Positions 1 to 62,903 of a stretch of DNA of 62,903 bases are shown in pieces. Position numbers and translations under genes: made by a program. The stretch lies in contig NW_003122916.1 of NCBI RefSeq assembly GCF_000003605.2, positions 33,225-96,127 on the forward strand. Direction: 5' to 3'. A model generated the notes under the pieces. It had not been told where the DNA came from, searched no databases, and saw nothing but the letters and a program-made list of their open reading frames with translations. Source of the stretch: Saccoglossus kowalevskii (Eukaryota > Hemichordata > Enteropneusta > Harrimaniidae). Position 1 is the first letter of the stretch, and every line of letters starts with the position of its first letter.

Positions 1-177
1 AAAAATGACAAAATGTATCCCATCAAGCAAAAAAAAAAAAAGTTTTCTATTTTAAGTGCATGTGTTTAAAAAATGCATACAGAAATCCACTATATTCTTC
101 ATATCTATCACTAAGATGTGCAACGAGAAGTTTCCTATTTTTTTTTTAACTCCCAAAATATAATTGTAAAAAAATAC

Positions 178-616
178 GCAGCTACGATAGCTCCGCTGCT
201 AGCAATGCACATTTCACAAGCAATCTGTACCACAGTATAAGAAAGAATACCTGTATGCAGATTGAATTGAAAGTACGGATTTGATGCAGGTGATATTTAT
301 AATCAAAGTTTAAACCTATGAACAGCATTATATGAGGTACACATGTACCAAAGTTATACACAAATAATGTAATTTGATAAATAATGTGTTTTCAAAAGTC
401 AAAAATATCAGAAAATTACAAAAATATTCATCAAAATTAGAGAATAAAGATATCATGAAATGAACAAATCTAAGAAAGGTCTAGTCAAAGTACATAATAC
501 ACTAAGTATAACAATCAGACTTGTGGTTTCAAGAAGTTGAAAAAGTAAAAAGTTGACGTGGATGAACAATCAGTAATATGATTAGCTTTGCTTGATGATG
601 TCGACAGCGAAGCTAA
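178..616 (+). mobile_element. HINE/Helitron-like repeat family A, copy 1 (diverged)
   Basis: The copy starts with the family 5' motif GATAGCTCCGCTGCTAGC. It ends with a diverged terminal hairpin (AGCTTTGCT ... AGCGAAGCT). One core unit lies between. Confidence 0.65.
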
Positions 617-1162
617 AAACTGCAAGGGGCAATGCATCATGGATACCCTGTTCAGGGAAAACAATTTATACAGTGCCGTGTCTGTCTGTCACATAAAAGC
701 AATTGAAAAAATACCTTTTAATATATACAGAAGTCACTATTGAGAAGCTATCACTCTGTAAATATTTCATTTGTGGTTTTCTGTATGTACATAATCCCTT
801 GCCACTTTAGTGAGTTTAAACACACCTGTCCAGGTGCTCTTCATCACATTGAAGTCCATCATTTAAAACATAGTTATAGGTATTAACATTTAATGATGTA
901 TCGAGATAAACTACTAGGATTTCCTTCATAGCAAACTGAATCAGTTGTAAAGACATTTCATTAAAAACTGCTGTACTGATGAACCAAATGCAGGGAGCTT
1001 ATTTGTTAGATTGGTTTATTAAATACATTGAGAAATTCTCAGCTCAGATTATGTCTTTCCCCTTCTGGCAATAAAAATGAGTTTTCACAAATGTGATTTA
1101 GCCTATAATAATACCTGTACATTTTGGTATTCAGTACACTACTAATGGTAGGATTTTTTTTT

Positions 1163-1701
1163 AACAAGCAGCCTATCGGCCGAGATAGCTCCACTGTTAG
1201 CAATGCACATTATAATTAAAGAACTGAAGATATCATTAGAAAATGAACAATATGTATAGTATCAAAGCAATCGGACTTGCGATTTTCAACAAGAAGTCAA
1301 AAATATCACTTTTTACCAAAAATTACAAAAATATTCATCAAAATTAGAGAATTGAAGATATCTTTACAAAAAAAATATACAAATCTCAGAGAGGTCCACA
1401 TGTAGTACCTATATATGTAATATCAAAGCAATTGGACTAGCGGTTTTTAACAAGTTGAAAATATCACTTTTTACCAAAAATGACAAAAATATTCACCAAA
1501 ATTAGAGAATTAAAGATATCATTACAAAATGAATAAATCAGAGAGAGGTCTACCCAAGGTACATATACACCAAGTATCAAAACATTCAGGCTTGTAGTTT
1601 TCAAGAAGAAGTCGAAAGAGTAAAACATTGACATGAGCCACGGACGACAGACAATCACTCATATGATAAGCTCCGCTCGACAAAGTCGACAGCGGAGCTA
1701 A
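1163..1701 (+). mobile_element. HINE/Helitron-like repeat family A, copy 2
   Basis: The 5' end is AACAAGCAGCCTATC with AGCTCC. The 3' end is a near-perfect hairpin, AGCTCCGCT at 1669-1677 pairing with AGCGGAGCT at 1691-1699 with CGAC/GTCG inside, followed by A. Between them are units of the 157-bp core (ACCAAAAATGACAAAAATATTC and neighbouring sequence). Minus-strand open frames here are repeat artefacts. Confidence 0.75.
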
Positions 1702-1999
1702 AAAGTTATTTAAGACTAATTTATCTATTTTAGATTGAAAATATTTATCAGATGATTAAATAACTGCATATTAGTAATTTCTTAGAGGTCTCTGAGACAA
1801 TATGAGATGAGTCAGCCATTTTGATATATAATGTAGTTACAAATTGTTATTGCAATCTGTCAATGTATGTTAGAAACAGAACTCTAGGATAGCATTTGCA
1901 TTTAGCTATTTTGAAAACAATCTGACAAAACATTATAGTCCTGTTATATGCATGTTCAATGTATGAAACAAGACTATATATAACCGTAATGAAAGAAGT

Positions 2000-2350
2000 T
2001 CTTGATTATGATGCTTTTTCAACATTAAAATGGCCACCATTCAGCCATCTTGAATTGGGTCATCAAACAAATTAATGTGCATATGCATGACATGTGTGAT
2101 GTTTAAATAATGTTTGAACATTATTCAAACAAAATGGTCGCCAGTTGGCCATTTAAAATCTGATTTGAAAAACAAAACAAAATGATGTGCATGAATTGAA
2201 GGTCCCATAGTTTTTTGATGTAGGTACTATACCAAGTTGGCAAGAAATCCACCCATACATGACCAAGATCTGGTTCTAGAATAACAGCAGTGCTAGGTTT
2301 TGAAGATTTTTTAACATTAAAATAAATGTCATTCAGCTATCTTAATCCAA
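2000..2350 (+). repeat. Dispersed repeat family B, copy
   Basis: This stretch shares AAAATGGTCGCCAGTTGGCC, CATGACCAAGATCTGGTTC and neighbouring text with 2880-3220, 14530-15000, 26130-26525 and 28260-28480. There are no clear termini and no coding content. Confidence 0.5.
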
Positions 2351-2879
2351 ACACAAAACAAATGATATGCTTTGTAACCCAAGACGTATAATGAGTTTTT
2401 AGAAAGATGCAATAAAATCAATAAATACATGTACAATACTGATAAAGATTTTTGATCTCTTATTATAATTAAATTCTGTGAAATATCTGTATGCGAGTTG
2501 TATCTAGACAATGCACGTCATTGGGAATGACAGGCTTTCTTCAAGATTATCTTCTTAATACTTTCAGGAAATGAGAATGTGGTTTTCATATCAATTTACA
2601 TTTAAATGTGATTGTTATCCATTATCTAACAGTGTGTAGCTGCATTAATGTAACATCATTAATTATTCACTTGTTTTAATTTCACTAATTAGCTGCTCAC
2701 CTACAATCACTTACTGATGTAGCTTTGAGTAAAAAAAAGCTAGGGCTTGAAAATACCTTAAGGTAAAAAGTGCCTAATTAGTAATGCGTTTATTCTCCCT
2801 AGAATTTATACAAGCTACATGTAGCTATAACCAAATAAGTGCTGGTCAGCCATTGATACTTGACTGCTACATTTATTCT

Positions 2880-3220
2880 ACACACTGCGTTGATGTGTAA
2901 TGTTGTTAATAACATAGTCCCAGTTTGTATTATAAACATGAGATATCACATGACTACTGGGGTAATATCCATAGTATCCACAGACATGTACAAGATACAA
3001 ATGTATGGCTCAGTGGAATTGCAAAACAAGATAGCCATCAGTTGGCCATTTTGGATTTGATGGCAACAAAAAAGTACATGCCTTTGTTGGATATTAAGTC
3101 AGATGTATGTGTGAAGTTTGAATTTGATCTGTCCAATCATGTGTGAGATAGGGCTGGATACGGATGGATGCACACACAGAAGTCAATCCATAAGTTTCCT
3201 TTTTTCGGACATCTTCGCCA
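2880..3220 (+). repeat. Dispersed repeat family B, copy
   Basis: It contains CCATCAGTTGGCCATTTTGG and ends with GAAGTCAATCCATAAGTTTCC, the same end text as the copy near 26490-26510. Confidence 0.5.
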
Positions 3221-3367
3221 GCCAAGGACAATTTATTTGGCCGAAGCATTAACCCTTGGCAGATTTTACCATGATTTACTGTATGTCGCACGCCCTCAAG
3301 CGATTATAAGATTCACTTTCTTTCATTTGCATTACCCAATCAGAACTCACGACAGAAATGACATATA

Positions 3368-4265
3368 CCGTACTCGACCGCGTTAGCGTCCATGCCCGGG
3401 CAAGCGCCCACCCCCCAGTTTTGCGCAATTTTTATATTTGGGGTCACATTCGGCAAAGCGCCCACCCCTTCAAAATGCAACTAATTTAAAACTTGGTCTT
3501 GCGTAACGAATCTTGGTAATCATTTTTATATGATACAGCGTGGATATCGATCGCTGTGAACATGTTGTGAATGCGTAGAACACGGTAACCGTGCGTAAAC
3601 TACGCTTCGACAATGACCTGTTAATACAAGTAAAATGCGATAAATATTTCATGCCATATTCAGTTTACCTCTCAAAAAAGGGATGGCTAGTTACTATTTT
3701 TTTTGAAAAACCATGTTGTTTATTCGCTGAAATCAATTCCAACAGATCGTACTTCGACATCGATTATTCACTTCAGCATTGTGTTACCGGAAAGTCTTCG
3801 GGAATTTCCGAAGAATTGCGTCAGTACAAGACAGCATTCTGATTAGTTAATAACCAACTTGCAGGTCAAATCTGCAATTGCATCATGGCGGAAAGTGATT
3901 TTCATCGAGAGTTTGCGTACGATCCAACAACTTCGTCAGTGGAAATAATATGACAATTTTGACTTTGACTGTGTTCCAACAGACTCAAATGTTTTTAATT
4001 TCGTAAATTATGGTGGTACGTAATTAATATTGTAATAAAATGTGCGCATTTTTTGTGATCATTTCTGTTTCTTCATTGTGAAAATCAATGACGACGCAAC
4101 TAATTTAGTAATTTGATTTTCCCTCAAAGACGTAATCTGTCACTTGATGAATCAAAATTTTCATTTGCACTCTTTTTCGAGGGGGGTGCTCGGGTAAGCA
4201 CCCACCCCTACAAAATCGTGATTTTCTGAGTTGAGGCCCCTGGGCGCTAATGCGGTCGAGTACGG
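3368..4265. mobile_element. DNA-transposon-like element with CCGTACTCGACCGC termini
   Basis: The ends are inverted repeats: CCGTACTCGACCGCGTTAGC at the left and GCTAATGCGGTCGAGTACGG at the right (one mismatch). TA flanks both sides, as for Tc1/mariner-type insertions. AGCGCCCACCCC-type motifs repeat just inside the left end, with an inside-right variant AGCACCCACCCC. The interior (about 0.85 kb) has no recognised transposase; the 83-codon frame at 3591-3842 is unremarkable. Confidence 0.7.
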
Positions 4266-4312
4266 TACTTGGTATACAGTCCCTCTTGATAGAGGGAGTG
4301 CTTGGTAAAATA

Positions 4313-4980
4313 AAGCAGCCTGTCGGCTGAGATAGCTCCGATGTTAGCAATGCACATGGCAATTAAAGAACAGAAGATATCAACACAAAATGAACAAATC
4401 TGAGAGAGGTCCACATGTAGTACCTATATATGTAATATCAAAGCAATCGGACTTACAGTTTTTAACAAGAAGTCGAAAATATCACTTTTTACCAAAAATG
4501 ACAAAAATATTCACCAAAATTAGAGAATTGAAGATATCATCATGAAATGAACAACTCTGAGAGAGGTCCACATGTAGTATCTATATATGTAATATCAAAG
4601 CAATTGAATTTTTGGTTTTTAACAAGAAGTCGAAAATATCACTTTTTACCAAAAATGACAAAAATATTCACCAAAATTAGAGAATTGAAGATATCATTAC
4701 AAAATGAACAAATCTGAAAGAGGTCCACATGCAGTACCTATATATGTAGTATCAAAGCAATTGGACTCGCGGTTTTTAACAAGAAGTCGAAAATATCACT
4801 TTTTACCAATAATGACAAAAATATTCACCAAAATTAGAGAATTGAAGATATCAACATGAAATGAACAAACCTAAAAGAGGTCTACCCAAGGTACATATAC
4901 ACCAAGTATCAAAGCATTCAGGCTTGTAGTTTTCAAGAAGAAGTTGAAAAAGTAAAACATTGACACGGACGTCGACGTTG
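4313..4980 (+). mobile_element. Repeat family A, copy 3, with 157-bp tandem core
   Basis: The motif GAACAAATCTGAGAGAGGTC or a close variant starts at 4392, 4549, 4706 and 4863, exactly 157 bp apart. The core is therefore a true tandem array. The usual 5' motif is present, but the 3' hairpin is missing. Confidence 0.75.
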
Positions 4981-5872
4981 TATACAAAATTTGGGTCACA
5001 TTAGACATTGTCAATTTGATCTAAGCAGAATTGTGCAAATAAAGACAAAATATTATTTTTTCAATAATTAATTGGGTAAAAACTAAATGGCCACCAGTCA
5101 ACCATCTTAGATCAGAAGCACATACAATCGTGCATTAACCATTTACAATGTTTGGACGACAAAATAATCAAAACCCAATCTATAAGCCCCAAGACTGTAA
5201 CCAGTTAGGAGCTAAAAAGTTATCATCATTTGGATAATTCAGAAGTTCTGAGTATTAATTTACTTAACAATGAGTAAAGTTATCATACTTTATTCCCTTT
5301 TATGTGCAAATTTCTGTTCATGTGAATGTTGTTCGAATGGTATGGGGGGCAGTTTGCAAAGAATTATGCTATCTCTGAGAAAAATGAGTTTGTCAATATA
5401 CAGACAAATTACATTGTAGAATGTATTAAGCACTGATAAAGCTTCAAATGACACAAGTTTGGTTTACACAAATGTACCATTGCAGTCCAAGCTAGGGCAT
5501 AAAATAAACACGAGAAGATGATAAAAGATCCTCACAGCTAATTTTCATACGTAAATTTATAGATGGACTGTTTTTTATTACTCTACCAAATCCCAAGACA
5601 TGATATCAGTATAAAATAGCAGTATAAACACATCATGTTTAAAATTAAAATGCTTATCATGATTTACTGATGGTATAAATTTCACTTTATCAGAGAATGG
5701 GATCAAAACACTGCAGTTAATGATGTGTTAAATACCATGTACCTACTGTTAGAATACTAATTATAATGCAGTGTTTGATCAGCACTTCCATGAAGGGTAC
5801 CTTTCAGTTCATAATGTATTCATTTCATTATATCAATATTGGAGCAATATTATAACTGATTCAGCATATATA

Positions 5873-6283
5873 CAGTGACCCCTCGCTAAGTCGCGCCTCG
5901 GTAAGTCGCGATTCGGCTAAGTTGCGGGTACTTTGATGGCTCCCAAAATTTCTATTGTGTTTTGAAGTACAAAGACTAATGTTTTGTTGCATAGTGTTTT
6001 TAACTAACCGTTAAAAAGGCAACTTAACACCTACTGTCCGTCAATTGCTTAGATTCAATGGGTGACGGCGGCCTTACTCAAGGTGTCAACAGGGGTGTCG
6101 AGTAGTGATCATACGTGCTTCTCGGCCGGTCCCATTTTGGTATACCTCTATAAAACTCGCTTTTTATATGTTTTTCAATGCACGATCTCCCTCTTTCACG
6201 AGGTCCCTCGGTAAGTCGCGGCCCTCGATAAGTCGCGGTTTTTGCTTGGATCCCGACACCCGCGACTTAGCGAGGGGCCACTG
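5873..6283. mobile_element. pogo/Tigger-like MITE
   Basis: The ends are CAGTGACCCCTCGCTAAGTC at the left and GACTTAGCGAGGGGCCACTG at the right (one mismatch). TA flanks both sides. Inside both ends a CTCGGTAAGTCGCG-type motif recurs. Its length is 411 bp with no transposase, so it is non-autonomous. The CAGT start and TA target fit the Tc1/mariner/pogo superfamily. Confidence 0.75.
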
Positions 6284-7170
6284 TATTGTATTATCATGTG
6301 GATCACGTTTACAAATTATGTACACAAATAAGCATGGAAAGGTGGTTTTCATTAATTAGCTAGCTGTTCAGCCCTTTGGTAATGTCCATTATTAACTCAG
6401 ACGTAGACCATTTGCAGGTTTGAGTACATCATTTTGTTCATTCTAATTCACAGCCAGCCACCTTACAATCACTAAATAGTCCTTGAAATATCCATCTATC
6501 ACACCATAAGTCGGCTGATAAATGTCTAATATGAAGTATCTGCCAATCCAGAAAAATAACTATTAAACAATCTGTCAACACATTAAAAAAGAAATTTAAA
6601 ATTCCCAATTCTACCTAAATTGTTGCTGCATTCATTGTAACAGCCTATCATTAGAGAACAGCATTCAACTTTATCCAATATTATTCAATGAAATTACAAT
6701 GTCTAAATTTTAATTGAAGCACGCCATGACAAAGTTGTTATCAGACCACCTGGCAAGCAAGTTTCAATTTTTACCACTTCGGCAGAAACATCTACCCTCC
6801 TCAGAATTGCCATTATGTTTTTGAACTCACTTTGTAAAACAGCAAATAAATGATGGAAATAATTATTAGCAAGATTAAATAGAACACTATTAGTTGATGA
6901 ACAATTACGTATAAACCTACATGTATATTAAAGTATATAAAATAACCATCATGAACTGAACAGCTTCTGTGCTCCTCAGTCATATGACTAACATTGGGCA
7001 CCAATTTTCAAGGCCAAAATTTATAAAATAGCCTTAGAATATAGAAATAATACAGAAAATATCCAAGACCATCAAGGAAACTTATTGGGCATCAACAAGA
7101 CAATTGCTTCAAAATACGTCCAGCAATCAAATATCATAATTTTATAAACTATCACTAGTACCGGTATTTA

Positions 7171-7641
7171 TAACAATCAGCCTATTGACTGATATAGTTC
7201 TGTTTCAAATGCATAATGAGCAGGGGATATAAAATCAATCAGTTTAGCTATTGTTTAAGATAACAAGGATATTCACTAAAATGCAAAAACTGAAATTATC
7301 AACACTAAATAAATTATTCTGATTGAGGAATAAATCAAATCAATCTGATATTGGTTCAACCATAACAATCAGGCTGGTGGTTTTCAAGAAGTTTTTTTTT
7401 TTAATACTCAAAATCACAAAAATATTTACAAAAATCAAAGAACTAAAGATATCATCATGAAATCTACAAATCTGAGAGAGGTCCACCCAACACGCCTACA
7501 TGTATATATAAAATATTGAAGAAATTGGACAATAAAAAAGCTGAAAATAGCCTTTTTACAAAAATATTCACTAAAATTGAAGGTATCATCACAAACTGAA
7601 CAAATCTGAGAGAGAACAGACTTTGTCGAGAGCAGAGCTAA
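7171..7641 (+). mobile_element. Repeat family A, copy 4 (old, diverged)
   Basis: The 5' AACAATCAGCCTATTGACTG and 3' CTTTGTCGAGAGCAGAGCTA match the family ends with many changes. The core has indels. Confidence 0.6.
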
Positions 7642-8601
7642 AAAAAATGAAGTAAAATTTAATATTTGATGAAAGCTATATAAAGTCTTTTTTTAGTTGT
7701 CCATCTCATAGGAATAGAAGAATCAGAGTTCATTACTGCATACACACACCACAAATGCATTCATTTTTCATATTTCAATCTCCAAAGGACTTTTCAGGTT
7801 TTTAAATTGTGTGCTTTCATGAATGATCCAATAATCAGACATAGATATATATAATAATTCAACATTTTTAATTTTATATTATGGATAACAGATAGGAACA
7901 TTCAATATTATTATCCTATACACACGTGTTTTTAAATGAAGTATCCTTAATAATTAATAATACTAATTGGTGAAATTAAAATGTTTTCATGCGTACAATT
8001 TTGATTGAGTGATGATGTATTTACAAATACTAGGTAAAGTATCGACAAGTCAATCAGTGCTTATATCTAAATTGTGGGTTTTTCCATGATTGTAGGACAC
8101 AAGTATTATAAAAGTAAAGATACAGTAATAATACAGAACTGACTAATACAATTTATAGATGCGCATTACATATAAATGTCGGGACAATTTTTTTTTTAAA
8201 CATTGGTGTAATTTTCAATTTATAAATATTTAAAAACCTCATGGTTCTTTAGAGTGTACTGTTATGCTAATGAGGTAGTGAGTAGTAATCTTCAAATCAA
8301 TCAGAGACCAGTATGATTTTCGGTTGTGTTGTGTGGTGTGTAAGAACAAAATTTACCTTCACTCATCTATAATTCCAACAACAATGATAAATTTATACAC
8401 ATTTTAAACACAACTAACAAACAATTTCTACTCGGGTTATTAAATTACATACAGAAAGCCTACAAAATAAGAAAAGAAAAGGTGAAAATCAATTAATGTA
8501 TTGTTGTGCTATATTTTCAGTGAGATTTAGTTGTTGTTTAGTTGAAATCTATTATTGTATTGTATGTGTAGTTTAATTGTAGTTTATTATAAAAAGCTTT
8601 A

Positions 8602-9790
8602 CAGCAAGTCTCAGAAGTATTGGGGCAGCCAATTTGCAAAGTCGCTAGCGAATTGGCTAACTGCTTTGGTTTTGACTAAACGGTTGGCTTTCGAATTTCG
8701 CTGACACAGTCTTGTAGTCACACCCACTCTGGGCAAATCTATATAACAGCAGGGGACGGTCGTCATACTTTAGTTGGATGGCGATTTCGCTTTCAAATAT
8801 ACCAGGAAAAGTGTTCTATGTTGTCGCATACGACTTGTTTACCACTTCAGTGTGACTGAGAATGTTCTAGAACCGTACTGTGTCTGGGTGGAATTTTTAG
8901 CAACTGGTTGAATAGGTAATAGAACACTGTAGGAGGCAATAGAAGGTAATGGAACATTCTAGAAATTTGTGGTAAGTTCCACCTCATTATGTATGCTGAT
9001 GTAATGGTCTATTTATAGACAGTGTGGGTATATATAGGGGAGTTGTTCAGCACTGAGTTCAGATCGGAGATCTCGTTGAATTGTATTGGAGTTTAAGTAT
9101 CTAGTCATTGGAGTAGTGGAGTTTTACCGCGTTATTGTACTTGATGTTTGCAGAGTATAATAATACCAGTACCAGTTGAAACCTCATCTGTTGGCTCCGT
9201 GTTCGTATTTTATCATCGCCGCCAGGGAAGTCTTTCTGTTACTGTTGCCATTTTGGTATTTGAACCATCACACCTGTACTATACCAATTACGGTAATATT
9301 ACGTTGCGTGTGACATATGTTCTTCATGTGATGAGGTGTTCTTATACAAGTGATTGTCCACGCAAAAACAACAAATGAGATCGAATTTTTTAGCGGTTGG
9401 CTTATGTTACCCCCATGGATCGTTTGGATGTGAAAGTTTGTTTTCTGATTTGTAGGAAACTGTTTCTCAACTTGTCTCTTCATTTAGTTTCAAGCAGTGT
9501 TCAATATGGTTACCCCACTATAGTAAATATCGGTGGGTTAATCACATTTATCATATTATCACTTTTACGCCAGTTTACTGTGGTCATTCTCAGGCTGAAC
9601 AGGGAACCAAGTTGTACATTATCACGCCTCCAGAAATGTACCAGGCTACGTAAAAACATTCTATGTCCGCTAATGCAATATAGACTCGCCCAGTCTAGAC
9701 GCGATCACATGTTTAGTCGAAACACAAGCAGTTAGCCAATTCGCTAGCGAGTTTGCAAATTGGCTGCCCCAATACTTCTGAGACTTGCTG
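8602..9790. mobile_element. Tc1/mariner-type non-autonomous element with 80-bp inverted termini
   Basis: The left terminus at 8602-8681 (CAGCAAGTCTCAGAAGTATT...) and the right terminus at 9711-9790 are inverted repeats. They are nearly identical for 65 bp and recognisable for 80 bp. TA sits outside each end. The 1.19-kb element is GC-richer than its surroundings. Frames at 9148-9378 and 9397-9735 show no transposase signature (no DDE catalytic pattern that I can see), so it seems to be a deletion derivative or a large MITE. Confidence 0.75.
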
Positions 9791-10685
9791 TAATACAACA
9801 TTTACCAAAACTGTAATGTCAGATTTCATAAAGGATGTAATAAAGCATTAATCTATTCTATAATATTCTATTCTATACTACGGGCAGACGAAGTGATTGT
9901 TGAATAGTTCCTGTGGAAGGTGAAACGTGTTTAAATGATACATTATCACAGCTGAGATGGGAGGCACAACATTTTCTGTTCGTGGGGGAAGCGATGAGAT
10001 CTTACTGCTGATACTAGCATCCTCTTTTCATCCACATTTCAGAGATCAAACTTTTTTCACAAATAATTATGGGGTTCGTATAAACTGGGTCTTTAACTTC
10101 AATTTATCATTTATAATGGTACATACTTTCACCATACAGTTACGACAAGCCGTCTCCGTGTTTAAATGATGTTCAATCTTGACAGACAAGACAGATTCAA
10201 CTTCAGAACAAACTGATGTTTTGGTACCCTTAAACAATCTCAACTGCCAGCATTAGTGATATCAAATTATGCATAGCTTTGAGTAGTTCTCAGTTGACCA
10301 GCCAAATCTAACTAGAATATGCATATAGAATATTTGACAGCAATGAAAGCACAGTACAGCACCCACGAACAGTCAGGGGAATTTTGTGGTGAGCTGGGTA
10401 TTATTTCGCAGAAACATTGTCTTGAGGCAAGAAAATTTATTCTCCCGACTGTAGCCAGTCTAAACCCAGGTTAATGAACTTGATTGAAGAAATTGACACA
10501 CTCCTATTAATATTTATCATTATGCAAATTGCAAACAATACAAATGGCCTGCTCAATAAGCATAGATTGGGAATGTCACCAGGAATAAATTATCTTTGTT
10601 CAAAATTAGAAAGACTGGGAAGTTTCAATGAGGTTCAGGTCTACTCTTCATGCACACAGAAGCATATATGCATGGTATGTGTGCG

Positions 10686-10686
10686 T

Positions 10687-10741
<55 letters not shown>

Positions 10742-10752
10742 GACAGACAGAT
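10686..10752 (+). repeat. (CA)n then (CAGA)n microsatellite
   Basis: About 25 CA units are followed by four CAGA units. Confidence 0.95.
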
Positions 10753-11704
10753 ATAGAGGGACTGACAGAACTATTTCAATATACTTTAAAGCGGCTTTCA
10801 AGATTACTCTAGATCACTGACTTTTGATGTCCAATCTCACAAAACAACCTTTTTTCGAGGAAATTCTTTCATTAACTATTGGATAATGTTATCTTTACAG
10901 AAACCCTTTCCTTTCTTAATTCCCATTGATTCAATACCTAACTCATAACAAACCAATAATCATCGATCAAAATGTCAAAGTGGCTGGCTATTTCAAGATT
11001 GTTATAATCTGATGACGAAATGTAACCCTATACACAGAGCAAATGAAAGAAACAAGCGAACCTTGGATTGAATTATCCAAATTCATAAGACTTTGATCCC
11101 CTGTATATAATTCTGTATTACACCTTCGTCACACAGCCTATTCACAATGCAAGGTATTATAGATATGATCAAACTAATTTAGATTCCCCTGATTGAACAC
11201 CTAGAAATCTATTTCTATGCAAATTTCCAGAAAAGCAATCCCTCATGAAAGATTTATTCTACAGTAACTATACAATGGACAATAATTTGAGTAGTGCTTT
11301 GTACGGTATATACCGTATGAATTAAGTTGGCACCTAGATGCATGTGAACCATCTATATAATGAAGGAATTACAGTATTTTATCATGCACAAAAAAAGTAT
11401 TGTTGTAATGCCCAGCCAATAATACTATTACAACAGATAATAATTTTCCATAGCATGTCTCAGTGCATTCTGTCCATATTTGGGGAAAGCCTATTGGTAG
11501 TATTCCATATTTGGCTATTAGTGTACCCTGATGCAAGAAGTCAATGTGCCACATGTTCTATGTATACTAACTACATTGGGCGGAACAGAGATGGTTGACA
11601 TTTTGACTTTTGAATAATAAATAAGAATAAGAGACTTGAACTATTCAAATTTGGTAAAATTGAATATAATGTAAATTTTCTTGCCAATGGTTATTCGTCT
11701 ACAT

Positions 11705-11911
11705 ATGAAATGTCAAAGCAATTGGAAGAAGTCAAAAATATTTACTATGATTAGGGAATTGCAGGTATCATCACAAAATGAACAAATCTGAGGAAGGCTA
11801 CCCAAGGTATGTATATACCAAGTATCAAAGCAAGTGGAGAAAATCTAGCAATCAGTAATATGAACATGCATGCAGCTTCGATCTGATGACTAGTCAACAG
11901 CACAGCTAAAA
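11705..11911 (+). mobile_element. Repeat family A, fragment
   Basis: This is a 3' fragment with the core motif AACAAATCTGAGGAAGG. The terminal ...CAACAGCACAGCTAAAA is a decayed hairpin. Confidence 0.5.
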
Positions 11912-12619
11912 AAAATTGGATGCTGAAACAGTTAAAGTTACATACATGTTGCCTATTGAGACAAACTTTGGTTTGAAATATAAATTAAAATGTAATTTCA
12001 TGGATAAATTTTCTAACTTATAGTTCTCTTTGGAGGAGAATCAACTAGAGAATTAACATTTGTTAACTGATAGCCATGTTCAGTAACCTTAGCTTTAGTT
12101 TCACAAACACATATTCCATCAAAGGAACTCAAATATTTATGAAATAAAATTTTCAGGAATGTAATAAGATTTCCATGTAGATGACTCATTTACATACAAA
12201 ATCATGCCAGACAATTACCAATGATATAAATAATGTAGTATCAGATGTAGAATGCATCTCTCTTGTAAGATATTTCTTAATACACTTAATAAACTCTTAT
12301 ATTGAATGACATAAATTAATAAATAAAACATTGATACGTCAAATAATAAGGAAAACTGAAATCAAATTTACTTCATTATGCTTATCTGAAAAAACACACA
12401 AATTTATAAAACAAGATAAATCTGATTCAATAATGACAGTGGGACATATCAAATAAATTGTTTGTTTCCTGCAATTTCCATCACCAAAGTAGATTCTTGC
12501 TTTTCATTTCCTTTCTGGCTTTTTGTCTAATCTTGAAGGGATAAATCATTTTAATTTATCAAGGAATGTCTTTATCTAAGCTACACAAAAGATTATTGTG
12601 CAATACAAGATGATGATGA

Positions 12620-12978
12620 TCAAATACAGTGGAGTGCAGTGTTGTGGATTGGAATGCAGTGTAGTGTAGCGGAATGGAGTGCAATGTTGTGTTGTGTTGT
12701 GAAGTGAAGTGAAGTGTTGTGCAGTGAAGTGTTGTGCAGTGAAGTGTTGTGCAGTGAAGTGTTGTGCAGTGAAGTGTTGTGCAGTGAAGTGTTGTGCAGT
12801 GAAGTGTTGTGCAGTCCACTGCACTGCAGTGCAGTGCAGTGCAGTGCAGTGCAGTGCAGTGCAGTGCAGTGTAGTGGAATGGAATGGAATGGAATGCAGT
12901 GCAGTGCAGTGCAGTGCAGTTGCAACTTGGAATGGAATGCAGTGCATTGCAGCAGAGTGGAGTGGAGTGGAGTGGAGT
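12620..12978. repeat. GCAGT/GGAAT minisatellite with a 15-bp higher-order unit
   Basis: Seven perfect copies of GAAGTGTTGTGCAGT run from 12711 to 12815. Runs of GCAGT and GGAAT pentamers follow. The period of 5/15 with no stop codons makes several frames open on both strands; these are not genes. Confidence 0.95.
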
Positions 12979-14529
12979 TAAGTACACCCAATCCAGATTA
13001 ATTAAGTCTCATTTGAAATCCATGGAAGACAGACAATTAGTACATGTATATACAAATGCATACTCAGCTCCTACAGTACATGCAAAGTGTTTCTGGAAGC
13101 TTCCTTATTCATCTGAATCCAATTTCACATTTTGAATTATTCACATCCCTCACTGACAACAAATACAACTTTCATGTATAATGCGTGTAAATATAAAACT
13201 TAAGCAATCTCAATGACATAATCTTTATAATCATCTGTAACCATCTACCTGTATTGTTTTTAATATTTAAAATTCTTAATCGCACAACAGTGAATACTGC
13301 TGACAACATAACTTTATCACAAGATTTCTTTTTCAAAGTCTTTCCCCAAAATTAAAAAAAAAATATTTGGTAACAATCATGATACAATTGTTTTCACTAA
13401 AATGTAAAATCTTTCAGGGGAAAACAATGCCCCATCCTTTCTCAGATTTAGTTAGAATGGTACAACCCTTTTAATTTTACGCTCTACTTCTTGCAAGTCG
13501 GAAAGGTAGCTAGGTTATAATTCCACAATAACAGTAGTAAAACTTCCTCTTTATTCATGCATGCGTTGATTCTAAGTTGACTATCCATTCTAAATGATAG
13601 TTTTTATGAAACTGATATCCCCTCTTAAAGTCGGAATCATTTGAAAAATAACAATTAACTGTCTTGAAGAACATAAACCACAAATGTACTTTTCCCTGTA
13701 TCGGTATAAGTGACAAATAATTTACTTCATTTGAAGTTGTATCTTTACAGCTTTCTCTCTAATATTTAGCTATTTAAGTCTCAGACAGAATTAGATGTGA
13801 ACAAAACAGCACATTTTGACTATCGAAAAAATAAAAACATTTCTGCTGTTCATGTCATATTCAAGAATTGTATAGTACCCCGGTAGTATTTTTATTAATA
13901 TGAGCATACATTTATGTTACTTTCTTGTATGATTGACAGCATTTTACTTCATGCTTCTATTATCTATTATTTATTTAGTATAATAAAGCAAATATTCCCT
14001 GTGAACAGTAACTACTGAAAACTGTTAACCTTTGCTGCAAGGGCAACACTATACAACATTTTATTTTCAAACATCTAAATATATTAAAAGTGAGTGCGTT
14101 AAGCAGTCCGTCAGTTAAGGAAGCTGCTTGCAGTTGAATCAAAGCATTTATATAAAGCCATGATTTGATACATGTATGATTTGCCTGTCAACAAGCTGCT
14201 TTTTCAATTGGATTGGACGTTAAGTGTTGGGTATCCAATATGGCACAAGTCACTTTTACTTTCTATTTTACTCATTGCTTGAGCCATACTTTGATACTAA
14301 CAGTTTACAAGTATATTGATGTGTATTATCACACAAATCGTAACATGGAATAGCCCGTCTGTTTTCAGTGTAAGTTCATACATGTGTGTATACAGCGAGT
14401 ACATTTGTCAAATGATGAAAAAGACGTACAAAAGATATGCCTTTGGAATAACAAACTTTAAACAATATGTCCAGGGTTATTTTGAATCAGACCAAAAAAA
14501 TAAAAATAAATAACATTTACCAAGACACT

Positions 14530-15000
14530 TTTATGTTCAATGCATGTTCAATGCATGACCAAGATCTGCTCCTGAATTGTGGAAATTGATTTTGATGATA
14601 CTAAAGCTTTAAAATTTGGCTATTGCATGTGCATAATAAGACTTAAGTGTGCCATAATTTATAATACATGTTATTGTTCAAGGCATGTCAGAGTTACGAC
14701 TCTAGAACATTCATTAAAATTGGCCAGTCGACCATTTTGAATTCAATCTGCAAAACAAAGTGACACGCATTAAAATTCAATAATGTCCTGTGCATGTACT
14801 AAGTTCGAACAAAATCCGTCATACAGATCTGGTTTAGTTGGTACTAAATTGCCCGCCATTCAGCCATGATGAATCAAAGGCATATGCACACGTGTTCCAA
14901 TATGTGTGAAGATTGAACATGATCAGTCTAGGCATTAGATACAGGTTTGGATGAACAGATAAAGTCAAATCATGTTTTTGAACTTCGTCTCAACAGGAAC
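14530..15000 (+). repeat. Dispersed repeat family B, copy
   Basis: GCATGACCAAGATCTGCTCC, GGCCAGTCGACCATTTTGAA and GTGTGAAGATTGAACATGAT match the family order seen elsewhere. Confidence 0.45.
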
Positions 15001-15397
15001 TAAAAAATAACAATTTGATTGTACTGATCAATGTAAACTGAATGAATATCTATTAAAGCCAATGTCATTGTAATTTCAGACTAAACACACATATTCATTA
15101 CAACAATGATAATCAGTGTTATATTTAATCAATTTATAGGTTCATCACTCAGTGCTACTGGACTAAAACATTGTTCTAATTAGATAAAGTTATGCCTCCT
15201 ATGCACTAGGTAATTTAAAAATCTCATAATCTTGTGTTCGAAACAGCATTTTTCACATGATACAAAAATCACACAAATGCTTCTGCCTCCATCGTTTCTG
15301 CCATTATGTGATCCAGAGTAAAGTGTTCACACTGTTCTTATGTCAGTAAATAATACCGTCATAAAAGAACACAAAAACCAGATGTGAACAATATATA

Positions 15398-15773
15398 AAC
15401 AAGCAGCCTATCCGCTAAGATAGCTCCGCTGTTAGCAATGCACATTTCAATTAAAGAACAGAAGACATTAGAAAATGAACAATATGTATAGTATCAAAGC
15501 AATCGGACTTGCGGTTTTTAACAAGAAGTTGAAAATATCACTTTTTACCAAAAATGACAAAAATATTCACCAAAATTAGAGAATTGAAGATATCATCATG
15601 AAATGAACAAATCTGAGAGAGGTCTACCCAAGGTAGATATACACGAAGTATCAAAGCATTCAGGCTTGTAGTTTTCAAGAAGAAGTCGAAAAAGTAAAAC
15701 ATTGACACGGACGACGACGACGGACAATCACTCATATGATAAGCTCCGCTTGACAAAGTCGACAGCGGAGCTA
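15398..15773 (+). mobile_element. Repeat family A, copy 5 (short, well preserved)
   Basis: It has both ends (AACAAGCAGCCTATCCGC ... GACAGCGGAGCTA). The intact terminal hairpin is AAGCTCCGCTTGACAAAGTC... About 1.5 core units lie between. It is the cleanest short copy in the window. Confidence 0.75.
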
Positions 15774-17604
15774 ATAAAAGTAAGTAAACAGAAATTTTAT
15801 TTGCACCTTAATCAAACCACTGCACGTTTCCAAGTAGGTTAGAAGTTGCACAATTAACATAACAAAATGTATGTGAATTGGAATTTTAATTTTTATGTAA
15901 TTTCCAAACCACTGATCAGCAATGTTTGATTCCTAGCAATCAAGTGAATCACAAGAAGGTTTAACATCATACCTCAGAAGGCTGTGCCACATAGTCATTC
16001 ACAATGCATGTGTGCTGTGCAATCATTTTCTGTATTCAATCAAAATTGGGATAAGAATTTTCTAATTATTGCACAGACTCGTAATTTAATAGTTATCTGA
16101 CATTTGAAATCGCAGTAGAAAATTCAACTTATTTCATCAAAGAAGACGGAACATTTTGTTGAATACTAGTCACAGTATATCTAACAAGTCTTTCATACTA
16201 CATTAAAGTAACATCAGTAGTTGGAGATGTCAGTGATGTACATGTATACTTTAAAGATAAAACCTTAAGTAAATAGTATCAAGTAATGCTTGTGGGCATA
16301 TACGACTAAAGTCTTATCCAGTGCGTACATTAAACGTGAAGCCATCACCAAGATAAGAGAATCCATCACATCCATTTCTATTCACAATTTTTTTTCTGAA
16401 GTGATTGATTTAAAAGTAATGTCTGAAACAACCATAAAGAAAAATACATGTCTCAAAATTGAATCATCTTTAGATAATATAAGCATGTAGAGAAACCAAT
16501 AATTTAATTCACTCTGTACTGGATCATTAAAATACATGTATGACTTCATCCATAGATATACTCCTGTCATTCATACTTGCGCTTTAGTGAGACAATATTA
16601 CAAGCAAGTCTACTAAGTTTAAATAACAGACTGCCAATCACTCAAAATTACAGGGTCAGGGTAGGTTTGTAATAGCAAATTCTTCAGACTGCATGTTTAA
16701 TCTGGAGATTGGTTTTATTCACCTTGTGTTTGATGACATATTAAAGTATTGTTTAAATAACTATCTTTTCAAGCAGTGGCAAAGATCGCATACAAATACA
16801 GGATTTATGTCTAACTGTTTTTATTTGTCAGATTGAATTGACAGCAAATATAACGAATACCGGTACTGGGTTGTAATGATAGAAAATTTAAAATTAATTT
16901 TTGAAATTTTTGTTGTACAATATATATTGGGAAAACTATTATGACACTGAAAACTCAGTAAATTAAATTTAAATTTTTTCAATGTTTCAATACTACCGGT
17001 AATATACATGTACGACTTTTATCCCACATGTCACTGAGCAAATTTCATAGACATGAAGAAATAATTTAACCATAGAAACAAGTGCAAAAGGCAAAATATT
17101 TGCCATTTTCCATAATATTTGTGTTTGACTTTTGTTTCTCAAAAACTTGGGTGATCCCAATTTATTCAGTTTTAGTTTTAAAATGGCATTAACCTATAAT
17201 AATGATAGAGGAATTGAGTTTATAAGAAACTTTTTATTTTGAGACACAGAGGGTGAATTTTCAATTGTTCGTACTTTCTCGCATAATCTCTGGTATGCAT
17301 TTAACTGTAGAGGATACAAACATTGTAGAGGCACAGATAAAAAGCATAAAAGGTACCTGAAGAATAAAATAGCTCTGCACTACATCATAAGGACATTGTA
17401 AAAGTTGTAAAAACACACCCATAAGCAATTATTTTATATCACCCACAAAAAAGTAGTTTGATACTGGGTGAACATGCTTTATACCTAACTTCACCAAAAT
17501 CATTTATATCTAATTAATAGCCAAGCTACATGTACAAGGTGAAATATTTTATAAGCTCATATACCCCCTTTCCACGATCACCACCACTACCTTGATTTTG
17601 TTCT

Positions 17605-17740
17605 GAAAGGAACAAATCTGACGCTCGTCCACCCAAGGTACAAAGCAATCAGGCTTCTAGTTTTCAAAAGAAGTTGAAAATGTAATTGCTTACAGGCGAA
17701 TGGACAGACAACAGACAATCACCTATATGAGTTAGAAACA
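17605..17740 (+). mobile_element. Repeat family A, fragment
   Basis: The stretch AACAAATCTGACGCTCGTCC ... GACAGACAACAGACAATCACC matches the 3' part of the family. Neither terminal motif is left. Confidence 0.45.
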
Positions 17741-18159
17741 TATTTTGGCATGTTTAAATTTTGCACAAATGGGTCAATATTTTTACAAATTGTTACATCT
17801 AAAATGCATTTACTCAGAATTCAAGCAAGGACACTCGCATTCAGAAATAATCTATTTTGAAGAGGCGATGTACACAACTGGAGTATCTTTTACTCTTAGA
17901 ATTCAATATTACATATTGATCTACACACTGGTTTATCGTAAACTGAATATGTTTTGAAGCACTAATTTATTAATGTATTACTGCAAACTGTAATAATATT
18001 CACTTGCTAGAAATTTTAGAGATTTCAGGATTCATTGAATGCAAAATTTGGTCTATTGCTAAATTAAAGCATGTTATACTATATACATGTCGGACGACAT
18101 GAATCTCTGGTGTTTCAGAGTCACAATGAGAAAAGAATATCAAATCATGCAGTCAAGCC

Positions 18160-18480
18160 TTTTCCAAGATAACAAGAATATTCACTAAAATGAGAAAATT
18201 GAAGTTATCGATACTAAATAAATTATTCTGATTGAGGAATGAATCAAATTAATCTGACAGTGATCCATCCAAGGACTACATATAATATAACAAAGCATAC
18301 AATATAATAAAAAACAAATAGTTTGTTTTTTTACCAAAAATATTCACTAAAATTAACAAGCTTAAGTTGTTGTTAATTAACTAATCAGACAGATCATCAA
18401 AGTGCCTATATTTAAAATATTGAAGCAATTGGGAGGCAGGTTTACAGAATGCGGTGAAAATATTGTTTAAAGGTTATTTT
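18160..18480 (+). mobile_element. Repeat family A, fragment
   Basis: AAGAATATTCACTAAAATGAG and related core pieces recur here in decayed form. No end motifs are left. Confidence 0.35.
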
Positions 18481-20444
18481 GCCTCCATTAGAACCACACC
18501 CCAGTAAAACAAAGTATTTTGGCTCAATGCTGTTGTCTGAACAAATCAAATCAATATTTTCTCACCATTAAATGAATGTCAATGAATAAAAAGAAAGTGC
18601 ACCCATGATGTTGATGCAAGTATATGCATTTCTAATAAAAAAAAAAATACACTGGAAATCAGTATACAGATTTACAATCAAAACTAAAATGAAGTAGTGA
18701 AATAACTTTAATATAACTGTCATTCTGACTTACTATCAGTATTTTTTTTTTTGTGTGTCATTTTTGTCACAAGCACTGGTTTTCTACAATTTTAGCTATC
18801 CATGAAGACTCAGCAGACAATGTGTGAATTACATGTATGACATTTTTAACAAATTTGTTATTAACCTTTTCCAGCAATTGTAATATCTTGATTATCAAAA
18901 CCTAGACCAAAGATAATTTGAAGGGCAATGCACCCCCCCCCCCAATTCCAATGAAATAATGAAAAATCTATCACTAAGCACATGGTCAAGGTCTATATTA
19001 TTAGAATACCAAATGCATATTACCTTGGGCATTCATCTTTTCTAAGCTTTAAGACTTGTCAATGATTTAAATGTGTGGTAAGGTAAATTTATACTTCAAT
19101 ATGCAAACGTATATCAGTCATTGACATAACTGTAAAAGTGGCAGGTGCTATCAAATGCAATACGTATATAGCGTGTACTGGCGTATTTACAACAATCAAC
19201 GCTCTTTGAGAGTTTTAAATAGTTCATTCTTAATAAATTGCATTAAACTATGAACCTCCAAATCCATTAACCTAGAGGTTAGGAAGCCTATAACAAATCT
19301 GTAATTTTGCATTATCAAAAAATGCTTTTTCTTGTTGCCAATTTGTAACTGAGATAGCCTTATACAAGACTATGTCATTAGCTCCCCAAGAATCAATCTG
19401 ATTTTTATTTCAGGCAGCACAGTTGTGTAGAATGAGTTACACATGTACCATAATTACTCAATTTGTAGCATATATGCTTTAGATGACAGAGGTGTGTCTA
19501 ATGCCAAGAAATACGGCTTACATGAATCAAACCGAATGAATAATTCGTACATTGAAGACCAAACAATACTGAATTTAAAATGAACATTTCAACCAGAAAA
19601 GCACATTTTAAAATAAATTCAGAGATGTGATACAAAAAAAATCAATTTTACAAAGTTCATACATTTGTATTCTATAAAACATGCATGGTGATAGATTGAT
19701 ATTTAATCTTTATTGACTATCATAACTATGAGCTACAAAGATTATATTAAATATTTAAATTCCTTGTAAATGATTCTACTGATGAAACATATGGTCAGGT
19801 AAATCAAACTGTAACACAAAAATCAATGCAATGCCACTTTCATCAGCATACATTTACATTTCCTTGCATTTTAATATTGACTTAACTTTCTCGATAATAT
19901 GGGTCAATGATATACAGAACTACAGATACTGTATGGTAATTTCCCAAGTATTTAATGGATATTTACAATATAGCTAATGACGTTTTCATGTTGACAATAT
20001 ATATAATAAAAGCCTTGTATGTTTTTCCTCCTTAAGTGTGCTGTTTCTTCCACTCAATATTTTCTCTGATATTCAGCATGTTCTATGAATACTTGACTGT
20101 AATTTTTAGACGTCACGTATACAAGCAATTACAAAATTACCATTATATTTCAAATGCCATCACAAGCAGACACCCTGCCACTTCACTCACTCACAGAAAC
20201 ACATAAAGACAGTCATTTATGGAACATACAGTATACTATTTTTCCACTCAGTCTAGAACTAACATTAGGTAGTTTATACATAGTTGCAAATGTACGATCA
20301 GTATTCAAGTTTTTATTCGTTGTGTCTGACATGTATCATCAGTTCAGAGATACATATAGCTAAGGTTGCATAAAATTTAAATTTCACATACATGTACAGT
20401 ACATGTTCATGATTAACTGAACTGAAGCCATGAATGAAATACAA

Positions 20445-20740
20445 TAATCATCAATCAATCTATCAATCAATCACTTTATTTAACCTCTAAAAACATAGAA
20501 GTAGCACACAGGGTGTCAAATAAAGCTAGCTGAGCAATAGTATGTGGTTAAACTATATACATTAAATTTAAAACAGATTACTTCATAAATCATGTAACAG
20601 AAGGAACAGGAAAGGAACAAAAGCACAGCATTTTTGCAGGACAAAATGTACAATTCCAACCAGAAAAAAGGGATGATATGCTTAAAAAGCATGTGGGATG
20701 AAGAGTTTGGACCATCATGAATAGGAGTTATTTCTTTAAA
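20445..20740 (-). mobile_element. Possible 3' end of a non-LTR retrotransposon (minus strand)
   Basis: Read on the minus strand the region ends AAATAAAGTGATTGATTG followed by further ATTG repeats, a common tail of CR1/RTE-type elements. No coding remnant is clear. Confidence 0.4.
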
Positions 20741-21373
20741 ACAAGCAGCCTCTCCGCTGAGATAGCTCCGCTGTTATTAAAAAATGAACAATATGTAGAC
20801 TTGCTGCTTTTAACAAGAATTCAAAAATATCACTTTTCACCAAAAATGACAAAAATAATCATTAAAATTAGATAATTGAAAATATCACCACAAAATTAAC
20901 AATCTGAAAGAGGTCCACATGTAGTACCTATATATGTAATATAAAAGCAATCGAACTTGTGGTTTTTAACAAGAAGTCGAAAATATCACTTTTTACCAAA
21001 AATTGCAAAAATATTCATCAAAATTAGAGATTTAAAGATATCATCATGAAATGAACAAATCTGAGAGAGGTCCACATGTAGTATACATATATATAATATA
21101 AAAGCAATTGGAATTGTGGTTTTTAACAAGAAGTCGAAAATATCACTTTTTACCAAAAATGACAAAAATTATCATCAAAATTAGAGAATTGAAGATATCA
21201 TCATGAAATAAACAAATCTAAGAGAGGTCTACCCAAGGTACATATACACCAAGTATCAACGCATTCAGGCTCATAGTTTTCAAGAAGAAGTCGAACAAGT
21301 AAAACATTGACACGGACGACGACGGACAATCACTCATATAAGCTCCGCTCGACAAAGTCGACAGCGGAGCTAA
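20739..21373 (+). mobile_element. Repeat family A, copy 6 (multi-unit)
   Basis: It has the 5' AACAAGCAGCCTCTCCGCTG, three core-unit repeats and the intact 3' hairpin (AGCTCCGCT ... AGCGGAGCT) followed by a run of A. An open frame over it on the minus strand is a repeat artefact. Confidence 0.75.
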
Positions 21374-21765
21374 AAAAAAGTGTTCAATGTCAGTGTGACA
21401 TTCAGAATATAGCAGTGCTGCTCCAGAACCAGACAGGAGTAACACAGGAGCTGCTATGAATGTATTTTGATAAGTACTATTGGTGGAAGAATCATCTTTA
21501 AACACACAAGAATGCATAATTGCATTTTAATACAACATCTAAGTAAATTTTGAAAAATTATTTTTATGGAAAGAAAACTGCATGGTTAGAACATTACACG
21601 TAGTTATATACCGGTATATACACAGCTATATCATATGTATGTGAAATTTTGAATCTCAGCCACACATACTGAATACAAAGTGCTACTATACCAAGATGAC
21701 TAAAAGATGTGCCAAAATATGTTTGAATCTCAACATTAGTCAAATTTTCAAAAAGGGACCCAAAC

Positions 21766-22947
21766 CAGTCCCTCTATAGACCGGTCTAGAATTGGACTGT
21801 ATTTCTTTGAAACAGTGCTCGGATAAATAAATGATTCACACCTTCGGATTATTAGTGCTTTTTTTGACAGATTGCGACCATGTTAAAATGCTCAGAATGC
21901 AAAGCGAAATGGAAGAGACAGCTAAAGTGCAGGAAACTTGCGTTACTAATCCTGATTATAGTAATATAGAGTTGATTAGTAGGCATGACATCGTCGATCG
22001 ACCGGCGACGTCAAACTTTTCAAAATCAACAACACAAATGATCAAAATGTAAACAATACAAAACATCGTGAAAATCCTGACAAAACAGTTGCAAAAACAA
22101 GATTAGAGTATCCGACCAACTCCTAAATAGTTGTATCTCGGCATATAACAACAAATAATTGGGACACATAGAGTGTAATTTTTTACAAAGGGGTGATGAT
22201 AATGAAATGTTCCGGACGAGTGCCTCGATGCATACTTGGAATTAAGATGGCGTCCTCAAACAACACACAATCCTCAAAAAAAACAAGAAAACTTTAATTC
22301 AATTTTATTAGAATACTTATAACCGATTGAAGTCTGGACAGAAACACACTTAGACAGCTATATTAATTCGTGATGTACTAATTCGATTGCTACTACTATC
22401 GAAAACAGAACAATGTAATGCAAAACGTAGAGAAGGGATGCCATTTTCAACAATGAAAATAGACTGTTTTTGAAAACGTTTCATTTTCGCAGCATTTTCA
22501 GAAACATGCAGTCTAAACCTTCTCACCTATTTCAACAATATCTTAGCCATATAAAATGTTAAATTTGATTAACATACTAAGCATCGGGAAAAAGGGATGA
22601 TATTCGGTGATTCCTTCGAACAATAGGTCAAGGGTGTTTCCGGCAAGAAAAAAAAAAATGAACTCATAACATTAATGATGAAAAAGTTATTCTAATAATG
22701 AAAAAATATATATAAATTTCACTCTCCAATCAAATAGTACTGATATGTTTCAATAGCGATGAACAAATAAAAAAAAAAGCTTCGACGAGATGAAAAACTT
22801 TGACTTTTGAAACAGACAGGAAAGCATGGTGTGCAGCAATCAGCTGAGCATGCTTCACGGAAAGGCGTATCTGCACACTGTTTCAGGTTTGATCCCATTT
22901 ACACCTCTGAATAATAGCTGTTTCCAGACTGGTCTTTGGAGGGACTG
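21766..22947. mobile_element. hAT-like element with CAGTCCCTC termini
   Basis: The left CAGTCCCTCTATAGACCGGT and right ACTGGTCTTTGGAGGGACTG are inverted repeats over about 26 bp with a few mismatches. CCCAAAC flanks the left end (21759-21765) and recurs at 22950-22956, two bases after the right end. That suggests a 7-8 bp target duplication as in hAT elements. The interior has no recognised transposase; the 73-codon frame at 21831-22052 is of unknown origin. Confidence 0.6.
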
Positions 22948-23559
22948 TGCCCAAACTAAAGCCAAGTAGATACATGAGCAGCATACTCCATTAGGGAAGA
23001 ATGAATAAACACTAATTCCTATGTAAACCATAAAGGATTAACAAAATGTCAGAAACAATAAAATGAGCGCAGTATATCTCACGAGTATCGTGCACAAGAT
23101 ATGTTATTGTAATCCATGTAATGATGTACAGCAATCACCGAGGCTTGTCAGGCTATACCCTTAATAAATAAGGTTTTATAAAGCACTGCAAGATATTTTC
23201 GCACATTTTTAGCGACTTAGTAAAATCATGAAGGCAGACGTTTTTAGCTCACACAAGTTTGGACATACTTTAAACAGTGTGAATTTGAGATACAAGCAAA
23301 ACTGAGCAATAAAAGGCAATAACAACCAAATTACTGAATAAGATTGAGACACAGATAATTTTTTTATTGATGTGCTCGAATCCAGTTGTATGTTTACCAA
23401 CCTTACTGGACAATGTGAATTTAAGATACAAGTAGAAATGTGTGTTCAAAAAAAACTACTACAGATTTTGTCAAACAAAATGACACAATTGCCTATTTAT
23501 CATACTTACCGTAACTGGACACTGAATTTGAGATATAATTTTAAGCAGAATTTTGTAAA

Positions 23560-23890
23560 AACAAGCAGCCTATGAGCTCTGCTGTATGCGATTCCTATTC
23601 CTAATCTGATCCTCATTGGAAGCAGATTTTAGATAAAATGAACAAATCTGGTTGTCAAACAAGGAATGTAAATATCACATAATAAACAATTTTTGAGAAT
23701 TTGTTGAAAATAAATTTTTTTACAAAAATGCTCGCTGAAAATTAATGATACCATCAGAAAATGAACAAATCTGATAAAGGTCCACTTAAGGTCTCTAAAT
23801 ATAAAATAGCAAGGCAATCAGGTTAGTGGTTTTCAAAAAGAAGTCAAGACACAGACGACTGACAATCAATATGAGCTGAAGAGATAAAAA
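23560..23890 (+). mobile_element. Repeat family A, decayed copy
   Basis: The 5' AACAAGCAGCCTATGAGCTC and core motifs (AAATGAACAAATCTG...) are present. The 3' end reads GACAATCAATATGAGCTGAAG, a broken hairpin. Confidence 0.5.
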
Positions 23891-24601
23891 TAAATCAACT
23901 TGTATTTTTTGTGAAATAAACTCCCCAGGTAGTGATTTTATTCTCAGGCAAAAATTAACAAAAACAAGTACTTTCTACAGACAATATGTTAGACAAATAT
24001 GTATAAAATACATGTTTTTTTCGGCTATTTTGGGGTGAAATATAGCTGCCAATTGGTAATCGGATCAAAACAATCTTGTAGATATGTATGCAATCATGCC
24101 AAGTTTGGGGGGAAAAAATGGTCCACAAACTTCCAAGAAAGTGCAACAAACAGAACCCATGGAGCTAAAAACAGTCACATTTGACAGCTAGATTATAAGT
24201 GTACATCCCTGTACACTATCAAGAGTTATACTTGCTTGTCGAGACAAACTGAATTCCTTTTTAGAGCTACAACTGGGAATAGTATTCCCCTAAGAAATAG
24301 AGTTGTAAAAACATTTACCGGTACAGAATGCCCTGAACCATATGTCACTTTCCTTATTATCAGAGGAACTGCTGTGTCACAAGCCAGTCAAGTAAAGGGG
24401 CACATTCTTGTTATATATGCCAAGGGGTAAATACATGACTTGTGTGTTTCTACTCTTGGCAGGTCTGAGTGTTTAGTCGAAATCTTGACATTTAATGCTT
24501 TAGAATACCAGTTCTTGTGTAGGACAACCCTGACACTTAAAACACCATTGGGAAAGTAAATAATTTTACAAGCTACATATAGACAGACATAAATCTTTCA
24601 A

Positions 24602-24627
24602 TAGGTAGGTAGATAGGTAGGTAGATT
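24602..24627 (+). repeat. (GGTA)n-like microsatellite
   Basis: AGGTAGGTAGATAGGTAGGT is a short tetranucleotide run. Confidence 0.85.
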
Positions 24628-26129
24628 AATAAATGCCAACTATGTAATATTCACTTGCTTTGCATTAAAATTTGAATGTCTATACCAAAGGTATTCATCA
24701 TACTGCAAAGGTATGTGAAATAAATATTTTGCATCTAATCTTCCCTTAAAGCCCTGCTCAGTGAACTCACTATGTTGGACAGTAAAATATGGTCATCTTG
24801 GAAAATTGTACATCAATGTCATTATCAACATTAGCATGATGACCATGATGTATCAGCAAAATGGTTATTTGACTTGATTTTCTCATGGAGAAAGTAGCTA
24901 AGTTGCTCAGTGCCAAAATGACCATTCAGAGGGAATAATTTAAATTGCATCCACTGGCAATTATGAGCTAGAAACAGTGAACTTATATTCCCATGCAATT
25001 ACTCCCCAATCATAGGTTTCAAGTTGCCAAATTAGGTTCCCTTTGATAGATAAATGTCTTCTATTGTGATATACAATTTGACTATTAACTGTTATAAAAT
25101 AGTGACTAACACATCCAAGATTTCCCTATGGTAATGTCTTTATATCAATTGTCAAATGCTAGGAGTCAACCTGAATTGGCAACATAGTGTTTAAACAATT
25201 TACGATGAATAACCACTCACACTTTCTAAGTTTCAAGAGAAACTCTAGTCACGTTGATCTTATGAAGCTGAAGCAAATAATTCAATTGTACTAGTATTGC
25301 TATTCTAAACTTGTTAGTTCTTTCAAGCAAGGTGTACAAGGAAGGCAATAAAGTGATATAATATAATACAATTTGGCCATTAAGCTATTTGTAAATTAAA
25401 TAATTGATAACCATAGTAACAAGAAACAGACCGAAATAAGACCATCTAATATATCATCCTCAGAGAGAAATGATCAATATATATTCAGCATTTATTTAAA
25501 TTGCGGTTTATTTACCAAGTATCTGTAGCCAGCGACTGTATAAATTACATTATATAGCTAAACCACTTGGGACAATAATTTCAAATAATGGGATGACATT
25601 TAAAGCTTGTTAAATTAGACTCTGTTTCTACTTGCCAAGCACTTGAGTGGAAACATTCAGACGTGGTCTAGGTATGAAAGGATTCTTCTAGATGACGGTA
25701 CAGGATTAGGAACAAGATTAATGGTGTGTATATACTAGACGTACTTCAACAAGTACTACTTCAGTATAGAGGTTTTACAAAAATGATCATTAGAGGAAGC
25801 AATAAACTCAGAAATCTGGCAAACTGTGATACGGTACAAGCATTTAGTCACATGAAACAGACTCCTAATCTTCTTTGGTTCAATTTCATCAAGCTTTATA
25901 TACTAGTAGATACATTCCAATGATTGGAAATATTGGAAATGTGTCTGATTGCTGTGACATAATCTAAAGAAGAATACATAGTTATTAATTTGCATATCTT
26001 TTTTTAGGTTGAAAAATCTATCACTTACAATCTATACAGTTTTAATAGATTATTTTTTCTAAAATTGTAATGGCATTAATCTTTAGTTACTGTTAAAAAA
26101 CTATCAAACTACAGAGACCCTGTTAGTTC

Positions 26130-26525
26130 GATCAAAACTGAAACGAGTCAGCCATCTTCAATGAACAGCGTTCATTCAAACAAAATGGACGCCAGTTGGC
26201 CATTTAAAATTCAGTCTGAAACACAAAATGACATGCATCAAAGTCCCAAGTTTGAATGAAATGCATCCATGCATGACCAGCATCTGGTTTCGGAATGGAT
26301 GAAATGCTGGAAGTTGATGAATTTTTAACAATAAAATGCCAGCATTTGAAAGGGATGATCAAACAAATATGTGCACATGTGCGAAAAGATGCATGATGTT
26401 CACAGAAAGTTTGAACATGAACAGACAAGGCATGTCAGAAACACTGCTGACAGACAGACAGACTGACTGACGAACAGACAGACAGGCGTCGGAGGTCAAT
26501 CCACAAGTTCCTGTGTTCGCAATAT
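26130..26525 (+). repeat. Dispersed repeat family B, longest copy
   Basis: It runs from the GCCATCTTCAATGAACAGCG region through GACGCCAGTTGGCCATTTAA and GATGCATGATGTTCACAGAA. It continues into (GACA)n and GGCGTCGGAGGTCAATCCAC. Open frames on either strand here are repeat-derived. Confidence 0.5.
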
Positions 26526-28259
26526 CATGCAAAACTGAAACCTGTGAATGCAGGGATGAAAATTGGCAGTCTGGTTGCTCCGCACATTGAGACAACCACA
26601 AAAATAAATGCACAAATCTTAGACAAAATCACATTGAATGTGATTGTAAACATATTACCCCGGTACATAGTTTTTTGTTTGTTTTCTTTTTTACTTTTTT
26701 GAGTAGTTGTTTGAATAGCAAAATCATAAAATAACTTTAACTGATGTTGTAACAACTAACAATTATTAACATATTTTGTTTTAAAAGTGACAAAACTTGA
26801 TACAGAAATACAATATTGCTGCTCACAAAAAAGATGGGTGCAGCAAGATGTTTAAATTTTCTCTTCAAGAGATGGAAATTCAGTTTAATCTCGCAATCAA
26901 AATTAAGTGATTATAGCTCAGTTGAGCAGGGAGATGCAAAGAGGATTACTATATATATATTCTTGAAGAAATAGGTCATTTTATATTAATCATAATGTAA
27001 CATCAAGGAAATGCTGAAATAGCTATCCAATGTTGTAATCAATAGTAAACGGTGTATACTACCGTACATACAGATTACAAATACTAAATATTATTTAATT
27101 ATCAACAATAAACTTTAACTACCTTCTTAATTACTGAGTTTTTCCTTTACATATGGCCAAAGAAATTGTATTGACTTTATTCAATCAAGCAACAGTTTTT
27201 GAATCCAAGACTTTCAATGATTTATGTCCTGGATGAAGCTTGTCGATTGTTTATGATGTGCTGTCGTCTTTGACAAAGAGGTTCATTATTTTAAGATCAG
27301 TTTAGGATGTTCATAGGTATGATGTATATCAGTAATGCCACCTGGTCCCAACAGTTATCAGCAAGCAAACTGACTTCAATACATAAAACTTTATCTGTGT
27401 ATTATCACTGTAAGACAAGCAGTTAATTGCTAATGTTTGTTTTTAGCTCAGTAAAGCCAGCCAGTTTTATTGAAATAATCGTCTTCAGGAATCTACAATT
27501 ACATGTATACATGTACAAACCAATCTAATGACCCCCGTTTGGGCTTTTTTTTTAGCTAGTTAAAATGGTGTCTCATGGAATTAAATACAAATATTTGCTC
27601 AAAAAAGAAATCGGTCATAATATATGAATTGAACATCTTACATACCAAGAAACCTGGCTAATTTACAATTGCCATATACAAACATGTTAAGGTACCTGGT
27701 ATCTACGATACTAGCATAAATCAGTAAATCAAGAAAATCACAATGTTGTTGAAAATATGATTATTTTTGCAAATTTCTGAAATATGTGTGAACATAATTT
27801 GTGCTGTCAGGAAAGACCTTATTGTAAATAACAAGTAGAACTAAATTCAGTTGCAGGCCCAACAAAAGTTTTATAATATTTACACAGATTGACCCAAGGC
27901 AGAGATACATGCAGAAAACGTCAAAGCCCAGATTGTAAGCCATAGGACCCAGGATTGGGAGAGAACAACCTATTAAAACCATTTCCATGGTACCAGGTAA
28001 TATGAAAAAAAAAATTAAGAAACACAAGTTGTGACATTTACTCAGTTCTAGTACATTTCCACTGTAAGATTTTAAAGGTATAAATGTGCACACATGATAT
28101 GTAAAACAAGAAGTAAATGCAATCAGTTAAGACATGCAACAGATATGGTTTGATGATTGATGTGACTGATCAAGCTTGGTGCATCATTTTTACAACTACA
28201 ACTGCTGTGAGTCATAATCAGATATAGAAATTAATGCATGTACATATGTATGACATGGC

Positions 28260-28480
28260 AGTTAAATGAAATCTGTCCAGAGATAACAGAAAATATATGG
28301 AAAACAAGATCTGGTTCCAGAATGACAGAAATGCAAAATTTTGGTGTGCATTTTTAGCACAAAAATGGCTACTAGTTGGGTGATAAAGAATCAGGTCATA
28401 AAGTATTCCAAACAGTATTACATGTGTTGTTCAAATGTAATAAGTAAAAGCATGTCTGAGATATTGGTTGAGAAGTACAT
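28260..28480 (+). repeat. Dispersed repeat family B, fragment
   Basis: AAGATCTGGTTCCAGAATGA and AAAATGGCTACTAGTTGGGT match the family in diverged form. Confidence 0.4.
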
Positions 28481-28504
28481 TTTTGAAAACAAAAAGGCCA
28501 TTAC

Positions 28505-28860
28505 CACGCATTAACAGCAATTGGGCTGCTAGTTTTCAAAAAACAGTAAAAAAAAATTATTTTTTATGAAAAATAGAGAATTGAATTTGCAGTCTTGACA
28601 TGAACCAAATCTGATATCCAGTCTCAAGTATATCAACAAAATCAGTCTGGTAGTTTTCAATAGGACAAAAATAGCATTTTTTTCAGAAAAAATGAAAAAA
28701 ATATTTGCTAAAAAGAAAGATATTGTCCCAATATTAACCAATCGAAATGAAGTCATGCCAACACACCAAATACAATAGCAATTCAGATAGTAGTTATGAC
28801 TGTCATTTCTCAAAATTAAACACCAGGTAATCATTCTGCTGAGCAGACAGCAGAGCTAAA
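28505..28860 (+). mobile_element. Repeat family A, decayed copy
   Basis: Core-like text (TTTTCAAAAAACAG, ATGAAAAATAGAGAATTGAA) runs to a terminal GAGCAGACAGCAGAGCTAAA that resembles the family 3' end. Confidence 0.4.
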
Positions 28861-31452
28861 CATTCAAAATGGATCAACAGGTAAATTTATGATGAAACAA
28901 ATTTTTTTTCTCCCAGTCACCTAAAGCAACAAAATAATATGCAATTTATTTTAATAGGTGCCATTACAATAATTACTACATGGGAAAAAAGGCATATTTG
29001 CACAGAGTTGTCAACTTGACAGATTATATGTACATGTATGCGATTGTCACGTAACTTTATTTCTCCCCCTATTCAGAGAATCTTATTACTTTGGCATGAA
29101 GAATTTTGAGGGTCTAGCTTTAAATAATCCTTGTGTGCACTACAGTGAGAAAACCGCTTAATAATTTCTGGGTACTTCACCATAAATATGTAATTATACA
29201 TCCTAAGTATGTATGTTTTATACACTGAACAATTGAAATTTCAAACATTTACTTCTCATATAATTGTGTTGTTAAAACCGACACATAACAGAAAATCATA
29301 CTTTCCATTAGCTACAGTGATGCTTTCAAAGAAGGATCAAACTGAGTTGTAAAGACTCAGGTTATACACAATTTGACAAACTGCATGGTGAATTTGAAGC
29401 TGACTGCCTTTAATAGAAACAGTAGAGGTAATTTATAAACTGTTATTGTGAACATATAGGCTACATGCTGCCTATAACTTATGTAGTAAAATTTGGGTGG
29501 CCTTCAAAATGTAAAAATAATAATGTTATGATCCTTTAAAACAAATTAAAATAGACTATTGCATGGGTCCAAATCAGGTGCAATTATAAATTATTAATTG
29601 TACACTTTTGTTTTGAAATAACATGTATGATGTTATGTTGTGTTATTCTGAATATATTGACATATGCAAATATTAAACATATGGTGGCAGTATTGATATT
29701 TTTGAAATTATTGTAAATTATTATTTTGATGGATTATTTAAATTAAAAGGATAACATAGATGTATCACAAATATTATAATATAAATAAAAAAACATTTGT
29801 AATTTTGCTAAGTCATGCTGCTAAAGACTCATTCATAAGAGTCCTTTTGTATAGGTTTGAGTATACCATACATGAAAGCCTAGTGTGAAAGCCCACCTAG
29901 CAGTCAAAACATGGTTGCATCATCCAACTTGAAACAACAATTTCACTTTTAAATACATTTACTGAATGTTATGATACCTGGTAATACATGTTCACGATAT
30001 GACTTCACAAAAATTGTTCATTAAAAACAGTGTGAACAAAGAGAATGGTAGAGTATTAAAAAGATCATTGTTTGTCCTTGAATTTTATACCCAATGTGGT
30101 TTAATTTTGTATATAGATAAAGTATAGTTTCTGAACTAAATTTCACAGAGAATATGCAACAAATATGAAAGCATCCCACAAATTACAATTGTTTTTAGCA
30201 ATTTGTAAAATATCTCTAAATTTTGTTCAGTAACTTGACTTTGCAATTTTCTTTTTACTAATTCGACGTCTTGGTTACATTTTGCAGAGATTGGTGCATA
30301 TTAGTAAACAGTTTTTTGCTTTTGGACAATCCACTATATTTAATTGGTGGTTGGCATTACAAAGCAAGGTGTAAAACGCCTATGGAGATAGTAATAAATG
30401 TAATGTTTATATGTATTTTATACAGTGAATCCCAGTGAACAACCTTATGCATGTAGAAATATAGCTTACACAATTTTTGACACTTTAATGACCATTTGGA
30501 AGATTACCCGAGATATCTTAAATATTATTCAAATTATGAACTTTAGTGTTTGAATTTTTACCTATTTTTAATTCTAAATAGCTTCCATAACAATATTTAA
30601 ATGTTTCCAATTTAACAGTTTGGCCTGACACATGCCAAAAGATTTTCTACACTGTATGAAATGTTTACAATGGGGTCATTCACAAAAATGAACACCATAC
30701 AAATTAAATACAATATTAGATAGGGTATTTATTGGTAGTTGGTTTCTCATTTGATAATACTTAGTATTAAAATTAAACTGAGCTGTACAGTTTAATCTGA
30801 GGGGATAAGGGATCACACGAACCTACAATTATTTAATTGCTAAAAAAACATTGACATAAATTACATGTAATAATAAAAATTGTATTCTTCCACAAGGAAC
30901 ACTACTGCTTCACCCACCGTCAAGCGATCAATCACAACAAAATATTGGCTTCATTTGAAAGCTTCAGTGCTCAAGACACGGTCGATCAACGCCCGCCGCA
31001 TATCGAACGTCGCTCTCGACATGACCATTTTAAATGAAAATAATACAAAATTCAGAGCTCTTTGGATTTTTTTTCAAAATGCGATGATCAATCATAGCGC
31101 TAGAATGTTGGGATGGAGAGCCAAATGTGGGAGAGAGACATTGCAAAGCGAACCATACGAGAGTACCGCGTGGAGTTGCATCATTTTATCACATCGAGGC
31201 AGCCAAAACAGCGTGGTTTGAATAGTTATGCGAAAGATGGCCTACTTAGGACTACGTAAAAGTGAATTTTGTGCTAAAAAACTGTGCACTAGGGTGAATA
31301 AGAGCTGGATTGTAATTTGAAGGGAGTATAACCTGCCTCAATTTAACGTTGGGAATCTTGAGAATTCGGTGACCTCAGCGTAAAGTTCAACAACTTATTC
31401 CAAACACCCAACAATTTTATAAATGCTAAAAACAGTCACACCAAATTCTTAC

Positions 31453-31547
31453 CTTTGATGAACCTCTGGAGTTGGTTTAAGAGCTGCACTAGCCAAAGTT
31501 CGACAAAATCTCGTGAAAATGCGACAAAATGTTGGCGAACTCGCCAT
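31453..31547 (-). CDS. Probable first coding exon of a mitochondrial protein (possibly MCU)
   Basis: An ATG in strong context (AGTATGG) opens a frame of 31 codons plus 2 nt that ends at a consensus donor (CAAAG/GTAAGA). The peptide is rich in R, S, A, T and F. It has no acidic residue until E29, as in a mitochondrial targeting presequence. The last residues are PEVHQ plus a split Arg/Ser codon. From memory, human MCU has VHQR at a similar place, and MCU and CHCHD1 lie about 1 Mb apart on human chromosome 10q22, which makes MCU a guess worth testing. I found no second exon in the 31 kb downstream on this strand, so the gene would need a very long first intron running off the left edge. The call rests on one short exon and could be wrong. 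Confidence 0.4.
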
Positions 31548-33519
31548 ACTTCGATCGTCTGCCACCCACCAGCTGTTTCGTGAATGAAACCGTAGTAAAA
31601 TTTAGACTCCCTGTATCACTGTCGATTTTGCATAGTAATGAGCCCCCTAAGATGCAAAACAAATACACGTGGCAATGCCGAAGGCTCCATTTCAAAGATA
31701 ATAAGATTTATGAGACGTTCCGTTTTAAAAACAATGTGATTGATATTTTACGCGAAAAATACATTTTGTGGAGACAATAACATAATTATAATAAACAGCG
31801 AAATGAACATTAATGTACTTAACTGACAAGCCACCCTTTTCAAAATGTAGAAGATATCGCGCAAAAACCCCTCTTTCAAAATGGTTTCAACTAATTAATT
31901 ATTCATAAGCGCGTGGGAAGAATATACACTATTACATACTCACGCGTAACTTTTGTATTTTGTATGGTTATAACATATACTGGCGTCACAGGTGTACCTA
32001 ACTACCAAGTAAAAGTCCAATTATCAACGTTTTAGCACCGAAAGGTCAGGCTGTAAAGATACTGGCATGTTCAGAGTGGTTTTCACTGGAAACGTGATTA
32101 CATAATGGAATATGTCCTGTGTTAAATTTAATGTATTGTCACCTTATAGTGATATTATACATGACACACGGCCGACAGCGTACTGTGTGCTTGGAATGTC
32201 TACGTGTACATTACAGCTCTATAGTGTTTAATGTCGTCACAGGTGTTCACTGCTTTATCAAATAGATGTGTTTGCTGCTCTGACTAACGTGTGACCATTA
32301 TCGTGTAGCGCTTTCGATGCACTGGTATGCTTGCAAAATTAATATTACAACTGTTTATTGGAAGGCGCACGTCATACAAAAACGCTCTACAATTCGAAGG
32401 CAATAACCGAAGGACAGTTTGACTTCGACAAAAGTCGCGACCTACCTCATTTGGCAATCAAATGAAAACACATAGTACACATATTCATAAAACATGATCA
32501 ACATCATAACAAACACTATACAACCCATACTTTAAACACGTGTTGTTTAATATAAATATAATGTACTCTAATCTGACATTGCTATGAGACGAGTGTTATT
32601 GTGAAATTATTGCTGAAAAACAAAATCGTTTTGTGTTTTTTTATTGGCATTATCAGAACCTAACACGAGTGGGCACATCATAATGCGACATCCGACAAAT
32701 AAATGTGATTTAATGTAGTAAACTGAAAATTCTGGATGAATACGACAATATTAATTTAATTTGGAAAAAGTGGCAAAATCGTCGCCTAGAAAGAAACGTG
32801 ATTCTAACAAAGTATGATCTCCTGAATCTCCACAGTGACGTAAACTCAAACGTATATATGATACAAATTATAATAATAATAATAATAATAACGGGATTAT
32901 TTTTCGGCTAGTGTAGCAAGCGGTACTTGAAATGTTTTTCGCGTAAATGGCTATAATTATACTTGAATTATATGAAAGCTCATTTTCCCGGTTATATAAC
33001 GACGTGTCACATGACCAACCAACAGGATAAGCATATTCTTCTACAAATATAATAGAAATCGTTCTCATGCGTACACGCCGATAGAACATTTATATATCTG
33101 TATATTGTGTTGTTTGGTATAGAACTGTTTGGAAAAACGAGTCAAATATTCTGCCCTACATCCTACATCAAGACTTCCACCATGAAATACAGCAATAGAG
33201 CATTATTACATTTTTAAAGCTGGTTTCATAACCTTGATATAAAACGCAATACAACAAGAAGTGTCATATCAGGCACGATATATTATCTTTTTAGCCAATT
33301 TCAATAATCAAAACATGGTAATTTACTGGTCTAAGATAAGAATGTTTCAAAACTGACAGAATAGCGGTTATTTCTGTATTCAAGACAATTGCCAAAATGT
33401 TCATTTAGTCGTACACTGAGTCTTGTATGCTTTCACGGATTCGACACAAAAGACTCCCCTGTGTCGATGTAATGTGAGCTCACACCTCAATACAAGACGT
33501 AGGTTGTAATTACTTTCGG

Positions 33520-34300
<781 letters not shown>

Positions 34301-36163
34301 TATCCTACACTAAATACGTATCTTGTGACACCTTTTAAATATATTAAGATTTGGTTTTCAGAGAAGATTCATGGGATGGGTTGGTCTTGATCTATAACTA
34401 CTAGTATGTAGAGAGTGCCACCGAACCGCCAATAGTACTGCCATGTTTATACCAAAGTACTTTTTCAAAGTACAATCGTATACCCTGGATTTATAATATC
34501 GTTAAGAAATGTGATGTCATCCTTTGTATAAAATAATAATACTCAATATATTGATCAGTGACTGTTAGGTCCTAGACAGTGCATGCATGTATGTACGTAT
34601 GTATCCGGAAAATGAAAATATATGCAGAGACAGACGAAGTAATGTAACACACATTCAAATAGTCAACCCCAAACACCTCTAGAAATGAGAACATGTAAAT
34701 ATTGTACACGTCAAAGAAAGATTGGAAATGAACAATACGTCTTCATGAATGTACAAAATATAGAAAATACAGACAAAATTCAAAGGTTGAATTTCCAAAA
34801 AGTAAAAAAAAATAGAGCAGAAATTTATTGAGCTAATGAACTGAGTACAACTGAAGACAGACAGATTGGAAAATATGAGAAAGTCCTTGTTTTTATTTGT
34901 CAAATCATTAAACCTTGCCACAAGGCAGTGTCCCAATACCGTCTAATCATTCCACTGTCCATCGTTTCCTGTTCCATTTTTACCTGTTCCATTTTTACCG
35001 TGCACAGAAGACGGTGTTCTTAAACAATAAACAAGACCCAAACATACCTACAATTCAAAAAACGGTAACAATTTCATAGTAGCGCTCCTTCTGTAGACAT
35101 TGTTTGCAAAAATATTTATTCATTACAGATTAAATCCCCAATTCCACTACAAGAGGTTCCTTTTTCTATATAGAAATTGGATGGGGGTAACTTACATGGC
35201 TAGAATATTCGTGTAGAGAGATATCATGGCGCGCAAAACCTTCGGTACCACCCAGTGTGCGAAAATGGGTGAATGATGTGTTAAAACATTGAGAAAGTAT
35301 GTAATAACAGTGTTTTATTCGATACGTACATTGGGTAAGTCCAATATATGAAGCACATGCTGACTACTATTACGTGATTTGTGCGGCCATTTGTGAAGGG
35401 TTATTGATTTGGTAAGAAATCAAACATGGGGGTGGCAGGAAAAGTGTGACCAATGTATTTTTTTCACATGTCTTGCACAGATACTTGTCAACTGGTTTTT
35501 GCCAGCAACTGTTTTTGAAACATCTTGCATGTATATTTGTTTCCGTGGTCGACTCCTAAAATAAAACGTAATCCCATTACGTAACCTCATCGTTCGTTAA
35601 CACGGTTTCGTAATATTTGGAGGCTGTAATCTGAAACATTTTATATCTTGAATTTTCATAAATGAACCTTACATCGCACTAAATATAGGCATATGAGCAC
35701 CGTGGAGGTATATTGTATTGAACATTGACCCTTTCAGTCTGACAGATCATTCATTCAACATGCATCAACAATGTATTGCGCCCTCTAGCGACTGTATATT
35801 ATTTGCTTTCGAAAAACCGGAGTTGTTTCTCCGTTGTTCATAGAAAACATCGTCTCGTCTATCAGTATATTTCCGGTGTATCTGTTAGTCAAGAATATTG
35901 TCTTTAAAAAAAACACAAGATCAGCGGTGTCTGAATGAACACAGTCATGAGTTAATCATTTTGCGACCCGTGATAAAATAATATTGTGACGGAAAGTATT
36001 TCATTCAAAACATTATCTTACGTGAAAAATATTATTACTATGTTGACTATAAGTATATTGCCCGTGCAATGTATACTACAACAAGTGCATGATTGCCATT
36101 TCAGCCGCTCAGTGTCTCGACTGATCATATTTTACAATAGTACGTAAAAGGGTGAACTTTTTG

Positions 36164-36176
36164 AGGTCAAAGGTCA
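36164..36176 (+). promoter_or_regulatory. DR1 nuclear-receptor site in the chchd1 promoter
   Basis: AGGTCA-A-AGGTCA is a perfect direct repeat with a 1-bp spacer, the HNF4/RXR/PPAR/COUP-TF type. It lies 71 bp upstream of the chchd1 ATG. Such sites commonly control mitochondrial and metabolic genes. The transcription start is not known here. Confidence 0.5.
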
Positions 36177-36246
36177 CAACGCTTTATGTCTGGTTTACGG
36201 CAGAAATTGGCGCACGTTACTGGACATTTAGAGAATTGTCCCGAGC

Positions 36247-39200
36247 ATGTCGAATCCTAGACAGTTGCTATGGAAGGCCAGAATGGCTATTCCAGCCAAT
36301 CGATACAAACGTGGTCCCGTGGCAGTGACTAAGAAACCGATTTTGGATGATCGTGTCTCGAGCAAAAAAAGCGAAACCGGCTGTAAGTAAATCAACACAT
36401 TTTCAAATTGTATTTATTCCTTGATCATGAGGTCACGAGTATGGAACAATAAACATTGTAATAAAACTATTAATTTCGGTGATACTACCCCCCCCCCCTC
36501 CCAAAACAGTTTTTGTGTTCCGTGTAAAGTCCCTCCCTTCAAAAATAATTATTGTCACGTGTGTGTTTCCTGTAACGAACGGGTTAACATCTGAGTCAGG
36601 AAAATAAGACAACGATGTCTCTGCAGAATATGTAGATTTCACGTAACCCAATCATTAATTGTGATTTTTGTCAGTTTAATAGCAAGGAGATGTAAAATTG
36701 AACTATAGACCCCCTAACTCTCTGTTAGAGGGTCTATGATTGAACTAATGGAAGATGGACACATGTTTTTCAAAACCTCTAGACAGTACATAATTTGAGG
36801 TAGGATTAGTGATTTGTAAACTAAAAGAAGAATTAATTTGGCAACATAATAGCGAAATTGAGAGATATGTCTGAATTTTTGGTGATTGATTAATTTGCCC
36901 ATATCTTTTTCTATATCTTTTCAATTTAGATTCTGGTTACTCGATAAATAATTTGTTGGAGAAAAGCCCTCTATAGGTGACTCATGTATACTTAAACTGC
37001 CCTCCTTCGTGACTGACCTCTGTGATGTTTTTATATTAATTAATGTAATTTGTTTTCTGCATGTTGATGATAAGCTGATCGACACAACTCTAGTTACACA
37101 CTCATTGGCATTTATTATTAACTTTTGTGAAGTATAATTAACAATAATAGCCAACTCACCAACCCATACTGCACAAAAGCTCACTTTGTGCGACGTATGC
37201 GTTGGTGGGGAGTTCATTATTGTTATTATTTTGTAGCGTTGTCAATACCAGTGGGATTGCTGCCACTAAAAAGCAGAAAAATTGGAGAAAAGTCCACAGT
37301 GAACGGAACACTTTTACAGTCACTGGCCCCTGAATCTGCATAATTTAAATCTTCTTTCTGGAAATTTGTTTTTACAGTCTCATATGACAAACTAAGAAAT
37401 TAGTTTTAATCCATCAAATACTAGTGTATTTTTGTATCATTTACATTGCGAGTGGACGAGTGAATGATGTTTTGTGTGAAGTAGCATTGTAGTGGTTGCC
37501 CAAGTGAAGTGCACACTGGTACGCTGTCCTGGTGCTCGCCGCAACCTCGCACTACACTACTAGTACGCAAGTGTGTGTATGCATAGTCTCTCCTAGTTCA
37601 CCACTGCGAATCGACTCTCTGCAGGAGTGCACAAGGATGCGTATCTGGGATATATGTACATAGTCGTATTGTTATCCCATGAGTGTTTTCAAACTATCTG
37701 TGTAATAGTTATTTTCAAATGCTATGGGAGGCCAGTGATTTGACGAAATTCAGACGCATAGCGAGTAAACGAACATGGCTGGAAAGCTAGTGGGTATTAG
37801 CCATCCCATCTCATTTCGCAAACAATGTAGTACTATACACTACAAACAGCAAAACAAATCCATCTCTCTATACTCACGCTCTGTAGACATACTCCCAATT
37901 TGTCTATTGCACTCACTTTGATAAATCACCCCTGATTAACCTTAGTTCATCACACGATTGGGCGATCAGGCCTGCCACCTGGACAGCGGCATCACCTGTG
38001 GAATGTAGAGGCATGCACACTAAGTGGAACACTGCGACCTAACACGCTTTATCTTACAGAGCAGTTGACAATATCTTCACAAAATTGTCTGATTTTGATA
38101 TTGAAATCCGCTATTATTGGCAATGGACAATTTTATTTTATGCCGATTTTAGTATTAAATATTTGTTATCTCACAATTTTTCTTCTTTGTATTCATATTC
38201 ATGGTTCAAGGCTTTGTTGCTCACGATGGGATACATTATCTGCTGCAAGAACGTCATAAAATTGATGTCAAGTATTGATAATGCTATAATATATTAACTT
38301 TTAAAGAAATTGTGTTATTCAGAATAAGACGGAAATCAAAATTTACTATAAAAATTTATTATATCATTTATGTAAATTAAAAATAAAATGGACCCCAGAA
38401 TCGACCCTTGTGGAACACTGCACTTTATTTCTTTATAAGAAGATTCTGTGTTGTCAATGTTTTCTCAAACCATTATGATATGTGTATCGGATTTGACATT
38501 ACTATTATTCTGATTTTTTTGTGACGTAAATAATAGAATATATATATGAAACAAGCATTGACAGATTGATTTGTATTTCAGCTGCACCCTGTATAGAAGA
38601 AATGTCTGTGTTAATGACTTGCTGGAAGAAGTTTGATTACATTGACTCGGACTGTATGGAAGAAATAACTGCATTTCAAAAATGTACCGCCCAAGCACAG
38701 GTAAAATCTTGCATAAGATCTTGGCTGGTAAAACTGAGCTTTTAAAACATTACTTGACAGTCTTCAAATGTGTCGATTTTCACATCTTGGATTCAAAATT
38801 TTGTGTACTGTTAACACTAGGTATCCATGTATATGTACATTTTTGTCACTATGGCAGACCAAAACATCGTGTCTGTTATTTCTTTTTACACTTTTGTGTT
38901 TGAAATGGTTTTGGCAAAGTTTAAACATTTGTAGCATCCATTATCACTTTTTACATGAATTTGAAATTTGAGTAAGTATCTTGATTTGAACTATTTAAAT
39001 GAAAGAACCTTTCTCACTCTCCATTTATGACATTATGGCAAAGTCGTGCTTTTCTAACATTCTATCCATCAATGTCAAAATGCTCTGGTCTTTCCACATG
39101 AAAATAATTTTGTCTTCTCTGTTCAATGATCAAGTATTGCTGTGCTCTTGAGTTGATTGCATGTTGTGTGCTATCTTGTAGTATAATGAGCTAATACTAT

Positions 39201-40912
39201 TTGGAGGGCAGTTTTTTTAACTCGACCACAAGTTTGTGTTTAACCCGAGAAACAAGAACTCTAGGTTAAACATGTGTGGGTTAAATTAAACTTTGGACAA
39301 TTTCCATGTTTTGCAACATGTGCGAAACACCTTATTTGTGCTGCCATATTTCATTTTTCAGGATGACCACAATAATCAGCCAGAGGTTTTCTATATATAA
39401 TACAAAGTGGAAATGCAATGGTTGTCATTATTTTCTAAAAATAATTCATTACCTAAAGTTATTAGTGGTAAAAGTGACAAAATGTGTTTAGCCAAATATA
39501 TAAATGTAACATATAATACATTGGTTACCATAACACCGTAATATACAGCGTGGTATTGCACTGGGTATTTTCATGTGAATGTGAATTCCAAATATGGAAT
39601 GATTATGCACGTAAGCATCCTTTAATAATAAAAACAAATATGGCAGTCTTCAGAGTTTGACCGGACCACATACAAAGAAGTTCGCTCAATCTGTTCTAAA
39701 CTTTTGTATTTCGGCATTCTCATGATGTATTATTGGGGGGAAAAGATGTTTAATAACAACAGACAGTACACGGTTGCATCAACATCCGCCGCGCATCGGT
39801 CGATACTCCTGCTGTGCTGTCTTCATGCATACTTTTTGGTATTCTCATAATAATATAATAATAATCATAATATTGATTTCTAAAGGAAAGAACACATTTT
39901 ATTGTTATTGTTGAATAAAAACTTTGTTTCAATATACAGTGAAACCTGTGTATAGTGGACCTAGGTTGGATTATTTTTTATGGATCATACATTTAATGTA
40001 ATATTTGTCTAGAAAATAATGAAATGTTACTGTTGCAAGGAAAACACATTTTTTCGAGTTGATCAAAATGAAATAAGTTTGTCTAGAAGAAATGAAAAAT
40101 TGTTTTATGAACAGAATACTAATTATTATTTTGGTGTCAAAGGTGAACCTGCATAAATTATTGCTGAAAGGATAGTCTTTACTACCTAAAGATGGTCACT
40201 TTAAGCAATGACAGAACAATCATTTTTATCCGGTTTCACTTCATTTTAATTCTAGTGGAGATTATATTACAGATATGTCTATTTCTGGTGTATGTGTTGT
40301 CAATGGCAACGAAAATCAGCTCAGGCGCGTCGAGGAGGAAACTATATTCCGCCTTGAAACTAAAGAACCCCATGGTATTAACAAACAGTTCAACTCATTT
40401 GTTGAGCTCACTACCTAAGGCGCGTCATTTGTTCTATTGTGAAATTTTTTGTGATTCTATTTTATAGTTCATGCATGTTCTTACGTTCCTATGTTCTACC
40501 TGTACGTTTTAACATTTTCTTCTATGCTATCGATAAAGAGCCATTGCTCGAAACGTCTAGCTATTTTTAATAGTTATTTAGGACTACGATTACCAAATAT
40601 TATCTTCTATATATCATATTTATCAGTCTGAGCAGCATTTATTAATTTAAAAGTCACTTTAGGCAGGTGTTCTTTATACACAGGTTTGACTGTAACACAC
40701 TCTGCTTTGATGAAAATAACCCAGCTAACAATCAAACACTACGCAGTAGAATAATGTATAATGCGGTCTTCTTTTTACAGCAAAACCGAAAAGCTATGAT
40801 GGAAGCGATGAAGAAAGGGGAATCTAAATCTAGTAAACTTACATCAAAACAAATAAATAGATTATTGAGCCGTTACCCACAACCGAAAGTCATAACAGAG
40901 TCAATAGAATGA
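36247..40912 (+). CDS. chchd1: CHCHD1 / mitochondrial small ribosomal subunit protein mS37, 3 exons, 128 aa
   Basis: Exons are 36247-36382, 38582-38700 and 40781-40912 (387 nt), with donors GTAAGT and GTAAAA and acceptors TTTCAG and TTACAG. Residues 1-46 form a basic N-terminal tail ([13 protein letters not shown]). Residues 49-80 carry twin CX9C motifs (C49/C59 and C70/C80) with the family signature EMSVLMTCW and an AQAQ helix end. The C-terminal part contains [17 protein letters not shown], which is typical of CHCHD1. Twin CX9C proteins are oxidised by the MIA40 system in the intermembrane space or imported to the matrix. CHCHD1 is a component of the mitoribosomal small subunit. Human CHCHD1 is 118 aa, close to the 128 here. 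The gene is convergent with admp. Its promoter contains a perfect nuclear-receptor DR1 site 71 bp before the ATG. Confidence 0.92.
39937..39965 (+). mobile_element. Possible truncated pogo-like MITE end, chchd1 intron 2
   Basis: ACAGTGAAACCTGTGTATAG is typical of the terminal text of pogo-like MITEs. No partner end was found, so this is a solo or truncated end. Confidence 0.3.
40190..40565 (+). mobile_element. Possible retroelement remnant with a hammerhead-like core
   Basis: At 40530-40556 the text runs CGATAAA, GAGC, CATT, GCTC, GAAACGTC. A GAGC/GCTC stem followed by GAAAC-GTC is the right half of a type I hammerhead core, and CGATAAA is a degenerate CUGAUGA. Such motifs are found in the terminal parts of Penelope-like elements of invertebrates. 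A 91-codon frame at 40192-40467 precedes it but carries no domain I know. Confidence 0.35.
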
Positions 40913-42978
40913 ATTCCTGGTATCTGAAATGAATGTACTGTCCTCTGGTGGTGATATAGAGAAAGACATGATGCTGTATTTTAATGGTGCCTCAAGTTTA
41001 GATGAATTTTCTTGAAACTGTTTGATATTGTTGTTTTGCAATGAACATGTTTTAGTACCCCTCCCCCTATGTTTTTCAACTGTTTTTGTAAATGGCTCTG
41101 AGGTGGGCGCTGTGAGAATTGTAAAGTTATCGAAATAACATCTTTGTTATGAATTGTAGTAAAATTTAATTTAAAATTTAATGCAGTGTACTATCTGAGT
41201 GTATAAGTGCTGTATTGCAGTCATCTAAGGTAACATTCACCATCAGGTTTAGGCATTTGCATTTTCTATGCTCAGATACTGCATATGCTGCGTACAACAC
41301 ACTGTACAGTGCACATGACACACTGCGTATGACACACTGACGAATGTATAGTTTCAGGTTTATATTAAGCACTATCATTTTGAAGGGCATATCAAATTTG
41401 TTATACATAATCCATTTATTTATTGGCAGAAGACACTAAATCAGATTAAAATGTTGACGTAGTTGGTGAAAATATGTTACAAATGTCACTATAATGAGGA
41501 CTGCTGCTAAAACATTTTTTAATTTTATTGAACTCACAATTCATGAAAATTTGTCACTTGTGAAATCAGTTACCATGGTTACCTGTAGAAAGAAAGAAAG
41601 AAAGAAAAGACCATGCTTAGGCCAAAACAAAATAGATTTTGCTTTCATCATCGCACACATCAGACCGAAACCTCTCACATTTTGATTTTGCATACTAGTA
41701 AAGTGTACCACTGCAGAATGGAGAAATGTCCGTTTTCTGTTTAGAGAATCTGTTGTGGATTCAAATCAACATTCAATGCATGCACTTGAAAGCATAATTT
41801 GATAAATGTTAAACTTTTGACATAAATCTTTTTATTCTAGTATTAAATAAACTTACTACCGGTACAATTTTTTGTCCCGGAAGACAATGAAACAAAATCT
41901 TTTTTTTTTATTGTCTTACCTGTATGAAGCAAAGAAAGACAAACAAAAGAAAGTTTTGTATTAAATACAACCACATTTTTTATTATATCTTTATGCTAAT
42001 GTGTTGAAATTTCACATGAGAAAAATAAAATCTACAAACAAAAATACTTCTGTTTTTTTTTTTGTGTTTTTTGTTTTTTCAAAGTTTAATATAGATATAA
42101 AATAAGAATCTAGAAAACTTTAATAATATATACACTCTAGACAACCAAATGGCCATTGTCACATAAAATAATTGAAACGAAGACGGTAGACACTGGCAGA
42201 TGTGGTCCAATAGTGCCAAATATCTTAGCATAGCCAAGTCTTGTCTTATAAATTAGGTCAGTCCTGCTTATAAATATGCACAATATACTTTCTCTAGTAC
42301 AGGTGTAGGTTGATTGACATCTTGGCGTGTCTTGATATGTTTAAATAAAGGCATTTTCAGAAGGGCAAAACTAGACATGGCTTATAATTGGTCAATTTGC
42401 ACAACTGAATATAGGAACAGAATTTGCAAACTTAGAAAGTTCTGGGTGCAGTATGCATAGCATTGACGTGATACATGGGTAACCTTTGGCTAGCTGGGTA
42501 AATTTGTGGGTACGCCCTCTTTAATACAACGATGACTACCCCATAGTTAAATACACGGTTTATCTGCATTTGGGTGAGTGGGTATACACTGGTTAGATGG
42601 ATAGAACTGTAGGTACTCTGGTTGGATGTGGGTTACCCCCTAGTTGGACGAGTAGAACTGTGGGTACTTGTGGTTGGATGTGTGGATGTGGGTACCCCAT
42701 GGCTAGCAATAGGTATATTGAAGATTAGCTGATAGAATAATTATCAAATATATTTATATATACATTAAGGCAGTTATAAATGTTGGCCAAATTGGTAACA
42801 TAAATTTATATACATAAATATTCTATGTACACTTATTACACTGAATCCTAATTCTCTGTTTATCCCAGAATTAACTTCTGTGACATTTCAAGATGGAAAT
42901 GCTGGTGACATTTATAAAAATGTAAAAAAATGTTTTACATTTTTTTTTGATAGCTAAATTCCTGACAGGTTTAAATAT
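40913..42978. other. Shared 3' region of the convergent genes chchd1 (+) and admp (-)
   Basis: There is no coding content. Plus-strand AATAAA occurs at 41846-41851 and about 42024. Minus-strand AATAAA occurs at 41979-41984. If the distal signals are used, the two transcripts would overlap tail to tail. Confidence 0.5.
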
Positions 42979-43351
42979 TCAGTGACAGCCACAGCTTGCT
43001 GCTACCATATCGTCATATTGCTTAAGCACTACATTGTCATCTTCATCGAAGTACAACAAGCTGATGGAAAATAGTTTATCGGGTACACAACATGGCATGG
43101 CTACTTCGTCTCCCAGCTTCAGTGCATTGACTATGCTCTGCACTGTAGCATGATTGGTCGGTTTTGATGTCTGCCCAAGTGGAAACGGGCATTCTCCTTT
43201 GCAGTGATATGCGTTGTACCCTCGTGGAGAAATGATCCACCCTGACCAACCAATCTCTTCGAAATCTACGTAAAGTTTCTGTTTTGAGCATGGTGTCTTG
43301 TATTGTTTTGTTGGCATGGGCTGACTTGCTGTCTCGTCTTCTGTTGCTTGT
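42979..43351 (-). other. admp: Mature ADMP ligand domain (TGF-beta cystine knot)
   Basis: This is the part of the last admp exon downstream of the dibasic RRKR cleavage site. Translation gives a linker rich in Q/T/P and then the seven-cysteine knot. The fourth and fifth cysteines are adjacent (MPCCVP); the fourth is normally the dimer-bridging cysteine in BMPs. The whole ligand is encoded by a single exon. It ends in CGCH and then a TGA stop. Confidence 0.92.
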
Positions 43352-46197
43352 CTCTTCCTGCGAATGCTTTCATCATATCTATTGGTATTCACATTAGGTT
43401 TGTTAATACTTTGCTTCTCGGTGTTGGTTCTGGTAGCGTGTATCATGTCGCCGTACGTCTGCATGATGTAGTCGTAAGTATAGTCATAATCAGTAGTTCC
43501 TGAAACAATGAGATAGTATTTAGTAAACATTATTTGAATAAAAATATACAACTTCCAAATTTTATAATTTGCTTATGTTAAAATGATATTTGCTATGAAG
43601 TTGAAATAGTTATACAAGTTTATAGTATGAACTCACCACCACTGCCTTCTGTGACCCTGGATTCCACTTGTTTGCTGTCATCGTTTGTAAACGTGACCAA
43701 GATTGGTTGCTTACTGCTGTGATGTTCCTTCTTTTTTGCAAAGCGAATAACTGAGTTATCTAGTGTTGTGATGCCAGTCATCGTTGACACAGTAACCATC
43801 AAACCGTGATTTGAGGATGGATCTTCACGCCATGATTTAACCGCTGCAATGAAAAAAAAGAGGAATTTAGTAAGATCTCAGGTTATGGCATTTTGTTGTA
43901 ATAAATCAACAGCCAATGCTTTCATGATTTCCAAGGTTATTAAATATGAAAGAAGAAATGAATTGTGGGTACAGAATGACAGGAAAACAATTTATAGTGA
44001 TTATGCAAAATTAAAAAGATATCTCAAAACTGCCGTAAAGGGCGCTGTAATTATCTTGCTAGCGTGTGCCTTTGTTTTTTTTCTGTAAATAAATTGTACA
44101 CAGAAACCTTACCTGGCGTTATGCTAAAGACTTCCCATCCTGTACCGTGTGCACCAACGAGTCTTGCGCCAATCATCTTGGATTTTTCTAGAGATAATTC
44201 TTCACTTAGTAGTTGGTGAATATGAACCTGTTTTAGGCAAAAAAATGGAACTATTATTTAGTGAACAAAATACTAAGAGATATTGTATTATAATATAAAT
44301 TTGAAAACGGATGAGCTCCCAAAAATCGACAAGTATGTCCTCATATGGCACTTGTTAGCAATGTAAATTACCTCGAAAAAATGTTGTCTTCTGCTGTCCT
44401 CAAGACGGCCTTTAGGTTTAAGTTTGAAAAGATGCAATTCGGCTTGGAGCATATCTTCGCTCTGGGGCACAGTTGAAACATTAAAAAAGAAATGCGTCTT
44501 TGTCATTTGTCCTGCAAATGAAAAAAAATAATAATTAGGATTGCTGCCCCAACATGAAATTTACAATGCCTTTGTTTTTAATCAGCGCCGACAACTGAGC
44601 TTGGTTTGGTCAGTTTGTACTGATCTGCTTCATAGTCTAGTGAATGCGAACGTTCAACATTGTATATTTTTCTGTAGAGAAACAAAAAAAAATCTGGTAT
44701 TTCAAGAATGTCGCCCATGGTTCTCACTTGGGGCAGCACAATTGTAACCATGACAACGTTTATGAAAACTAGTGCCGTGCCCGTATATTGTCTGATGACA
44801 CTCCGTCGATGGGTGATTGATGGCGCTATTCAGTGGCAGCGAAAAGTTGCCCGCGATATAGCTGGAGGACACCAGATGTTTCTCCCGACAACAATGTGTT
44901 TGATACTGCGTGTCCATATATTGGTGATTCATTCCAACACTTAAGAGTTGCTTTTTTTTAAATGCGCAGAAATAAAAAAATGTTTTAACGCGTATTCTTG
45001 AAACCATTGCTTCAACAACCTGTTGTCACGATACGGTTTCCAAACAGTTTTCAAATCTGTTCTTGTCTAATCAACACCATTGTCGTCTATATCTCATTAG
45101 CTGTGATATTCATTGCGAGCCAATAGCAAACTGACAACAGCCATTGTTTTCAGGTGTGAATTCAATACATCACTTAGGGGAAGGTGTGAATTTATCGGTG
45201 CAGCCGCTTTTCAATTGCAAATTTGCATTTTCTTTCAACGTCGGAGTTTTTGTTAAATAATCGTTAATTCCACTAAAGCCAAACAACGTCAATTTAAATT
45301 AGTTATCTCCGAAGCAGCTCTGCAATGTACAGAAAAACGACTTTTTTACTAATTTAAGCACAATTGAAAAAAAGCATTGTTGTATGGTTGTACACCGCAA
45401 GGTGCACCACAGATGTGTGTAAATTTGTTGACCGAAGTAAAACAGTGTGTAGACGTAGCGAGCTCACGACGTTTAAAGTTACGCGCATTCCAGCGTTACC
45501 TAGAAACACAACGTTCTGGAGGGTTGCTTCAAGTAGTAATTCACATAGTTCTAAAAACATATACACGCCAGCAAAATAATAAATCAGGGCTCGCAATTGG
45601 GGATATTTATTAACACGAACTTATTAAATTAATGTGTCGTTACTGAATATTTGCGTTAGTTCTGGTGACGTGGAATTGTGCCGAATACCTGATATGAAAT
45701 GGCGCGACACGGGATGATTTGATTAGCCTTACGATAAATCTTACTACTTTAAATAAAAAAGAAGGAAAAAATACGTCACGGTCAACGATTTTCGACACAT
45801 GCGACTTATAGACACAGATTTATATCGAAAAAAAAAAAGAGTTAGAATTAAATTTGATTAAATGTTACATACCTTTGTCGGGAAAGGATCTTATAATATT
45901 GGCGTGGTATGGATTGGGTGCTCTCGTAATGCCGCTGTCATCCGCGATACTTCGGTAAAGTTCTACCATAAACTGGGGAGGAGAGTGTCGATGCATTGCT
46001 TGTTGAGGTCGGTTGGGCATTCCGAAAACTTCCAAAAGTTGTTCAATTGCCTGTTCTCGTACCGCGTTATTTAATTCTTCCATCTTTTCCATCCTAGTAG
46101 AATCCATCTGTAAATTATCCTGATTATACGGAACTGGGGACGTGAGAACCATTCGGCAGAGCGCGCAGGCAAAGGTGACAAATTCCAGTGGTCGCAT
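42979..46197 (-). CDS. admp: Anti-dorsalizing morphogenetic protein (ADMP), BMP-family ligand, 5 exons, 435 aa
   Basis: Exons in transcript order are 46197-45873, 44511-44372, 44227-44113, 43843-43637 and 43499-42979. All introns are GT/AG and phases agree (1308 nt in total). The protein begins with a hydrophobic signal-like segment (residues 1 to about 20). A TGF-beta propeptide follows, containing LLEVFGM, PPQFMVELYRSIADDSG and IIRSFPDK. A furin-type RRKR site sits at about residues 309-312, and the mature domain is about 123 aa. That domain has all seven knot cysteines (TPC, YHC, GEC, PCC, CGC-H end) and the motifs WIISPRGY, NHATVQSIVNAL and YDDMVAASCGCH. The WREDPSSNHGLMV propeptide stretch and the neighbouring pinhead gene favour ADMP over BMP2/4. 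It should be a secreted ligand for type I/II BMP receptors in dorsoventral patterning. The start ATG has A at -3 and is the first ATG in its frame; the frame stays open upstream without one. Phylogeny could still place it as another BMP-like ligand, but I think ADMP is much the likeliest. Confidence 0.93.
45152..45190 (+). promoter_or_regulatory. Pair of T-box half-sites in admp intron 1
   Basis: AGGTGTGAA occurs at 45152-45160 and again at 45182-45190, in the same orientation and 30 bp apart, inside the 1.36-kb first intron of admp. With the promoter palindrome and further AGGTGTT half-sites upstream (around 46499, 46699 and 47006) they form a local cluster. Confidence 0.35.
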
Positions 46198-46304
46198 ATT
46201 TTCTGTCAGAGTGGATGCTTCGGGATTTCGCTTACAACGCCTTGGTGTGAATATCAGACGTCGGTTAGTTGGGGAAGCCCTCTCAATTGCTTGCACCTGA
46301 ACGG

Positions 46305-46320
46305 CAGACTGACTGGCGCC
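46305..46320 (-). promoter_or_regulatory. BMP silencer-element match upstream of admp
   Basis: Read on the minus strand the site is GGCGCC-AGTCA-GTCTG. It matches the GRCGNC-N5-GTCTG consensus of Smad (Mad/Medea) plus Schnurri silencer elements at every fixed position. It lies 108 bp upstream of the admp ATG, probably in the 5' UTR or core promoter. Admp is repressed by BMP signalling in the animals studied. Function here is inferred from sequence only. Confidence 0.55.
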
Positions 46321-46393
46321 AGGGGCTGTCTCGGTTCTTTAGCCATGGAGACATTTGAATGTCGATTGTCAGACTGAATAAGGTGATTGACAG

Positions 46394-46415
46394 TTTGACA
46401 CCTCAAGGTGTGAAA
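46394..46415 (-). promoter_or_regulatory. Near-palindromic T-box site in the admp promoter
   Basis: On the plus strand, arm TTTGACACCT is followed by CA and then arm AGGTGTGAAA. The arms are inverted repeats with one mismatch. Each arm is a T-box half-site (AGGTGTGA type), so this resembles the palindromic Brachyury-family site with a 2-bp spacer. It lies about 200 bp upstream of the admp ATG. Confidence 0.5.
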
Positions 46416-46444
46416 CCCCGCCCACAAACCAGTGGCGAGCCAAT
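46416..46444 (-). promoter_or_regulatory. GC box and inverted CCAAT box, proximal admp promoter
   Basis: The plus strand reads CCCCGCCC at 46416-46423, directly abutting the T-box palindrome, and CCAAT at 46440-46444. On the transcribed strand these read GGGCGGGG and ATTGG. No convincing TATA box is seen. Together they suggest transcription starts between about 46390 and 46250. Confidence 0.4.
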
Positions 46445-49400
46445 GAGAAAATACATAAAATCCGCTTAACACAGAAACAAAGGCGAGTCTGTGACGCCAA
46501 GGTGTTCGGTATGACATTATCACCTCCAGCACACATCCAACAAAGATTTAATTGAGCTTTTCACCACTAATTAAAGAAGGGATGGATCGAAGATGAAATT
46601 CATTGAAATCATGAATTGATCAAGACAGCTGCGAACACTTGTTGAATACGCTAATCGTGAAGTATTTCCATATACATCATCGGTGTTTTCGTTATGCCAG
46701 GTGTTTCGATAGGTTAGGGGAGGGGTCGGTAAACTTATTAACGATAGTAACATTACCCCCTTCAAAATTTGGTCATATGCCAAGTTATCGAACCCTCATT
46801 AGTGAGTACGCGCCACAGCTGGTTTAAAAATCTCGTATTCTCTTCAGATATGTGGGTGGAAAAACGCCACATGGTGGATTGTTCATCTACCTAGATATGT
46901 TAGTCAAGTTTGTCGCTCTTCACTTAAGTACATTTTACTCTGTTTCTGTGTATTCTGATAAAGCCGAACTCGCAAAGGAGTCATAGCGCATTCAGCGTTC
47001 CTCGCCAGGTGTTAGTCGATACCATTATAATTTAGGGTAAGCTAGGACTTCAACTTTTGGAGTTTCTCCTCAATTTTGTGTACGTCGTTGTTTTACATCG
47101 GTGGTTAAATATATCTTGTTTAATAAAAGTACCCTACCGATAATTTTTTTCTCACTTTCCCGAACCAAGAAGACTATCACTAAAAATAGGATTATATGAT
47201 TTAAAAGCAGGAACACGTGTATTGGAGTATTTATTCCAGGTCAGATTCGGGAAGGAATGGAGGGAGGGAGGTTCCCCACTGTCATTGTGCGTTGTCTTTG
47301 CTTTCCCTATTGTGCCAGTAACGACGTGTAAAGCAATATTGTCTGGCTTCTAGGATTGTGCTTTGTATACATGTAACCTTTTTATCGTTCCTCTGTGTTT
47401 ACATAGGTGCGTTTTAACGAACCATAGCACATGTTTTGAGAAAGACGTGTTATCTGGGACTCCTCTCCAGAAATCTGTTTTCCGATTTGAAATCACATGC
47501 TGTAGTTATCACTCAAAAAGGACGAGTCAGATCAACTGATGCTTACATTGCGGAGTTTGGTGATGATGATCCCGAAATGCCGAGATGACATTGATCAGTT
47601 TTAGTGTACATCTTGCCTGGTTCTGTCATCAAATACATTGCATTGCTTGGCACGGCCAAACGGTCAATTTTTAGAAACCAGTCAATTCTTTGTCTTAATT
47701 CACGTATGTGATGGAATTCAGATAGCAAGCATGGGATAAAGCCTGCCAAATTTCTCTCATCTTTGCTGGCCGCAAAATAACATGTACGCTATTTGAAACC
47801 GCCCAAAGCTTAACGGCAAATTGATAAAGCTGTGTCATGTTTTCGAACTTAAGGCATGGAAACACGGTCGTCGCGTACAATAAAATGTATATAACAGACA
47901 CACACTGTGTTTCCACAGAATATATATAGAAACATGTAGTGTATGACTTGACAGCCTTGAACAAATGGCAAAACCTTGCAAGGAAAAGTTGTGCACGAGT
48001 AAGCTACTAGTATGCACAACAATCGACAATGTTACGCGCGACGAAACTATGCACGTGTTAAAAACACCACCAACTCAAATAATGTTTCAATTGCTGCTAC
48101 ATGGCAACGTTTTGTTTTCATTTTGCCAGTTTTGACATCTCTATGTCGAGGCCACTGACAACTGCTACTGGTGTAATTAACGAGGCGTCCTGCCCGTGTA
48201 TTGTTAACGGGCATGGCCTTTATACAGGGGCATTGGTAACATTAACCCAATGTATGCCATCAAGACTTCATTTGAAAACACTTGTGTTATATTGCGAAAG
48301 TTTGCGAGCCTAGACGGGTACGTTAGGTAACTTACACGACATCATACATCTTATAACGGACGAACAGATTTTATTTTCACATAGAAGTGTCAATAAGCTA
48401 GGTGAGAAATACCTAGGTATATGTGTGAACACATTATTTATATTTCTACGTAGTGGTACGTTTTCATTTTAAGAACACGTTACAGCAACACAAACTGTGA
48501 ATTTGAAAAATAGGTGAGAAAAACAATTTGAAATGTTCTTGGTAGTCGCTATACATTTTCAGTTAACAAAGGCTAACGCATAACGACACGTACGACAATA
48601 TGATTAAACGTATATAATGTATTGCATGTATTTACAATAGAACATAACTTAGAAATGTAGAACACATATAATAATTTATTCTATTGACACGCCGAGTCCC
48701 AGAGTTTACTAGATAACATGCAATCAGGGTCATATTTTGATATAATTATCATTATGCATTCCTGTCCATGTATGTATATACTACGTCCGTCCTTGGACAA
48801 TATTGCGATAACGTGATACAGTAATAAATGCTTTTATCTGTACAACCTTGGCATCTTCTGTCAATTAGGACCGGACGCCCTCTATGTTGTGGTGAGCGGC
48901 ATAACAGAGCGAATCAACATAAAGTATTAAAAACAAATAAAAAGTACCCATAATTCCGTTGACATTTCTCAACACCTAAATTGACACAATACTGGATACG
49001 CGCTTATTAGCTGTAGGTGTTCTCGACAAATGTAACATATGACATGGCCCGGGGATAATGAACAGCAGATATCGCCAATATATTACTTACACAGTGTTGA
49101 TGTGTTTATTGACTTTTCTTCATCATTGCCGCTTCCTGAGACCCACATGTTGAAGTCATCGCCCCGTACGATTTGACAAGGCTTTGGTCAACCTTGTTTG
49201 AGCAGTAATTCGCGGAAATAAAAGTAACTTTATAATTATTTAAAAAGACTCCAAGTTTTAATCTCTCCCATCTGTTATGTTGATTAGCCACAGTCACGCT
49301 CACTTACAGTCAACTTACAACCGTAACCACCGGTTCCATCTTTTCGTCACAAATTCACAAAATAGTCCTGTTCATAGTCTGTCCTATCTTTCAATTGATC

Positions 49401-51137
49401 GGGACAAAAATAGTAATTTTTTATAGTTTGTCTGTTGGCTCCAAAATCTGGATTTATTTCCAGAAATATTGAAGAACATAAGAAAAAAGTGCAGAAACAT
49501 TTGGGCGAGAAAGTCTGGTGGTGAAAAAGGTCAGGGTATTATATAATAACATTGGCGTCGAAATAAATTAAACCGTTAAGAGCAGAGCTCGCGGTGGTCT
49601 GCTAATATGTAAGTCAATACAAATACGTCACACCTGCATGAGGTCACGTGTTTTATTTATCTGATTATAACTTTGTCTTAGCAAAACATTTATCGTCAAA
49701 TTATTCATAACATTACTATACACAATAAATGTTACTGTTTTGGGTAAGATAAACATGCACCGCCCGCGTGTTATTATCATATTATATCCAACCTTTGAAG
49801 TTCGTGATCTAACTGCAAATTTATTTTATTGAAAATCACCAGATACCATAGTTATACGCTGTATATTGTAAAAGAATGTCTGATCGGTGGGAATCTCGCT
49901 TAAACGGAACAATTATAACCCCACAGCTGGGATATCTTCAATATTACCGTAATCCCTCTAAATGCAATTGAAACACGAAATGCGTAATCAAAGGGCATGC
50001 CAGTCTGGGCTGTACCGTACAGGTGGGCTTCTTCTGAATTTACAGTTTTCACTTAGGGGTCGTCTCAAACCTTGTACCCATGGAGTTATCTGCTGCAGTA
50101 CACACATACGAACTATAAGAATGTCGGACGTGGGTATGTTTTCTTCATTTTGTGACATAAACGTAAATGTTTTTTAAGTTAACTGTTGAGTGTGCGCAAT
50201 CATCTACAATGGCCATGTACACCGCTGGAGAGAGACGTACCCTATTTTTGAAAAAACAAAACAAAAAAACACCGACTGCGTTCCACAAATACTGGTCTGT
50301 GCAACCCCAAACCCGCAGCTGTGAGCTGTGAGCGTCCAATCATTGATGACTATATCAAGTTACCTGTGCGATTCACATAAACAATACCGGGCCTCACCTG
50401 CATAAACGCTAGCTTTGACAAAAACAATGACTTGAATAAACTTTACAATGTTTATTGTTACAGTCAGTCAAAGAACAACAACAACGGCAACAAACGAACA
50501 CAAACAGCGCTGGATCATTTGTAGATTTTTTTATTAATATATTTTACAGAAATGGTAATAGGATACGTGGTAATATGTACAAAGGGAATATACTAGTAGT
50601 ATAGAACACAACATCGTATCAGATTGTGCACGCTTTGTGCAGCTTGCTCACATAAGTCAACGTTACTGCGGCCGTCATTTGTTTGTGCCAGAATTGCAAT
50701 ATAGATTTGAATCGTCTTTTGCTTGAAGCACTACGGGTCGTGTTATGAACTAGTCATGGACATGCATTGAATAGTAAACCTTGCTTCAAAATAACTGCGA
50801 TATATTTCCTGTTGAAATAAAAAAAAATGGGGGTATAGCCCATCTGGAAATTGTTTTTGTTCAATTCGTTTTCATGTAATCACAGGATGTGCTGGTGCGA
50901 ATAAACACGCGTTCAATGAACCATGGTGAGCATATACTTTGATGAACGATCCGCTTCCGTGTATAGCATGACGTCACATTCGCCTCTGCCAGTGCCGCCG
51001 CCGATTAGCGTTCACTGTCGATTAAAACTTGAGGATGGTAGTATGATCGGAGAATGCTCCCTGTGTTCCTTGTTTTAAATGAAAATACCAGTGTACGCAG
51101 ATGTTGATTTATATACTTTTTGCAATGTAACAGTTTC
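46445..51137. other. pinhead-admp intergenic region (about 4.7 kb)
   Basis: No exon or transposon copy is recognisable here, in contrast to the repeat-laden left third of the window. It holds scattered T-box half-sites (AGGTGTT near 46499, 46699 and 47006; TCACACCT at 49628-49635). Low repeat content would fit a regulatory region, but this is only an impression by eye. Confidence 0.5.
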
Positions 51138-51143
51138 TTTATT
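51138..51143 (-). terminator. Poly(A) signal overlapping the pinhead stop codon
   Basis: The minus strand reads TGTAAATAAAG, so AATAAA overlaps the final Lys codon and the TAA stop. If used, the 3' UTR would be only about 20-40 nt. Other AATAAA copies on this strand occur further on, for example near 50529-50534, so the choice is open. Confidence 0.35.
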
Positions 51144-53049
51144 TACATGAACATTCGTTGACAGCGAGGACGGTCTTAACAACGCCCCCTCGCGATACGA
51201 ATTGGTGTGTTGTGTATGTCTTCGGCAGGCAGCTCACATTTTTCTTTACCAGAGACATTAAGCAGACATTTGGATCCGATGGCGATCTGTCAACAAATTA
51301 ACAGTTTATAGCGTCAATTATCAGTCTTCACTATAATGGCGTTAAAATTGTGACACAATATGAAAAAGGAAATAATTCATGATGTTCGCACTCGAAATAT
51401 TAAAACTGTAGAATACACGTCACACATCTTACCTCATAACACATCGAAGATGATTGGTCGTTGAGCACGTTCCTACACATCGTCCAATATCAATTTCCTG
51501 TAGAACGAAAAGAAACAGAAATTCTAATGATTTGCATATGTACAATGACGTCAGTCTAGATAACGATTTTTAATTGGCCAATGTCGAATCAACTCTTGGC
51601 GTGGATAAAATACTTTTGACGAATTCAATTCCTAAAATTTTAAGAGACTGTCTAATCTAAAGACAGACGTAAAAATAGTACCAAACTTGTGTGTATTTTG
51701 ACCTGTTTTCAACTCAGTAGTAAAATGTTACCATGGTAACCTGGTGTGCGTTTGTGTTTTCGTTCTTTACTTGATAAGTACTTTTGCTAAGCAAAATATC
51801 ATTAATTTCACATTACTGTTTTTAAATATGCAATATGGACAAACACGAAAACAAATATTGTTAATATTTGTGTTTGATACTACAGCATACTGAATACCAA
51901 ATAGGATTATAATTTACTAGTATCATGAACTACTTTGAGCAGATCATATGATAGTTGCTGTATTCTTTCAATGAAAAATAAAAAACACTACTACGCATGT
52001 GCAGTTATTGCTACTGTACGTACTGAAAACAACCAAGACAAACGAGTATTAGAAAACTGTATTCTTTCATCGATTAATCCCTTATACGAGGCATAAGCAA
52101 TGATTTTATTTCACCATAAAAGGAAATCAAATCAATTTGTATGTGATCGACTATGCTGAAGCTGATTTTGAAGTACAGTATATAATCTCATCAATTATAT
52201 TATATTAATTCATATCTATTATTGAAAAGGGCACTTTGTTTAAATTATTCATTGAATAATTACTAAGGATTATGATTAACCACTATCTTTTAGGGACACG
52301 TTTGTTTGTGTCCAAGTTCAATTTTACGTCACGGTTACCATAGTTACGCGTAGATGTGTTACACAGCTATGATTGTGGTTCGCTGTCACGGTGAGGGCTC
52401 CCGTACATATATATGAGAAAACGGTAACAATGAAAGATCGTGAAGCCAGTTCTTATTACCTTATGCTGTTGGACCGTCCTGTTAACAACAGAGTCGTAGA
52501 CTATCTCATAGTAAGACTGCATATAAGGAACACGGTAACATTCTGACTCACAGCTACACTCGTCAATGATCTCCACACATTCTTTACCTACAGGTGATAA
52601 AATATAAAACAGCATGTACATACACAGATCAGAAAGGCTCTCTTCCGTTCTACGAAATGCTAGAAAGCAGAATAACATGTTCCATTCACCATGCCAAGCA
52701 AGAGGGTCAAACGTGACATTGAACGACTTGAATCAACAACAAATATTTCAATATTTTCAATTTATACACATCATGCTGGCAAATAGACAAGTATGGTTCT
52801 ACTCAGAAGAATTTCTTTTTTTATATTATGTTTATTAAAATATTAACCACAAACCAAGTCATTATCAAAAAACAAAACAAAACAAACCAAAACTCTATTC
52901 GATTCTGTACTATTCTATTATTTTAGCTGCTGAAATAGACAACAATCTACAGCGTAAACATATCCTATCTCTCGTGATTAAATGGGGACAATTATAGAAT
53001 TTGTAAACATCATTGTATGCGCATTGCCCGGATATATGAGCATGTTTCC

Positions 53050-53101
<52 letters not shown>

Positions 53102-56100
53102 TAATTGTTGTCCGTAAAACGTCAGACTGATTTATTTATTCAAAATCTTACCGTTGGGTCCTTCCACTGTAATCGTTTGGTTTTTTGTTGAACGGCATAC
53201 GGTGCCTTCGCCTATAGTAAAAACAATAAATATGGTACTTAATTAATATCGTACTAGACGGTCTGTGTCTTCTATGATGTCATTCCAGTTTAGGTCTACG
53301 ATATTGTGGATACCCCAGACCGTACGTTGTAAAATGTGGTAAAACAAAGTAAGTGATGAGAGTATTTCGTATTTAGATTATCATATATAATTAATAATGT
53401 TTTTACTCAATTCGAGTAAACGTATTTTAAGTATCCGAAAGTGGCTGCTTAGTTACACTTGGTTGCCATGAACAGTATGACATCATCAAATCTTGTTAGT
53501 ATTTTTTTTATTCCGGGTTTTATATCGTCGAGAAAATATGCAAAATATAAGATAATCTGTATTTTTACTACAGTAAAGAAAACAGTACACTGTAATTATC
53601 TGGTCAAATAGTGTAATACAGATATTATTTCAACATGTTCATTAGACTAAAATCTTGAAATTGAAAATCATTCGAGGAAATGTTTTCTGATTGTTGTAGA
53701 TTTTGTCAATACCAGTGTGTAAGTTGCTTGTGTTGACTATATTGATACATATATCCGTTTACTGACCATCTGATTTCAAGAAATATTTTAATACAATATA
53801 TTTCTTGGTTCAGAAATATAGCAAAACTTACCATCACTACAGTGTCCCTCACACGATCCCACGTCTATCTGCGTTTGGTGCGGCGAATCAGGGTACAAGA
53901 CCACCAGTTGGGATCGTCTCCGACATACCACCGGAACAGGCTTACAAGCACAGTTCTCTATGACGTCATATTCCACGGGATCCCCAACCAAATGAACTTT
54001 TTCTCTTTTAAGTCGAGTTGGCTCGCAACTCAAATCTCTGGGACACGAATGATACGACTGTGAATAAAACATTAATAAAAGTAAAATACATCAGTTTAAG
54101 TTTTAAAACTTCATGATCGGCTCCGCCCATATCAGTATTGAGTATTAAAATGCGGCACGACCCGTTATTCACCGACACTGTGACTCAGCGTATTTTACTT
54201 TGCGATCAATCTTCGTTTCTGTATGTATGTATGTGTATGTGTGTGTGTGTGTGTGTGGGGGGGGGTATTTACTGTGGAAACTCCATAACAAGTCTAATTA
54301 ACACAGGAATGCTAATTGACACTCTTGCCACTAATTATTCTTTCATCTTTACCTGATACTCGTTAACAGATTCGTCTTTGAAGTCCTAAACCTCACAAGT
54401 AGATGGTACAAACAAGTAGTTGTTTGACCATGGGTGGACTACTTGCCGAAGGTAAACAACTGATCTAATGGAATGCACATCACACCGTGGCATTAGAAGG
54501 TGTCCCGTTTTAAGTACCATGTCATTGTCACAGATATTTATCACAGACAGCGTGAAACAATCAAGCTAAACAAAATAACCGAATCAAAGATTCACCCGAA
54601 TTGTCACAAGAAAGAAATTGTTAGTTGATCACGTTAGACGAACTACATCTTACACTTGCATGCTGTATCGCATGATATCAATCACTAATTGCACCAACAG
54701 TGTACACTGCATATTTCACATAACTATGCCTAACTTGAAATTGTTGATATCTTTAAGTGTTTCTAGTTTTCTCCATGAATTGCAAATAATTTATATCTTT
54801 TATTTTAAAAGATCGGGATATGTTGGGATTAGTTATACCTGTCAATACTCGTATCGAAGTGGGGAATGCCGTGGGGGAGTCCAAGGGACGCCGATGGCGC
54901 TTATTATATTGCGGAGTTTAGGATGAATGAAAACACGCATGCTCAGTGAACTCAGGGTCAACGTTAATAAATTTGAGAATGCTTTCACCTACCCTTTCTC
55001 TGTCCCAGCTAACATTTTGAGCTGATTCTTTTCTATTAAGACGCCCATGTGAATGAGGTCCACATGTTCTCCGACATTCGCCAATATCCAGTTCAATCTG
55101 CGTACCAGAAACATCTAAAACAAAGGACATCATGCGTACTGTGTTAAACAATGGGCTTTCATTCGTGCCTGGCCACAATGTTAGCAGATGAAATTCAGTG
55201 TGAGAACACGCAATTTGCACAAGAATGGATGGAAACGCATCAGTCCCAACGGAATTACAGACCTACTTTGGACAATGCAAGTTTCTATACAGAAACCACA
55301 TGGTTGTTTACGCGTTTTAAAAGTCTGACAAAGAACTTTAGAAAACAAGTTTTGGCAACTGAATTGCGTTAATTATTGAAGTCCGAATAACATCAAACGA
55401 CCCCATGACATATACGGATGTGTAGAGTTTGTTTCAGCCAGCCAAGGCAATTACTAGTATATGGATGGCACTATCAAGTAGAGATCACATGACCAATAAC
55501 ACGGGTCACAACTGAATCGCTACTACTACTACTACTACTATTACAAGCAATGTTAAAGGGAGGCAGTCTTCGCGCCGCGTCCTGTTCGATATGGGACTCA
55601 TAGCGACGTATACAACGCGTGTAAAATACATTGTTTATTTACATGAAATTCGAACACGCGCTGCGCGACGACCACCGCGCTTTAATTTCACGTAAATTAT
55701 ATTTTTTTTCAATATCCACAACTTTGAGATGAACGATGATATAAAAGTACCGTGCAAACATGATGTTTCCCAAACCAAAACATGACCATTTTGTGGGGTT
55801 GAAGCCTTTTTTCCAAATGTTTATTTTCAATGTGCACGGGCATTCAACAGTCACGACTCCATCACGTACGTATTACATTAGTATATCTAATGTGACACGA
55901 CTAATGCCCGTGCACCTTGCAGTGTCTGTGTGTCACACCCACATTCATCGGGGACTACGACTAAAATAGATGTCAGTTTGAATCGCTACTTCTCTGCACT
56001 CTTATATAACTGCTATATATTCAACGAAATTCAAAATTGAAATCATAGAGCCAATTGGGACGTTGGTAGTTGTAATCACTTTGCGTCTCCTTAGCAACAC

Positions 56101-56638
56101 TTACCGTAACCAACAGCAATACTTTTAGATTTTCTCTCACAGCAGCCAAACGACGAATAGTCAGAATCCTTTTCGTCTTTTCTTGATGTGTTATTTAATA
56201 AAACTGACGACGTCGTCTGCGTTGCTATATTATCGGTTTCCACTACATTATGTTCCGTTTCAGCGGAAGACTTGTGCAGATGCCGCCCTGTAAATAAAAA
56301 TCAATAATAAAGTTAGCTTTCGAAGCTAAGGTCCGGTAATCGATTCTGGATTGATTGTAGGGTAACCGGGCGCATTATGCACGACCGTCATGCAAACGTC
56401 TCAAAGTTCTGAACACATAGAGCTCCTCGTTGGATAATGTAGATTTAGTTTTAAAAAAAACATGTTATCCCGTGAAAATTTAAGACGGATCCCCTCGCTG
56501 AGCCGGAACACGTGCGTAAACAGTTTGCGATCTAGTCAGTAATACAGCACAGTTAAAGCAGTGAATACCTGTAATTTCAGTAAAAACCACACAAAGGAAA
56601 ATCATCCAGCGAAAACATGTAACTGCCGAGCAAGCCAT
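51139..56638 (-). CDS. pnhd: Pinhead, secreted cystine-knot protein, 8 exons, 333 aa
   Basis: Exons in transcript order are 56638-56569, 56287-56105, 55114-54993, 54057-53832, 53211-53152, 52587-52460, 51497-51433 and 51286-51139. Every boundary has GT/AG and a matching phase, and the sum is 1002 nt. Exon 1 encodes a signal peptide with core WMIFLCVVF. A polar S/T-rich linker follows. Then come three modules that each start with a D-[IV]-G-x-C-x-x-x-C motif (residues 94-102, 191-198, 266-274) and end with a CxC motif (ENCACK 159-164, DECSCE 229-234, NECSCK at the C-terminus). This cysteine pattern and its position directly upstream of admp identify Pinhead. In vertebrates and tunicates Pinhead is an extracellular protein active in early embryonic patterning. 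The start ATG has a strong context (ACCATGG). The symbol is by orthology and was not confirmed by a search. Confidence 0.88.
53050..53101 (+). repeat. (TA)n(TG)n compound microsatellite in pinhead intron 5
   Basis: About 12 TA units are followed by 12 TG units. It lies just after the fifth exon in transcript order. Confidence 0.95.
54220..54267 (+). repeat. (TATG)n(TG)n(G)n microsatellite in pinhead intron 3
   Basis: TATGTATGTATGTGTATG runs into TG repeats and then a run of nine or ten G. Confidence 0.9.
55519..55543 (+). repeat. (CTA)n microsatellite in pinhead intron 2
   Basis: About seven CTA units lie just left of TTAA-MITE copy 1. Confidence 0.9.
55553..55685 (+). mobile_element. TTAA-flanked MITE, copy 1, in pinhead intron 2
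   Basis: It begins and ends with TTAA and contains TATGGGACTCATAGCGACGT, ACAACGCGTGTAAAATACAT and GCGCTGCGCGACGACCACCG. The TTAA duplication suggests a piggyBac-type non-autonomous element. It lies inside intron 2 of pinhead, in the antisense direction if defined as copy 2 is. Confidence 0.7.
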
Positions 56639-57242
56639 GGTCTGGACCGTGCGTTAGAAAGGAAGCAACGCGCAATGGCAGTTATCGCACTCCTCGTATT
56701 TACAATAATGTTCACTGGGCCACAAAATTATACACAAACTTTAGAAAATCCAAATAAGCGATCATTATGCTCTTTACCTTGCTGCAGACACCGTGTCTAG
56801 ACCTCTTTCTACGTGCTTCAATGGCATTGGAACTGCGTTGATGTTGACAAGCTCAGCCCCCAGGCAATCACTAAAGACGTGCCGACGGTATCAACGGGGA
56901 AAAAAAACGAAATTCCATCTAAACAAAACGGAAGCTAGTTTTTCCTAAACATCACGTTTCTAGTAAGAAGATGACTGCAATCTGTTTTTTTCTATCCGAA
57001 TCAAACGGCGACATATTTTGAGTGTTAATTTGACGTATTATTTTGTATAGTAAAGCCAGCAATAATAATCGTGCAGGCGTGGCACTTCCCCAAACACACA
57101 CTGCTTTTCCATTATAATGTCCCCTTTCACAAACAATTTGAGATGCATTTATTTGTGTCTTTTTACACAAACCTCAACAAAGTATTCATTTTCACCTCTT
57201 TTCTCTAGCTGCCGTGGTTCATTATTCGACATACCAAGCGCA

Positions 57243-57257
57243 CGGCACTCTGGCGCC
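57243..57257 (-). promoter_or_regulatory. BMP activating-element match upstream of pinhead
   Basis: On the minus strand the site reads GGCGCCA-GAGT-GCCG. It fits the GGCGCCA-N4-GNCV consensus described for BMP-activated enhancers. It lies about 600 bp upstream of the pinhead ATG. GGCGCC is rare in this AT-rich window; I saw it only here and at the admp promoter. Confidence 0.35.
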
Positions 57258-59295
57258 TGTCAGTGGCATGAATACCGTTAAGCGCCGCTGGCCATTCCCG
57301 CGGTTCACCCTCACGCGTCTAAACATACACATACAAAACATAACTGGCACGATCCTTGTCTCACGGGGACCTCGAAATGTATTAGTTTCGGAAACAGTTT
57401 CTATTATCAATCTAAATTGTTCTATGAAATTGCTGACATAGTTTTATACAAGGGAAATCGGTTGACCTCTAGACATCGTACTAATCACGCCTAGTAGATT
57501 CCATGCTGCTTTACTGACAATTGAACCAGGCAAATGAACCTTTGCATTTATATAACATGCTGAAATAAACAGTAAAATTCAAAGTATATATCAAGTCGAC
57601 CAGAATGAATCTCACAAGAAAACACCAAGAACCAACTGCAACAAATCACAGTCCCTCCACAAGAGAGAGAGACTGTGAACAAATTAAAAAAATAACGTTG
57701 TTGTAATTCCGCGTCCCAAACTTGAATGTAATAGTACACCGACCTTCAAGTTTCAACCGAAGTTTACTGCCAGGTTTAGAATTGTTCACAAACAGGAAAT
57801 CACATGACTTTCTGTGATTCAAGTTGTTGAAATAAACTGAGATATTGTACACAGAAATACAGGCACAATCAGTCGGAGAAATCTACACGGAAACACCCAC
57901 ATATACCAAACTACCCAGCTCTGTCTTGTAGGGTCCGAGGAATCAACTACAATTCCCAGCGGTAATTTGAGTGAGAAACTCTTAGTACGACAAGGTTAGC
58001 GGTTATCTGGTCGTAATAGCAAGTTTCATTCCAGTTGACAACAGGTAAAATTGAGCTGTATTCAGCGAGTCTCCTTAGAATTGTACGATTCGATTCGACA
58101 TGATAAGCATTCTATTCAAGGAATATCCCCACGAGTGAGAGGAGAAAAAAACCGCAACTTTCAATAGCAGTGAGCAACTTATAACTAAGTTTTTTGAGTC
58201 ACTGCCACAGAACTCCCGTCTTGAATACCTAAATCATTAAGTTGCGAATATTTGTAATCGTCTGTTTACAGTATTAGTGATCCGTAGTAGGATGTGATTT
58301 CTTTCTGAAAACATAAAAGATATATTTAGTATGTGTTTTCAATATGTATTTATCTTGAATTAAAACATATAATGCATCACGTGAACTTATTCAAGACTTC
58401 TCTGTCAAAGGAATCTTATTTATTTAATATTGATACAAACTAAGGGTGGCTCTTTCTAGATTTCGTCATGCGTTCGCATACCCAGAACTACTTATTATAA
58501 AAGGTAGGAAGGGTATGATTGAAAGAGAAACAAGTTATTGTATCTTACGTGCACAAAATACAGTGGGACGAATTTCATTTTGTTTAATTTATTCTACATT
58601 TCACCCCTAAAGAAATTTTATTATGTCCCATTAAGATGGAAATTTAATGTACTGATGAGTTCAAACAATACTGATGGACGGAGAAATACCGCTAAGTATA
58701 TTCTTAAAAGCTTTTTACTCAGAATATTTTTGATCGTGCATTATCTATATCATTTTGTTTATAAATGAGTTATAATTTTGTACTATTGCCGGTGTCCGCG
58801 AGGTACACAATAGATATATAACATAGGTGCACCCGTGTGATGTGTTAAATCATAGCATAGACCATACTCTCTGAAATAGTGGTACGTACTATGAATTCAC
58901 AGCGCATGCACACAAGTATACATGAGAGTTTATATTTCCATGGAACGACTATTATGTTCTACGTAAACAACGTTTTGGGCGACCAATTTCTATTCTCAAG
59001 ATTGTCCATCATTATTGCATGTTTACGGACACTTATGTTGAACTCTTACAACTATTCTCCACATATGACCACATGTGGTGCGAAGCTACTTACAGATTAT
59101 ACCTGATTGGCCAGCCAAACATCTAAAAACTAGACCAGCTTATTTTTCGACGTATTGAGATTTGTATAGTTGTTTCTGCTCAATTCCAAGCCAATGTCAA
59201 GTCCAACGCGACAAAGTCAGGCGAATACGTGATGACAATGTCCAGATCAGTATGTATTGTACCCCTGTTCTATCCTGGTCAATACCATTAGCTTA

Positions 59296-59414
59296 TTAAA
59301 GGGCAGTGGTCGCGTCGATATGGGACTCATGACAACGTACACAACGCGTGTATAATACATTGTTTGTTTACATCAAATTCTAACACGCGCTGCGCGACGA
59401 CCACCGCGCTTTAA
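59296..59414 (+). mobile_element. TTAA-flanked MITE, copy 2
   Basis: TTAAAGGGCAGTGGTCG at the left pairs with CGACCACCGCGCTTTAA at the right. The body shares TATGGGACTCATGACAACGT with copy 1. It is about 119 bp long and in the same orientation as copy 1. Confidence 0.75.
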
Positions 59415-60043
59415 AATGAGTATAATAAAATGAAAGAATAATTGCACGTCAGGAATAAACAAATACGCAAATAAACAAACAGACAGACCCACATGCATTA
59501 AAACAAAAACTGGAGTCTGTCTGACATAAGCAAACATTGTGCTACGTAAATTTAAGAACTGCAGCCACGAAGTCAAACTTTTGCTATTTAAAACATTCTG
59601 TTCTAGCTTGTATTGCTGCCAGTTATGGTGTATGTATAGAAAATCTACTTTAGAAAATGTATAGAAAATCTAATCTTCGGGTCAGTTAAAATAACGCTTT
59701 TCGTAAACTGTCGGGGTACGCCCGTGACTGTAGCACAATCACTATGTTCGATAAAAACCGCACAAACACAGCAGAAAGCTAATTTATGCGTTTATGGATC
59801 GACTAAGAACATCAAGCAATACGCTTGTGTGTGCCTTGCTCAAAAGTGATGTGAGATGGAATTCTGCTTTAGTGCAGCATTGGACAAACTTAAGGTAGTC
59901 TACTGAGTTTACTTAGTTTTCAAATCTGTATGATTTGTAATTTTATCTTATTACATATTTGTTTGTATCTTTTCTTTATATATGGACTATGTCTGAAATA
60001 AAACTATGAGAAGATATGAAATATTGTCATTATTTCTGTCTTT

Positions 60044-60175
60044 TTAAAGGGCGATGGTCGTCGTTGAGCGCGCGTTCGAATTTCATGTGCACAAACAATG
60101 TATTTTACACGCGTTGTATACGTCGCTATGAGTCCCATATCGAACAGAACGCGGCGCAACGACCACTGCAGAATT
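60044..60175 (-). mobile_element. TTAA-flanked MITE, copy 3 (inverted)
   Basis: This copy is in reverse orientation: TTAAAGGGCGATGGTCGTCG at the left, and GACGTATACAACGCG and GATATGGGACTC read on the minus strand. The right-hand TTAA has decayed (CAGAATTTT). Confidence 0.65.
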
Positions 60176-62682
60176 TTACGAGATACATAACCATTATAAC
60201 ATTTGCATATTGTATATCCCAGCATGCTTCAGTCGTATATACTATGACCCACATAAAGTCACTTAAATCTTATTTCAGGGAAAGAGATAATCGTACAAAC
60301 CGTTAATTTTACTAATTGTCGCGACGTGTGAAGATAGTTTCCTAGAAAACTATTCTGTACAACGTACATAGAGGTAGATGTTGTAATTATAGCAACTGTG
60401 GAAAGTCATACGACAGTACTACAAAAAGATTAAAACTCTCCCAAACTTATAACACACGAAATGAAATTAAACCCAGGAATGTCACAAACGAGTCAATTCA
60501 AATGTTTATAAAATTACCAAGTACAGGCGCAGATGTTTGGAGAAGTTACATAAACTGTTGATTCATAAAACTAAACCAACTATTTACAAATAGCCACATT
60601 TGCTTTTAAATAACTTATCTGTTTTTATTTTCACCGGACTTACACACTTGGGTGATTGACCGAGATGAATCAACTGTGAGGCATAGGTTATTCAATGGGT
60701 CAGGGTAATCTTATGTAGTAGAGGACCTGTTCAGTTTATTGAGGAGATGTATGTTTTATGCAAATGCAAACTGACATAATTTATATATATATATACTAAC
60801 CGACCAGGATACGAATACAAATCAATAACATCTATGTATAACACAATATATATTATACCATACATACACACACCAATTTAAGTGAATGAATATTGTAGTT
60901 ATAATAGACATCTTAGGGAAACATATTTATGAAATAAACAATTTCCTGTGTCGTACATCAACGTCGTCATTTTATCAGACGGTGGCGGAATATTTCAGTT
61001 ACTCCACATATGGGTTCAGGAACGTCACACTACATGTATCGGATTGAATTGTTGCCAATTGTACGTGTTATTATCTGCCAGTTGTTGGAATGCAAGAAAT
61101 TGAAAACCACGAGACAACTATTATGTGACATTTCAATGAATTCAAACAATTAATAAGAAAGACAAATGTCACAATCACTTGTTCCCCTCCCAAGTTACTC
61201 CACCATTCATCTTCAAAGGTTATAATAAAACTGGAACAATATTTGAAGAAAAAAATGGCCAGAAAAAACAGTATTTTACTCGAAAATGATGACTGCAACT
61301 AAGCAATTTACTCCAAATATGACAACAAATCTATTGAAATTTGAAGTACTTCTTCAGTTTCAATTTAAAAAAGTTGTGCTCACAAAAAATCGTGGCGTAT
61401 TCTTGTGAGCGTGAGAAAGTAATGAGAACTGTGAATGTGTGAATGGCATTCGTTTACACCTGTGTTCGCATCGCTCTATAGTCTACCCTTCAACGCGCGT
61501 TTTTATCTTTTGTCGATGATCCATTATAAGTGGTACTACACGACACCCTTGTTCCGCTTCATTCACATTTAAGCTGCTAATTGGGGCACCAAGGGGGAAA
61601 TTTCCCCGGCCCTCCCATACTTATCGCTGTCAAAAAGGCAATTTTCTGCGACATACCCAGTATTAGTTGGGAAAAACTTGGTTGTCCTTTGATACTGTAC
61701 AATAGTGCAGAGAACAATAGCCGCAGCTGACGACGAGAAACTATCCAAGTACTCTGCAGCGACTCGTCGAGTATTTGACTGAAGATGTTGACGCTGATGA
61801 AGTGTTTACCAGTTGTCAACGGTTCAACACGTGCACATTCCAGTGGTACTCGTGTCAAGGGCGGGGGCTTGGGCGTCGGGAATCAGTGGCTAAGCATTCC
61901 GTCCAAACATAATTCACTCGTTCTGATTCATAGTACGTCTCCCATCATGCAACTACTTTATAATAACGACTGTAGTACGTAATATACAGTGCGCTAAATA
62001 ATAGTATACATGAACATGTATGCACCTTTAACTGTACATTTCTCAATGTGGTCACGCGATGGCGCTGTCCCATTGAAGACACGTGTGGGAAGACGTTCTA
62101 ATCCACCACACAAAGTAAAAATTTAAATGAACCAAAACATGTTTTGTCAACTCCTGACTGCCCAATTTAGCATAGAACCACGAATTGCCGAGGCCGAGAA
62201 TAAGTTATTATTACTTTTTGCTGTTTTGCTAGTAAGCTTTATGTCTAGCCCATATCTAATTTCTCACAGCTTTATCAAGAATCGTGTTGTGGATCGCAGC
62301 TTGCCTCCAGATTGTCCTGAACACAGATAAGTTTAACAAGATGTTCAATAGATAACACAGTTCTGATAAACATTATGTTGACTGATACAGATCCGCTGAT
62401 TTCGACGCACGTTACACACAATAACATGAACTGTTGAAATGATGTAGTTGTGAAATTACATTCTCATCGAAGATATCTCAAAATATTCATCCCTGTACAC
62501 GTTGCCAAAGAAACCCTTTAGGTGGTTTTCAAGAAAATAAAAACAGCATTTTCAGTAGAGAAAAAAAACCTATAAAACCAGTCACAATACAACTAGTCAC
62601 AACACGAAAGAAAGGCAACGCAATGAAGTAACAATTAATCCATGGATCACCGGTGCACATGGCTACATTGTATGAGAATAAT

Positions 62683-62903
62683 CTGACATAGAGTTTACGA
62701 TATCTGACATACAGTTTACGATATCTGACGTACAGTTTACGATATCTGACGTACAGTTTACGATACCTGACATAGAGTTTACGATATCTGACGTACAGTT
62801 TACGATATCTGACATAGAGTTTACGATATCTGACGTACAGTTTACGATAACTGACATACAATTTACGATATCTGACATAGAGTTTACGATATCTGACATA
62901 CAA
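62683..62903. repeat. 21-bp minisatellite, runs off the right edge
   Basis: Ten units of CTGACATAGAGTTTACGATA-T (variants GTACAG, ATACAG) plus part of an eleventh are present. The period is a multiple of three, so the minus strand reads an open LYVRYRK heptad repeat. I see no sign that it is coding. Confidence 0.9.

Follow-up and report, generated by a model that had tools for sequence, protein, structure and literature searches.

A pinhead-like gene stands in same-strand tandem with a candidate admp gene in the hemichordate Saccoglossus

Pinhead is a secreted, cysteine-rich protein with cystine-knot-type repeats, and the neighbour expected beside its gene is ADMP. Imai et al. 2012 are said to have demonstrated by experiment that Pinhead represses Admp in cis in Ciona, and tandem Pinhead-Admp pairs reportedly extend, according to the same authors, from arthropods to chordates. 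For the tunicate cis-repression, Pinhead has to lie upstream of Admp and share its strand. In zebrafish, pinhead and admp repress each other (Yan et al. 2019, as described in PMC8753366 and PMC8034876), and both genes are reported to be directly repressed by BMP/Smad. Two admp genes have been described in Saccoglossus and in Ptychodera (PMC4600745), in a paper whose main text makes no mention of a linkage to pinhead (the word occurs 0 times). ADMP is characterized by expression at the low-BMP pole and repression by BMP, and hemichordate ADMP1 is described as BMP-repressed and expressed ventrally together with Chordin (PMC11226491).

The window, that is, the whole 62,903-nucleotide stretch of DNA that we analysed, contains a pinhead-like gene upstream of the ligand gene, both on the minus strand and arranged head to tail, with the A of the pinhead ATG at position 56638 and the final base of the admp stop codon at 42979, both coordinates being exact. 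As originally predicted, the two genes have complete in-frame exon sets (8 and 5 exons, respectively); in the models, which were built from the sequence alone, 11 of 11 introns have GT-AG boundaries and neither reading frame is interrupted. The prediction that pinhead lies directly upstream of admp at about 4.9 kb with no gene between was likewise borne out. The gap from the pinhead stop to the admp ATG measures 4,941 bp, none of the 21 open reading frames of at least 60 aa wholly inside it reaches the Pfam cut-off and Rfam at gathering scores gave 0 matches over the whole window, results on which we reject a third gene in the gap. A domain search with 10 open reading frames outside the gap gave nothing useful. 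Because the window contains no N, the tandem pair was not made by a gap-spanning assembly join. In the Ciona locus, Pinhead reportedly precedes Admp immediately and in the same orientation, as in Saccoglossus; cis-repression was shown experimentally in the tunicate, whereas the present pair is known from its anatomy, in a hemichordate.

The pinhead-like gene (56638→51139, minus strand) encodes an apparently secreted, cysteine-rich protein of 333 aa. Exon 1 (56569..56638) carries the ATG and a signal peptide judged by eye, and is followed by exon 2 (56105..56287), exon 3 (54993..55114), exon 4 (53832..54057), exon 5 (53152..53211), exon 6 (52460..52587), exon 7 (51433..51497) and exon 8 (51139..51286), which ends with the stop codon and an AATAAA that overlaps it (first base 51143). 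The protein has 26 cysteines and three cystine-knot-like repeats with units of the form I(D/E)(I/V)GxCxxxC...CxC. For repeat pair 1-2, and likewise for 1-3, 0 of 500 shuffles attained the observed score, while pair 2-3 is weak, its score being reached by 12 of 500. With the provisos of that weak pair and of a signal peptide called by eye, these are the features by which Pinhead is defined. A search of the genome with the protein returned eight matches at E≤0.001, which correspond to the eight exons of the gene itself; hence no close second copy of pinhead was found, and we reject a close duplicate. The protein has no match in Pfam and only two chance-level matches in PDB, its repeat profile found none in PDB, and a search of viral contigs for relatives of this protein or of the ligand gave nothing useful. 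The gene could thus encode some other cystine-knot protein, since Pfam and PDB provide no credible match and the Pinhead name leans on position. We consider this highly improbable, however, given the apparent secretion, the 26 cysteines in repeated units, the single copy and the location directly upstream of a BMP-type ligand. The name pinhead is provisionally based on the single copy, the cystine-knot-like repeats and the position.

The downstream gene (46197→42979, minus strand) encodes a BMP-type ligand of 435 aa in five exons. Exon 1 (45873..46197) contains the ATG, a signal peptide judged by eye and the start of the propeptide, exons 2, 3 and 4 occupy 44372..44511, 44113..44227 and 43637..43843, and exon 5 (42979..43499) harbors a furin-type RRKR cleavage site, the entire mature TGF-beta domain and the stop. 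Pfam identifies the TGF-beta propeptide (PF00688, 1.5e-30) and the mature domain (PF00019, 2.9e-35), and the product thus combines the propeptide, dibasic cleavage site and cysteine-knot mature domain of a TGF-beta/BMP ligand. At least 13 TGF-beta loci are present in the genome (15 matches), 10 of the 13 being named by eye as univin-like, BMP2/4, nodal, BMP5-8, activin, TGF-beta, maverick-like and three GDF8/11-like. This leaves the window ligand, a locus termed L011 and a divergent fragment, L013, for the role of ADMP, and because two admp genes are published for Saccoglossus we call the window ligand ADMP, a putative name that rests on exclusion. The mature domain matches human BMP3 best among solved structures (130 bits, followed by BMP2 with 127), and its 53% identity to BMP3 (54/102) is level with that to BMP2/4 of its own genome, which would suit a BMP3 orthologue, with L011 as the ADMP of this genome. 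We regard that assignment as very unlikely, however, as the window ligand is most identical to L011 (58%), ADMP is the gene expected beside Pinhead, and apart from the divergent L013 only these two loci remain to account for the two reported admp genes. By path length in a ligand tree, the univin-like, BMP2/4, human BMP2 and human BMP3 sequences lie nearer to the window ligand than L011 does. Searches of published paper text for peptide strings of the ligand returned nothing useful.

The mitochondrial contig of the same genome has an inverted COX1, ND2 before ND1, ATA read as Ile and AAA as Lys. Compared with the code and gene-order characters in PMC3121625 and PMC2697986, this combination, including the ND1/ND2 transposition, is that of Hemichordata and Saccoglossus. 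Reading of AAA as Lys at conserved lysines rules out an echinoderm, and the host is almost certainly Saccoglossus. The original prediction made a pre-chordate origin of the linkage depend on the host not being a chordate; mitochondrial code and gene order are hemichordate, so that the Pinhead-Admp linkage predates chordates. This age is probably not new, having reportedly been published already by Imai et al. 2012. Gene structures, order, strand, distance and the non-chordate host were therefore predicted correctly, whereas the gene identities were not secured by phylogeny: the ligand tree of 16 rows, drawn from this genome with human BMP2 and BMP3, contains no supported group, and Pfam does not recognize the pinhead-like protein.

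With a probability of roughly 0.8, we interpret the two genes as Saccoglossus pinhead and admp1, kept as an ancestral same-strand tandem pair. The gene models, their order, the lack of a close second pinhead copy and the clade are direct observations. The probability that a particular single-copy gene has a TGF-beta locus no more than 10 kb away by chance is ~4e-4, a figure computed with 12 such loci where the genome shows at least 13. ADMP would be a ligand of the BMP class, produced in regions of low BMP activity, and BMP would directly shut down admp, with SMAD1/5-SMAD4 acting on a promoter-adjacent composite site. Pinhead, the product of the neighbouring gene and a secreted cystine-knot protein, would act on ADMP, and its gene would be transcribed in the direction of admp at higher BMP levels; this transcription, via polymerase passage or enhancer interference, would help to silence admp within those cells, resulting in complementary pinhead and admp domains. 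The cis-repression step, taken over from the tunicate work, is the least certain and we propose it tentatively, with the odds against it. The gap holds 13 polyadenylation hexamers (10 AATAAA and 3 ATTAAA) besides the one overlapping the pinhead stop, and pinhead transcription may consequently end short of admp. These signals would fit a linkage that is real and old yet passive, a relic of tandem order without cis-repression, to which we assign slightly less than even odds; however, order and strand are those that the tunicate mechanism needs, and the pair still lies close together in a distant lineage.

A composite SMAD site of the silencer-element or ID type, GGCGCC-AGTCA-GTCTG, lies 108-123 bp ahead of the admp start codon (46305..46320, minus strand) and matches GGCGCC-N5-GTCTG perfectly. 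The pattern occurs 68 times in 572 Mb, the admp site included, versus 19 times for the reversed pattern, and 0 times in 50 other nuclear loci (184,535 non-N bases), a non-random sample of mainly TGF-beta and homeobox loci from which 12 of 62 were left out (nine pieces of the window and three mitochondrial). Within 300 bp upstream of admp, GTCTG/CAGAC occurs four times, compared with an average of 0.87 per 500 bp, while the SMAD motif with one mismatch shows no excess (4 found versus 5.0 expected). As a positive control for the motif, two further sites in the genome at which it is doubled, one of them in a stretch that is 4,910/10,000 N, were inspected by eye, and no BMP target was recognizable at either (2/2). 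The motifs tested were GRCGNCN5GTCT (0 and 1 mismatch), GRCGNCN5GTCTG, GGCGCCN5GTCTG, GGCGCC, GGCGCCAN4GNCV, GTCTG/CAGAC, CACACCTNNAGGTGT, TATA and polyadenylation hexamers. Motif and spacing are identical to those of the ID-type element and the Drosophila silencer element (PMC11907993, PMC3738585). The response could have either sign, because vertebrate homologues of Schnurri do not have the Smad-binding fingers of the fly protein (PMC10853822), and BMP-responsive ID-type reporters are driven by the same motif (PMC11907993). We judge direct SMAD input to admp to be evenly balanced between likely and unlikely. The site is concrete and can be mutated, and would thus offer a handle, outside chordates, on how BMP represses ADMP, the step at the heart of the BMP-ADMP seesaw.

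A further motif, GGCGCCAGAGTGCCG, located 605-619 bp ahead of the pinhead start codon (57243..57257, minus strand), fits the activating element GGCGCCAN4GNCV, defined after PMC11907993 among others; it was tested after the sequence had been seen. Taken with the composite site, it hints that BMP acts directly on admp and perhaps on pinhead as well. Zebrafish pinhead, in contrast, is also reported to be repressed by BMP. The tandem pair might even have formed a two-layer BMP switch in the hemichordate-chordate ancestor, in which SMAD1/5-SMAD4 represses admp at GGCGCC-N5-GTCTG and activates pinhead via GGCGCCAN4GNCV, and Pinhead transcription and protein silence and antagonize admp again. We think this unlikely; if true, one BMP input would set two opposite genes. 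Finally, a T-box-like inverted repeat, CACACCTTGAGGTGT, tested against a T-box consensus after the sequence had been seen, is situated 201-215 bp ahead of the admp start codon (46398..46412, minus strand).

The window covers bases 33225–96127 of a 364-kb contig in a genome of 572 Mb assembled into 4,830 contigs, and it contains two sequence-predicted gene models, both on the minus strand. The pinhead-like model extends from 56638 to 51139 and consists of 8 exons encoding 333 aa, the admp model extends from 46197 to 42979 (5 exons, 435 aa), and all 11 introns of the two models have GT-AG borders. The pinhead stop codon is separated from the admp ATG by 4,941 bp. Of the ORFs contained entirely in this gap, 21 reach 60 aa or more; none of them scored over any Pfam cut-off, and the whole window gave no Rfam match at gathering scores. 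The same-strand tandem of pinhead and admp in the original prediction, with no intervening gene found, is borne out. In 2012 Imai and colleagues, in a study of tunicate cis-repression, reportedly described Pinhead and Admp as a tandem from arthropods to chordates; if so, the antiquity of this gene pair has been published before. The hemichordate linkage is not mentioned in the examined pinhead passages from part of the pinhead/admp literature.

The admp product contains a TGF-beta propeptide (Pfam, 1.5e-30) and a mature domain (2.9e-35). Among solved structures, the mature domain matched human BMP3 with 130 bits, BMP2 with 127, and BMP7 and BMP6 with 125, and BMP6 ranked first when the query was the longer C-terminal ORF or the whole ligand. 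In a 16-row tree, built from 12 of this genome's ligands plus four human ones and leaving out the fragment L013, the window ligand was unplaced; by path it was nearest to the univin-like ligand, BMP2/4, human BMP2 and human BMP3, with L011, the other ADMP candidate, fifth. L011 shows the highest identity to the window ligand, 58%. Two admp genes are reported for Saccoglossus, and likewise for Ptychodera, in passages of PMC4600745. Because by-eye naming of the other TGF-beta loci leaves only the window ligand, L011 and L013, we take the window ligand to be ADMP1, by exclusion rather than with phylogenetic support, and L011 is the putative ADMP2. An intron splits the mature domain of L011 (G000:C3576:26276–28581, G000 being the whole genome), and L013 (G000:C1942:66066–68580) encodes a divergent TGF-beta-type domain in two pieces. 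L009, L010 and L012 are, by eye, three separate GDF8/11-like ligand genes.

The pinhead-like protein is hydrophobic at its N-terminus and carries 26 cysteines together with five N-glycosylation motifs; it had no Pfam match and no credible match in the PDB. It contains three cystine-knot-like units with I(D/E)(I/V)GxCxxxC and a closing CxC. The alignment scores of repeat pairs 1–2 and 1–3 were each reached by 0 of 500 shuffles, and that of pair 2–3 by 12 of 500. Such features are known for Pinhead, the candidate identity of the protein. A genome search with the protein, which a distant paralogue could escape, returned eight matches, its own 8 exons.

A search of the window with the silencer consensus of fly BMP signalling, GRCGNC-N5-GTCT(G), yielded two exact sites, compared to 0.03 expected for the 16-base form and 0.08 for the 15-base form. 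One, GGCGCC-AGTCA-GTCTG, is a candidate SMAD site on the minus strand, 108–123 bp 5' of the admp ATG; the other (26475–26490) lies inside a GTCTG simple repeat far from admp. With one mismatch there was no excess in the window (4 found versus a mean of 5.0). In 50 other nuclear loci used as controls, most of them TGF-beta or homeobox loci and together amounting to 184,535 non-N bases, the silencer form was absent. Genome-wide, the degenerate form was counted 634 times versus 297 for the reversed control, and the strict GGCGCC form 68 times versus 19, simple repeats being skipped in the counting. By simple arithmetic, a strict site placed at random would fall in the 250 bp preceding a given ATG with a probability of ~3e-5. 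The candidate site has the same spacing as the BMP-responsive ID-type motif GGCGCC-N5-GTCTG and the fly silencer, which are described with equal spacing in part of PMC11907993; the silencer consensus appears in a passage of PMC3738585, and an excerpt of PMC12259022 reports that SMAD4 together with pSMAD1/5/8 associates with motifs of both consensuses. Two places with doubled SMAD motifs, inspected by eye, showed no recognisable BMP-target gene. Among the degenerate matches listed genome-wide, 26 are GACGGCGTACTGTCTG, as if it were a repeat family member. A T-box-like inverted repeat, CACACCTTGAGGTGT, lies 201–215 bp 5' of admp (46398–46412, minus strand); its exact form occurs once in the window and is absent from the 50 control loci.

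The sole other GGCGCC in the window, at 57252, is part of GGCGCCAGAGTGCCG. This sequence, 605–619 bp upstream of the pinhead start codon, matches the activating consensus GGCGCCAN4GNCV. A match to this consensus is expected 0.01 times in the window, the motif having been noticed first and tested afterwards, and GGCGCC alone is not unusual, the expectation for the window being 1.4 and the control loci containing 13 copies. The activating form occurs once in the control loci, at L011 2278–2292, ~1 kb beyond the stop.

Hemichordate ADMP1 is described in a passage of PMC11226491 as ventral with Chordin and under negative control by BMP, and in a brachiopod admp expression is nearly abolished when BMP is raised (part of PMC13121700). 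Excerpts of PMC8753366 and PMC8034876 report mutual repression of zebrafish admp and pinhead and direct BMP/Smad repression of each. In the most likely model, SMAD would act directly on admp to repress it, the upstream pinhead would provide a second repression in cis, and Pinhead would serve as an antagonist in trans. Long read-through from pinhead is disfavoured because an AATAAA overlaps the pinhead stop codon (51138–51143, minus strand) and 13 further polyadenylation hexamers follow in the gap; enhancer interference by pinhead would work without read-through.

On the mitochondrial contig C4830, with genes named by eye, COX1 and ND6 are on the minus strand, ND2 is followed by ND1, ND5 adjoins CYTB and ND4L adjoins ND4. 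Codon AAA sits at expected conserved lysines (GERkALGYMQARkGP, DGVkLFikEPIkP), ATA at an isoleucine position (MPIMiGGFGNW) and AGA at serine-like positions. For the mitochondrion of Saccoglossus kowalevskii, part of PMC3121625 gives AAA as Lys, COX1 as inverted and ND1 or ND2 as transposed. According to a passage of PMC2697986, ATA encodes Ile in both echinoderms and hemichordates, whereas AAA as Asn is echinoderm-specific and AAA encodes Lys in Saccoglossus. The codon usage and gene order of C4830 therefore place the genome in the hemichordate genus Saccoglossus, with S. kowalevskii as the most likely species. The nuclear genes named by eye are in line with Saccoglossus. They include nodal, a TGF-beta sensu stricto, the pair of ADMP candidates, homeodomains resembling Hox1, Hox2, Hox4, Hox9/10 and Hox11/13, and a univin-like gene together with BMP2/4. 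The last two (L001 and L002, G000:C803:285585–296142), on the same strand ~10 kb apart, form a second axis-patterning ligand tandem.

Elsewhere in the window, three ORFs (1522–1755, 15538–15807 and 21218–21526) share LAPLSTLSSGAY, and a minus-strand ORF at 11751–11984 resembles a later stretch of the LAPLSTLSSGAY-bearing sequence; together they likely represent a dispersed repeat. Simple tandem repeats at 12559–13008, 33867–34106 and 62529–62903 give rise to long ORFs that are spurious, and the first and third repeats do so in several frames. Finally, ~16–17 kb beyond the right end of the window, locus L059 carries a minus-strand coiled-coil ORF (~6561–6816) that resembles RUFY proteins.
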